From: Isoetes taiwanensis
Lineage: Eukaryota > Streptophyta > Lycopodiopsida > Isoetales > Isoetaceae
Direction: 5' to 3'
NCBI GenBank assembly: GCA_021234155.1
Contig: JAJEKV010000091.1
Coordinates: 1,929,501-1,993,500, forward strand
Length of the DNA: 64,000 nt
The notes under the pieces were generated by a model, which searched no databases, was not told the DNA's origin, and was given only the letters and a program-made list of their open reading frames with translations. A program made the position numbers and the translations under genes. This document shows positions 1-64,000 of the stretch, piece after piece. Each line of letters begins with the position of its first letter. Positions within the stretch are counted from its first letter, which is position 1.

Positions 1-3000
1 TGCTAGAGCTGCTCAAGATCTTGAGGAATGCTAGGCAAAAAGTCAGATATCTTATGATTAGTACGACTCTTTTAAATAAGCATTTCTGAGTGGGTCAAAA
101 GCTGGTCAATATCCCTGGCAGAGAGTGATTTTTTGCAAATCCATAAAGGTAGATTCCTTGGATCTCCTTCAAATATGCCTGCACACAATGATCAAATATA
201 GTTTTTGCATAAACAGGTGTAAAATATCTTATAATCTTGGATTTAGGCTTGATAGACTGTCACAGACTGTAAACAGCAGCAAAGTTTTGTCAAATTGATC
301 TTTTGTGGGCTCTTTTTTATTTTTGGAGTAAATCCTGATGCTGCTTATACCGTGCAACTGCGGGGCAGCCACTTAACAAGTGAGAGATGCAATCAAGTAC
401 TAAATGTGCAAATTCTTGGCTTAATAATGCAATGCGAGCAGGAATTTCTAATGGTTCGATAAAATATGCATGCCTTTTGATAATTCTTTCAGCTATTATG
501 CTCTTACCTATGTGCAATTTTTACTGCAAATATCTTGTATCTATGTGCAAGTACAGAAAATCTTCTCACAATATATTTTTTCTCGAATGCCAAAGTAAAC
601 TATACTCAGGTCTTTCTCCAAGGGTCAGATTTTCATTCATTCAAGAACCACACGGCTAATAAAACGTAACCCCAAGCTCGTGTCTTGGGTACGTGGCTCA
701 AGTCAAATTTCAAAATCGGTAATTAATCTGATAACATCCAGAAATCCATCGACATCCGATGCTTGGAAGGCAAAATTTAAGCCAATTCTTCAATACCTAC
801 GTCTTTTCTCAAGGAATTTCGATCGAATTTTTCGCTTCAACCCTCAAAAACTTCTGTGGTTTTTTTCCTTTTAAGATGCTCCGCTTTGGCCCGCCTTTGG
901 CAACCGGTCAAAATCTTGTTCCTTAGTTTAAAGATTTCTTGGTGTGGTGTAGGCAGATCCGAAGGCATATCTCAATGATTAAGTGGTTAATCCTGGTTAA
1001 TTTTCCGGATCTTGGCATGACAACAATTCTAGAGTACTTGGAAAGCTTCTCTATATCCCATAGGCATTTATGAAAAAATGAGGCTCAGGTATATAAGGGA
1101 TAGCACAAATCGACTTATTAAGATGACGCTGCCCTGCCCACGGGGATTCGTTCTCATCACCCTTGCACCGTGTACCACATGGGGGGGAGCGGTGGGGTGG
1201 GGGTAGATAGGAATTTTTTTTTAGTTCATAGAGTTTGGCATGTTTCCCAAGAAACCAAAAATCAAGGTCTAAATAGGTCCTTTTTTGAAAATTCTTTTTT
1301 GCCAACAGAATCTTTTTTGATGTTTATACCATGGAAGCATCTTTTTTGCAAAATAGGCTCTTTGACTTTTGGACTCAATATGGGATGAGAAAATGGTGAG
1401 GTGGCAAGAAGGCAAGGTGAGTTGGCGAGTTGAAAATGACATGGCAATGAGAGATGGTGAGGTGTCAAACAAGTTGGCAAGGTATCTTTTATCTAGTCAA
1501 AACTTTTGATGAGGTGGAAGTGATGAGTACGACACGTGTGTGCTGGTGTGGAGGTATTGGTGATGATGTGGCATAATAACATGTCCCTTTAATGGTCTGA
1601 ACAACTTGAGAAGTTTTGAAGAAAATAGATTTTTGATGAGGGGTAACATGTGTGTGTTATGACATGGCAATGATGATGATGTGTATGATGATTTGGCAAC
1701 TTTTGAGTGGTGATATGGGCCAATTGGGTACTAGTACATATAGAATTGCAAACTCTAGGCAGTAATTTGATCCTTTGACTTTTCTTGATTCCCTTAGGAA
1801 TTTTTCACTTTCTCTCTCTATTTTGACTTTTAGAGAGAGAATTTGACCCTAGACCATGGAGGTGACCAAATTTAGTAGGATTTTTTTGCTTTTGCAAGAT
1901 ATGATGATATGGTGGTTGTGTGAGGTGTGAATGGTGTATGAATGATATGTTTTGACTAGAAAAAATTTCCCTTTGCCAATTTGCTATAGGGTATGAAGGC
2001 TGGGCATGGGATTTGAAGGCATATGGGATCTTTTGCATAGAAAAAGAGATAAAGAGCTTGAGATATGGAGCATATGAAATAGTCATGCCAAGAACTCAAT
2101 AGCAAAACCACATATCAAGAGTACTCAAGGGGTCTTCCAAACTTCAAATTTGCTTTGCTTGAGTCACCTTTTCTAGCATACTTGTGTGATCTTTCATGAA
2201 TGTCTTCATCTTGGTCTTCAAGTGTCCACTTATGATCTCTAGGGATGTGTTCTCTTCAAATCAATGGTGTTTGTGTATCTGTGCTCAAATCAACATGCAG
2301 GCATAAATATCAACATGTGTCTTTCTCTTCTATGCTGCCATAGCATGGCAGCATCATCGTACAACAGTAGGTAAAGAACACGAGGCTGGTCCGCTAACCC
2401 TCATTTTGCAAATGATCAAAAGTAAAGTTCTTGCGGCCAATATGAGATATGGAGATATGGATGATTAAAAGAAAAAGTGTTTAAAATGAACCAGATGATA
2501 TATGTGTGATTGTGAATATAGAAAAAAAAGTGGCATGACAATTATTAACCAAAATAGAATGTGATGGGAGTGTAACATCACCCCGTACGGAATTTAGTGG
2601 GGTGTCATTAACCGAAAAGTTCTCGCGGATCAGTGATGGGAGCGTAACATTGTGGAATGAATGTAGTGGGAGTGTACATGCATGTGACAATATGTTTCAG
2701 GGACAATGAGTTGCCGTTTATGGTGGTAGGAATGGCGCGAATCAAGGTGTATGAAAGTGTAGAAGAATGTGATCATGACATATGTGATTGCAAATTCAGA
2801 TGCACCTGATGGAGATTCCAGAACTTTAAGCAATAAGAACACATAATTTGAGCCTTGTGTCGGACAAGCTGATACCTGCATGAGTCTCAACAGTGGAAAC
2901 CTCGAATATAAAAACCTCTAGCTAAATAACTTCTTTAATTTAAGAACACAAACTATCTCCCAAGCATTCCTGCATTATTTTTTTGTCTTTTGCTTCTTCT

Positions 3001-3119
3001 ATTTTTTCATGTTTTGCAATTATAGTCAGTTCAAAAGCAAACTAGACTATCCGATCTACATGTTCTTAATGAACTTCTAACTAAATAAACTCAAGGCAAC
3101 ATGTTATTGCCATTACGTC
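1..3119. other. No recognisable gene
   Basis: No convincing coding region is seen on either strand. The stretch is AT/GT-rich, with simple GATGATGTGGCA-like runs around 1,400-1,700. A 66-codon minus-strand ORF at 317-517 ends with a cysteine/histidine-like motif (CISHLLSGCP) that faintly recalls the C-terminus of some non-LTR retrotransposons, but nothing around it supports that reading. The segment just left of 3,120 should contain the 3' end of the neighbouring gypsy remnant, yet no LTR pair could be matched. Confidence 0.4.
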
Positions 3120-5000
3120 TTCATGTGCAAGATGTTGATGGGATTTAACAGCTCTCGACCATCAAGAAACATTCCTCAACCAATAGGAATCTTTATCTGC
3201 TTTCCCAATTACTTCAAAAGGCCCCTCCCAAAGGTTCTCAAATTTTGCTGCTACATCGTCCCTTGCCTTATTCCATTTAAGAACCAATTCACCTGTTTTG
3301 AGTGTACCTTGGAGCTTGTGAGCAGCCTTAAATGCTGCTATGTCTTTGGCTTTCTTAATCAGGACTGTATTCTCAGCTTCATACCTGTATTCTTCCAACT
3401 GCATCAACCTTATACACCTTTCTCTTAGTGCATCATCCATTTCTAAATCTATTTGATAAGGCAACCTAAGAGGTGGCAGCTCAAGCTCGATTGGCACAAT
3501 GGATTCTATGCCAAAAACAAGGCTGAAGGGTGTATGTTTAGTAGATGCTTTAATGGTGGTCCTATATGCCCATAATGCATCATGCAGCTTCAAGTGCCAA
3601 TCTCTCTTGGAGATGCTAATGGTTTTCTTAAGGATTGACTTTAGAACCTTGTTAGTTGATTCAGCTTGACTATTTCCTTGTGGGTAGTATGTTGAGCTTT
3701 TAGTGTGTTTGATTTTGAGAGTGGCTAACAGCAAAGCAATAGTTTGGTTCATCAATTGACTTCTCCTATCAGAGATAATTTTAAAGGGAATCCCAAATCT
3801 AGCACAAACATTCTCATGGAGAAATCTTGATGTGGTAAAAGCATTTGTCTCTCTAAGTGGGACTGCTTCAGCCCACTTTGTGAAATAATCTGTAGCCACT
3901 AGGATAAATTGGTGTTGAGCAGATGAGGGAGGATCTATTGGACTTATAAAACCAAGCCCCCATGTTTGAAATGGCCCTGGAGAAGTTATGGCAGTCAAGA
4001 GGTGCTGGTTGCAATTCCCAAAAATTTGGCATTTATGACAACACTTAATGAAATTGTAACAATCTTTAAAAAGAGTGGGACGAAAATATCGAACTCAAAT
4101 TTTCTTTTTGATTGTATCAATGACAAAGAAAGTGTCCTTCACGAGATACCTTCATGACAAGCTTCAAGAATCATTTTGGCATCTCCATGATCCACACATC
4201 TCAAAGAATACACCTTCCTTGTCAACTTTGTACAAGACTTCTCCTATTAACCCCAATTTTCACTTCTCTTTGAATCTTCTTTTTCTTGACTATTTTGCTC
4301 ATGTCTTTTGGCAATTCATTGGTCTCCAAATAGTTCCTAATATCAAACTGCCAATCCAAATCTTTTTCTCATGAAAAAGCAAATCGTTAGTAGCATAATC
4401 AGCCTTCATTCAATCCCTCCCCATCCTCATGCTCAAACAAGGCATAAGGTAATATGAGCAAGGATTTTCAACTAAATTCACCAATTTTTTGATAATGTTG
4501 TAAGCCCTGAATCTTGCAAGTCCATCTACACAATTTAGCTCGAGGCTTTTTTGCAAAACGTATGGGACAAAGGATTCTGCTTCATATAAACTTGAGTCGC
4601 ATTATTTTGGCAAAGAAATGACCTTGTCTCTCTATTAGAACATTAATGCAGCTCTTCTCGAGCCAGGATATCTCAATTCGATGTGTCGGACCACATTTTG
4701 CCGGCAAAGGAGATAACATTGTCATCCTGAGTAATGCCAAACCAATTGCCTTTTGTGACACTGATGTAAGCTTTTAAAGAAGGACAAATAGCTTTATGAT
4801 TGTATCAACGATTCATGGCATGTTTCATTCCAATCAACAAAGATATGCTTACTTTCATTTTTTGAGGACTTCCCAACCTTTGTAAGGTTAGAAATTGGAC
4901 TTATAGTATGTGAAAATTGAGGAACATACATTCTCAAAAGGCTATCATTCCTAAGAAGCTTTTCCTCCAAAGATCTCCAGACATTGTGAAGGGGAAACAA
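3120..5000 (-). pseudogene. Decayed Ty3/gypsy pol: end of RT, IN zinc domain, IN core
   Basis: This is a minus-strand retrotransposon polyprotein relic, read from about 5,000 down to 3,120. The best part (3,162-3,998, 278 codons open) is the integrase core: first Asp in VATDYFTKWAEA, second Asp in IISDRRSQ, and Glu in GNSQAESTNK, with exactly 35 residues between the second Asp and the Glu (the D,D35E triad). It continues into a GPF-type C-terminal segment (LWEGPFEVIGKA..DSYWL). The usual N/G after the second Asp has become R. Upstream, out of frame, lie a CCHKCQIFGN piece of the integrase zinc finger (near 4,040-4,090) and an RT-end segment with SPISNLTK (4,794-5,000). A frameshift just after DSYWLRNV separates the last residues (LDGREL). 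No intact element ends were found. Family: Ty3/gypsy, probably Athila/Tat-like; dead copy. Confidence 0.85.
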
Positions 5001-6519
<1,519 letters not shown>

Positions 6520-6540
6520 AGGAAGAAGAAAGATTATAAC

Positions 6541-6710
6541 AACAGAAGATACCTTGCATTAAAGGGAAGTAATTATTCTGTTTGTTTGAGATCATTTTTA
6601 ATCTACTCTTGAAGAGATGTAGTCTGATCATATTATACTATTCTACATTGAGTTAGTTAAAATATGGTTTTGCTTGGTTTAGCTTTTGCTAAGGTGTTCT
6701 ACGTCTCTCT
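6541..6710 (+). repeat. Direct repeat, left copy
   Basis: About 170 bp closely matching 11,746-11,905, including the shared blocks TAATCTACTCTTGAAGAGAT, TATTATACTATTCTACATTG and GGTTTAGCTTTTGCTAAGGT. Both copies run into CT-rich sequence. The two copies enclose the Penelope-like RT at 8.5-10.2 kb and may be the partial-copy pseudo-LTRs typical of Penelope-like elements, or simply a segmental duplication. Confidence 0.8.
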
Positions 6711-7008
6711 CCCCCCTCTCTCTCGTTGCTTTAATGTACCCACCACCTATATTCCTTGAATGGAATATTGCCTTGTGAAACTAGATTTTAACTTTCTAAA
6801 ATGTAGATAGTGGACTTTTCAGGTCTATAGCATTGGAGCTGATGGATGGTTTAGGGATTTAACTAATATTGGATTTGGCGACCCTCTTCCCACGCACCCA
6901 TTCCTATTATCCAACATCTGATGTCTTGTATGCTAGAGGAAAAGGAGGTCCTTTATTTGTCCTTGAGGCCTCTTAAAAGCTTGTAAGACTCTACCCATTT
7001 CGGAGGAG

Positions 7009-8535
7009 ATGCCTATGTGTCCTGACATAATGGATTTTAAGGATTGGATGCTAGTTTATTTGGAGTGTTTAAAAAGCAAACAAGCTGCTATTGAGTTTTT
7101 GAAAAAGGTTCACGCTGAATTGCTTGATGTAGTTTTGAATGATAATCTTGAGGAAGAGAAATTTGGGGAGATTATTCCTATTGCCTTTACCCTTTTCTCC
7201 TCACCCAAATCAGGCCAAAATTGGCCCTCTCTTTACCCCGCTCCTCAAAAAGTCACCTCATCCTTTACTTAGGTGCTCATCTAGTCCCTCTACACCTTTG
7301 GTATCTCAAGATCCAAATAGTAAACTTTCTGCTTTTGATTTCAATTCTGTGCATAAAGCCAATATCCCTTTAGTCACCAATTCCACCATTGAGTCCAAAG
7401 CTGCTGATAAAAACCACAAACTATGGGCCTTGCCTTCTCTTAACTTCAATGCTCCATTTACGGGACATGTGGCCTTGATGGGCAATTTAGGTGAGGAAGA
7501 AATGGACTTTTGCCTTGGAGAGCCAAGGAGGACTCGCCTATATGGGAAGATAGCATTGCTTTTGATGGTTGGTTATCTCTTTCCATGTTTTAACCTAGAA
7601 GATGTAAGAGTAAAGTATGCCAAATGAGACTGAGGTCGGATTTTAAGACTGGATACGATAGAGATGAAAACCATTATGAGAGATTTTGGAATTGGAGACG
7701 GCCCTTTCTCAAATGCAAGTGCTACACTAGTAATGGTACGATTATTTGGTTTGATCATATCATTTGGTACATGTTGAATCATCTAGATGCCTTTTTCCTG
7801 GAGCCATCCTACACAAAACAATTTGATGCTTTTTTACTATGGTTGCAAAACAAAGACATTTTTGTTTATTAGATCAATGATGATTGATGCCCTTCAACAA
7901 TTTTGCAATGATAAAGATGCAAAGCTTCTTGCTGACTATGGGGATGCTCCAAATCACTGACCGAGCAACAAACTTAAACGGCAAGCTTCTTCTCTAGGAC
8001 CTAGCACACCAAGTAGCCCCTTTGTTTATGGTTCTAAAGCGAAGAGAAGGACTTTTCTAATGCCATGCTCTAGAGATACTAGAAAATACATTCCAAATAA
8101 AACTGCCAGCCGCGACTTCTAATGATTATTTGTTAGTTTTTGAGCTACCAAAGAAGAAATTTAATCCGAAAAGGCAGTAATCGAAATGTTCAATATGCAG
8201 AGTTAAAAAGAATTCTTAGGGATGATTGTTGTGGCGGGGCGTCGTGGTGGTGTTGAAAGAGGATGAAAAACAGTTCATTCACCTACATTATTGTAGGGCT
8301 TTTGAGTGGATTTCTCGAGAGATTTCTATTATGAGTTTTTGTCTTGAATACTTTAACATCAAAGATTGACTTTACAAATATTATTTTTGGTTGGACATAT
8401 GATAAGCCCATTAAGTCTAGTTTGTACAAGCCTTGCGGGGTTTTGTGGTGATGAAGCTATTTGTAATTGCTTAAAATTCAATAGATTCAAAAGTTTATTC
8501 ATTCTGATTTTGGTCATGTACTTACCATGCATACT
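7009..8535 (+). other. Possible 5' part of the Penelope-like element; frameshifted ORFs
   Basis: Three short plus-strand open frames (7,009-7,272; 7,139-7,627; 7,624-7,872) overlap in different phases and look like one protein broken by frameshifts: an acidic helical beginning (KVHAELLDVVLNDNLEEEKF), a Ser/Pro/Asn-rich middle and a Trp-rich end (FWNWRRPFLKCKCY). A basic stretch continues to about 8,100. No family is recognised. Position and strand suggest it is the N-terminal region of the same element as the RT downstream. Confidence 0.35.
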
Positions 8536-10204
8536 ATGATTGTCATGAATCGAAAGTTAAGGGCTGATATTAGTAAAGGACTAAATCATATTGTGATGAA
8601 GCGAGGACAAATTTATTGATCGAGCCAATAGCCTTGCAAAAGGATGGTACAAAGCTGATTGACATAGCCCCCGAACCGAGTCAACCCGACGCACGAGGTC
8701 AAATTTGAAACCTACCATAAGATTAAAAAGGTTGCTTTGGATTTCTTATTTGGAAAAGGCAGGAAAAAGCTAGGTTACGATTTGAGAAATAAGACTTACT
8801 ACAATGAACTCAAGCGACCGTCGGGTAGATAAACTCTATATCTCTGGCGTTGATAAAAGCGATAACACTTGTGCCTTTATATGTAAAAATTGATAAAGCT
8901 AGAGATAGGCTAAATACATCGACTTCTCCAAAATATCTTCCATTGATTTAGACTTGGGTTCTTGGTATTCAAAAATAAAGGATGATCTAGAAAATGTGTT
9001 TCCACATATTCCTCCAACTAAACAAAGATCCCATACATAATGGGGATATTTAAAAGCACAATAAGTGCAACTTTAGGTGGCTCACAAATGCCATTGGTTG
9101 CCTCGTCTGGGACATAGGGCATACTTTAACCACAATTCTTCTGAATTGGAGCCAATCGATCAAAAGGGAATGTGCTAAGATGAAACATTTATATGTAGTT
9201 CTTTAATGTCAATGCATCGCTTCTGGGCCTTGCAATTCCAATACGGAAGTTTTTTAAATTTGCCTCCCAGAATCGAAAATATTTTATGTTTAGACATTGC
9301 TAAATGTTATGAAAACATTCCATTAGAAGGCGAGGATGGAATTATTAATATCATGTCCAAAATGGTAAACTTGGCCTTTAAAAACTTGACTCAAGGTGAG
9401 CATATATGTTTTAAAACATGTGGCAACAACATTAAATGCGTAATTGCGTACCGAGTTCGGGGTTGGAATATCCTAAATAAAGAAACAATTATCATATGGA
9501 ACACATGGCTCTTGAATTGTGGAATCATCAGATGTGGTAATGATTTGTGGCGGCAACTAAGAGGCATACCAATGGGTTTCTCATGTTCACCATTGTGGTG
9601 CAACTGGTATTTGTCGTGGTATGAAATTACTTTTTTTAAAAGATTGGCTTCCCTAGCTAGATATGACCTGTTGAAACTATTTGCTTTTTCATATCGCTAC
9701 ATAGATGATTTGTGCATCTTGAACAATTCCATGGCTCCTGCTTTCTTTCGACTTGAGGAACTAAGGGTCCATGATAACCCCTTTTGGATATATCCAAGTG
9801 AGCACTTAAAATTTGAATTCCAGTCTAAAGACCAATTTCATGGTCATTTCCTTAGGAATGAATTGACCTCCAATATGAACAATGTGATGATAAATAAATA
9901 TGATAAAAGACGAGAGTTGAACTTTAAATTTATCCAGTTCATTCACTTTGAGTCTAATAGACCTATTGGTAATGCTTACAAAGTCATTCTTTCACAAGTA
10001 TTTCCACTTGTGTATTGCTGCAATTCATTAGAGGGTTTTGTTAAGGAGTTGAAAAACTTAATAGAGGCATTTGTGTTCAATGGCTTCCAAGAACAGAGAT
10101 TATTGGCATTAGTGCGCAAATATTTGAGGAATAACATATTTCCAGCGGCAAGGTTCAGCATTAATGACGCGGCATCCTCGCCACTACTAGAAAGTAGACA
10201 TTAA
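8536..10204 (+). pseudogene. Penelope-like reverse transcriptase, frameshifted
   Basis: The core is a 332-codon open frame (9,206-10,204). In order it shows CLDIAKCYENIPLEG (RT motif A, catalytic Asp in LDIAKCYE), QLRGIPMGFSCSPLWCN (motif B), FSYRYIDDLCILN (motif C, catalytic DD), NPFWIYPSEHLKFEF, and KYDKRRELNFKFIQFIHFES followed by AYKVILSQVFPLVY. The YIDD box, the GIPMG block and the late YDKR...ISQ-like block match Penelope-like rather than LINE or LTR reverse transcriptases. Upstream, in other phases, are matching N-terminal pieces: MNRKLRADISKGLNHI (8,536-8,600), KLYISGVDKSDNTCAFICK (near 8,830-8,890) and RWLTNAIGCLVWDIGHTL (about 9,075-9,130). The protein is therefore broken at least at about 8,620, 8,895 and 9,204. 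After the stop at 10,204 no GIY-YIG endonuclease is readable. Alternative: an anciently diverged, TERT-like RT family. Confidence 0.72.
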
Positions 10205-11745
10205 TAAGGTATTATTTGTTCCATATTGTGGCAATTGTTGCATTTTCTTCCTTATTAATTTAAAGACTAGTGTTAATTTAAAGACAAATGTGAATTCGAC
10301 AGTTATGTATATAGCCTTATGGGGGGAAGAAAAATCAACTTGGTAATACCGAGAATCCTTGGTTTTGTATTGCTTTAAGACCACTAAGTTTTTTAAACCA
10401 GAATTGGTACTATCTACAAGTGCTATTGTCAATTATTTTAACATCTAACAAACACAATTGTCATTGTCTAGCAAAAAGCGGCAGATTATACTTACGATTA
10501 GGGCAGCTCTACTCTTGCTATTTTTGGATTCTTGGCCTGATTTGGATGGGCAAATGGAGGAGCCTGATCCATGACCCAAATCGATTCTGACAGATGGAGA
10601 TGCCGGATGCCTAAATTCAGATCTGATCCACCTCTTCCAAGTGGTCTATTTGCCATCGGTTTTTTGCTCTGAAGCTGCAATCGACACATCATAAACTGCA
10701 TGAGCAATTATTGCATGCTGATTTCGAATTTAAGAGTGTGATTAAACATGGGCTACACTATCCAAAGCCCAAAACATGCTCGGGATATTGTCATCCGTGG
10801 CTTTGTTTCATTATCCTCTAACTCCACAGCTTTTAAAGCACCGATTTCCTTCATGGGCTCCAAACCCACACACAATCCAATTATGGCTTCCACTTCTTCA
10901 CATCTTGATGATGATGGCTCTTCAAATCAGGTCCTATTTCAATTGATTGCTCTTATCTCTTGTGTTTGAAGATCCAGGATATTTTTCCAAATGCTCTAAA
11001 CCGCCTATTAAACGCTTTTGGAACTATTTGCATAATCACTTCTGCATATGCTATGCAAAATTTTCTTTTTCTGTGTTTGCACATGTTATGTGATTAGTTA
11101 TTGACTAGATACATCTAACTTTTCTACTTTTACCTTATTGTTCTTCCATACTCATGTATTTGCTTTTATGGGCTGATGTCCACCAATATGAATTGTTCTT
11201 CTATACTCATGTATTTGTTTTTATGCTTTGATGTATATCAATATGTAGCTGAAATTATATGCTTATATATTCTTTTATGTGCTTGTACAATCATGGGGCT
11301 GATCACATCTATATCTGTTAAAATTATATGCATATAAACTAATCTAATAGGCCATCTACTCTTACACCTAGTTAAAGATACTCGATAAAATATTATTGCT
11401 TATGGGAGGATGCCTTTTTTTTTATAGTATTTCCCTTTCCTATTTATTTTCAAATGTGCAAATAAGTCTATCCGGACAAGTCCTCTTTTTATAATCTTCA
11501 GGGAATGTGGCTCCTATTTGGTTAACAAAGTTTAGCTTCAATCGTTCATTCCTGCTACTATTCTATCGATCGTAATTTATGATTTGTGTGAGACCGTTTT
11601 TACATTCATAATACTTAGAAGGTTTGACATCGATAACAAGTGGTTCTTTGCTCGACACATTAATCACGGCTTGCAACCAACCCCGTTTGTTTGCTTGCTT
11701 TATGGATGCACGTAATTGAAAAGGCCTTGACCTTTGACGATTTAA
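10205..11745. other. Possible 3' region of the Penelope-like element; no gene
   Basis: No domain is recognisable in the short ORFs here (for example 10,748-10,969 plus, 10,498-10,707 minus). A roughly 60-bp unit is tandemly duplicated at about 11,140-11,255; its shared core is TACTCATGTATTTG followed by TTTTATG. If the direct repeats at 6.5 and 11.7 kb delimit the element, this is its 3' untranslated part. Confidence 0.4.
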
Positions 11746-11905
11746 ACAAGAAGATGCCTTACGTAGAAGGGAGTAATTATTTGTTTGTTTGAATGCATTT
11801 TAATCTACTCTTGAAGAGATATGATCTGGGTCTTATTATACTATTCTACATTGAGTTAGTTAAAATATGGTTTTGCTTGGTTTAGCTTTTGCTAAGGTGT
11901 TCTCG
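11746..11905 (+). repeat. Direct repeat, right copy
   Basis: Right-hand partner of 6,541-6,710, about 5.2 kb away and in the same orientation. It reads directly into the second CT microsatellite after GCTAAGGTGTTCT, while the left copy reads into only a short CT-rich stretch at the same point. See the left copy for interpretation. Confidence 0.8.
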
Positions 11906-12075
<170 letters not shown>

Positions 12076-13180
12076 CGTGGCGTAGCTATGTGGCTTCGGT
12101 ATTCTCATTTGTTGTATCATTATCTCACGAATCCTTGTTACGTATCTGCTTTCGTGTATTTTATGATTCGGTTTAAGCGTTAAGATGCTTGGCGTGAGGC
12201 GTCTAGCCTGTCTTAAACTTCCATGTGAGTGCGTTTGTTTCACATTTGGCCTTGATGGATCGATCTTTTTCAAGTTTTGGTATTGTGCTATTGTGCTTGG
12301 TTGCTTGTGTTGACTTTTGACTCTTTGTTTACTATTGGGTTGATTCTTAGTTGGCCATTGGTCGTGCTTTTACTCTCTCTCTCCCGGCGTAGCACTTGTC
12401 GCTTCTGGGTAGGCTCCAAATGGTTCTTGATGTGCCTATTTTCTCTTCCTGGCGTAGCTTTGTGGCTTCAAGAAAATGAGGGAAGACCGAGGGGTCCGCC
12501 TAGTGTATGTATCTATATATTTTCTCTCTCAGTAATGTCTTAGAAGATTCTTTATAATTTCTCTATTACGCTATTTTTTTCGTCAGTTCTTGTGCTTTCT
12601 GCTGGGTTTTTTTTTTTTCGAGCATCATGCATGCTTGGCCATAGGGGCTCTAACCTTTTCACGTTTAACCATCTGTATGATTGTGTTGTGTAGTTCGACG
12701 GGATCCTCTTTCTTGACAACGAGGTGGTAGCCAATTTCAGCGATTCCCAGGTGGTTCGCGGTTCTGATTTTCGCTTCTACCCCTTCTTGATGGTGTGGGG
12801 TTGGGTGTCAATATTGGGGTTGCGGGCGGAGTTGCAGCTTTGATCGATCAATTGACTTGGCGGCTTTGGATGCGTTTTGGGTTGAGGGAACTTTGTGGGT
12901 CATGGGCCTAATTATATGTTTTGAGCTAGTTATGTGGCTGCGGTCATTGTTGGATTTTTTCATTCATATTCACTCATGTTGGGGCCTCATTTTGGGTACC
13001 CCTATAGGTCATTGTATTTCCACTCATTCAGTTCTATTTTACGTCTTGGGATTTGTTGTTCCAGTCTCTATAGTTCTGTCTAGTCCTCTATATTGCTTCA
13101 TTAGTCTCAGGGATGTTTGTTATGCTTGAAATTTCGTCTGGAACCATTATACATGTATGATTTATATTGGATTTAGGCTT
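12076..13180 (+). other. Retroposon-like non-coding sequence with short repeated motif
   Basis: T/G-rich sequence without a recognisable protein. A motif of the form CT-rich + GGCGTAGC..TGT.GCTTC appears at about 12,079, 12,382 and 12,450, and in weaker form at about 6,287. This could be the repeated 5' untranslated region of a LINE-like element whose 3' end is at about 17.6 kb, but no RT or endonuclease is present to confirm it. Confidence 0.35.
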
Positions 13181-13740
13181 TGATTTTTAGTGTTTTGTCG
13201 TTATGGTTTTGCTCTCGTTTGTTGGTACATTGATTCTTATGTTTTGTTGTTCATGTGCTATTGTTGTGGTCGTAGTTTGTTGTGTGTTCGGTGCTCATAT
13301 CTGTTTGTTTTTTGCATATCCCATTTTGCTCTTTAGGCTCGGCTTTCTTATTTGTTAAATCATAGTTGGTTCCTGGTATCATCATGCCTCCATCTCCCCT
13401 CCCACTATTCCTTGCTAGATTTTGCATTCGATGGCTAGTTTTTCATCTTCAATATTCTTATCTATTGTCTCGCCTCGGCTCCCTTAGGTTCTCCAATCTC
13501 ATGTAGCTGTTGTTTCACCTTTAGCGCACCCTGGGTATTGGTTGCTCCTCGTGTATTATTGACATCCTTTGTTCTTTGTCATGCCCTACCAGGTCACTCC
13601 AGTTCCCAGCCATTTCTTTATCACACAATTTTCATAAATTTTATGGTTGTTTCCCATGTTAACTCTTTCTGCATTTATGCCGCTAAGAAGTCGCCAGCCC
13701 TCTCAGTGATCTGTCTTGTTTTTCTTCCAGGATACCCCTT
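13181..13740 (+). repeat. Tandem duplication, unit A
   Basis: About 550 bp repeated in the next unit (13,741-13,887 continuing at 16,986-17,360, split by the copia element). Shared blocks include TTGTTGTGGTC.TAGTTTGT, TTTTGCATTCGA.GG.TAGTTTTT, CTACCAGGTCACTCCAGTTC and GCCGCTAAGAA.TCGCC.GCCCTCTC. Unit A preserves an uninterrupted version of the copia target site (TTTCTTATTTGTTAAA, about 13,338-13,353). Confidence 0.8.
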
Positions 13741-13887
13741 TCTTTCACATATAGTTTGATGCATTGATTCTCCAGTTTGTTTTCATGTGCTCGTTGTTGT
13801 GGTCATAGTTTGTGGTTTGTGTTCGGTTTTTTGTGTCTTATTTGTTTACGCATTCCATTTGCCCCATAGTTTTGGTTTTCTTATTTG

Positions 13888-14521
13888 TGAAAATATCTAG
13901 CAAAGATTTAACTCAAGATATTTATCAATCACAATAATCCCAAAGGAAAAATCTCAACTTGCTTCAAATGAGCTTTGAACAATCTTTCTCCAACTACACA
14001 TTCAACAATGTATTACCCTTTGTCAACAATAAGGTATACAATTGTTTATCTTAAGACAATACTTCAAACTTTCAAATAAAGAGTAGGATATCGTGCAAGT
14101 AAGAAAAAACACTGCAGTAAAACTTGTCCTTCCTTTACATGATCGATACAACTGCAATTCCGGCTCAAATCCACTGGTGAATGGATCAATCTCTTCAGTG
14201 TATGCGTCTCTGTCGTTTGCTTGCTCTTATAGCCCCTGGAGTCTACCGACAAGGCTACAAATCTGGACTAGATAAACTTTCCAGTCCCGGAAGAAAGGCC
14301 TTGCGATATATCCCACAGGCATACCACTGAAAATGAGATTTTTGACCATTGACTTTTATTATTCAATGGTCGAGCTCTTCTTTGCAATTTAAATATGTAA
14401 CTTCACCATTTAAATTTAACAACTTAATCTCTTGCTTCTGCTTTCACTGCTTCTGCTTCTGCTTCGGCTTTCACCTGCCTGGAATGATCACATTATTATG
14501 CAATGATTTTATTTTCTAACA
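13888..14521 (-). repeat. Copia 3' LTR (left copy)
   Basis: 634 bp from TGAAAATATC to TTTTCTAACA on the plus strand; on the element strand it starts TGTTAGAAAA. The stop codon of the gag-RNase H ORF lies inside it. It differs from the other LTR in patches at 14,280-14,330 and 14,437-14,485. Confidence 0.95.
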
Positions 14522-16025
14522 CTCCTCCTTCATTGCATAAATAATGTACTTTGAGCTGCCTTTGGAAAGTTGTAAACTTACTTTCTGGAAGACCTTTTGT
14601 GAACATGTCTGCTATTTGATTGCCAGTACTGACATAAGTCATTTTAATATATCCTTTTGCAGCTTGATCTCTGATATAATGCATACTTAACTCTATATGT
14701 TTAGTTCTTTCATGTTCCACTGGATTTTTGACTATTGCAATACAACTTTGGCTATCAGAAAAGATAGTTGTAGGATTTACCTGTTTGATGTCCAACTCTT
14801 CTAGAAGTCTTCTGAGCCAAATTATTTCTCTGGATAAAAGAGACGAGGCAGCATATTCAGCTTCTGCTGAAGATAAGGCTATAGCAGACTGCTTTTTGGT
14901 TCTCCAACTTATTGTGCCTCCTCCAAGAAAAATCACATAACCTGTAGTAGACTTCCTTTCAGTTTGATCACCTGCCCAGTCTGCATCTGAATAGGCATAC
15001 ATTTCCAGATTAATATCACTGAATGTTATCCCATAATCTTGAGTTCCTTTCAGATATTTTAACACTCTTTTTGCAGCCAACCAGTGAACCTTTTCAGGAT
15101 TGCTGCATCTTCTGCTCAGGATATTGACAGCATATGTTATATCAGGTCTAGTACTATTGCTCAAGTACAATAAACACCCTACTAGAGCACGATATGGGAC
15201 CTGTGTCATGTACTCTAGTTCATCTGCATCAACCTCAGAAGTTACAGTTAAATAGTGACCTGGTACAATTGGAGTTTTGAGAGCACAAGCTTGTTGCATA
15301 TTGAATCTTTTAAGCATATTTTCTATATGCCCTTTTTGTTTTAGCTTTAACAATTTATTTTTCCTGTCTCTAATCACCTCAATCCCCAGAAATTTTTGCA
15401 AGGGCCCTAAGTCCCTTCCTCTTCCAAATTCCTTAGGTGTAGGACATTTAGAAGCAAGATGTCCTTGGCCACCACAAGTATAGCAGAAAAATTCATTTCT
15501 TTTGAGCTTAGGGCAATTATTTTTGACATGACCAGGCTCATGACAAAAATAACAAATAATCCTATCTGACCTTTTTTCTTGTTTTTTGCCAGCATACAAA
15601 ATTTCAGTTTCTTCTTCAGTTCCTTTGGTCACTTTTTTCTGCTCTACTTCTGTTCTAATGATAGTTTCAGCTTCTTCTCTGTTCTTGGCAACATTTCTAA
15701 TAAACAACCCTAGTTGTTCATTATCTACAATACCCCTTGCAATTGCCAAAACCTGATACCTATCAGTGAGCTCTACTCCAGCTCCTCCTAGATCAGCCAC
15801 TATATTGTCAAATTTATTAAAGAAATCTGACACATCATCCTCCTCATGCAATTTAAGATTTCTGAGTTCTTTGTCCAGTAAATCAATTTGTGAAGAAGTT
15901 TTCTCCTCATAATGCTTAAGCATGAACAACCACATCTCTCTAGGACTCTTATTTCTCAACTTCAGCCTAATTGTAGGACTAACCTTTGAAGCAATAATCC
16001 CTTGTGCTTCTTTGAGCTTGGCCAA
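14496..16025 (-). CDS. Copia gag fused to RT end and RNase H (509 codons)
   Basis: One open frame combines two ends of a normal copia polyprotein. Residues about 1-130 are the gag helical domain (LLDKELRNLKLHEEDDVSDF and onward). Two CCHC zinc knuckles follow at about 158-195 (CYFCHEPGHVKNNC, CYTCGGQGHLASKC). Immediately after KEFGRGRD the sequence switches to the end of RT (GPLQKFLGIEV) and then to the copia RNase H domain, with YSDADWAGD, SSAEAEY and the terminal TKHIELSMHYIRDQ and QIADMFTKGLPE blocks. Protease, the integrase DDE core and the RT YVDD box are absent, which removes roughly 800 residues of the usual polyprotein. Because the joint is in frame, the product could still bind RNA and carry RNase H activity, but that is inference. 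The true gag start is upstream (16,309) in another phase. Confidence 0.9.
   Translation of the reverse strand: MAKLKEAQGIIASKVSPTIRLKLRNKSPREMWLFMLKHYEEKTSSQIDLLDKELRNLKLHEEDDVSDFFNKFDNIVADLGGAGVELTDRYQVLAIARGIVDNEQLGLFIRNVAKNREEAETIIRTEVEQKKVTKGTEEETEILYAGKKQEKRSDRIICYFCHEPGHVKNNCPKLKRNEFFCYTCGGQGHLASKCPTPKEFGRGRDLGPLQKFLGIEVIRDRKNKLLKLKQKGHIENMLKRFNMQQACALKTPIVPGHYLTVTSEVDADELEYMTQVPYRALVGCLLYLSNSTRPDITYAVNILSRRCSNPEKVHWLAAKRVLKYLKGTQDYGITFSDINLEMYAYSDADWAGDQTERKSTTGYVIFLGGGTISWRTKKQSAIALSSAEAEYAASSLLSREIIWLRRLLEELDIKQVNPTTIFSDSQSCIAIVKNPVEHERTKHIELSMHYIRDQAAKGYIKMTYVSTGNQIADMFTKGLPESKFTTFQRQLKVHYLCNEGGVLENKIIA
14522..14532 (-). promoter_or_regulatory. Copia polypurine tract
   Basis: On the element strand GAAGGAGGAG immediately precedes the 3' LTR start TGTTAG. 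It would prime plus-strand DNA synthesis. The ORF reads through it as EGGVLENK, a common arrangement at the end of copia pol. Confidence 0.85.
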
Positions 16026-16126
16026 ATTTGGACGGCTTCTTGCTCGGTACTAGCGATTAACCGCCACCTAGCGTAAACCGTGATCTCCTCCTGAACCTTC
16101 CGCGGTGGATGCGGCAGCAACAACTC

Positions 16127-16309
16127 TTACGCTTGTAGTTGTACCCGGCTACTCTGCACTACTATCCAAGCGATATTAGGATCAACTAAATCCCACAAAT
16201 CCTCAACTTCAAGTATATGCTTTATAGCATCCTTCCAGATCTGAAAGCCAGGCCCTCCTTTATAGACTTCAACAGTGGCCAAGAGGCCAACACCAAATCG
16301 GCTAGACAT
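16127..16309 (-). pseudogene. Copia gag N-terminus, separated by frameshift
   Basis: Sixty codons beginning MSSRFGVGLLATVEVYKGG and containing FQIWKDAIKHILEVEDLWDL, the typical start of copia gag (bound tryptophan, then a DLW segment). It is two phases away from the main ORF that begins at 16,025. The intervening roughly 100 bp (16,030-16,125) has an odd CG-rich pattern and carries the frameshift. Confidence 0.75.
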
Positions 16310-16330
16310 GTCAGCTATGAATGATAAACC

Positions 16331-16343
16331 TGCTCTGATACCA
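16331..16343 (-). promoter_or_regulatory. Copia primer-binding site (tRNA-iMet)
   Basis: On the element strand TGGTATCAGAGCA lies two bases inside the 5' LTR. This is the classic complement of the 3' end of plant initiator tRNA-Met used to prime minus-strand DNA synthesis. Confidence 0.93.
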
Positions 16344-16345
16344 GA

Positions 16346-16980
16346 TGAAAATATCTAGCAAAGATTTAACTCAAGATATTTATCAATCACAATAATCCCA
16401 AAGGAAAAATCTCAACTTGCTTCAAATGAGCTTTGAACAATCTTTCTCCAACTACACATTCAACAATGTATTACCCTTTGTCAACAATAAGGTATACAAT
16501 TGTTTATCTTAAGACAATACTTCAAACTTTCAAATAAAGAGTAGGATATCGTGCAAGTAAGAAAAAACACTGCAGTAAAACTTGTCCTTCCTTTACATGA
16601 TCGATACAACTGCAATTCCGGCTCAAATCCACTGGTGAATGGATCAATCTCTTCAGTGTATGCGTCTCTGTCGTTTGCTTGCTCTTATAGCCCCTGGAGT
16701 CTACCGACAAGGCTACAAATCTGGACTAGATAAACTTTCCAATCCTAAGAAAGGCCTTTGCGATATATCCCACGGGCATACCACTTGAAAATGAGATTTT
16801 TGACCATTGACTTTTATTATTCAATGGTCGAGCTCTTCTTTGCAATTTAAATATGTAACTTCACCATTTAAATTTAACAACTTAATCTCTTGCTTACGCT
16901 TTCATCGCATACGCTTCGCCTTCGCCGGCTTTCACCGCTGGAATGATCACATTATTATGCAATGATTTTATTTTCTAACA
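16346..16980 (-). repeat. Copia 5' LTR (right copy)
   Basis: 635 bp, TGAAAATATC to TTTTCTAACA on the plus strand. It is identical to the left copy over most of its first 390 bp and differs in short clustered patches where CTG triplets of one copy read CG or ACG in the other (16,890-16,945). Confidence 0.95.
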
Positions 16981-17469
16981 GTTTGTTAAACGTAGTTGAC
17001 TCGCATCATCTTTATGAAGTTTGTATCATTTGTCTCTGTCTTCTTCCCACCATTCTTTTGTTAGGTTTTGCATTCGACGGATAGTTTTTTCACCTCACAA
17101 TTTTCTCACCTCTTGTCTCGCCTTATTTGGGCTCATTCTCATTAGATTGTTTCGTCTTTGACATGCCCACGGTATCAGTTGCTCCTCATATATTATTCTT
17201 TGCCATTCTCTACCAGGTCACTCCAGTTCCAAGTTAGTTCTTCGTCGGACGAAGGTCTTAGTTTCATAGTTGTTTCCCATGGCATCTCTTTTTTGCATCT
17301 CTGCCGCTAAGAAATCGCCTGCCCTCTCGGTGATCTTACTTGTTTTGGCTCCCAGTCTCAGTCTGTGATTGGAGGAGGTAGGTTCCTCTTTGTGTCGGAT
17401 GTTATTGCTTTGCAAAGGACCTTTCCCTAGAATCATAAGCAAATAAATAACATAGAAGCATCCTTCTAT

Positions 17470-17640
17470 TTAAACATAAATCAGTTTGATTTTGGCTTCG
17501 GCCTTTTTGGTTTGGTCACGGGGCTTGGCCCCCGAGTTTCAGTTTGGGCTTTTGCCCTCTCTTTTGTATTGGGTCCCATAACCCGATTGGGTTCCGTGGA
17601 CGTTAAAAATTTATTTCTTTCTTTCTTTCTTTCTTTCTTG
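17470..17640 (+). repeat. Retroposon 3' end with TTTC tail
   Basis: Self-complementary G/C-rich blocks (GGGGCTTGGCCCC, GGGTCCCATAACCCGATTGGG) are followed by AAAAATTTA and five to six TTTC units (about 17,613-17,638). A stem-rich 3' untranslated end followed by a short tandem tail is typical of LINEs or SINEs. The coding part, if any, is not visible upstream. Confidence 0.5.
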
Positions 17641-18946
17641 AAGTTCCATTCTTTTAGCTAAAAGCTTAACAAAGGCATAGTCCATTATTGTATCATAAGG
17701 CACTGTATATAGGTTTCTAGAAGTCCTTGTCATATGTAGGAAGTCCCTCTTAATCTATAAAATTTAAATGCTGACCTTGTGTTATATTAAGTCCATGTCA
17801 AAAACATGGTGCATTAAATCTATAGCAATACGCCCAAAAGCTACAATCTTAGCAACCTTAGCACGTATACCAGATTGTTTTAATCATTTCCTTAACCATC
17901 ATTTCAAAAATGGATCAAAACCTCCATTTGCTGGAAAAAGCAAGCTCTAAAGGCAAATTTCGAGTAATCAATATCTTCCCAGCTATGTGTCCAAAAGCTT
18001 AGATCTTTTTAAAATGCAGAGACAAATAAGAACCTATTTAAGCAACTGCTCAAACCTGAATATAGTTCCTGTTATTGAAATCCTTGCATCCATATAAGAT
18101 ATCCAGCCGAATGTTCCATCAAAGAAACTTCTTGAACTAGAGTAGGCATCAGTATGGCAGTGGCAGTCACAATTTTGAGACCCTAAAAACACTGCAAATT
18201 CAAACTCTTGTTATTAGTTTAGACCATGGAGGCAACATTTTTGCATATCTGCATATGCCATGGCCACAAACTGTAATTTTAGAAAGCATTTTAGACAAGA
18301 AGAACCATAATGATAATAATGATAGTAAGAGAAATCAAATGTCTCTTGATGCTCTGCCACAGTTATCAAATGGTTCAGAGAATAAATCATACCTTAATGT
18401 TGTAACCAGATCGGCATTCCAGCAGATCCGCTCTACCATTTTTATGTTTTCGGCCAGTCTTGGCCTTATGAGAAATGACCTTAAGCAGATCGACCCCAAC
18501 TCTGCTAAATGCCATTTCCAGCTATAGAATAAACCCTTAGTATTTCTACAAATCCACATGCAAACTTGCAGATCATGAATCCAGGCCCACGAACCATGAA
18601 CTGGATTTTTGTCAGTATCGGCCATTTTTGTCTGTTTCTACCTATTTTTGCCTGTTTCTACCTGTTTTTTTAGAAGAAGCGACCATTGTGGTTGGATGAA
18701 CTGCAGCCATTGTGGTCGGTCGGAGCCATGTCGCCGCTTGGCTCCACGTTCAGCCTCCAGAATGCCCTAAATCGATTTTCACAAAAACAATGTCTATAAT
18801 GTTTTTATGGTATTTAATTTTTGTGCCATAGTTATGATATTTGACTTCAAATATTGTAAAGGTCAAGCACTTCAACTACATATACAATACAATTTACAAG
18901 GAAACGAAGTTAGTCCATACCATTTTGCATTGTATAGCGTCATTTG
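17641..18946. other. No recognisable gene
   Basis: AT-rich, short ORFs only; nothing recognised on either strand. Confidence 0.4.
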
Positions 18947-19159
18947 CAGTGTTGGGCAAAGTTTTTAAACCGAATCGGAAATTTTCCTACTCTTTCATCA
19001 AATAGCCGGATATTTTCAGTTCCCAATCGGAAATTTGTATTCTTATACAAATATGCATAGGAATCTACCGGAATTTTTCCTGCAATGCGCTAACTCAACC
19101 GGAAATTCTTAGTTTCAACCAGAACAAACCTTCTCTACCCCGGAATTTGCCCAACAGTG
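18947..19159. mobile_element. hAT-type MITE with perfect 8-bp target duplication
   Basis: A 213-bp element with terminal inverted repeats CAGTGTTGGGCAAA on the left and, read inward from the right, CACTGTTGGGCAAA (one mismatch). It is flanked by GTCATTTG at 18,939-18,946 and GTCATTTG at 19,160-19,167. The 8-bp duplication and CA.TG ends are diagnostic of the hAT superfamily. Inside are several CGGAA(A/T)TTT-like motifs in both orientations (AATCGGAAATTT, ACCGGAATTTTT, ACCGGAAATTCT). No coding capacity: non-autonomous. Confidence 0.93.
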
Positions 19160-19167
19160 GTCATTTG

Positions 19168-20216
19168 TCTTTTTTCCCAAATGTAAATAGTCATTTGTCC
19201 TTTTCTTAAAGAGTGTAGTATAAAAAGTCTTGCCTTAGGAATTTGACAAGGGCCATCTTGATCTTGCATGCCAAAAAGTTTGGGCTTTTCCAAAAGGTGG
19301 AAAATAAAGCTTAAATATGACCTTGTACTAAAAAAAGTGTCATGCATAATAAATTTTCAAAATGCTAGGGTATTGCTAGTTCAAAGAAATGTCCCTCGGT
19401 TCCATCTTCCATCTTGGACAACAATTTCATGCAAACATAAAGGATGCTAAAGCAATCTAAACACATACCTTAAAATGATGCCATTTGCAAATAATTGTGA
19501 GCCATGTGCAAAACGAAAAGCCCATCTAAGAGCCCAGATAAGGTGTATTAAATGCTTTTTCATTTTAAGCAATCAAGAAAGCAGATATCACAATTAAGAA
19601 TCTCAGATTCACTAGGATGCTCTGCCATACGCATGTTATACATCATATTCCCAATTTATTTGGAAGCCTATTGTGTTTCAACAAGGCTACCTTAGAAATA
19701 TTAAGTACAATAGAGCCAATACAAGTTGTAATGCTCTCCAAAACAATCTCATTTGTTCTGTTGCCATATATCCCTTAAAAATCATGATGCCCCATAAATT
19801 CTTTGTCGAATGCCTTATATCCAAGTAGGATGCCTCCTTCGGAACATTACTGCCACATTCCTGATACATATCATCAATTATCAAGAATAAGCTAAGCCTT
19901 ACGGCCATTTCCACATTAGGTATATTATGCTGCAGTAGGGTTTCTAAGAGCTTGCAAAGAGCTCCAAAAAATACACAGCTCTAGTATTTTGAGCATGTGT
20001 TGTGGGAGTTCTAGACATCCCATATCAGCATGAGCTTCACAAGTACTATATCTAGCCCTTGTATTGCAGCTTAAACCTACAATACTCGCTAGGGATGGGA
20101 ATTTACAGATTGAGTTAGGGATCAAGTTTTTGGGGGGAGAATTCAAAACATCAAGTTTCATCTCAAATGGACTCTTGGATGAAATGTTATGATTAAAATT
20201 GTAATTGTGCTATTTT
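19168..20216. other. No recognisable gene; may include CACTA interior
   Basis: Short ORFs only. The CACTA terminus at 20,556 points leftward, so some of this stretch may be the interior of that element, but no transposase motif and no left terminus were found. Confidence 0.35.
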
Positions 20217-20556
20217 TTGACGAATAATCTGACGCTTTTTCTGACGAAATATCTGACGCTTTATCTGACATTTATTCTGATGGTCTGTCTGACGCTTGTT
20301 CTGACGCATTGTCTGACGAATATTCTGATGCTTCTTCTGACACTTTTTCTGACGTTATGCTTCTGACGAGTTATCTGACGCATAGTTTGACGTAAACCTT
20401 CTGACGAATAATCTGACGAAATATCTGACGTAAAATCGTCAGAAAAAGCGTCAGGAAAACAATCGTCAGTATACTCGTCAGCTTAAACGTCAGGCAAAAA
20501 TCTCTCTAAACAGTCTGACGATTTTTCTGACAATTAATAGCTATTCTCTTGTAGTG
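20217..20556. mobile_element. CACTA (EnSpm-like) terminus with 12-bp subterminal array
   Basis: Read inward from 20,556 the sequence begins CACTACAAGAGAATAG, a standard CACTA terminal repeat. Next to it are about 18 units of CTGACGNNNNNN at a near-constant 12-bp period (20,217-20,450), then about five units in the opposite orientation (CGTCAG, 20,447-20,500), and finally CTGACG again. Subterminal repeats of this kind are the binding sites of the TNPA-type protein in this superfamily. The expected 3-bp target duplication (TTA on the right) cannot be tested because no left end is found, so this is a truncated or strongly rearranged copy. Confidence 0.82.
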
Positions 20557-20559
20557 TTA

Positions 20560-21536
20560 ACAGACATCCAACATATTGAAACCACTTGGTGAGCTTGATT
20601 ACTTCGCTAAGAAGGAATCATTACTAGGATACTTGTTGACCATGTATAAAGCTAGGACCTCCAAGGAATAATCCAACCGAATGAAAAGAAGTAATTTAAC
20701 AAGTCCGACCAACTTGTTAATGATGACATCAATAAAATTGATAGGAATATTCCAAGAGAGTAAATAACTAAGAAAGGGGGATCTCTAGAATATAAAATTG
20801 AATAATACATGAAAGGTACATCTAAAAATAAGAAGTATATTAAGCACATAGTCTTTTGAGACAAAAGGAATTGTCATGATGATAAAACTTTGCAGTTTAG
20901 AATTGTTCTAAATAATTCAGGTTAAACATGATGGTTGCATCCATCATAGACAGTTAAATATGTTAGTTAAGGCTAGTAAATTAATGCGTTAGATAAGAAG
21001 AATATAACCTCTTAAGGTAAATAGAATAGCTGAGATGTTATAACAACATCAATTGAGGGGATAGGATGCATTAGATAGCATCATTGGAAAGGTGTAGGAC
21101 CATTTTCTTATGAAGAGAGTGGGGGCTCAATCTTAGGACCGAACCTACCTATATCTTAGGGGTTGAATCGCCATCAAATTAGTCGACCCTTATAATAGAA
21201 TTCCTTCCGCAAGTAACCAAAGCACATGGAGCGTAAGATGGATAGATGCCTAATATCCATGTGACCTTCAACATGCAAGACTGACGCAGTATCCAATTGC
21301 ACCAAAGCGGGAGAGCGAATTAGTGGAAGCAATGCGATGGCCAAGTCCACTCCAAATTAGTCGATACCAGCTCAATGGGGGGATGTATTCTAGCCTTCAG
21401 GTGAGACAACTAAGGTGGGGAGAGGCTTTGCATCAAAGTAGATAGAATGCATAATGGGAAAAGCATAATTTTCTTACGCCATGATCAATTGCCTGCATTC
21501 ACAACTAGAAATGAGCTAGTAGCCTAGCTCTTAATT
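20560..21536. other. No recognisable gene
   Basis: Flank of the large gypsy element. No protein or repeat family recognised. Confidence 0.4.
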
Positions 21537-21541
21537 AAATT

Positions 21542-22094
21542 TGTTAGTCCTATACGTTCTGGTATGGGACTATTCATGAAGACCACGGATCATGGCAGGA
21601 ATAAGGCACCAGGTCAAGGTCAACCATCAGGAAGTAGACCCCCGCCGAAGACCACGCCCAAGACGACGCCGAAGAAGAGACAGAGAACAGATAAATGACG
21701 GCCCTGCAGAAGCACAACGTGATTCCAGGCACATAAAGAAGGCACTGCCAGATTTTCGAAAAATCAGGCTTTGATCAAGGAGTTGGTAGCGAGATCTGCC
21801 AAATACCTATTTTGGACCCAAGGCCGTTGTATATATATGAGTAGGATAGAACTTAGTTTTCTAGATGAGTTTCAGTCCTAGTTTCTTTTCTCTCGATTTC
21901 AGAGAGCTCATGTACACTCAGTGATATCAAGGAAGTCTTATTGTCTTCACTGTTTGTTGTTTGTTCCTTCCTGTTTCCCTCTTTCTGTTCTTTTGCAAAA
22001 CCCAGCGTGACACTCAGCCAGGATTCTCCTGTTTGATCCAAGGGTCCTCATGGAGGGCTGTCTTACAGGAGATCCCGAACCCAGACCCTAAACA
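21542..22094 (+). repeat. Outer gypsy 5' LTR
   Basis: 553 bp, TGTTAGTCC...CCTAAACA. It matches the right LTR closely except for the 97-bp insertion found only there. Confidence 0.95.
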
Positions 22095-22095
22095 T

Positions 22096-22111
22096 TGTCG
22101 ACGCTGCCGGG
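22096..22111 (+). promoter_or_regulatory. Outer gypsy PBS, decayed tRNA-Asp type
   Basis: TGTCGACGCTGCCGGG begins one base after the LTR. It matches the plant tRNA-Asp-complementary PBS (TGGCGCCGTTGCCGGG) at 13 of 16 positions. Athila/Tat elements often use this primer. Confidence 0.7.
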
Positions 22112-22141
22112 TCTGATCTTTCTTCTTTCTTTCTTTTCACT

Positions 22142-23922
22142 ATGTTTACTCGTGCTTTCACTCCTGAAGAACTCCTTTGCCAAACGGCGGCTCGATTGGA
22201 GTGCCATCAGCATCGCGAAGCTACTCAAGACATGCATGACACTGATTATGATATCGAGGGAGGCCGTGTCCGCTCCAGATCTCAGTCGGCACCGCCTACT
22301 CCTCGTGTTCATTCTCGTCCAGGGTCTCCCCCTGTGTGTAATCATTGCTCTCAACCCCAGTCGCCACATGATCATACACCAGTCCAGCCCACTCCTCATT
22401 ATTTCTAAACCCCGGAAAGCACCTACATTCATATCCCCTCAGGTCACACCCCTCTGCCTTCGCAACCTTCTTCTCCCCCTGCAGGGATGGGCTATCCACA
22501 TGTCTCTTTTGGCCCTCCCCACGTCCATGAATATCAGACCTCCCCATCCTTTCAGCATGCTCTTCCTGTCTACAATCTTACTGACCTCAAGCTTAATGAG
22601 GAGGCCTCCCATGGTCCTTCGCCACAGGATGCTCCTCTCTTTGGCCCTCTGGGTTTTTCTGCTCCTATGTAGCCTTGTTCCCAGCCCACGGCTGTGCTAC
22701 AAAGCTATGTTCCTGCTTATGCTCCACCTGTTTATGCGCAACGTCCGCCTCCATCTCCTGTTCAAAATCTTAAGCTGACATATCCCACATTCGAAAATAC
22801 TAAAGGAAAGCCTCTAGATCAAAGTGCACAAGCTCACATGGAGGAATTTGAGGCACTGGCTATCCACAATGGCCACGCTCAACCTCAACTCAAGTTCCAC
22901 ATTTTTTCCACCACGCTGCAAAGCGCCCCTCATCAGTGGCTCATGGCCAACAAGAGCCATTGGAAACAAAACTGGCAAGAGATGAAGACTGCATTTCTTT
23001 CCCATTATGGCACCACGGACGATGATCAACTACTGCTGAAACAACTCAATGATCTTCAGCAACAGCCCACGGAGTCCGTGCGTGATTTCGCGGATCGCCT
23101 TCACATTCTGGTCAGCAAGCTCCAGGAGTACCCCACGCAAAGCCAGATTCTTGTCTGGTTTCTGCAAGGCCTTCCTCCTGCCATTCATCTCATGACCGAG
23201 TACCTGCGTCCCAAGACTTTGGAGCAGGCTATCAAATTAGTCAACCACTCAGTCAACGTCTCCTCACGAGGTGTTGCCCTCACGGAACTACCTTTCATGC
23301 CACCCGTCATGGTTCCTCAGAATGCGGTTCAGCCTCAACAATCTGCCCCTCAACGCACTCAGATCTGGCACATCTGTAAATATCAAGGTCATCTTGCCAA
23401 TGAGTACAACTCCACCAATGGTCCTCCTCATTGTAAACGGTGCAACATGTGCAATCATGCCACTAGTGTACACGTTCACATCCCACACCCTTCAGACAGA
23501 AAATGGTTTTTCAGGTGCAAACCACGCCTCAACAGCAACAATCATATCCGCCTCAGCAGTATCAACAAGCTCAGCAACCTCAACAATCTAGGGGTCAAGG
23601 CCCCCGTCAACCTTTTGATCCTTCCAAGGCTCAGTGCTATCACTGCCAAGAATGGGGTCATACCACCATGGCACACCCTCAGCTTCCTCAAGTCCAAGTT
23701 CAACTTCCAGGTACAAATCAAACTGCATCAGTCCGACTCACGGCTTATCAATTATGGGTCGCCAATGGCAAACAAGGCCCATGTCCTGTTCTGAGGAAGC
23801 CACCACGGCCACCTCAACAACAGCACCCTCAGCAAGCAGCGTCGTTCTCTACTCCTCTGGATCAACAAGCTCAAGAAGAAATTTATCAGGCTCTCAATCC
23901 TCCGGTACAGCAGTCCAACTAG
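22142..23922 (+). pseudogene. Outer gypsy gag, broken by stops and a frameshift
   Basis: The frame starts at MFTRAFTPEELLCQTAARLE (22,142), stops at 22,408, resumes in a Pro/His-rich linker, and is open again from 22,694 (366 codons). That part holds the retrotransposon gag fold: YPTFENTKG, HMEEFEALAIHNG, SAPHQWL, the segment around residues 85-130 with TESVRDFADRLHILVSKLQE, and GLPPAIHLMTEYLRP. A decayed zinc knuckle (WHICKYQGHLANEYN) follows, and after a frameshift near 23,500 a Gln-rich segment (QQQQSYPPQQYQQAQQPQQ) and a second knuckle, CYHCQEWGHTTMAH, whose last Cys is His. It would form the capsid/nucleocapsid. Dead as it stands. Confidence 0.88.
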
Positions 23923-24065
23923 GTTGGTTTGGTTTCTCGCCAGACCAAGGCCTCACGTCCCTTGACGATCATACCTCACGACACGCAACTTGCATTTACT
24001 GTCGACACAATTCCAAGTGAGGACACCAAGAAGGTCCATTTTTCGCGCCAGATCTGGATAAACTC

Positions 24066-24839
24066 ATGCCCCATGTCATGCCAAAGGTGCGACAGAGTAT
24101 TCTCAAACTCATGCAAGCTGCTGAAGGCCGCACGCTTGCAAATGTTCATGCCACTACGTGTGTTCAGCAGCGTCAGGAGCCACCTTCCTCATCCAAAAGC
24201 CCATGCTCTCAGCCATGTCCCAATATTGCTACCGAGGTGGAGCTTCTCAAGGAGGTTTCGGCTTCCTTGCCTCAGACTCCTGCCCCTTTGGATCCTGCAG
24301 ATCCATTTTCTCATGTTCCATTGGAACTTCAAGAAGAGCTCGCCAAAATTAAGATTCCCTTAAGCCTTGCCACTATTCTCAAACTCTGTCCTGCTCTCAA
24401 AGAACAGTTACCCCTTCCCACTGTTCTGGTCGGAGCAGTGGCTACTTCAACACCCACAGTGCATGCCACGATGGGGAACCAACGGATCAATTACGTTCAA
24501 ATTGATGGAGGTAGTGCTGTCAACCTTATTACAAACAAACTTCGGAAGCAATTGGGCATCAAGCAACTATATCATGCCCCCTATGACATCAAGTTGGCCA
24601 ATGGCAATATCACGCGCCCTCAAGGCGTCACCCCCCTTCTCCACATGAGTATTGGTGATCTCAAATTCCCCTTGGAATTTGGTGTTTGGAAAGTCGATGA
24701 AGATCCGGATGACTATGAAATGCTGGTTGGACGACCCTTTCTCCGCCAGGCTAAAAGTATTCATTATTGGGCCACAGATCAACTTGTCATCACTGATGGC
24801 CTTCTCAATGCACTACGGATTTGGAAACAGGCAAGCTAA
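24066..24839 (+). CDS. Outer gypsy protease region (257 codons)
   Basis: An open frame carrying the retropepsin domain at residues about 135-245: YVQIDGGSAVNLIT gives the catalytic Asp in IDGGS, a common plant gypsy variant of DSGS, and YEMLVGRPFLRQ is the ALGR-like block near the end. It would cleave the gag-pol polyprotein as a homodimer. The frame ends at 24,839, and the RT part resumes only after the nested element at 35,300. Between 24,840 and 25,001 the continuation is in a different phase. Confidence 0.85.
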   Translation: MPHVMPKVRQSILKLMQAAEGRTLANVHATTCVQQRQEPPSSSKSPCSQPCPNIATEVELLKEVSASLPQTPAPLDPADPFSHVPLELQEELAKIKIPLSLATILKLCPALKEQLPLPTVLVGAVATSTPTVHATMGNQRINYVQIDGGSAVNLITNKLRKQLGIKQLYHAPYDIKLANGNITRPQGVTPLLHMSIGDLKFPLEFGVWKVDEDPDDYEMLVGRPFLRQAKSIHYWATDQLVITDGLLNALRIWKQAS

Positions 24840-25001
24840 TTTCTGTAGAACACGCTGAACCCTCGCTTTCCGATAGTGATTCTGAAGATGCTCAAAACAC
24901 TTATCAGGTCCAACTCCACCTGCGAGTCTACCTCTCTCATCCTACCCTGAATATGCTGATCCTTGGGGTGAGATGACTCTTGATCAGGACCAGGCTATGG
25001 C

Positions 25002-26547
25002 TGTGACGTCCCCTACTTCTTCTACGATGCTCCCATCATATCCGAAGGCAGAGTTCATCCCCCTGGTAGCCAAACTAGCAAGGGCCATCCACCTGACACC
25101 AATCCCATGAACTGGGCCAGTGAGGGAAGAGTGGATGGGTCATTTGCCCGTCTTCCTTCGGGACCGTTCTAGCTGCAAAAGCGTGAATAAACATGAGCAC
25201 ATAATCATCAATACATCAATAAGCTCACCTCGAAGGGTGAACACATCATAATATCACATGTACAATAAATCAATAGCATCAACATGGGGAGATCCTACCC
25301 AGGGCTCAGACTCATAGGGGATCGACTGACGGCTTGAGTCTCCAGAAGTCAATGCAGACCAAGTCATGGCAATGGATTGGGCTGGCATAAGAACATGGCT
25401 GTTGGGTAGTCCACTCCATCCGCCCCTCCCATGCACACTTTGCAGAGTAGGTTGAAAAGTGTTGGGACCGGACCGTAGCATGCCGGGTACATAGCCAAGA
25501 GGGCTACTGCTGGGTTGCATCTCCCCAGTCCTGATGAGGCAGGAGGAGAGTCACCTCCCCTCCAGAGGCGTGCATGCCCATCACAGGTGGCTAGAGGGCC
25601 ACTGCCCTTATTCGACTTGAACCCCATGGAAGGTGACGCATCACCCCAGAGGTGTCGAGCTCATGCCTTGCCCACACTCAGTGGCAAACCATTAAGCCTA
25701 GCCCACTAATGGGACAAGTCCCCCTTTTTCAGTAATGGGACAAGTAATGGGTAATCAGTAATCAGTAATGGGACAAGTCCCCTTTTTTCATCGGTCTAGC
25801 CCCTCCACCCACAACCAGGCGGGCTCTTGTGCATGGGCCGCATTAATTGGGTATTAATGAGGCTATCTAGGGACATCTGCTACAAAGGCTTTTAGGGTCT
25901 CTACCCCCCTTCCCAATACATGGGAGAGCATAGAATGAACACCATAATCATCAAAGAACTGAATTGTAGAATAACATCTAATCTACCTACCTAAACATCC
26001 AAAGTTAGATTCTTTTGTTAGGGCTTATGATCTCGGGATCTATAAGGCCTCTAAGGCTGAACTAACATGCTAAACCAGCTCATTGCCAAGCTAAAGGCGG
26101 CTTTGCACAATAGAATGACTATTTACCTGGCGCCTGACTTGCTCCAGATCCTCGGAATGCGTCCATGCTTCTGATCCCGCTGAAGACTGCTGCTGCTGGA
26201 AGATCTGTTGTGCAAGGGCGGCTTTTTAGAGCCTGACGATGCGAACTAGAGTCCTGGCTTGGCCGAAATAGATCTGGAAAACCCTAATTGCGAAAAAAAA
26301 GAAGGGTTTAGGGTTTAAGGGGGAAGCCCTTAAATAGAGACTTCTAGGGTTAGGTTAACATTGGCCAAATGGGATTTTTCCATTTGGCATTAAACATGCA
26401 CAACTTACGAGGTTGCCCCCTAGGTGCAACCCTTGCCCCCTAGGTGCAACCCTTTACGTCTCGCTAGTACTTGTCATGATGACAAGTACGTGTGACGTGG
26501 CAGTATAATATACGTATTTGGGGCATATATTATATTGGAACGTCACA
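25002..26547 (-). repeat. Chromovirus 3' LTR (left copy), with promoter and short ORF start
   Basis: 1,546 bp. On the element strand: a 23-bp palindrome (half GTACTTGTCAT) at 26,467-26,489; a TATTTAA box at 26,330-26,336; telo-box-like AAACCCTAAACCC and CAATTAGGGTTTT just downstream; then an ATG at 26,164-26,166 starting MDAFRGSGASQAPG and reaching a CAG/GTAAAT splice-donor consensus at 26,126. A block at 25,709-25,795 has been rearranged relative to the other LTR. Confidence 0.93.
26121..26166 (-). CDS. Putative first coding exon in the 3' LTR (MDAFRGSGASQAPG)
   Basis: Fourteen codons from the ATG 165 nt downstream of the LTR TATA box, then CAG/GTAAAT. Unspliced, it stops two codons later. 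The same start is in the other LTR (34,872-34,917), and nearly the same residues (MDAFGSRGASQGPG) begin the H3-like ORF at 32,829. This suggests an LTR-encoded leader exon spliced onto a downstream body. No transcript is available to prove splicing. Confidence 0.6.
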
Positions 26548-26560
26548 ATCTCCCCACCTT
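26548..26560 (-). promoter_or_regulatory. Chromovirus polypurine tract
   Basis: On the element strand AAGGTGGGGAGAT directly precedes the 3' LTR start TGTGACG. A second copy of AAGGTGGGGAGA lies about 40 bp upstream (26,589-26,600). Confidence 0.85.
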
Positions 26561-27232
26561 GAATTGATGCTGTCCTCAGCATCACGCGTCTCCCCACCTT
26601 GGAACCCTGCATATCCTGCAATTACATTTGATACATATAACTTTACAACATGATTACCCCAAGGTAATATTTTAATTATTCATAACACATCCTTGTTTAA
26701 TATTATACTATGATAAGAGGTTATTTCATCCTCTTGCTTTATCGTCTATTATTCACAAAATTTTATGGCTTACACCATTATTATAAACATAGTTCCAAAA
26801 TTCTCTAATTAAGGTTCCACATCGTTTCCTTACAACACATCATGACAAAATTATGTGTTGCAAGTCTTCGCAGTGCGACCTTCCTGCTGCTAGACTCTCC
26901 TATTGTCCTGCAGGTTCAACACTACGTTAGTATACATTTAATTATTATAAAGTTGGTTGTTAGGGAACCACCCATTAATTACAATTTACATGGATGCAAG
27001 ACTAATCTCCCAGTGTAGGAAGAGGATGCTTCTTCCATCGTGGCCGTGGAGACAGCGCCCTATCATGCCTAGGATGACACTCATGCCTACATCTTTAGTT
27101 GTCTTTGGCGTTTAAGGGTGGCGTCCTTCCCGTATTTGGGCGTGAAGGATGGCGTCCTTCTCGTGGTAGGCATTGATTAGAGGTGCTTTCCTATCAATGC
27201 ATGCCTGAATGACCTCTTATCTCTCAAGGTCA

Positions 27233-27257
27233 TCTACTTCCGTGAGACGGAAGTAGA
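27233..27257. terminator. Perfect hairpin downstream of the chromovirus pol
   Basis: Arms TCTACTTCCGT and ACGGAAGTAGA around a GAG loop, about 45 bp after the end of the pol ORF on the element strand. The role is unknown; it could be an RNA structure at the 3' end of the transcript. Confidence 0.4.
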
Positions 27258-27299
27258 CTTTTTAATCTACCTTCCACTCACCTATCGGGTCGGTGTGGA

Positions 27300-28136
27300 C
27301 TACTTCGGTGACGAGCCGACCTTGCATTGCTCCATGAACTGGAGGTACAGCTTCTCCAAATCTGATTGTAGTACCCACGTAGCGTCCTCCACAGGTAAGT
27401 GCGTCCATTTCACAAGGTATTGGAGAAATTTAGATCTTCTTATCTTCTTATAGGCCCTGTCAAGAAGAACCTCAGGGACGATTTCAAGCTGGTCGTCCGT
27501 CATTTCCAGTAACTTGGTTGTCTCTAATACTTCCTCTGGATTAGGAGTGTGCCTCTTTAGGAGACTTACATGGAAGACCCTATGGATTTTGAGATGTGCT
27601 GGCAGGTCCAACTTGTAGGATTGGGTACCTACTCTTTTGGTTATCTTGAAAGGTCCAGCCCATCTTGGAGCAAGCTTCTTGCAATTGCCTATGCGGAGCT
27701 TGGCCTGCTTCCCCTTGATCTTCAACCATACATTGTCTCCCACTTGAAATTCCCTTACTGTCCTGTGCTTATCGGCGATGTTTTTCTGCCTGCTTCTTGC
27801 TGCTAGGAGGTATCCTCTCACCTCCTCCACCAACTGCTGCATATCCGAAAGCATCTGCTGGGAGACTTCCACTTTTGACACTGGGTTGTGCCAAGTATCT
27901 GGGGTAAGACACTGATACCCATAATTGATCATGAAAGGAGACATCTGCGATGACTCCTGCTTAGTGCTGTTGTATGCGAACTCTACTAGGTGGATGAAAT
28001 CCTCCCACTTGGATTGTTTGTTCCACACGTAGTTCCTTAGTATATCTTCGATTATCCTGTTGGTTCGCTCCGTCTGACCATCTGTTTGCGGATTATAGAA
28101 AGCTTCGTCTGGATGGTGGTAAATAGGTCCTGCCAA
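27300..28136 (-). CDS. Chromovirus integrase C-terminus with chromodomain (278 codons)
   Basis: The open frame starts inside the integrase core just before the catalytic Glu (NPQTDGQTERTNRI, Glu at about residue 24). The core ends with FAYNSTKQESSQMSPF. It continues through a GPY/F module (LAPRWAGPFKITKRVGTQSYKLDLP, with IHRVFHVSLLK) and ends with a chromodomain at about residues 222-265 (EVLLDRAYKK..., YLVKWTHLPVEDATW...). In chromoviruses the chromodomain reads histone H3 tails and directs integration into heterochromatin. Aromatic-cage positions appear partly retained (Y, W). The first two thirds of the integrase lies upstream in other phases. Confidence 0.92.
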   Translation of the reverse strand: MAGPIYHHPDEAFYNPQTDGQTERTNRIIEDILRNYVWNKQSKWEDFIHLVEFAYNSTKQESSQMSPFMINYGYQCLTPDTWHNPVSKVEVSQQMLSDMQQLVEEVRGYLLAARSRQKNIADKHRTVREFQVGDNVWLKIKGKQAKLRIGNCKKLAPRWAGPFKITKRVGTQSYKLDLPAHLKIHRVFHVSLLKRHTPNPEEVLETTKLLEMTDDQLEIVPEVLLDRAYKKIRRSKFLQYLVKWTHLPVEDATWVLQSDLEKLYLQFMEQCKVGSSPK

Positions 28137-29500
28137 AATGCACTCATAAATTTAGAATCCGTATTCGAGATTATCTCCCTCCGCATGCCATGGAGTCTAA
28201 AAATTTCTTTAGTAAATAGGACGGCAGTATCCACTGTTGTGTCTGTTGTCCTGCATGGCGCAAAGTATCTTCGACAACTTATCCACCACCACCATCAGGG
28301 CATCCTTGCCTCTTGTTGTTCTTGGAAGTCCTGTAATGAAGTCCATGCTTATGACTTCCCACTTAGCATTTGGCACTGGCAACGGCTCCAAGGCTCCTGG
28401 GATTCGGAGTTGCTTCGCCTTTGTTTGCTGGCATATCTGGCACTCACGAATGTACCTTGCTATCTGTTTCTTCATGCCGGGCCAGAAGTAGCTGCTTCTA
28501 ATCTTGAAATATGTCTTCATGAACCCTGCATGGCCAGCTATGGGGCTATTGTGTGTATCATGGAGAATTAACTTTCTTACCCCCGAAGATTGTGGTACAC
28601 ACAACTTGTTCTTATGGTATAGGAGGTTTCCTTCCTTTTTATAGTTCTTGAAGGCCTCCTTTCCTTGTCTGTTCTTGCCTCTTTAGAGAGGCTTGCCCAT
28701 ACTTCTTTAAAGTCGACATCTGTTGGCAAGGTCTCCTCAATCTTTTTGCCATACTCACTTGTGAGCGTTGATATGGCGTTGCAATGCGCCCTTGTCTTCA
28801 ACGGCTTCCTGGAGAGCGCATCTGCGACTACATTCAACTTGCCTGGCTTGTAGACTTCGAAGTCATACTCTTCGAGAAATTCCATCCACCTCCTTTGCCT
28901 CAAATTTAGGAGTGGTTGTGTGAAAATATATTGGAGACTTTGGTGATCTGTGTCTAGTTGGAACTTCCTTCCCAACAAATAGTGTCTCCAGATTCACAAT
29001 GCTCTTACAATGGCCAAGAGCTCTTAGTCATGAGTTGGATATCACTGCTCCGCATCATTCATCTTCTTGGAGTCATACGCGACTACCCTTTCCTCCTGCA
29101 TGAGCACTGCGCCTGTTGCTATCCGGCTAGCGTCTGTTGCTACAAGCTTATCTTTGGTTGGGTCTGGCAAGACTAAGACTGGCGCTGTCGTTAAGGCTTC
29201 TTTCAACGTCTCTAATGCTGCATGGACCTTCTTTTGCCAATGACTTGCCCAATCTTTTATCTTTCTTGCTTTGGTAAGGTCCGTCAATGGAGCTGCCACC
29301 TTTGCAAAGTTCTTAACGAACTTCCTGTAATACCCTGCTAGGCCGAGGAAGCTCCTCACTTCATGTGTGTTCTTTGGTGCCGGCCAATCAATTACTGCTT
29401 CAATCTTTGCAGGGTCGGTGGAGATCCCTTCCGCCGAGATCACATGCCCTAAGTACTCCACTCTTTCTGTTGTGAGCAGCCAGTCGAGCATGCATGCCAA
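28137..29500 (-). pseudogene. Chromovirus RT end, RNase H and integrase N-terminus, frameshifted
   Basis: On the element strand: RT end and connection (29,500-29,042), with [37 protein letters not shown] and the RNase H start ([15 protein letters not shown]); after a phase change at about 29,010, the RNase H end (28,978-28,577), with FQLDTDHQSLQY and LNVVADALSRK; then the integrase zinc domain (28,604-28,209), with HDTHNSPIAGHAG and CQICQQTK, and the start of the core (DALMVVVDKLSK, first catalytic Asp). The second catalytic position reads IISNTDSKF (28,052-28,234 in a third phase), where the expected Asp is Asn. RT motifs A-C and protease are absent: the sequence joins the gag-like ORF straight to the RT end near 29,500. 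Confidence 0.9.
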
Positions 29501-30672
29501 AGCCAGAGAGTGCGATGAGCATAAACACTCCTTCTTCGCCCCTGGGGCTGAATTTGCGGTGTATTACCGCTATTCTCCCATCCAGCAGCAGGGGAAGATA
29601 GTACCTCAGCGATCTGTCATTGTGCGTCGTTGATGACTCGTCACCCCCTCGGCCGCCAGCTCTATGTCTTCCGGCGTATTCATCGACCTCTACCTCAGTG
29701 ATTTCTCTGTAATCCCTGATTGTCGATGAAACTCGCCTGATGTCGATTCCTCCTCTTCTGTCTGTGGGAGTTGGAGTCGAAGAGCTCGGCATCAAAATGC
29801 TCGTGGTCTTGCCACGGATCCCCATCCGTTCTTGGATGGCATATAACTCCTCCTCAGATGGCAGTTCTCGAGCTTCCATTATTTGCCTGATGTTGCTGTA
29901 GGCTTGGAGGTTCGAAGTCGACTCTCCTGTATAGGTGTCAGCTTCTCTCACTTGAAGCGGGAAATCTGAGACTCCCCGGACGATGAAATCATCTAGGTTT
30001 GGTTTCTGCCGCAGTTGGTGCAGCAACTCGTCGAGTCGGAACTCTCTCTCCCTGCATTCAGGGAGGTTCTGGATGTCATTGAGGAGCAGGTACTCCTCGC
30101 CGTCAATGATGATGGGGGCTAGGCTTGTGATACCTAGCCCGAGTGGGGGAGCGACTCTGAGGGTCTGCCGGCTTCGCTCGAAGTTGGGTAACTCTTCTTC
30201 CGCTAGCCGTTGTTCTTTTGCTGGGTCGAGCTCCATGTACTCTTCATCTTCCGATTCCTCTTCTTCTGTTCTTCCTTCTTGCTCCTGCTGGTACTGTAAA
30301 AGGAGCTGGTCTGCTGCTGAGGATACTATGGGGTCCACCTCCATGGGAGGGATAGAGGTTTCCCCCATTGGGTTTTCAGCACGGTGGGAAAGAAAGATCG
30401 CTAAGGCGGCGGTGTAGGAAAAATACTTGGTCCTGTCAACTGTCAGGACCATGTAATCTGGCAGCCTCTGGGCCTTGTTGGTCAAGTACTTGGCAATGTC
30501 GGAACATCACCCAAGGCTGCTTGAAGGGATGGGCGGGGGACAAAATAGCCTGTACAAGGTGGAAGTTGCACTCATCAATCTCTTTTTGGAAAAGTTGAAA
30601 GATGGTATTGACATTGGTCTCAGCTGCATGGGTACTGGCGTTGTACCATCGCCTGAAGTCAGCAGTTGCCAT
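29501..30672 (-). pseudogene. Chromovirus gag-like ORF of unrecognised type, one frameshift
   Basis: A first piece (30,672-30,436, MATADFRRWYNASTHAAETN...) and a second, overlapping it in another phase (30,485 downward), belong together: the join falls near FRHC/DIAKYLTNKAQRL. The first roughly 110 residues are helical and Trp/Phe-rich, followed by a long acidic region (EEEESEDEEYMELDPAKE), a segment with repeated PNLDDFIVRGVSDF-like text, and an Arg/Gly patch (GRHRAGGRGGDE). No CCHC knuckle or standard chromoviral gag motif is seen, perhaps because that part was deleted. Its position between leader and RT indicates gag, but the fold is not recognised. Confidence 0.55.
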
Positions 30673-30983
30673 TGCTCTAGGGAAGATGGAACTAACAAAC
30701 GGATGCAGAAGCGCCTCTGAGAGCTGGGAAATTGCCTAAAGGGTCGAGAGCAAAATTGTAGGGTGTCAAGTGAGAAATGGGGGCCTATTTATAGACAAGG
30801 GAAAAACCCTAATTTTTGGGTGACCTAGAAATTTATTGGAGTTGGGCAATTCTGACCTATTAGGAGGTCCAAATGGGGATTTGAAGGCTACTTTGGGTAT
30901 TTAAGCGTCCTGGAACTACCTAATAAACCTATTGCAACAAACTGGAGGTCAATTGAATATGGCATTGTGGAGAAAATGCTAGG

Positions 30984-31053
30984 AGGTCTCACACATTGCG
31001 CCCAGATCAAAACTGGGAGTCTTGGTTTTGCTCCTGGCGCGACTGTGAGACCT
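30984..31053. repeat. Leader hairpin 1
   Basis: A 70-bp imperfect inverted repeat bounded by AGGTCTCACA and TGTGAGACCT, with inner GCGCCCAG / CTGGCGCG and CAAAACT / GGTTTTG complements. Closely related to hairpin 2 at 32,204-32,272. Confidence 0.75.
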
Positions 31054-31207
31054 CGACCCTATCTTGGTCAAAACTTGTCCAATTTGGGTAGTCTAAGGGT
31101 CTAATCATGCTAGACTCATCGAATAGGTAGAATGGACCCCTTACTTGGTCGATTTGGAGGTGTTTTGGTCTATTCCTAGGATGGGTCCTATGACACAATC
31201 AAGTGGC

Positions 31208-31500
31208 CGAAGTGAAGTGGTGTTCTCATTGAGCTTTGTAAAAACATTGAGTACACATGGATCCCTCACTAGGGGTAGATAAATTTGGAAATATGAACTC
31301 TAAATGCTCCGAAACTAGACAATCATCGAGAGCATGATGATACTGAAGAATACAACATAAAAGATGGTTTTATCCGCCACTTGGCCGATGCAAAGGTGAG
31401 AAGACCTGGTGACTGCTTCTCATCGGGAAGAAGAACCACGCCTTCTTAGGTTTTTGAGGAAAACCCAAGCAAATAGAAGAAGCACGACCCCACGCACTCT
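31208..31500 (-). repeat. Dispersed repeat, copy shared with 54.64-54.93 kb
   Basis: Two blocks match the plus strand near 54.8-54.9 kb in reverse orientation: the reverse complement of AATAGAACACCACTTCACTT-like sequence at 31,208-31,230 and of TGATTGTCTAGTT..GGCATTT at 31,302-31,325. The spacing is the same in both copies (about 118 and 120 bp). A third, weaker match is the GGTTTTCCTCAAA block near 31,450. Probably the 3' end of an unidentified retroposon inserted in the leader. Confidence 0.5.
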
Positions 31501-31584
31501 GGCAACCACAAGACCTTAAAAAATCCTGCCGAGTCAAGGCTGAAAGAAAAATAACCCGTCAATGAGTTAGATGCCATAGGCAAA

Positions 31585-31880
31585 AAGACTCGGAGGCTCC
31601 AAGGGCCACGCCGAGAAAGAAACAACAGCCGACCAATCGAGAACCGTCCGCGGAATGACCATCGCGAGAAAAAACAACCGATTAGTGCTGCCTCGGAGGC
31701 TACAGCGCCACGCCGAGAAAAAACAATAAATATAATCTCGGAGGCAACAGCGCCACGTCGAGAGAAAACATGAATAATAAATATTGACTCAGAGGCTACA
31801 ATGCCACACCGAGAGAAAATATGAATGAATAAATAAAATACTGTCTTGAAGGCTACAATGCGGCTGTCTTGAAGGCAAAT
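31585..31880. repeat. Degenerate tandem repeat in the chromovirus leader
   Basis: Four to five units of the form CTCGGAGGCTACAGCGCC + ACGCCGAGA + AT-rich spacer, 50-65 bp each. Every well-preserved unit is capped by CTCGG at its start and CCGAG at its end and so can fold on itself. Units degrade toward the right. Confidence 0.65.
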
Positions 31881-32160
31881 TCAAAGGACATAGAAAAGAA
31901 AAGAAAATAAGGAACACGATCAAATGCAAGTAACCATCAAGGCAGGGAGGGTGAGGAAAACTGATAGGATGGAGAAGAAGAAGAAATCTAGCTCAAGTGT
32001 AAATCCGATATCAAGCTAAAGAAGGGAGAGGGGGGCGGGAAACTTGTGGAGTCAAGGAGGAAAAATGAATGGAGCTCAAGAGAACGCCGATGAACGAAAA
32101 CAAAAAAAGAGGCGAAATAAATAGGAGATGCGAGAAAGGGCGTCCCCATCCAAGGAATGT

Positions 32161-32188
32161 CGGTTCTATTGCTATCGCAATAGAACCG
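32161..32188. repeat. Perfect 12-bp-arm hairpin
   Basis: CGGTTCTATTGC, loop TATC, GCAATAGAACCG. It sits 16 bp from leader hairpin 2. Confidence 0.85.
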
Positions 32189-32203
32189 TGGCATTTTGGA
32201 CAT

Positions 32204-32272
32204 GGTCTCACACGTTGCGCCCAGACCAAAACCTGGAGTCTTGGTTTTGCTCCTGGCGCGACGTGTGAGACA
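32204..32272. repeat. Leader hairpin 2
   Basis: Near-perfect inverted repeat: the outer arm TCTCACACGTTGCGCC pairs with GGCGCGACGTGTGAGA, and the inner CCAAAACC pairs with GGTTTTG, around TGGAGTCT. It is the best preserved of the four related leader hairpins and lies about 130 bp 3' of the H3-like ORF on the element strand. Confidence 0.85.
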
Positions 32273-32403
32273 TCTCACTATTTGCTCTAGAAACGTCCTA
32301 TTTAATTGAAACAAAAGCTGTTACTTGCTAACTCAGCTTAATTAAGTAAGATTGCACATATAATCTACTCAAAACTCTTTGTATTAACAAAAATTTTCAT
32401 TAT

Positions 32404-32829
32404 TTACAAAATTTGCAGGCGTTCTCCTTTAATATAGCTGGCCAGCTGCAGGTCTTTCTTCATTAATGTGACTCGTTTAGCATGTACTGTACATGCTGTA
32501 GAGTCTTCGAAGTGATGCACTATCTTTTGCTCGGCCGCTTCCTGTAGTGCCAGCAGCATCTCGTCTGTCACCCTCATGCCGGTGTTAAACTCCTGCATTA
32601 CTTCCCTAACTAAACGGGCGAACGGTGCACGGGGGATTAAGAAGCCGAAACTGCGCTGGAAGTGCCTTATTTCTCATAGTGCTCTTCTCTCGTTCTCCTT
32701 TCTGCTGGCTCTCTTCTTTGCTGGCTTCTTGGGAGGCTTGGGCTTCTCTGGCGGCGGCCTTAGATTAGGCTATTGAATTGACGAAATACCTGGTCCTTGG
32801 CTTGCTCCTCTTGATCCAAAGGCGTCCAT
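32404..32829 (-). pseudogene. Histone H3-like ORF (CENH3-like) carried in the chromovirus leader
   Basis: The frame runs 142 codons from ATG at 32,829 to TAA at 32,404, the size of a histone H3 (136 residues). It is interrupted in frame by TAG at codon 20 and TGA at codon 52. After a short MDAFGSRGASQGPG start and a Lys/Pro-rich tail (KPKPPKKPAKKRASRKENE) comes a complete H3 fold: alphaN EIRHFQ, LIPRAPFARLVREV, alpha2 LLALQEAAEQ, then FEDSTACTVHAKRVTLMKKD and LQLASYIKGER. LIP, EAAE, RVTLM and a KKD in place of MPKD resemble plant CENH3 more than canonical H3; loop 1 is not lengthened, which is unlike CENH3. Equivalents of H3 C110, H113 and D123 are kept. The canonical tail with K4, K9 and K27 is absent. 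Codon 52 falls where H3 has a conserved Arg before EIR, so TGA is explained by one CGA-to-TGA transition. Codon 20 may instead fall in a former intron, because a GT follows codon 13-14 at the place where the LTR copies have a donor. Sense orientation in the element. Confidence 0.88.
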
Positions 32830-33215
32830 GTCACTGTCTTGCTTGGAGATGCGATCGAAAAGGAAGTCTGACGAGCTGGGGCGCTCAGGCAGATCTTGGG
32901 AGTTGGGATTGACTCTTGAAACGCGCGAAACGGAGCTCGGAAGGACTGTGGGCGAAAAAGGGAAAGTTAGGGTTTGGTGGCCTTACATAGGCTATCAGTT
33001 AGGGTTAGGGTTTTCCATGACCCTTGATATGCCTTTTAATGGTTAAGGTCTAAAGTGCGCACATTAATAACTGTGCGCACCCTTGCAAGTTGCCCCCTAG
33101 GGCGCTACTTGCTTGGCTACACGTCGGCGTACACGTCGATTGGGATGGCGTGTACGCGTGACGGTGCAGTACGGTATACGTCTTGAGACCGTATATCGTA
33201 CTGGAACGTCACACA
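32830..33215 (-). repeat. Divergent LTR-like 5' part directly upstream of the H3-like ORF
   Basis: On the element strand this begins TGTGACGTTCCA, like the chromovirus LTR, and stays collinear with it: CCGTACTGCACCGTCAC for TATACTGCCACGTCAC; a hairpin at the same place (GCGTACACG / CGTGTACGC); CCTAGGGGGCAA; a TATGTAA box at 32,983-32,989 in place of TATTTAA; telo-box-like AACCCTAACCC; and then the ATG 154 nt downstream (165 nt in the LTR). Nucleotide identity elsewhere is low, so it is a sister family rather than a third LTR copy. It therefore looks like U3 plus first exon of a related element fused to the H3-like body. Confidence 0.75.
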
Positions 33216-33271
33216 AGGTATTAGTGTTTATAGGATCAATACATTAGGTTTGTTTGGGCAAAACGTGTCCA

Positions 33272-33340
33272 CCACTCATACAGTGCGCGAGAGGCTAATC
33301 CGAGAATGACGGATTTGCCCTGGGCGCACTCCGTGAGGGG
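33272..33340. repeat. Leader hairpin 3
   Basis: CCACTCATACAGTGCGC pairs with GCGCACTCCGTGAGG, and inside it AATCCG pairs with CGGATT. Same architecture as hairpins 1 and 2 (CTCAC...GCGC stem foot) but a different inner stem. Confidence 0.75.
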
Positions 33341-33483
33341 TCATCCCTTTTTTACTCTAATTTTCAATTTACAAGGTGTTTCTTAATGTTCTAACATGCA
33401 AATCTAGCTCAAATCTAAGGATTAAGCTGCCCTCCACTATCAAATTACACTAATTATGCATCTATCTAGGTCAACATGGATCC

Positions 33484-33553
33484 ACCACTCACATAGTGCG
33501 CGAGAAGCAAATCCGAGAATGACGGATTGGCCCTGGGCGCACTCTGTGAGGGG
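33484..33553. repeat. Leader hairpin 4
   Basis: Near-duplicate of hairpin 3, about 210 bp away (CCACTCACATAGTGCGC / GCGCACTCTGTGAGG; inner AATCCG / CGGATT). Confidence 0.75.
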
Positions 33554-33733
33554 TCACACCTTTTTGGTCAAGATTTCTAGGGTTTTTGCTAAAATTTCTT
33601 TCTACTTAGTATTTATCTACTTGCTGCACTAAGGATTGGAAATTTTTTTCCCCATTTTCGAGGTTCATGCTTGGGTGGCTATTCCCAAGACTTGAAGTCT
33701 ACTGTTAGTCCTAACAGGTAATGGTCAGTGCTC

Positions 33734-33767
33734 GATCTTGGTCTACCAAGATCATGCTCTGATACCA
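33734..33767 (-). promoter_or_regulatory. Chromovirus PBS (tRNA-iMet) and adjoining hairpin
   Basis: On the element strand TGGTATCAGAGCA (33,767-33,755) starts one base inside the 5' LTR and matches the initiator tRNA-Met primer site. It is followed almost at once by a perfect hairpin GATCTTGG-TAGA-CCAAGATC (33,753-33,734), a plausible packaging or priming structure. Confidence 0.88.
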
Positions 33768-33768
33768 C

Positions 33769-35299
33769 CGTGACGTCCTCTACTTCGCCTACGATGCTCC
33801 CATCGTATCCGAAGGCGGAGTTCATCCCCCTGGTAGCCAAACTAGCAAGGGCCATCCACCTGACACCAATCCCATGAATTGGGCCAGTGAGGGAAGAGTG
33901 GATGGGTCATTTGCACGTCTTCCTTCGGGACCAACCTAGCTGCGGAAGCGTGAATAAACATGAGCACATAATCATCAATACATCAATAAGCTCACCTCGA
34001 AGGGTGAACACATCATAACATCACATGTACAATAACATCAATAGCATCAACATGGGGAGATCCTACCCAGGGCTCAGACTCATAGGGGATCGACTGACGG
34101 CTTGAATCTCCAGAAGTCAATGCAGACTGAGTCATGGCAATGGATTGGGCTGGCATAAGACCTGGTTGTTGGGTAGTCCACTCCATCCGCCCCTCCCATG
34201 CACACTTTGCAGAGTAGGTTGAAAAGTGTTGGGACTGGACCGTAGCCTGCCGGGTACATAGCCAAGAGGGCTACTGCTGGGTTGCATCTCCCCAGTCCCG
34301 ATGAGGCAGGAGGAGAGTCACCTCCCCTCCAGAGGCATGCATGCCCATCACCGGTGGCTGGAGGGCCACTGCCGTTATTCGACTTGAACCCCATGGAAGG
34401 TGACGCATCACCCCAGAGGTGTCGAGCTCATGCCTTACCCACACTCAGTGGCAAACCATTAAGCCTAGCCCACTAAGATCCCTGGTAGGCTTTACACACC
34501 AGAGGGATCAATCAGTAATGGGACAAGTCCCCCTTTTTCATCGGTCTAGCCCCTCCACCCACAACCAGGCGGGCTCTTGTGCATGGGCCGCATTAATTGG
34601 GTATTAATGAGGCTATCTAGGGACATCTGCTACAAAGGCTTTTAGGGTCTCTACCCCCCTTCCCAATACACGGGAGAGCATAGAATGAACACCATAATCA
34701 TCAAAGAACTGAATTATAGAATAACATCTAATCTACCTACCTAAACATCCAAAGTTAGGTTCTTTTGTTAGGGCTTATGATCTCGGGATCTATAAGGCCT
34801 CTAAGGCTGAACTAACATGCTAAACCAGCTCATTGCCAAGCTAAAAAGCAGCTTTGCACAACAGAATGACAATTTACCTGGCGCCTGACTTGCTCCAGAT
34901 CCTCGGAATGCGTCCATGCTTCTGATCCCGCTGAAGACTGCTGCTGCTGGAAGATCTGTTATGCAAGGGTGGCTTTTTAGAGCCTAGCAATGCGAACTAG
35001 AGTCATGGCTTGGTCGAAATGGATCTGGGAAACCCTAATTGCGAAAAAGGAAGAAGGGTCTAGGGTTTACGGGGGAAGCCCTTAAATAGAGACTTCTAGG
35101 GTTAGGTTAACATTGGCCAAATGGGGTTTTGCCATTTGACATGGGGTTTCTAGTTGTATATGTTTATTGAACATGCACAACTTACGAGGTTGCCCCCTAG
35201 GTGCTTTACGTCTCGCTAGTACTTGTCATCATGACAAGTACGTGTGACGTGGCAGTATAATATACGTATTTGTGGCATATATTATATTGGAACGTCACA
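33769..35299 (-). repeat. Chromovirus 5' LTR (right copy)
   Basis: 1,531 bp. The first base of the terminal TG (plus strand, at 33,769) is mutated to C. It carries the same TATTTAA (35,082-35,088), telo-box motifs, MDAFRGSGASQAPG start (ATG at 34,915-34,917) and CAG/GTAAAT donor (34,877-34,872) as the left copy. Differences from it include a hairpin block around GATCCCT...AGGGATC (34,478-34,512) that the left LTR has lost. Confidence 0.93.
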
Positions 35300-36823
35300 G
35301 TGGCAGCTCTGCTTGACCCCTACCTGGCTCCTTGCAATCGCATTCAACGCCTTGATCATTTTTCTGACACGGAGGCTCCTTTTGAGGTTGTGAATGTTCA
35401 AGCTACCATGAAGCAACCTTTGCTTGATGACACTCAGCAGCCTCTTTTCTTTACTACACAAAATGCTGCACCTCCAGTAATGCTCCAACCCCCTGCTCAT
35501 GTTGTTAAGGACACGGAGGTTGTCCCACATATTCAAACTCCTGATGTGGAAGTCATGGATCTTGGTGAAAATCAACCAGTCCGCTTGGCTGCCAATCTTC
35601 CGCCAACTTATAAAGCTCGCGCTATCACTTTGTTCAAAAAATTCAAACATATCTTTGCATGGAGCTATATTTACCTTCGGGGTATCAAAAAAGAGTTGGG
35701 GGAACTGACCATTCCTACCAAACCTGATGCATGCCCAACCTAGCAACGACAGTACTGGCTCAACCCCAACTATCATGACCGCGTCAAAGCAGAAATCGAC
35801 AAACTCTTGGCTGCTGGCCTAATTTATGAAGTCAAAAACTCGGAGTGGGTGAGGCCCATTGTCATTGCTCTCAAGCATAATGGAAAAATCTGTGTCTCCG
35901 TGGACTACAGGAAATTAAATCATGCCACAGAACGGGATCATTTCCCGCTACCCTTCACAGACCAGGTTCTGGAAGAGGTCGCTGGTCACGAGATGTACTC
36001 TTTTGTGGATGGCTTTTCAGGGTACAATCAGATCTCCATCAAAAAGGAAGATCAACTCAAAACCACTTTCACCATGCCGTGGGGCACATTTGCCTATAAG
36101 GTGGTTCCTTTTGGGTTATCAAACTCTCCATCCACATTTCAACGCATCATGCTTTCTGTATTTCAAGACTATATTTAAGATAGTTCCGCCTACAGCTCCA
36201 TGGATGATCACTTGGAGAAGCTCGAGCTGGTTTTTCAAAAATGTGATGAGTCTGGTATCAGCTTCAATCCAGAAAAAAGCACTTTTTGTGTCACCTCAGG
36301 TGTTCTCTTGGGTCATGTGGTTAGTAAAGAAGGCATCACCACGGATCCTGCCAAAATAAGTTGTGTGCTGAAGGCACATGCACCATCCAACATTGAAGAG
36401 ACACGCTCCATCCTGGGTAAGGTCAATTACTATGCCACCTTCATTCCTGGACTCGCTGCCATTGCTGATCCCATTCATAAAATCACGGGTGATGAATCCT
36501 CTTGGGCTTGGAATCCCCAGGCGGAGGCAGCCTTCCAGACGCTGAAGCTTTTGCTTATTCAGGCCCCGGTCCTTGTTCCCCCTCAATGGGACAAGCCCTT
36601 TCATGTTCATGTGGATGTTTCGGCTTTTGCCATTGGTGTTGTTCTCTCTCAAGCATATGATGAGCACACGGATAAACCCATCCGCTATGCCAGACAGAAA
36701 CTCAATCCTGCGGAGCAAAATTATTCTGCCACGGAGCGGGAAGCATTGGGCTTAGTTTTTTGTGTCCAACGTATCCGTGATGATTTGTTGGGAAGCAAGA
36801 TCAAGTTCTTTGTCGATCATTAA
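35300..36823 (+). pseudogene. Outer gypsy reverse transcriptase and RNase H
   Basis: Continuation of the outer element after the nested insertion. From ALLDPYLAPC the frame runs to a stop at 35,743, resumes at WLNPNYHDRVKAEIDKLLAAG and shows RT blocks VDYRKLN, FVDGFSGYNQI (motif A) and VPFGLSNSPSTFQ (motif B). The catalytic YxDD of motif C reads YI-stop-DS at 36,172-36,186: the first catalytic Asp has become a TAA codon. The connection (FNPEKSTF, LLGHVVSKEGI, LGKVNYYATFIPGLA) and RNase H (FHVHVDVSAFAIG, YSATEREALG, FFVDH) follow in a 207-codon open frame that stops one residue after FFVDH, at 36,821. Confidence 0.9.
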
Positions 36824-38351
36824 GCTCTTCTCTATTTGATCAACAAAGCCATGCCCACGGGTCGCATTGCTCATTGGGTCCTACTTCTGCAAGAGTTCGC
36901 TCCATTTGAAATCATTCACAAGGCAGGAAAATCTCATGTTGTGCCCGATTATCTCTCGCGCATCCACACAGATGATCCATCCACGGGTATTTCTGATGTT
37001 TTTTCAGACCCCCAATAGTTTTTTTGTCACAGCCACGCCACATTGGTTCCATGACTATCAGCAGTATCTCCTCTCTAGCGCCTTTCCGTCTGAGGATCCC
37101 ACGCTCCCTCCGGAAAAGCTTCACTCACGCCGTCGTCAGTTCCTCCGTGAGGTCCGTGACTATACCATGGTTGCGGGCCATCTCTACAAACAAGGCAAAG
37201 ACTTGGTTCTGCGTCGATGTGTTCTCCCTCATGAAGTGCCCGAAATTGTTCGACAAGCCCATGAAGGCCTGGGTGGTGGTCATTTCAGTGGTGACACCAC
37301 GGCACGCAAAATTCTTCTTGCAGGCTACTTTTGGCCCACGCTCTTCAAGGATGCCCACGCTCACGCCCGCACGTATGATGTCTATCAGCGTGTGGGTCGA
37401 CCCACGGCCCGTGACGCTCTATCTTTGACGCCGGTTGCCACCCCGCTACCCTTCAGCAAGTGGGGCATGGACTTTGTGGGGCCCATGGATCCTTCTGCGC
37501 GGCATACCCGTGCCCGCTATATTTTGGTTCTCATGGACTATGCCACGAAGTGGGCGGAGGCATGTGCACTTTCTGACAATACTGTTGCCAGTACGGCCAA
37601 AGTCCTTTACACGCATATCATCACGCGTTTCCGATGTCCCACAAAACTAGTCAGTGATCGTGGAGTTCATTTTGTCAATCATACCATCAAGGAGCTGACG
37701 GATTATTTGTATATCCATCACAGAAAAAGTACACCTTACTATCCTCAAGGGAATGGTTTGGCTGAAAGCACTAATAAGACTCTCATTACTATTCTTGCAC
37801 GGATTGGCAAGACAAATTACCTACTGTTCTCTGGGCTTACAATACGAGCTTTTAAAATTGCTACTGGCCACACTCCTTTCAAGCTGGTTTATGGCCAAGA
37901 GGCTCTCATGCCTTTTGAATATCTTCTGGCTCTTCGTTTTCAATCGGCCACCATGCATAATCCAACTGCAGCACTTCAAGAACGAGTTTATCAACTAGAA
38001 CAATTAGATGAACTTTGCAGAGATGCTTATCTTCGTGTCCTTACTGGGCAACAATTGCGAAAATCTTGGCATGACAAACATCTCAAAGCAAAGACTTTCA
38101 AAGAAGGAGATTTGGTCCTACTTTATGACTCCAGGTACAAAAATTTTCTAGGCAAATTAAAGTTTCGATGGCTTGGTCCTTATCAGATTCTTGCAGTTGT
38201 GCAACCCAGTGTTTTCAACCTCGCTGAGTTAGATGGCACACCATTACCTACTCTAGTTAATGGCTTTCGCCTCAAACAATTTCACACAGATGAAACGACA
38301 GTTCATTCAGACAACCAGGATGATCATTCAGATTCTGCACAAAGTGAGTAG
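36824..38351 (+). CDS. Outer gypsy RNase H end and integrase
   Basis: LLYLINKAMPTGRIAHWVLL and SHVVPDYLSR (36,830-37,018) complete RNase H in one phase. A 494-codon frame (36,867-38,351) then encodes integrase: a zinc domain that is degraded (HEGLGGGHFSG kept, but the usual CxxC reads YDVYQR), the core with the triad LVLMDYATKW / LVSDRGVHF / GNGLAESTNK (35 residues between second Asp and Glu), and a C-terminal segment with FRWLGPYQILAV. No chromodomain follows. Around 37,810-37,855 the peptide reads NYLLFSGLTIRAFKIA, whereas another phase of the same DNA encodes LPTVLWAYNTSFK, the expected text. Two indels therefore cancel each other and the frame survives. Confidence 0.9.
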
Positions 38352-38459
38352 AAGACTATTTATATTATATATCGCGAGAAAAACAAAATGTGGGCATTTC
38401 CCATATACTTTCGCTACGGGCTAAGCCCTATATACAAAATTCTACATTAAAGGGGACCC

Positions 38460-38702
38460 CTACTCCGGGTTTGGAGCAGAGGTCACACAGAGGATGTGGT
38501 AGAGGCACTGCTCGTGGTCCCAGCGCAGGTGAATGACCACCTCCATGGGGTTGGTCAGTGGGTCGGGGTGCTCAGCCGTTCTGGCACACCACCCGTCCAT
38601 GGAGATACCGCGGTTCCGCAGCTTCCAGAGGTCCATAGCGTTCATCTTTGCATTAATCCACACGTTGTAGTTCCGGGGCATAGTGCACTCGCTGTCCATC
38701 AT
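38460..38702 (-). CDS. Small antisense ORF with its own TATA box, after integrase
   Basis: Eighty codons from ATG at 38,702 (MMDSECTMPRNYNVWINAKM...) to TAA. No stop interrupts it even though the surrounding element is full of them. A CTATATAAAG box lies at 38,746-38,737, placing a start site about 30 nt downstream, just at the ATG. Antisense and sense additional ORFs between integrase and 3' LTR are known in Tat-lineage elements. The end (NPMEVVIHLRWDHEQCLYHI) resembles the sense ORF at about 41,810-41,860 (TPAQISIDLRWDPRFVRRSV), which may indicate a shared origin. Function unknown. Confidence 0.5.
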   Translation of the reverse strand: MMDSECTMPRNYNVWINAKMNAMDLWKLRNRGISMDGWCARTAEHPDPLTNPMEVVIHLRWDHEQCLYHILCVTSAPNPE

Positions 38703-39197
38703 CGCCAACTGGTGTCTTCGGTTTGCCCACTGCTCGCTTTATATAGCCATACTGCCTAAAGCCTTGCCAATGTGGACCAATCACATTTTAGCTAACGTGG
38801 TTGTATGCAACGCACCTTCTAATTCAGGATTTCCTTATCTAGCCGCAAATCTAGTCATAGTACCATCTGCCACCCATCTTTATGATGTCCAACTCTCGAG
38901 TTGCCTGTATTAATTGTTACTCCTTCCTCCTACGCCTGTCTGCCATTATTACTCGTATCTTCACCAAGCTGTCACATCCTACCATTCATCCTTGTTCATC
39001 TCCACTGTTCCTTTGCTCTTCCTTTACCGCTTGGGGACTTAGCCAAATTTTTGCCTCCCAATCGTCTATTTTAGATCTGCTGCCATCTGGCACCATCAAC
39101 GGCTCAGCTTCCACTCCTCAAATACTTTTCCTAAACAGCCACGCGCCCTAAAACTTTTTGCATCTCCTTCGTCCTCCGTCTTCCGCTTTCTTCCTCT

Positions 39198-39656
39198 TTG
39201 ATCATCGCCATGGCTGCTTCCCCTAAGTTCCCAACCCTTCAAGTTAATGTCCCCAGGGATCTGACTCTTTTTGAATCGGTGGTTTTCTCTACTCCTACTC
39301 TTCGAGATCTCTTGGAAGATGCAAGTCGAGAAGTTGCAAAATGCACAGGGTTGTTTGAGTTCTCCAGGCAAGAAATCCCTGCTCCAAATCCGCTTCAACT
39401 CAGGCAGTTTGTCGCTCATGTGGTCAACAAGACCAACGAGGGCTATTTAACAGAGGTTGATCAGACTCGTATCCTCATCACTCCGGCTCTTCTGGCACGG
39501 GTATTCCAATTGCCTATCCGCACTTCTTCTTTAAATTGGGCTGCTTTACAGGATCAGGATGTCACCAAGTATGGCCAAACTCCTTATGCGGCCACCACTC
39601 ATAAGCTCACCAATATTGCCAAACCCCATGACGGCTTTGTGAAGTTTTTTCATTAG
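39198..39656 (+). CDS. Additional ORF 1 after integrase (first part)
   Basis: An open frame of 152 codons; the likely start is the ATG at 39,210 (MAASPKFPTLQVNVPRD). It contains helical text (TLRDLLEDASREVAKCTGLF, ITPALLARVFQLP) that recalls the capsid-like or plant-mobile-domain-like extra proteins of Tat-type elements, but no domain is certain. After 39,656 the phase is lost and the next 600 bp are decayed. Confidence 0.5.
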   Translation: MIIAMAASPKFPTLQVNVPRDLTLFESVVFSTPTLRDLLEDASREVAKCTGLFEFSRQEIPAPNPLQLRQFVAHVVNKTNEGYLTEVDQTRILITPALLARVFQLPIRTSSLNWAALQDQDVTKYGQTPYAATTHKLTNIAKPHDGFVKFFH

Positions 39657-40271
39657 TGGCGTCCCCAAGTTCTATGGGTACTCCATCAAGAACACCCACA
39701 TCAACAAACAGTTTCTTTTTTCATAACTTTTGCTATCATGGCCATCCACTCTTTCAAGTGATATATGGTTATGGATGTATTTCCCATTGATTGGTTTTGC
39801 TCTTTTTCTATTTTACATCCCAAAAGATATAACAATGGGTTGTCATGAAGATCTTGAGGAGCGAATCCATTGCCATAGTGTTCGAATCCCGTTTTTGATC
39901 AAACGTTATAGTAGAAAAATTTAGAATTAATTACCGCCACATATCTTTGGAATAAAATACACCTCTTCTCTTATGCAAAAGCCATCAAAATCTCAAATTA
40001 CCTCTACCATTGTTCATGAGATTGATCCTCCAGTAATGCCAGAACTCGACCCGTTTAGAATCTCTCACATGCAAGCCATCATCAACCATTGGTTCTTCTC
40101 CTACTCACACGGATACTACCTCTCAAGCCTCCACTCATCAGCCTTTCAACATCATCTCTGCTGTCAAAAACCTCCAGGAAGAAACCTCCCATCCACAACC
40201 GTCTTCTTCTCCCCCTCGTGTGCCACAACGTGAACCCGTCATCAATGTTCCCTCCTCTCAGTCCATAGAGA

Positions 40272-41911
40272 TTGAAAATTCCCCCTCTCAGCAAGTCTCT
40301 CATACTACCCCATCTGCCTGACTACACCAGTCCTTACAAGTTCAACCCTTGCAACCTCCTCTGTCTAGACGTGCTCTCTATCAGTATCCAGGATGTCCAA
40401 GAATGTATGCTGAAACTTCAAGACTCTCAAGAATATTTTATGAATAGGATCCAGCATTACATGGATTCTACGGATGCTCTTCAACGTGATCTTCAGGCTG
40501 CCACCACACAGGTTCAATCTCTTGAAGAAAGTCTCCAAAATAAGCATAGTGCTTTGTTACAGACCCGTGAGGCTCTTCATGCCGAACAAGAAAAGACCAC
40601 CATGCTCGCAGATCAGCAAGCTCAGTTGCAGACCACCATTCATGAACTCCTGGCTCAACTCAAGGATAAGGATAAGCTCCTCACTGATCTTTATACCTTA
40701 TATACAGATCTCTCTACGATTACAACAATCAGCTGCAGCAGGTTGCCCACAGAGATGATCGCATATCTCTTCTAAAAGGTCAAGTCTCAGCACTTCAGAC
40801 TCAGGTCACGCCCTTACAGGCCCAGGTTGTTGAAGCTCAAAAGCAGAAGTTGATCGATGACACAGAAATTGCAAGTCTTCAGCTTCAGCTTCAGCTCTCT
40901 ACTCAAGGCCCTTCCTCTTCACAGGCCACGCACTCACACAAGAGAATCCATGATCAGTCCCACCTCCTTGCTGCAAAAGATAACAAGATCCGTGACTTAG
41001 AACATCAGGTCCACCAAGCTGTTCAATCTGCTGAAGAAGCTCAGAGTCAACACGAGACATATCTTCAGCTTGCTCTGACAATTCCAAGGGATTTTTCCAC
41101 TTCCTCAAGCTATTTGGACTATGTCGTAGCACGCCATCATCTCTTCCTTCTGAAATGGTATTCAGCACAAGGAAAGATTCACGAGCCCCTCAGCAGTGCT
41201 GATCTCCTAAATATATGGCCTGATCTCTCAATTGAAGATAAAGGACTTTTCTGTGCTCTCTTGATCTATGGCCTTCTCACCTGTGATGATCCAGAATTTT
41301 TCATTTTCTGACTTGTTCAACCAATGGCTTATGTTCTTCACGATTTCTATCTAGCTGACACCATGGACAAATTCGATGATGGGCCCACTCTCCAAGAGGA
41401 GTATATGCCAGAGCTTGCTCATCACCTTCCTCTCTGGATTGCCGAGATGCTGCAACAAGTGCGCAAAAACTTATCCGAGGACATAGGTATTCAGTTTGCC
41501 CAGATTTATTTGCAACATCTTGGCAGATATAACACTCTTTGTGTATAGCTGGACAACCATACGGTTTCCACAGAATGGGTCTCTCCTCCTGTGCACACTA
41601 TGCTTCCCTGTTCTAACTGGGAACAGTGGTGTCAAACTTTAGATGCTGATCTTGTTCACGAATTCTGCGAGCAGGCTCAGAAAACCACGATGCAGCCCCA
41701 ACCTAATACTCATCCGTATGCATCTCTGGGAGCGTCACCACGCCATCGCTATCTCACCTCTGACTGGCGTCTCCCGTTTTGGATCAAGGTTTTGGAAGGT
41801 CACGCAGATTGGACTCCCGCTCAAATTTCAATAGATCTTCGATGGGATCCACGATTTGTTCGCCGCTCTGTCTGGCAAGAAGGGGATACCTTGGAGTGCA
41901 CCAGCAATTGA
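40272..41911 (+). pseudogene. Additional ORF after integrase, coiled-coil protein in broken frames
   Basis: Four consecutive plus-strand frames (40,272-40,775; 40,850-41,311; 41,324-41,548; 41,591-41,911) read as one protein broken by a frameshift near 40,720 and stops. The first half is a long Gln/Leu-rich coiled coil (TTQVQSLEESLQNKHSALLQ, HELLAQLKDKDKLLTDLYTL, NKIRDLEHQVHQAVQSAEEA). The second is globular and acidic (AYVLHDFYLADTMDKFDDGP), ending in PFWIKVLEGHADWTPAQISI and LRWDP. It lies between integrase and the 3' LTR, where Tat/Athila elements place extra or envelope-like proteins; no transmembrane segment is seen. Role unknown. Confidence 0.55.
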
Positions 41912-42231
41912 ATCTATATCCCTAACGAAAGAGGTCAAGCGCATCGAATACTCACGCCGGGCATGGGGTCTCACCCGGTTCTTGGAGTGTCTTTGCCACC
42001 TCCCGGATCTTCTTCGCTCACCATGCCGGTTTTTGTGCTGCTTTGAAGTGCCTTCTATTGTGTTCTCTTGCATGGAAGTGCCCTATTTATTATTATAACC
42101 CGAATGCAAGCGCCAGTGCCTTTAGACTTCAGACATGTCTTCCGATGGAATGCCAATATTTCCCTGCAGAATCTGTTCCTGGTTTCCCACCTCCTGAATC
42201 TGTTCCACCCTTTCTCTCCACTGAGTGTCAT

Positions 42232-42242
42232 TTGGTGGGGAG
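42232..42242 (+). promoter_or_regulatory. Outer gypsy polypurine tract
   Basis: TTGGTGGGGAG directly precedes the 3' LTR (TATTAGTCC). Confidence 0.8.
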
Positions 42243-42893
42243 TATTAGTCCATGCGTTCTGCACAGACTATTCATGAAGACCACGGATCAGGGCAGAAAT
42301 AAGGCACCAGGTCAAGGTCAACCATCAGGAAGTAGACCCCCGTCGAAGACCACGCCAAAGAAGAGACATAGAACAGATAAATGACGGCCCTACAGAAGTA
42401 CAGCGTGATTCCAGACACATAAAGAAGGCAATGCCAGATTTCCAGAAAATCAGGCTTTGATCAAGGAGTTGGTAGCGAGATCTGCCAAACACCTATTTTG
42501 GGCCCAAGTCCGTTGTACTATATACATGAGTAGAGATAGAACTTAGTTTTCTAGATGAGTTTCAGTCCTTGTCTCTAGTTTCTTTTCTCTCGATTTCAGA
42601 GAGCTCATGTACACTCAGTGATATCAAGGAAGTCTTATTTTCTTCATTGTTTGTTATTTGTTCCTTCCTGTTTCCCTCTTTCTGTTCTTTTGCAAAATCC
42701 CGCGTGACACTTTGTAACAAGCCTGCCGAGTTGCCAGAAGGGTCAACTCGGCAGGCTTGTGACGAGCCTGTCGAGTTGACCTTCATGGCAACTCGGGAGG
42801 CTCGTCACACACTTAGCCAGGATTCTCCTGTTTGATCCAAGGGTCCTCACGGAGGGCTGTCTTACAGGAGATCCCGAACCCAGACCCTAAACA
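42243..42893 (+). repeat. Outer gypsy 3' LTR
   Basis: 651 bp. The initial TG has mutated to TA. Apart from a 97-bp insertion plus 5-bp duplication it matches the 5' LTR. Confidence 0.94.
42712..42808. mobile_element. 97-bp double-hairpin insertion in one LTR
   Basis: Present in the 3' LTR but absent from the 5' LTR, and flanked by ACACT at 42,707-42,711 and 42,809-42,813. It consists of two adjacent hairpins: ACAAGCCTGCCGAGTTG pairing perfectly with CAACTCGGCAGGCTTGT (42,717-42,733 and 42,744-42,760), and GACGAGCCTGTCGAGTTG with CAACTCGGGAGGCTCGTC (two mismatches, 42,761-42,778 and 42,789-42,806). The second hairpin looks like an inverted relative of the first. It is a tiny foldback or MITE-like element of unknown family. 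Confidence 0.8.
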
Positions 42894-42898
42894 AAATT

Positions 42899-43397
42899 AT
42901 TCAAGGTTGTGAACCAAGGTAAATTTTAAGGGTCCTAAATGTTTTTCTATTCAAATGAAAGTTGGCTAAATCTATTGAAAATAAAAGTTCATAGATTTTC
43001 ATCAGGCGAAATTTGATAAAATAAAGCCCTTTAGTTATCTTCCCACTTGGCTAAAATGTAAAATTTATATGATATAAAATTCTTGTATTGGCAAATTTTT
43101 CTTTGTTGGTGACTAAAGTTCAATTATTCAACTTCAATTCTGAGCACTCATTAGCACATGAATGACAATTGATTCAATATGCTTTCATTACAAAACAATA
43201 ACAAAGATTCAAAGTACAATTCATAAGGACCAAACAATACCATTTGAGGAACACCCATATTTATATTGGGGTTGAATGCATTGAAATGGCTAACTTGGTG
43301 CATAGAGCCCTTTAAGGTCAACAATTGCAAGAATAAAACATTATTACATAGAGCTTAAAATGCTCACTATATAACATTAATTTATAGATTGTTCTAT
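42899..43397. other. No recognisable gene
   Basis: AT-rich flank of the outer gypsy element; nothing recognised. Confidence 0.4.
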
Positions 43398-44036
43398 GGA
43401 TGATGATGTTCTATTCTATGCGCACTCCTGTGTATTGGGAAGGGGGGTAGAGTTTCTGAAAGCCTCAGTAGTTGATGTATCTAGATAGCCCCATTAATTC
43501 CCAATTAACGCGGCCTATGCATAAGAGCCCGCCTGGCTGTGAGTGGCGGGACTAGACCGGCAAATAAGGGGGACTTGTCCCATTGCAGATTGATCCCTCT
43601 GGTGTGTAAAGCCTACCAGAGATCTTAGCGGGCTAGGCTTGATGGTTTGCCACTGCATGTGGTCAAGGCATGGGCTCGACACCTCTGGGGTGATGCGTCA
43701 CCTTCCATGGGGTTCAAGTCGTAGATGGGCAGTGACTCTCTAGCAGCATGTGATGGGCATGCATGCCTCTGGAGGGAGTGATCTCCTCCTGCCTCGTCAG
43801 GATGGGGGAAATGCAACCCAGGAGTAGCCCCCTTGGCTATGCACCCGGCAGGCTACGGTCGAGTCCCAAGACTTATCAGCCTATTCTGCAAAGTATGCAC
43901 AGGAGGGGCAGATGGAGTAGACTACCCAACGGCCATGTTCTTATACCAGCCCAATCCATTTGCGATGAATTCTGTCTGCATTGACTTCTGGAGACCCAAC
44001 CCGTCAGTCGATCCCCCATGAGTCTGAGCCTTGGGT
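43398..44036 (+). repeat. Fragment of the chromovirus LTR, opposite orientation
   Basis: About 640 bp matching the middle of the nested chromovirus LTRs, read in the opposite orientation: GTATTGGGAAGGGGGGTAGA, GTGATGCGTCACCTTCCATG, GCAAAGTATGCACAGGAGG and CCATGAGTCTGAGCC are shared. Both ends are missing. It keeps the GATCCCT...AGAGATC block that the left LTR has lost, so it helps to infer the ancestral LTR. Confidence 0.85.
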
Positions 44037-44478
44037 ATGCACAAAGGCAATTACGCATTTAACAAGCAAAAAAAGCTAGATTTACCATTGACAATGCAAA
44101 ACATGCTATTCAATGCAAGTACAAAGGCCTTGCACAAATCTTTTTTTAGCTACGTTTGAAGTATAGACAACAGTTGACCCCTTTCTTGACATAGAAGCAT
44201 TATTATGAACTTTTAACCTCCCCCACTCACAACACCCGTAATGTTCACATACTAAATAGTCTAAAAATGCCAATTGACTTTGCTCTGCTAGGCACCTATA
44301 GTCTTGAAGTGTGCATTGATACCATGACTTCTAATTGTTTTGCACCATAAGAACTTGTGATACTAAATATTACATACATAACTCCTTATGTGTACATTTT
44401 GTCTTCATATGGATTGTTATTAACACTATCTTATTTCCCTAGGATAGACACACAAGAGCCTTAATAGGCCTACATCCC
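44037..44478. other. No recognisable gene
   Basis: AT-rich, short ORFs only. Confidence 0.4.
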
Positions 44479-45533
44479 CTATGTCACTAATCCCTCAATT
44501 CCTCTATCATCCACGAGGATGCCTTTGAATAAAATATCTGGTCTATTTGTTGGTATATGTGCCTTGTACCTCACCAGGATGGAAGCTTCAATGTTACCAT
44601 GTTCTGGAAATAAAAAACCTATATGTGATAAAGAAGTTAAGGACTTCTTCAAGAGGAATAGAAATGACGAGGTCAAAAATTCCTTATTGGCTTACCTTGA
44701 CAAAAGAAGTGCCCATGCTTATCCTGGCAACTACCTTGTACTTGACGTTCATATCTTAAGAAGAATACTTTGGCACTGATTGAAATGGCATGGGAATTTA
44801 TTATATTATACTGTCCTTTCCAGTTTGTGCTTCTCTCAACATAAATTGCCCTCTGCCATTGGGAATTATATTGCAAGGCCTTTTACTCCATGTGCCATTG
44901 ATCTCATTATCATCTATAACTATGCCCTCAAACACAACGGTTATATTCTCCGAGTTATACAGTTTACTGAATTTTATGTTATAAGCACATCCAATTATCA
45001 AATTCCCCTCCCATCCATATAGCAAAACATCTGAATGCCATGAAGGGAACACTTTTGTCAAACTATGCAATTAAATGGATTGCTTTTGTCTGTTGTTGGT
45101 TCTGCAATCAAATTGCTGGAAGCCCTTCTGCTACCAAACAGTCATTCAAATTTCTGGAAAACTGCAAAGAATTGGAAGGCAAGTGCCATCGACGCAGCCA
45201 CTGCACATTTTGGCATGATTGCATAGCTTCGTCACCACCCTCTGCTCATAAAAGGACGTTCACACGCTCCCCATATCGATATGTATCTTCGACTATGGAC
45301 CTGAAGATAGATTTTCTGGCTGAATTTGTTGCACCATCATTATCTTGTGCGCACGAGTCATTCATGGTCAAAAAATTGTTAGAAATATTATCCTTTCTAT
45401 TCCATGTCTCCATACCAGCATGATAGCCTCTAACATGGAAAGCTGACCCAGGTTTATAGTGCTCATTGCACATATTCAATGCATCATTTCCTGTTTCCTG
45501 CACCCCATCACATTTATCAGATAACAGGTACAA
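44479..45533 (-). other. Candidate exons of an unidentified minus-strand gene
   Basis: Several minus-strand open segments look exon-like rather than random: 45,533-45,246 (ends SIFRSIVEDTYRYGERVNVL), 45,070-44,801 (WEGNLIIGCAYNIKFSKLYN, then ITVVFEGIVIDDNEINGTWS and CNIIPNGRGQF), 44,770-44,690 (VFFLRYERQVQGSCQDKHG before a GTAAGCC donor-like site) and 44,676-44,479. The Gly/Trp-containing segment looks like a beta-rich domain, but I cannot name it. Phases differ between segments, as expected for exons or for a decayed gene. Confidence 0.3.
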
Positions 45534-48500
45534 ATTTAACAGGAAGATTTACACCATTGTTGCATCACAAAGATTTACTCCAAAATTTTAGCCATGCAGC
45601 CAAGAAATTCAAAAATAGAGCATACTACAGATAAAAGGGATTGCGAAAATCTTGCGGCAGGTTTTGCTTTTTTTGGTAGAGTTGAAAACAATCATTCAAT
45701 AACGTCACTTTTTCTATATGGAAGTTTTCCATAGTAGTTCTTTCATATTAGAAGGCTCTGAATGGATTATGATCATCTTTCTTGGCAAGGCAGCAACAAA
45801 TGTAAGTTACCCAGCCTACCCTAAACTAACTTATACAGTAAGAGGGCTCTGGAAGAAAGAAGCAAGCAGAATAGAAAAAGCAAGAAAGTAAACAAAAGAA
45901 ATTGGAATGCAAAGATGAGACGAAGTTGAAATACCTCAAAATGCAGCCACCATCTCCATGACTTGTTCCAAATTCGAAAAAGTGTCTCCATGCAAGAACT
46001 GTAGCTGTGCAGGCCATGCAAAAATCAAATCTCCCAGCATATCCGCATTGTATAATTCTCCTCTTAGGTTTCTTCTTAACTTTAGATCATCAAATGTGCA
46101 GAGCAAGACACTATGTGTTGATGAAACGAAATGCTAAGCCAATCCCACTCATGTCGCCATAATGCCGCCATTTTATCAGTAATAAGAGAGGGAGTATTTA
46201 GATGATACAATGCTTAATACCTAAATAAAAAAAGGAAAGGAGAGACACAAAATGCACTGCTTATCCATCATACCTTTTGTTATCTCATTGCATGTGTACT
46301 CCTTTCCAAACAATCTCAGATATGCCTCTACATTCAACAAGACATTGCCAAACATCACCATCACAAACAATTTAGATTATAGAAATTTTCAACATGATCT
46401 GAAGAGAAGAGAATGTAGACAAACATACCTGGATAACATAATGTTAGTTGATAGCTAACACCGCATCTGCATTTGCAAACAGGGGAAACATCCACAAATT
46501 TATGCAAAAGCATGTCAAACATCCCACAAATGCACCATAGCTTCCTGGAAGATGTTGTAGCAAGAAAGTTGATTCCTCATAGCATGCCACACACGGCGCT
46601 GTAAATAGAACAAAGTATTATCAAGCATGCAGGGCTAACATCCGAGAGTGGGAGATCCTAATAAATATTCCATAATATGACTGCAAGAAGATACTAAATG
46701 GCTTGGCACAGATGTGAAGATATAAATTAAGATGCATCGTAGATAAAGCCTTCAAAGAGATATGGTAGCTTTGCTTACCGTGCTGATGTAGTTAGCCTAG
46801 CAAAATCTTTAAAATAACAGAATGCAAGGCGTGCCTAAGCTTTAAATGTAAGTTTCAACGAATGGAATTTCTCCAACATCTACGTTGGTTCTAGAAGAAG
46901 TGCATGTCCTGGTATCTACAACATAAAAAGAATAAAAAGAAGACAAATGAGAGAACCTAGCTCGTTGAAAATATAAAGCCTAGTGACAGCTTTCTAAGAG
47001 CTCGGTGCTACAAATCTGAGAGTTTTATTTGGAAAATCTGATATAATAGACACCTCCAGGAAGAATAAAGCAAGCTGAAAAATTTTGGACGTGACATCAA
47101 TAATTCGTAAGGCTGCTCTTCCTTCCTGATCCTCGGAACTATACAAAACAACTTCTAGCTTTAGAAACTGCCATATAATCTATCACATTCTATATTGATG
47201 CAAAAAATAGTTGAAAAAAGTCGAAATCATAATATTTTGTTGCAAAAATACGATCTCAAGATGATAGCACTCCAAAACACAGGATTTCAGATGTAGCATG
47301 ACATGAAAGGATACAGATTCCAACTCTATAAAAAAAAATGGACGTAACTATCAAAGAAAAAGTTACCCTGTGATCATCTTCGTTTGTGACGGATTTAAGC
47401 AATAACAGCTTCTGCTCGAGAAGTTGCTTTCCATTGAAGCTTTGAGTCCATCCCCAACCCATCCTTAGCCCGACCTGGATGCCTACATCGCCACCTGTAG
47501 CCGCCCATGATGTTACCAAGAATAAGCTATTTCCGGTAAAACATCCAGCCTAAATCGAAAGGTATCATACCTTGTTTTTGCATGCACAACCAGCCCAAAG
47601 ATGCCCTGAAAGTAGGTTCCCCTGAAGATCTTAACCATAAAAATAAGAGCATGAGCATGAGGGAAGAGGAAGGATCTAAGCGCTCCCGCGATCTGCCGAT
47701 CTGTTTTTTTACAAAGAGATGATGGAAGACCATCTGTCTGATCAACGGCAACCTAAAAAGCTTGGCAATGGCAAAATCTTCAATGCAAAGAAAACTAACT
47801 ACGGCTGCAAACAAGGAGAAACAAGGAAAATGAGCAATGACCTCTTCGAGCACAAGAAACTGAAAATCCAACGAATCAAAATAAGATAAAAAAATCAACG
47901 GCTAAAATCGCGCACAGACTATCATAAAACGCCTTTATTATTACAAGAAATTTATCGCGGCGGCTGTGCAGTTGGACCCGGTCTACAACTGCAAGAACCA
48001 TATAAATAGTCAAACGAATGTTTATTTACCATGCAACGTCATTCATGTAAATCTTAAGATGTTATGCATGTTGGGTAGTTAAACACAAATACGATCATCG
48101 GATGTGCACTTGCAAGTGATGAATATGACTTCATTCTTGCCATTCATTTGTAGCCATGTGTAAGGTCAGTCACATTAGATGTTGAAAAAAGAAAAAAGAA
48201 ATCTAAATGTTTTTGAAGTTCTCTTATGAGATTTTATGACTTTTTGGATGTTAATGGGAGAATGATAAACCAAGGTTAGTGGAAAAAAAAATGCTTATAA
48301 CTTTCTGTTAATTGCAATTGAACAATAAAGGTCTTTGGGAATCCTTTTAAACTACAGTTATTGCGCCCCAAGGTTATATTTGGAAGGTTAAAAACTTAGT
48401 GCTTGAGAAATAGTCATTTCTTATCAAGTTGCCTTGAATATTTAACAATCATATCATAGATAATTAATTTATGAAAGTTGACTCTATTTAGTTTCTGCAT

Positions 48501-50672
48501 CCACTATGCCCATGTCATCTTGTACCTTTTATCTTTTATATGGCATGTGCATAATGTTGTTGTATTAGCCAATTAAACTGTTGCTTGTGTGAAATGGTTG
48601 CGCATAGATAGCATTTGTGAATACTTGATCTTGTTTCAGATTGATAATTTCTAGTGACTCATGGTACCACTTTCAAATCCTGCCAACACTTCATATAAGG
48701 TTCACAATGGTATGTTATTGCCTGTTAGCACACAAGACATGTCCATGAACTCACTGCAATAAGACAGGACTCAAAACATGTCCATGTATTCTTTCGTTAG
48801 CTTGTCTCGGTCCAAGCAACTTGGCGCATGGGAACAAATGTGCTGACCAATATTCTGATCATGATTCAAAGAACCCTTCACGTTTTAATTACAGCACGGT
48901 CAGATTAAGTTACTTGGAACTTCCATTTGTTCTTGACAAAATGACCAACATTCTGATCATGATTCAAAGGATAAACATACTTACGATCACATATCAATCA
49001 AGGAGGATAGGACATGAAGATCAAAAGAGCTATTTGTTTACCATTGTTCAAGGCACAACTAGACGAACAACTAAGAAAAATGTATGACTAAAACATGCCC
49101 TGGTAAGATTTTTATATCTAAAGGCAACTAAACTTATATCTTGCCTGTCAGCTAAACTTTTAGCTCTTAGGTTTTTGTAGCTAGTGCTTAATGCATAGTT
49201 TTAATAAAGAAACGCATACCATATGAGCGGTATAAGAGCCAGCCTTCTCTTATAATGAGAGGCACGGAAATTCTGTTCTTAAAGCGGATACCAAGCCTCG
49301 GTTCCTCCCAGCATCAAGTTTTACAGCCTGCCAGATATACGCTACGTGAATAAGTTAGCAATGCAATCATGTCCTCAATCAGGAGATTTTATAGCAAAAC
49401 AAGCAAGATATACAGTTTAGTCAAATAACAAAGTTTATCATGATGCAAAACACAGACACGGGAGAAAAATAAACCTGCAAGGCGGTGGCACAAAAGACTC
49501 ATCTTTGGGGTCTGCAGCTGCATCAAAGTTGCAGGGTATCGTCGAAATGGATGCCACTCTGTATCCAAAGGCAAAATGATGAATCAGTAGCTTAAGATCT
49601 TGTAAAAGGCTGCTGCACCAAGAATAAAAGCAGATCTACATCACACAATGCAAGAAAACTAGATATATAGAGTATGTCAGCACAACTGGCGATGGCCACA
49701 CAACGGGCTACAATGATTTTTTCCCCCAAAAACTGACCCAGCTACCTTTTTTATAAATGGAGCTGGCCATTGCCATGCCAGCGTCTTTACCTATTTACGT
49801 CTTTAGATAAAAATAACAGGGATGTTTAGCATCTGATTCTCGCCCTTGTGCTCTGAAAGTAAAATCATTGATAATTCCAGAAGCCCTTTATCTCGAAAAG
49901 AGTACGTTTGCTGCAACTAAAGGACCCAAATTTGAAACCAATCAATATCCACAATGCTGAATCCGAAGTGAACCAACCTTTGTCTTGACCGCCAAGATCC
50001 TGTTCTCCAGTTATGCAGGTTAGAACTCAAACCTGGCGCCAGCAAAATTTGCTTGCCAAGGAAGAAATCCGAAGGATTGTTGCAGAGAAAGGATTCCTTG
50101 CAGAGGATTGCAGAGGAAGAATGCCGCATCCTTTTCCTCGGCTTTGTGGGAACGGAAGGATGAGCCTTCGTATGAGTCCACGCAGGGCCGGATTGAGCAG
50201 GGGCGGATTGCTTGCTGTGCCGGCCGGATTGCTTGCACAGCATCGCCTAACCGCCAGCATCGCGGATCAACCTCCGAGCCATATCTGCTCGCCATAAATG
50301 CCTAATCTGCCATAAATGCTCGCCATAAATGTTGAATCTGCAATAAATGCACAAACCACAACGTGTCATGCAAATAGAATTTGTAAGGAAGAAATTAGGC
50401 CGGGGCAGAAAAATGTATCTGCCTTATAATAGGAAGGATATATAGATAGAAGCCTGTTTCAAAAAGAAAATGGAAAACACAAAAAAAATGAAGACATATC
50501 AAGTTTTTTTTTTCTCATATCCTGGGACAAAGGTCTCTTGGAGGCACCATTTTTCATTATGCCTAACGTAAACACTCTCCATATGGGCAGTCCGGTTCTT
50601 AGCAGAATTTGCTGCCCATTCTAAAACATCAGCATCTATATTCACCTCCATCTCAAAAAAATCAGCAACAGC
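45534..50672. other. No recognisable gene
   Basis: Five kilobases without an identifiable domain. Minus-strand ORFs at 47,527-47,898 and 47,256-47,519 (ending near an ACAG/GGTAAC donor-like site) might be 5' exons of the gene suggested to the left, but this is weak. Local features: a 27-bp direct duplication (GACCAATATTCTGATCATGA...) at about 48,846 and 48,943, and four CTGCCATAAATGC-like units at 50,285-50,350. Confidence 0.35.
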
Positions 50673-51062
50673 CTACTTAGAGTAACTACAGTGGATAAGC
50701 TTGTGGGACAAGATTTCCACTTCAGGGTTAGCTACCTCGACCGAGGGGGAGGAGTATTGACTTTCTTCTTGCTTCTCTTGGCTTTCGTCTTGCTCCTCTT
50801 GGCTTTCTTCTTGCACATGGTTCTCCTGAAACACGTTCTCTAAGCTGATTGGATTATCACTGAACTCGGGACCTTCTGCACTACTATCTGGAAGAATTTC
50901 TTCACTAGTAGTAGGCCATGAAGAGTATTCAGAGTAATAAGACTCTGAACTTGAAGAAAAAGATGAAGATTCCGGAGGCAAGGAATATGAAGAGGACTTG
51001 GAGGAAGATGAAGATGAACTTGGAGATCTCGGGCGCTTTCTGTTCACGATTCGAACCATATT
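50673..51062 (-). CDS. Ser-rich acidic hypothetical protein
   Basis: Intact frame; the conservative start is MVRIVNRKRPRSPSSS at about 51,059 (a longer start at 51,080 adds MQAAPAN). After a basic patch resembling a nuclear localisation signal (NRKRPRSP) come long Ser runs and Glu-rich heptad-like repeats (EESQEEQDESQEKQEESQ). Low-complexity composition prevents family assignment. It could be the N-terminus of a nuclear protein or a transposon accessory protein. An unbroken frame of this length amid decayed DNA is mildly noteworthy, but composition bias also favours open frames. Confidence 0.35.
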   Translation of the reverse strand, partial: NMVRIVNRKRPRSPSSSSSSSKSSSYSLPPESSSFSSSSESYYSEYSSWPTTSEEILPDSSAEGPEFSDNPISLENVFQENHVQEESQEEQDESQEKQEESQYSSPSVEVANPEVEILSHKLIHCSYSK

Positions 51063-51209
51063 GGCTGGAGCGGCTTGCATGCAAGGAATTCAGAAAGCTT
51101 AAATAGCCTTTATAAATTGCGGTGATTGCGACTAGAAGACAATAATTAATACTAAAGAAATAGGCCAGTACAAGTCATTCAATATTTAGGAATACTAGTG
51201 GGTTTGAGA

Positions 51210-52440
51210 CCGTTCCATATAGAATTTTTAAAAAGCATAAAAATTGAAAACGAACCTCTAATCTTTGTTCTTGGCAGCCAATTTAGCAATTTCGAGCAAT
51301 GTCTCCTTTGTCATTTCACAAATGCTTTGAGTCATTGCAGCCATGGACTCAGCAATTTTCAAGCTGTTGGCAGACCTTATTGTTTCCAATTCCCTAACCA
51401 ACTCAATTTTTCTTGCACTTTCTTCCTTCAGAAATCCACTTTACCTCGCTGTCACCAATGTGCTTGCCATTTGTGATATTCCCATTGCAATGTCCTCATC
51501 TATCTCCAACCCGGACTTCTTTCTACTTGTTGGTTTTCCACAAACTCCAGTCAAGTTACATGCGCTTGATCTAGGACTTGAAGAACCACCCGTTTCCTGT
51601 TGGTGTCCTATTGCTTGGAATGTCTCGCATGACCGAATCGCTTTGATTTCCGTGTTTTACATTATTATTTGAATTGGGTGGATCTTCAAAGTGGTCTTCA
51701 AATGTCGCATATGTTCCAACAAATTTCAAAGAAAGTGCCATTCATGAATGATTCTCGAAAATTTGTCCGCAAGTCCGCACCTCAAAAGCTTCATTCCCAA
51801 AGTCGCCATCATCACCCCCCTGAATTGGATTATCCGAGGTCACACCATACTTCACCTCTTCCATTCCATTCCATATCACGCCAAGTTGATGGTTCAAAAC
51901 CCGTCCGATACAAGCTTCCTTCTCATCTTTGAATTTAGCTTAGCTTGCCATCCCATTTGTTCTTTAGTTGTCTCAAATCCACTAAACCCCCAACTATAGG
52001 GCTGCAATTTGATCATAATTTCTCCATTGTGTGTTAGAGAGGTTGAGGTGCCATTGGTTACCAATTTCATCTCGTTTAAGAGATTGAGGAAGGTGGAGAC
52101 ACCTTTGATCTGTCCATTGCACAGAGACTTTCTATTCTTTTGTGTCTATCACTTTTGAACTTTTCTTCGCGGCACAACAAGAGCCAAAGCAGCATTCGAT
52201 TCAAAAGATTCACTCACAATATCGAGGATGCCCGAATTTTGCTCAATACTCGCTTTGATCTTCTTTCCTTTGGCCGCCTTGGAGAAGGAATTGGCTCGAA
52301 TTTGTCTCCAAATGCACATCCATGGAGATCCGGCCCGCCATTTTCCCGGTCCTTCTTGGTGCCATTTTTTCAACCCGAGGAGGCACGAAGGCTTTGTCGG
52401 TTGCTGGCAAAGCAGATCGAGAGGCCTTTTAGACATCCGA
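51210..52440 (-). pseudogene. Decayed minus-strand ORF, coiled-coil end; possibly transposon-associated
   Basis: Read on the minus strand in changing phases. 52,436-52,149 gives WKxx-type basic text (KGKKIKASIEQNSGILDIVSE); 51,740-51,670 gives YATFEDHFEDPPNSNNNVKH; and 51,560-51,215 gives TGVCGKPTSRKKSGLEIDED, then RKIELVRELETIRSANSLKI and MTKETLLEIAKLAAKNKD. An N-terminal DNA-binding-like part, an acidic middle and a C-terminal helix resemble the Myb/SANT-like accessory proteins of PIF/Harbinger elements or plant NAM-associated proteins. Family assignment is tentative; decay is certain. Confidence 0.35.
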
Positions 52441-52480
52441 ATCCAAATAATTGTAGGGGAATAAGGAAGACTTGAAAACG

Positions 52481-53162
52481 AAATTGAGGTTCAAAACTTA
52501 ATGTATGAATGCTCAAAAATAGAATGCAAATGGGTGTGAAATCACTAATAATACCGATCGTGAATCCAATAATTGCTTCGAAAATTGATACTTTTGCAAG
52601 AATTAGGCTCCTTGAAGATCAAGAAAGGGAAATGGCCTACTTTGGTGTGGAAATATTTCCCTAATTGTATTCTCTCGTTGTGCTTAATCATCTTCAAGGT
52701 GAGAGTTGGGTTTTCCCACCCTCACCCATCTCTCCTATCTCCCCATCTCTCTCATCTCTCTTAACTTCTCCAACGATCTCATCCCTTTCCTTCTCATCCT
52801 TCCAATCAATCAACAATGCACCTGGGATGAGGTAATTAGTAATATTGGTGTGAAGCAGATGCCCGGCTATCACCCACATTATTTGGTTTATATATAGATC
52901 ACTGGAGGCATGGCTACATGAACATGGGGGTAGTGGAACCACCATTGCAGGTATATGCTTGTCTTATTATGTATGCATGATATATTGTTATGTTTTTCTA
53001 AAGTGCAAACAGATATGCAGAAAACTTAGATGCGCTTTTGCCGTTTTTGTGACGCTTCTCGAAAATGAAGGTAATTTGGGTAAAACAAAAATTTTGATTT
53101 TGGCACTAGATCACGGACTATTATTTTCATTATAAAGGAGAGCAGGTAGAGATAGCAAAAAT
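52481..53162. other. No recognisable gene
   Basis: Includes a C/T-rich stretch (52,716-52,800, CTCACCCATCTCTCC-like). No domain seen. Confidence 0.4.
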
Positions 53163-54258
53163 TACAAATATTTGGGTCTTATAGTTGATCATAATTCAGC
53201 TTGGAATATCAAGCGCTTGAACAGAGAATAGACGCTGGAATAAAATCACTTTTTGGCGCTTACAGAGGAAAATGCGAAAAGCGTAAATTGTGGATTGGAA
53301 ACTTAAAAGATGCTTTATATATCTTTGGTTCTGGCCGCTGGTATTATATGGTTGTGAAACTTGGGGACCCGGCTTATCATTGAACTGTGGGAAAAGGATC
53401 GAGAAAGTATAAAAGAAATTTCTTCTTACTTTAACTAGGTGTAAAGATGCGCACTTTCCAATGATGCTTGCCGGTTGGAATGATGCCTTTAGAGTTGGAA
53501 GCATTGCATCAAACACTCAAAGTATCCGAATCGGTGCAAAAATGGATCACGATAGGTTGCCATGTTTACAATGATCAAAGCAAAATCAAGGGATGGTATG
53601 CTAGTATAGGAGAATGGGCTCGGAAATGGGGGATGAACTAGATGAAATACCCGTTGAAGAGAAGGAATTGGAAGGATACATTTTAATAAAGGAAATGTGG
53701 TTATGGGGAAAGACCTAGAACCAAGATAGTCTTCTATAGAGATTGCATTAATCTAGATATGATGGAGGCACCACACCTTGCAAGAAGATTGTCATATTTT
53801 TAAAAGACACTTGATATGCAGTTGTTGAGACTTAGTTCGCACCATTTGGGGTGGAAGTAGAAAGATGGGGAACTTTTCACGACATAGACGCATATGTAAA
53901 GTGTGTGGGACAGATGACATTGAAGATGAAGCGCACCTTATATTAGAATGTACCGCTTATCAAAACTTGAGAGGCATGTATGGTATTACATCGGCTTATC
54001 CCTACGAGAATTTTTTGAATTACCAACCGAGATTATAGGAGGTTATTTAACCAAGTCATGCAAAAAGTTAGAGAATTGTCTATCAAAAACTATAAGCATT
54101 TATATCGAAATATATGATGAGGAGAGAGCACATCTAGTGGTATTCTTTGTGATACACCGGATGGTTAGTAGAGGTGATTTGTATGTGTAATGATTGTATC
54201 CTCTAGACCTGATGGTCTCATGGATATAAATAAAATCATTTCATTTCATTTTTCATCT
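53163..54258 (+). pseudogene. 5'-truncated LINE: RT end, zinc knuckle, 3' tail
   Basis: The plus-strand sequence begins at YKYLGLIVDHNSAWNIK, a block near the end of LINE reverse transcriptases, then after a frameshift LEQRIDAGIKSLFGAYRGKC and further RT-connection text. Near the end a C-terminal zinc knuckle CKVCGTDDIEDEAHLILEC (about 53,895-53,950) is clear. The element ends in ATAAATAAAATCATTTCATT (TTCAT units), a LINE-style 3' tail. The 5' part, including endonuclease and the RT catalytic centre, is missing, as expected from abortive reverse transcription. A convincing target duplication was not found. Confidence 0.8.
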
Positions 54259-54639
54259 CTCTCTCTAACTCTCTCATCCTTGGATATGCCTTTTTTTCCT
54301 TGGTGTATTGATGTTCTAACTTTTTTCAATCTTTCTTTCATCCTGGACTTTTGTGCTTCTAATTCCTCAAAATTTTATTCGATCTTTCATATATCTTCTA
54401 TTTGGGCTTTTTCTTCAAGTTGGCACTTCGTAAATGGTCGAATGCTTATAACTCTAACACTTTGGCGGTTGGCATGGTAGATTTTTTCCTTGCTTTGCAG
54501 TTTGGGGCGATAGTCGATGTGATGGATTTTGACATATGGTTGAGGCTACATGTTGCGGGGTTCATTGGGTTTTTTGAGTTGACACCTTCATGGACGTTCA
54601 TGAGCATGGGTACATCTTCAACGACGCTTTAGCAGAATC

Positions 54640-54935
54640 GCCCCGACTTTGAGTCGTTATTTATCGTTAGGTTTTCCTCAAACCCGAAAGGCTGTGGTTT
54701 TTATCCCACCCAAAGTTTCGACCGACGGCTTTTACCTTTCGGTGTTCTTCAAATCCTCATTCTTGTGGAATTATTTGTTGCATACTCTATTTATTTGACC
54801 TCAGTGATTGTCTAGTTCTAAGGCATTTGATTCTACTTTGACTCATTTGGGATTTATTATTGTATTCCTATGAGTCATTGTACTTATTGACCTAGTCTCA
54901 TTAATAGAACACCACTTCACTTCGATATTGATGTT
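54640..54935 (+). repeat. Dispersed repeat, copy shared with 31.2-31.5 kb
   Basis: Ends in TTAATAGAACACCACTTCAC followed by TTCG. It shares two spaced blocks with the chromovirus leader in reverse orientation (see 31,208-31,500). Probably the 3' end of a retroposon with a short CACTT tail. Confidence 0.5.
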
Positions 54936-55030
54936 TTGTGCAAAAGACCTTTCCCAAGAATAGTATGCATTACCACTTTTGAACACAAATTTTACTTTAA
55001 AAACCTAATTTTAATTGCACCCATTTCAGT

Positions 55031-57770
55031 AAACTCTTGTTGAAAGACAAAAATCGTACCTGTCCCTATTTCAAGTAAGTTATGCAGGAAGGTACCTTTG
55101 TTCCTGAACTACATTCTAGTTCCTAACATGTATTTGCCACAGAAACGTAAATAAATTGAAAAATCATTCTTCTCTTAAGAAGGGAAGCTCTCACAAAATT
55201 CATGACATCGAGGACCTTGTCAAACTTGGCCACACCGTTTGAGACAAGTATTCTTGCTGTGCACTTACTTTTCTTGGCTATCTTTTACCTGATCGTATCA
55301 ACTTTTTGTAGGCTATGCTTATTTTGCAACTCAGCTTTTAGCTGCTGAATCGGAACTTATTTTCTTCCCATATAGCTACATCTTAAATCCTGTTATTCGT
55401 AAAGCAATGGACATTGATATTCGGGAGGCAATTATTATCCTGGACGAAGCTCTATATGATCTTTGGATTTATTTCAATTCTAATTTTACCTAAACATAAA
55501 ATATTTTTTCCTGTTCCCATTTCTTTTCAGCAACATTGAGGATTTGGCACGTGAAGTTGGAAGCATTGACCTGGAACGAACATCCTTGAAAGGTGATAAA
55601 CTAATATTTGTGAATAGCATAGCTCTAGAGGATCAAATGTTTTCATTGTTCTCTGATGACAAAAATGCGAGCTGAGCTCGAACAGATAAGCTTGACAGCA
55701 AATTCCTCTGACATTTACCAGCCATTTATTGAGATGATAACTGTTTGTACTTGCTCAGAGAGTTTAAATTTTCAATTATATATGGAAAGCAATTGCCTAT
55801 TACTTCAGGAAGTGCTAGTTTGAATTGATCAGCAAGAAAGCAGTCTCTTAAAAATGGATTTGAGGAATTTTTGTTCCTGGCAAGTTCATTTGATTATTAT
55901 GGCTTGTTGAGCTACACATATATGAGTTTTGAAAGGTTATGCTGATAATTTATGCTTACCATTATTGCTCATGGCAGCTGGATTGGTAATAAAGCTTTGC
56001 ATGAATTGTGTGCTACTGGTATTTCTCTAGAGTCATTTCCAATGCTCTTGCAGTGTGCTTAAAAAAAAGTCTGAGCAAAACTTTTTCTGATATTTAGAAT
56101 CCATCTGCATGCCTATGGCTGGCATTTAAGTGGATATTCCTAGGCCCAACTAAAACTCCCACAGCCAATAACTGACAGAAGGAGCATGGCATAGAGAAAG
56201 ATGTCAGACTAAGTCAGCATTCTTGAGGTAAGAAAACCCAGGGAAAAAAAAGGCTATACCTGCTTATTCATATCTATGACATGTGGCGCTTCAATGACAA
56301 CCTCAAATGGCACGCCAAGCTCCGAGATGAAAGAGTCCATTGGGGTTAGAGTACTAAGGTAGCCTATGTTATGTTAGTCAAGTAATGCAATTTTGGTATT
56401 TCTAAATAGAAGAAAGGTCCTATTGACCCGGGCGTGAGAATGACGGCACGAGCCATTTTTGCCACACCATCAAATACAACAGCAGGATTTAGACACTACA
56501 GGCTTAGTGAGCAAACATATCCTTGGACTCCCATTGCTGTGATCACAAAGAAAATGTCGTAATTATCAACTACTAGACACTAGACTCAAAGCATCGTAAC
56601 ATTGTTATGTGATACCCTCATCTCATTTGACATATTTTTGAACCATCAATTGATAATCATGCGATCTAGCAGGACTAAAAAGCATAAATTTCAATGCAAA
56701 GAAAAGCCCTGCATGATAATATTTTTGTGCCACATCTGGTACAAACATCAAAATTTCATCCCAAACTATTCACATGACATCACCTTCTAACAAAAGGACC
56801 ACATGGCCACTTAGATGTCTCTCTTCTAGATCAGGATCTGCAGCTTCTGCTATAATCTACATAAATAACAGGCAATCTATTAAGTGGAAGAAAAAATTTC
56901 AGGTAAATTAAGGACAACTATGTTGTGGTTTGACAATGAGCCCTTTGTTACACCTTTTCCAGATTTTTGCAGGATGAGTTGGGAGCTACACTGAAACAAA
57001 TCTTTAGAGTGCTTCCTGCTGGTGCATTGATTTTCTTTCCAAGGTATTTTTGATGAGTTTATGCTTAGACAATGTTTTTGATGGTATCTTGATGAGTCCC
57101 ATCAGGTTCCATTAGTTGCCCTAGAGCATCAAGAACCAAGATGAATTTGCATTGTACCTTGCCTTTTGTCTATTAGTTGCCCAGTGTTATTTCTAGCGCT
57201 AGAATTGCTTTTATGAAGATGACAATAGTAGCCTTGGTACAGTTTGCTTGAGTAGCTGAGTCCTTGTAGAAAAAAAGGTGATATTGATAGTTGTGTCAGT
57301 TGTCCTCCTTCGAGTGATGAAGAAGTGTTATCCTTGAGTGGCAAGGCAGAATTTTATCAGGATAGCTTTGATCGTATCCTAAACTCTTATTATAAGGCAA
57401 TTGCACAAAACAGAAAATGCATCAATGGAGATGGTAAACAGAGCACATGAAAATCATTATAGATAGGTAAGGAAAACATGCCTCTGGATGCTCATGGAGC
57501 AGCATTTTTGGCAGTATGCCGAGGAAAGGTAAACTATCATTCTCTTCCTCCTTCCCTCTTGCGATGTGCATTCATGTACAAAGAATTGGATTTCTAGTTC
57601 TGCTTGTTTTGTGCTTGGCAGGTGTCTGAAGGAATAAACTTTTCAGATGAAAACACAAGGGTAGTCAGATCATGGAAGTAAAGTATCGATGGCCTATGTT
57701 TCCACCTTTATTTTTCCTTAACAAGAAACGTATTAGATTGTTGTTGGTATTCCATTTCCAAATATTCTAG
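55031..57770 (+). pseudogene. Exon-intron fragment of a FANCJ/BRIP1-like DEAH helicase
   Basis: Several exons of an XPD-family helicase lie in order on the plus strand, separated by introns. LLKDKNRTCPYFK (about 55,031-55,072, then a GTAAGTT donor); HDIEDLVKLGHTV (about 55,200-55,236); GYAYFATQLLAAESELIFFP and VIRKAMDIDIREAIIILDEA (55,311-55,452, motif II, DEAH cut by the splice site); NIEDLAREVGSIDLERTSLK (55,531-55,592, after TTCTTTTCAG); ELEQISLTANSSDIYQPFIE (about 55,670-55,740); WIGNKALHELCATGISLESF (55,977-56,060); FLQDELGATLKQIFRVLPAG and ALIFFP (56,963-57,043); DAHGAAFLAVCRGK (to 57,528, then GTAAAC); VSEGINFSDENTRVV (57,622-57,668, motif V); VVGIPFPN (about 57,738-57,762). The family unwinds DNA in interstrand-crosslink repair. 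Walker A, the Fe-S start and the C-terminus are missing, and stops and lost splice sites show a dead gene fragment. Confidence 0.82.
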
Positions 57771-58361
57771 CGGTCGAACTATTCAGCAACATACAAAACT
57801 CTAGCAGTCGAACTGTTGGCAATATAGATTTCTATCCGGACAAAAAGTAAATAGACAAGTTATCTTTATCTTTTTTCTAAAGCTTTGACAATTTTGGGTT
57901 TTATATTATGAATAAAAATTGATTTTTCCAATTAGCAACAAAAACAACATTAATATTGAAACAAACAATTGTACACAATCTTTAGGAACACAAAATTATT
58001 AAAACATTTCTTTTTCACTAACAAACAAGCTAATAACCATCTACTCAATACGAAGCAAAGAGAACGACAAAACCTATATATATTTATAAATCCATATCAA
58101 ACAACCATCTTACATTATGGCTATACTGTTTTATTGTTTCTCTCCAAGAAACTAGCACAAACAATGATGCAAAAATTGATGTCTATATACAAACACAACC
58201 ATTCAGCAGAAAATCATCCTCTCATTATTGAAGAATCAGTTGATGCATCAATAAGTATGGATGCTGTGAGTTCGTTGCATAGCACTTCAGTGAACCTTTC
58301 TCAAACTCCAAATGTTGTACGGCAAAATTTGATCTATCAAACACCTAAATAAGGGGAGACT

Positions 58362-60016
58362 ATGGAGGAGAAGATACGGCGTAAGAATCGAAGACGTATA
58401 GCCAAGGCTAGAGCATTAGCTAGAGAATTTGAGAATGTGAATTTAACGTCCAGGAGCACACCAATAACTTCATGTTTGACAGATCAGTGTGGAAATGCAA
58501 CCAATGAAGGTAATATTGGAGCAGCATTGGGTAAATGCTCTGAACTTGGGGACGTAATGCATGCCACCATTGCCTTAATGCAGAGTGAGAGTATTGTTAC
58601 AGAGGGTAATGCTATTGAAGCGGCATTGCATCCAAATTCTTCTACAAGTGTGCCACATGAAGAGTTAAGCAGCATCGGCGCATGCATTAGCATGGAGAGG
58701 ATGAACCTAAGGCATGCAGAGGCATTACAAGATAATGACAGAGATCCACCACCAGCTGAGGTGGTAATAAGGAGAAGGATTGGCTTTTGGAAAATAGCTT
58801 GGAGTGACGCAACTCCACAGTACTGCAATGCGGGTAGGATGAGCAAAAAATGCAAGCACTGTGGGGCTTTGTTGTGAAAGGATGAACTTGGTACATTCTG
58901 TTGCTCCAATGGAAAGGTTTCATTGCCGCCTTCCCCCAACAACTCTCATGGACCTCTACACAACCCAGAAGACAACCTCAGGGATATTGTAGTACATTCT
59001 AAAGAAGGAGGAATTAGGCATATTAACTCACTACATTCATCATATGATGCGCTATACTTTGCACTCCTCTTCCCCTATGGAACATATGGTTGGCATACAG
59101 GGATCCAACAGGTGAACAAATCAAAAGGCGTAACTATCTTGCAGTTCTACAATTATCATCTACAGGTACGCAGTGGCATAGTATCACCATTGCATATCGC
59201 AGGGAGATTGTTCCATAAGTACATCTATGACATGTTTGCTAAAATGTGGCAGACAAGATTGGGGTGGGTACAACTAAATCAGGCTCAACTACGTAGTGAA
59301 TTATATAGTGGCATTGTGGATTCCACTGGCCATGATGGGAATTCCATTAGGCGGCGTGCCATTCTACCAGCAATATTTATTGGGAGCACACGTTACATGA
59401 CTCAACTTTACCAAGATGCGATGGCAATTGTTCGAGAGCTAGGCCGACCAGATTTGTTCATCACTATGACTGCCAACCCAAAGTGGCCAGAAATCACTAC
59501 GGAGCTCAGAAATGGCAAGGATCCGACAGGCCTGATTTAGTAGTCAGTGTCTTCTACTTAAAGTTGAAGGAGCTATTAGAGATCATGTCACACCATGGCA
59601 TATTTGACTGCATTTCTGCTAGAATTCATGCCATTGAGTCCCAGGGGGGCCTTTCTCGTGTGCATCTCCTTAACATATTCTTTCAGGAGGACAAGCTAGT
59701 GACAGTTGAAGATATAGATAAATTGATTTCTGCGGAGATTCCAGATAAGGACTCCAATCCTAAGTTGTATGAGGTGGTGACACATCAGATGATGCATGGC
59801 CCTTGTGGCCCTACATATCCCAATGCTCCATGTATGGTTGATGGGGTTTGCAGTAAATGGTACCCAAAGCAATTTCTGGAGCAGACTTTGATTAGCAACG
59901 AGTACCCACTCTCTAGACATAAACACTGTTGCAAATTAAACGGGAGTGTTGCATCACTCCCATTTCGTAGATTCCCTTTTAAAAAACACCATGTTTCTAA
60001 AATAAGCCTTTTTTAA
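58362..60016 (+). pseudogene. Helitron Rep-helicase N-terminal relic
   Basis: The frame from 58,362 (MEEKIRRKNRRR) runs to a stop at 58,875 just after a zinc-finger-like KKCKHCGAL, continues in the same phase (TFCCSNGKVSLPP; DIVVHSKEGGIRHINSLHSS; LLFPYGTYGWH; ILPAIFIGSTRYM; LFITMTANPKWPEI) to 59,540, then shifts one phase (RPDLVVSVFYLKLKELLEI; YEVVTHQMMHGPCG; PNAPCMVDGVCSKWYPKQF) and ends at 60,016. This is the Helitron_like_N region of the rolling-circle initiator. The HUH nuclease site reads GLSRVHLLN where GLPHAH-like sequence is expected, so the first metal-binding His is Arg. The tyrosine part and the whole helicase are missing. No certain Helitron ends (5' TC, 3' hairpin plus CTRR) were located. 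Dead. Confidence 0.88.
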
Positions 60017-60275
60017 TAGTTGTTGAGAATTTGTGGAGGTTCGCATTTTTTTTCATATCATTTTGGGCCATCATTAGGCGATAACTTTGTACTTATGAAA
60101 CACAAATCATAAAAATAGCGAAATTTAGGCATAGACTTGAAGAGACTGAAAGCATGACAAAAAAAAGCACCGTAATAGAAAAGGAAAAAAGTAATATGTT
60201 TTTAATAAATTTTTGTACATCAATATTGAAGATACATTGTAATAAATAATGATAATTTTAACATGCAAGAAGTCA

Positions 60276-60891
60276 AAGATCTACATCATACTCCTCATCA
60301 TTCTTTTGTCGCCTCGCTTCCTTCTATGCCATTCGCTCCTTTTCTTCGAGACTTAAGTTTTGCATCCGCCTTTGTCCTTCGGAATGGTAGCTAAAGCTAC
60401 TTTTAAGCTCAGAAAGGTTGCCTCGGCGCCTAGTGAGCTCGAGAATGGAGGTCAGTATTCTCGAGGACGCCGGGCTTAGCAAAATCGATGAAGACTTGGC
60501 CCCTAACTCTTGATTTTCATCCGGTAAAGTAGGTAAGGCAGCCCGCCTCATCTTCACAAAATTCACAAAATTCTCCTTATCAATATCCACGGCTACACGC
60601 TTGCGCCTTTCTTAAGTGCACATGCGATGGTAGTACCGTAACCGTGAGAAAGCATCAAGCACCCAATCTCCGGACGGTGAACATGTCCGTGAGATGGTTG
60701 ATGAGCTCGCGGGTTTCGGGTAGTGATTCACAATCCCGCCTTGTGCACTTGGGTCCTCGCAATTTCGTAAGACCGCCGAAAGGCGGCAAAGCGCAGTTGA
60801 AGTGTTCCATGGTCCTCTTCCCATCAAAACTCCAAGAAGCTACATGAAGGTACTCTCTACCTTGCCGAAAGTAACCTTGGTCCTCCACCAT
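60276..60891 (-). other. Unidentified minus-strand ORFs, possibly one protein
   Basis: Two frames read in succession: 60,891-60,655 (MVEDQGYFRQGREYLHVASW, then KRTMEHFNCALPPFGGLTKL) and 60,590-60,324 (MDIDKENFVNFVKMRRAALP, ILLSPASSRILTSILELTRR), the latter continuing past one TAG to a highly charged end (KEARRQKNDEEYDVDL) at 60,276. Composition is protein-like. No family is recognised. It lies among short palindromes shared with the end of the window. Confidence 0.35.
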
Positions 60892-61383
60892 GGTAGTTGA
60901 TGTTCGCTTTTATACATAGTGAAATATTTAAAGTGATGTTAGCAAAAACAAGAAAACACTTCGAAACTAGAAAACAGAAATCCTATTCGAATACACGATA
61001 ATTAATCAAGAGGAAAGTAATTGTATTCGAATAAGACTTACCGCACAAGGTTTTCATATCCTCGCCTCGAACCGAGAACCAAAATGGTTTTAAAAGCTGA
61101 TTCTACCAAGCCACCGCATGCTCGAATGAACGTAACTAGACGCCAATGTTTGGTCAATAGATCCGCTGTTTGATTCCATCAATGAAAGCATTAAACTCTA
61201 AAAATTTAAAGGGCTTTGTCGTCAGATTCGGCCGCTTTTAAGCTTAAATCCATAGGAAGATCAAAGAATAACCAAAGTAAAGTCCTGCCGCTAACCGCTC
61301 GGTCCGGTCCGTGTAATCGCCATGAATGATCGAAAATAGATTGTTTTGATCAAACATGCAAAATCTTTCGTAGTCGGATGGTT

Positions 61384-61641
61384 CTAGCTCAATAGTTCTT
61401 CTTTTTCAGCTAACGACCTCTCTTCCCATGCAGCTTCTAACCAAATGCATGAAGCCTCCCTGAAGGTCTTTGTTCTTCTTCTTGCTTCTGAAGAAAAAAT
61501 GTAACAACAACCGTCAACCCATCGCTTATGCAGAGAAGAGAAATTTTCGTGAGTACTTACGCAGCCCCTCAAAATTGGTGCATATTGCATAATGCGCCGG
61601 GCCGATGTGGCTATTGGGTAGAGTTCCTTGCAGCTCCCCAT
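61384..61641 (-). other. Possible two-exon segment of an unidentified gene
   Basis: MGSCKELYPIATSARRIMQY..LRGC is followed by a strong donor (GTAAGTACTC) and, about 70 nt later, an acceptor (TTTTTTCTTCAG) leading into EARRRTKTFREASCIWLEAA..ERSLAEKEELLS and a stop. The intron-like interval has an open frame only by chance. Function unknown; may belong with the ORFs on either side. Confidence 0.3.
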
Positions 61642-61779
61642 GTCTCGACGCTTAGTCGCCCATCAAACATGTTTGACATGTTATGACATTTTTTGGTCGC
61701 AAGACGTTAAGGAAACATTGAGTTAAAAAAGTAAGAAACAAAGCAAAGCAGAAGGAAAAATCAAAAAGTCAAGCTATTT

Positions 61780-62045
61780 GTATTCAAATACAAACCGTCA
61801 ACCGGGTGTTGCTACCTTGAAACAATATGCAGAAAAATATTTGTATTCCAGATATACACATTGCTTGTCTTTAGGAAGGCATGTGTATTATGGAATACAC
61901 AATGCTTTTCTAGAGGGAGGTATCAGATTCTACATGCCTTCCTCGGAGCAATGTGTATTCGAATACACAATGCATTTCTAGAGAAGGCATGTATTCTAAT
62001 ACACATTGCTCGCTCAAGGAAGGCATGTGTATTCGAATACACTTT
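61780..62045. repeat. Cluster of GTGTATTC/GAATACAC palindromes
   Basis: Four to five copies of a 16-bp palindrome with half-site GTGTATTC, exact at 61,953-61,968 and 62,027-62,042 and degenerate at about 61,883, 61,846 and 61,990. They are spaced by AATGC...GGCAT sequences that also recur (AAGGCATGTGTATT). Confidence 0.8.
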
Positions 62046-62403
62046 CTACAATCGGGGTTTCGACTTTAACATCCAAAGAGTAAAGTTTGTGTCGGAGATC
62101 TTACTTGTGCAATTCCTTTGACATTTCTTCCAGTGCTAAACCTTATCAACAACTTTTTGAGCAGCCACTCCGTAAGCTCTGGTTCCGAGAAGCCCCCTCG
62201 CATTTCTCGGGCCAGACGGTAATGGTCATTTTTTTGGGCACGCCGAGGATTTTTCTTGGCTGTCTCCTTGTTTGTTTAACTCCCTCGCTCAACATTGTAA
62301 ATACCTCTTTCTTCTTTTCTTTGTAAAGTTGCCTTCTTGCCTTGAAGCTATGATTTCCTCCCAAGACGTAGTGAGTGTAGGTGTCTCATAAGGCTTTTCT
62401 CTG

Positions 62404-62870
62404 TCATAGTCCTAGGGGTTTTAATCGCCCCCAACAACAATGACAACTATTAGGGCCACATGAGCATTTGATTGCTCCTTTATTCTGTCCTTCGTGTTCC
62501 TCAAGTGATCGGCATAAATTTTGCGAACCTGAAAGTGGCCTTTCACCCGCCTTTTCCATTTTTCGGCAAATTTCATGCATGTCACGTAGAAGGTATATCA
62601 CCCTGCGGCCAAATTTGTCTCTATTGATTACCTCCATTTTTTCGAGGTCTTATCCATTTTTTTTTTTTTATTGCTACCCCGAGCTTTTTCCTTTTCCCTT
62701 TCATTTCTTTGCTTTCCTCGACTTCGCGCACTTCCAACCCGGCCGTGATTTCTTTTCGCTTCTTTTGGTTCCTTAGTGGCTATGGTGTCTCTTTGGTCTG
62801 CTAAGTTTCTTTGGTCGCCCGGGTTTTTCGCTTCTTCTTTGAACCTCCATCCGTTTCCCTCCCGTGGCAT
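62404..62870 (-). other. Lys-rich unidentified minus-strand ORFs
   Basis: 62,870-62,628 encodes a very basic stretch (KQRNEREKEKARGSNKKKKM); after a one-base phase change at the A-run the frame continues as MEVINRDKFGRRVIYLLRDM..CRKMEKAGERPLSGSQNL and ends with a Cys-rich KCSCGPNSCHCCWG. The poly-A/T run at 62,660-62,670 could be a sequencing or mutational source of the frameshift. No family recognised. Confidence 0.3.
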
Positions 62871-63624
62871 ACTCAGTGTATGTGATGATTGTGATCTTCC
62901 TCCATCTTACGATTGCTCGACTCACCGACAAGAAAGTCCTCCTAAAAAGGCACCCGGAGGCTTACTCAAACAAACCCATTTTGGTCTCGTAGCATTATCT
63001 TTATCTTAACTTTGAATATTAATCGCCTTGATCCTAGTTTTAATGAAAATGAGAAATGAATTTGTACAAAGGGTTTTACGCGGGTTTCACCCTAACATGC
63101 TTTTACCCAGTTTCGTTTGAATTTGCAATGTTTTCACAAATTCTGCTCCACGACAATGAATCCCCGGAGGTCTTGAAGGATAGCCTCCCCACCGGACCTC
63201 CTTTGTCCCAAGAACCCTGAGACCTCTTTTATTGTCCCTGTGTTAAGAAACTCTGAGTCCAAGGCATCGCTTGTTCCCAAAGACTTTGCGATTATGTAGA
63301 AATGTCAGTGTGCTGTATTTTCCGCTTGCACCCCTGGTCACGAACCATTGCGTTTGAAAAGTTTTCATAAATTGCAGGCTCGTCTGTGTCCGCGGTCTGC
63401 CTCTGTGGGTGTGGTCGCCTGAGCTTAAGAGTTTTTTTTGGTGCCCTCTTGCTTCCTTCTTCCCTGCCACTGAAACGTTTAAAACAACAATGTTAAGACA
63501 TAAAATGGGACGAAAACTGTATTCCAGAATAAGATTTACTAATCTTCTACCCTAAAGGCCAGCAAATGACAGGAAAAGAAGCGAAAACATTGTCGCTCTA
63601 ACTCGATTTTTCATGTTTTAATTG

Positions 63625-63692
63625 GACTAAAAGGTGGTATGTTTAACCTAAAAAGTGGTCTGTTTAAGCTAAAAAGTGGTATGTTTAGGCTA
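63625..63692. repeat. 22-bp tandem repeat, three units
   Basis: Three consecutive copies of CTAAAAAGTGGT.TGTTTA..., differing at one or two positions. Confidence 0.8.
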
Positions 63693-63719
63693 AAAAAACA
63701 AGCGTTTTCAATGAGACAG

Positions 63720-63946
63720 GCAAAGTGTATTCCGGAATACACTTTGCACTTCGCCTGAAGGGCAAAGTGTATGGCAAAGTGTATTCCGGAATACACTTTG
63801 CCCTTCAGCCCTTTAGATCTAAGCTGCCAGTGATTTCGATACACTTTGCCCTTCACGTGCAAAGTGTATTGGAAATATAAAGGTATTCCGAATACACTTT
63901 GCACTTCGCCAGAAGGGCAAAGTGTATTCCGAAATACACTTTGCCC
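63720..63946. repeat. Array of long palindromes, half-site GCAAAGTGTATTCC
   Basis: A perfect 28-bp palindrome at 63,720-63,747, a perfect 30-bp palindrome at 63,773-63,802, an inverted pair ATACACTTTGC/GCAAAGTGTAT at about 63,839-63,870 and a near-perfect copy at about 63,916-63,945, separated by CTTCGCC.GAAGGGC links that are themselves self-complementary. The core GTGTATTC/GAATACAC is the same as in the 61.8-62.0 kb cluster. Confidence 0.88.
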
Positions 63947-64000
63947 TACAAAAGTAAATCAGTAAACACACGAAAGACGTACTATGTACTTTACATGCTT

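Follow-up and report, generated by a model that had tools for sequence, protein, structure and literature searches.

The question raised by this locus is whether a reading frame for histone H3, lying within an LTR retrotransposon of the quillwort Isoetes taiwanensis, is the accident of a single insertion or belongs to the gene content of an element family, and, in the latter case, what such a protein could do there. The window analysed, a stretch of 64,000 nucleotides, carries this frame on its minus strand from 32829 to 32407 (141 codons), a reading on the plus strand having been ruled out. The Pfam Histone profile matches residues 28-133 of the translation far above chance (E=1.5e-28, 99.9 bits), and the frame is interrupted by a TAG at codon 20 and a TGA at codon 52. 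The first-pass annotation of this DNA was therefore right about the H3 fold and about the two stops, as it was in placing the frame in sense orientation in the leader of a chromovirus, for which LTRs, a primer-binding site (PBS) and a minus-strand integrase with a chromodomain are present.

The outer element is read on the minus strand, as are all the parts of it described here. Its 5' LTR (TGTGACGT..., 33768-35299) and 3' LTR (25002-26547) form a direct repeat of 91.3% identity (K2P 0.040), with flanks, ATGGC and GTGGC, that are alike in 4 of 5 bases. An exact match to the PBS TGGTATCAGAGC, which we take to be of the initiator-Met type, lies at 33756-33767, and repeat comparison revealed, between this site and a fragment of a different type, referred to here as lineage D, a pair of leader repeats each about 97 nt long (33256-33352 and 33469-33565). 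The fragment opens with 450 bp from the start of another LTR, of D type (TGTGACGTTCCAGTACG..., 32765-33214, 85.6% to positions 42-496 of the D copy L033), which include the spurious MDAF start of the H3 frame, and continues with the C-terminal part of the D-type ORF1, containing the H3 fold, and its 3' flank (32223-32764, 85.9% to L033 3160-3703 and 75-85% to other D copies). A broken D-type ORF2 with its upstream spacer occupies 29476-31165, in two blocks (31165-30573 and 30572-29476; 90% to L033 and 91.3% to L040), and this ORF2 scores 27.4 bits against an HMM of ORF2 from the other lineages. Between H3 and ORF2 there is an insertion of about 1 kb (31169-32194, without assigned strand), visible as a collinear gap against L034-L038 and missing from the D copies compared.

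From 33214 to 29476 the sequence is 85-91% identical to the D copies L033, L037 and L040, the D copy L036 reaching only 75% in the H3 stretch. The region that follows (27303-29475) holds the end of the RT, RNase H, integrase and chromodomain (Pfam Chromo 2e-7), and its pol (29475-27325) is 75.7% identical to the D pol of L040, that is, similarity to the same copy falls at 29476/29475, and 68.8% to the lineage A pol of L020. This drop, together with the start of the D LTR exactly inside the outer leader, suggests that 33214-29476 derives from a D-type element, a fragment of which was nested in or recombined with an outer element that is related to it but distinct. That the H3 belongs to the LTR pair flanking it, as had been supposed, is not supported. 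As for the surroundings, a second Ty3-like element, on the plus strand (about 21568-24839 and 35270-42893), has repeats at 21568-22094 and 42266-42893, a pol with integrase and, after pol, unassigned ORFs at 39198-41311; it appears to have received the outer chromovirus as an insertion. Further away, a Helitron remnant was found on the plus strand at 58362-60016 (Helitron_like_N 7.5e-32 in 58923-59537), and a plus-strand open frame of 332 aa (9206-10204) gave a weak RVT_1 match (2e-5), below the cut-off.

Comparison with L033 indicates that the start of the window frame, MDAFGSRGASQGPG, is LTR sequence joined to the C-terminal part of H3 and not the start of an H3. Relative to that copy, 2.66 kb have been deleted, with about 5 bp of TCTAA-like microhomology at the junction, and the rest of the D LTR, the PBS, the leader and most of ORF1 were lost, the MDAF codons now abutting the H3 part. 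By translation, Pfam and the L033 alignment, the reported frame (32407-32829, minus strand) consists of about 18 LTR codons and the last ~120 codons of ORF1, with the H3 domain. Since the start is LTR fused by deletion, the "H3 length" remarked upon earlier is accidental; the gene normally encodes a fusion protein of about 410-460 aa. One might still see in this arrangement a short H3 gene that is functional and promoted by the LTR, since it has a start codon and a frame, and since the two outer LTRs and the D-type LTR piece all contain variants of MDAF..GASQ..PG that differ at several synonymous sites. Nevertheless, the deletion with its microhomology, established by collinearity with L033, the two stops, the presence of the MDAF pattern in only L033 among the 27 oriented loci searched, and the fact that the 149 other scored genome matches to the window H3 begin only at query residue 14-27 make such a gene extremely improbable. 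A related candidate, in which the LTR would supply a first exon (MDAF...|GT) for splicing to H3, was rejected on the microhomology, on the same restriction of the pattern to L033 and on the position of the junction, which lies beyond the GT.

The genome itself (an assembly of 1,658,258,908 bases in 1110 contigs) was searched in two ways. The window H3 yielded 9846 first-look candidates, a figure not to be read as a copy number, and the best 150 that were scored (all at E<=6.6e-57) comprise the window and at least 149 other places of 75-91% protein identity, many of them without stops and with open frames of up to 493 codons. The Pfam H3 profile gave 8705 first-look candidates, likewise not copies, of which the best 150 were scored; the first 15 are canonical-like, matching from profile position 2 (of eight loci from this set, L001-L008, seven read as full canonical H3), and at least 135 places are non-canonical, matching from position 4-25, five with an internal stop. 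The scored totals are lower bounds, and side-by-side reading found no place common to both scored lists. From the 135 non-canonical places, 20 were taken with 10 kb around each, chosen mostly for long frames. Many H3-like frames in the quillwort genome are transposon sequence, a warning for genome annotation.

These counts bear directly on the possibility that a host pseudogene, of H3 or of CENH3, happened to insert into a single element. The two stops and the abnormal start of the window copy would suit it, but the same H3 is present in at least 149 other places and H3s of other kinds in at least 135, the position within the element is the same at 20 of 20 loci, the window agrees with host H3 at only 50 of 91 residues, and the frame has been under purifying selection, as described below. 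Such copies in independent elements refute the idea, and its remaining probability is negligible.

At each of the 20 loci a sense frame ending in H3 (ORF1) has one or more further genes of the element behind it, tblastn within the 10-kb pieces detecting ORF2 downstream in 19, gag in 18 and PR-RT in 18, and ORF1, which codes for an H3 with a huge N-terminal extension, sits between the PBS and ORF2-gag-pol. The exact LTR start TGTGACGTTCCA stands ahead of the H3 frame at 17 of the 20, and the exact PBS TGGTATCAGAGC lies between LTR start and ORF1 at 10 of them, as well as at all six D loci L033-L038. Downstream of ORF1 in L020, Pfam recognised a Ty3 capsid, protease, RT, RNase H and integrase, with a chromodomain just beyond, in piece L029 (Pfam Chromo 6e-9). 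The chromovirus trait, a chromodomain at the integrase C-terminus, was present in both sequences tested, L029 and the window, and the gag-PR-RT-RNaseH-IN order of Ty3 elements (Metaviridae) was found in L020 by Pfam, across the 20 loci by tblastn and in the D element L037/L040; the gag has a zinc knuckle, by a weak Pfam match. When five elements were followed downstream, four displayed an LTR pair and a target-site duplication of 5-6 bp: L012/L030 (GTGGC), L020/L029 (CAATC), L025/L032 (GTGACC) and the lineage D element L037/L040 (GTAGG), with both LTRs and matches to gag, PR, RT, RNase H and IN. For the fifth, L019/L031, no 3' LTR was found within the piece examined, and no pol was found in the 8 kb downstream of the D copy L033 (L039). 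The purine tract AAGGAGGGGAGAA precedes the 3' LTR in L012 and L025. The H3 frame of the window is best explained as a decayed and nested remnant from a large group of Ty3 LTR retrotransposons, those tested being chromoviruses, and the principal proposal of the first-pass annotation, an LTR retrotransposon family bearing a histone H3 variant, is strongly supported by many copies, in sense orientation and at the same position upstream of gag-pol, which group apart from host H3 and have a dN/dS far below 1, the very kinds of support that the annotation had asked for.

Several other structures were observed in these elements. Hairpins of about 71 nt are found in the leader and in the ORF1-ORF2 gap of D elements, mostly twice in each (L033-L038), and among 24 copies of them 4 of 21 consensus pairs have compensatory changes; in the window the hairpin or repeat sites are 33256-33352, 33469-33565, 32203-32273 and 30984-31056. 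The leaders of lineages B (L011 3365-3556) and C (L025 3523-3717) contain two tandem hairpin repeats of other sequence, and the one lineage A leader examined (L013) has no clear hairpin repeats. It is possible that leader and gap hairpins are packaging or translation signals. In L021 (1490-9524, oriented), two LTR-plus-leader copies of 2.2 kb (95.5%) flank ORF1 and ORF2 only, and this locus is a deletion or tandem derivative without gag.

In lineages A, B and C, 14 frames are uninterrupted, and their ORF1 protein measures 411-459 residues from its Met; the H3 frames are shorter at the other 6 of the 20 loci. Pfam Histone matches ORF1 at 3.6e-44 (A), 4.6e-42 (B) and 1.2e-41 (C). The core of D is divergent (EIR(H/Y)FQ.S(Y/F)G(F/L)LIPRAPFARLVREV). 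Eleven D copies were read (L033-L038, L041-L044 and L046), and in five of them (L035, L036, L041-L043) the H3 frame opens, at its first Met, with MARTK(Q/E)TARK, in which ARTK(Q/E)TARK corresponds to residues 1-9 of the H3 tail. These five products have 442-451 residues, 346-355 of them from K9 to the core, in a stretch rich in E, K and R, so that the D ORF1 represents a natural H3 whose N-terminal tail and fold stand about 350 residues apart. The other six copies read are without an in-frame MARTK tail: in L044 the exact motif, and in L033 a variant of it, lies in another frame, L034 has a decayed form, and none was seen in L037, L038 and L046. The residue after K9 in D is A or P instead of S10. 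In lineages A-C, no ARTKQTARKS or ARKSAP stretch was found and the place of K36 is mostly R; the tails of A and B have a GGK- or AGK-like patch. The earlier view that the modifiable tail had simply been replaced is not supported: in D, its first nine residues are in frame at the real N-terminus in 5 of the 11 copies. As to the remaining parts, a search of 5.8 billion proteins, which yielded 1257 candidates, found no relative at E<=0.001 for the N-terminal part of lineage A ORF1 (P0240 residues 1-295), Foldseek gave no match for it at E<=0.001 in PDB or BFVD, with a model confident only at about residues 10-225, and ORF2 gave no Pfam match and a poor model (mean pLDDT 38.8).

Selection was assessed within lineages by the NG86 method, those dN/dS values taken between lineages being mostly saturated. 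For the H3 core, the median dN/dS was 0.050 in A (15 of 15 pairs), 0.019 in B (21 pairs) and 0.046 in D (L033-L038; 12 of 15 pairs usable), values biased downward by the choice of copies for H3 score, window-H3 similarity or long frames, a choice which does not act directly on the rest of ORF1 or on gag-pol. Outside the core, the medians were 0.116 for the N-terminal part in A (13 of 15 usable), 0.140 for the rest of ORF1 in B (the same 21 pairs) and, in D, 0.136 for the middle, 0.130 for the tail and 0.313 for the N-part (14 of 15). The gag-PR-RT median was 0.103 (frames of 11 of the 20 loci; 54 of 55 pairs), and ORF1 is under purifying selection about as strong as that on gag-pol. Moreover, the mean dS between copies (0.44-1.37 by segment) is far greater than the divergence within LTR pairs (K2P 0.020-0.041), and ORF1 must therefore have been retained over a time much greater than the age of any one insertion measured. 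Taken together, the element anatomy and the selection on ORF1 can be regarded as nearly certain.

The relationships of the H3 core were also different from those first suggested. Compared with host H3, one copy each, the cores of A, B and C are identical at 78, 80 and 81 of 92 residues, and that of D (L035) at 50 of 92, close to the window figure given above. In an ML tree of about 90 sites, with weak deep support and host CENH3 left out, the window and D form one group (support 100), which is sister (72) to long-tailed H3s (those of Adiantum, of a Ceratopteris family and others) and lies outside plant CENH3s, while A-C fall near canonical H3. With D divergent and A-C near canonical, at least two H3 types are therefore carried. 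A CENH3-like origin had been proposed, and plant CENH3 and lineage D do have RHFQ, LIP.APF and LMKKD-like residues in common. However, loop 1 of D is of canonical length, aligning to host H3 without insertion (92 versus 92 residues, compared with 95-97 in six plant CENH3s), the RPW-type C-terminus is missing and D is not inside CENH3 in the tree; descent from CENH3 was rejected.

Cores similar to that of lineage D belong to an H3 family of the fern Ceratopteris richardii, known from proteins alone, although the core of D is more divergent. At least 25 KP509_ proteins are in this family among the 120 matches listed (P0038, P0128-P0130, P0133-P0140, P0142-P0148, P0153, P0154, P0159, P0166, P0172 and P0176, the canonical-like P0150 being left out); their locus tags point to 16 numbered chromosomes and to unplaced contigs, and 17 were placed in the tree. 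Ten of the 25 have a MARTKQTARK-like start, exactly MARTKQTARK in four, followed by an insert. N-terminal stretches common to several members suggest a dispersed repeat, and possibly another transposon-borne H3.

With respect to function, C110, H113, D123 and L126, presumably residues of the H3-H3' interface, are retained in one representative of each lineage (L012, L016, L025 and L035) as well as in the window copy, and the same is true of R69, R72, R83, R116 and T118. Retention of the interface and of most DNA-contact residues favours a protein that pairs with host H4 and enters nucleosomes, and the H3 of ORF1 is probably nucleosomal. In D (L035), R63, F84 and R129 have been lost and the alpha-2 chaperone motif reads DEMLL, so that assembly of D by the normal chaperones is uncertain. 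Alternatively, ORF1 could serve the virus-like particle as an accessory, either structural or binding nucleic acid, its H3 fold condensing RNA or cDNA and never entering host nucleosomes, in keeping with its place upstream of gag and with the basic residues kept. Mere condensation would not need a conserved H3-H3' interface, however, and the element already has a gag with a zinc knuckle (by that weak Pfam match), which makes this role improbable.

The best overall explanation, to which we give a probability of about 0.6 on sequence grounds, is that of H3-bearing Ty3 elements whose ORF1 protein would enter nucleosomes. Element RNA would be translated into ORF1 protein, which would assemble with host H4 into nucleosomes, either on the new copies of the element or on host chromatin, where its N-terminal part would act as a built-in effector. 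In A-C, such chromatin could not take host silencing marks, since the usual K4/K9/K27/K36 tail context is absent, and the most likely net effect would be element-built chromatin that is resistant to silencing or permissive for transcription. The MARTK tail, missing in A-C and present in D, speaks against a single tail-based mechanism, and an anti-silencing role is offered tentatively, as a conceivable use of such a protein. Similarly, it may be, although this is less likely than not, that a captured H3, now a long-tailed element-specific histone, replaces host H3 on element chromatin to escape or redirect silencing, and that related lycophyte and fern elements have carried such an H3 for a very long time.

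The ARTK(Q/E)TARK stretch is what H3K4/K9 readers bind, and ORF1 could, in a different manner, be a chromatin tether for integration, with its H3-tail-like N-terminus or its H3 domain, within or alongside the integration complex, steering insertion through host readers or through the chromodomain of the element. The elements do carry a chromodomain and D keeps the motif in frame in the five copies mentioned; nevertheless, the A or P in place of S10 and the lack of the motif in A-C leave a tethering function rather unlikely. Returning to nucleosome entry and self-made permissive chromatin, a core histone within an LTR retrotransposon would be the most direct attack imaginable on chromatin-based silencing, and the intact open frames make the idea of an element placing its own histone on its own chromatin testable.

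No report of a histone-encoding retrotransposon was found in the open-licence PMC literature, judging by titles and abstract beginnings among the matches listed. The word "histone" has 0 occurrences in the Isoetes genome paper (PMC8566536), and "retrotransposon" has 0 in the main text of a review of viral histones (PMC9145170). Tcn1-like and other chromoviruses of non-seed plants (PMC2864245, PMC3350952) are, like the quillwort elements, Ty3 elements with a chromodomain, in lycophytes and mosses, but their titles and abstract beginnings mention no histone ORF. According to the authors of PMC9289625, LTR retrotransposons only rarely fix extra domains; section 12 of this work, a screen of 121 angiosperms, names no histone domain. 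The Phalaenopsis Ty3/Gypsy elements described in that paper, with an AlkB-type m6A RNA demethylase, are likewise a plant Ty3 lineage in which a regulatory domain has been captured and fixed as an additional ORF; this domain is an RNA demethylase there and, in the quillwort elements, a histone as ORF1 upstream of gag-pol. Single H3s are also known from DNA viruses (xenomavirus, phycodnaviruses and sylvanvirus; PMC9145170, in its main text), where, as here, one core histone is supplied by the virus, sometimes with an extended N-terminal tail, and such viral single histones are thought to act together with host histones; the H4 of bracovirus (PMC5423620) is another single core histone of viral origin. 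The tails of the DNA-virus H3s described in section 9 of PMC9145170 are 35, 53 or 68 residues longer, whereas in lineage D of the quillwort about 350 residues separate tail and core, and the carriers are LTR retrotransposons in many copies. Ty3 elements that captured an AlkB demethylase, and the single H3 histones of DNA viruses, are the nearest known kinds.
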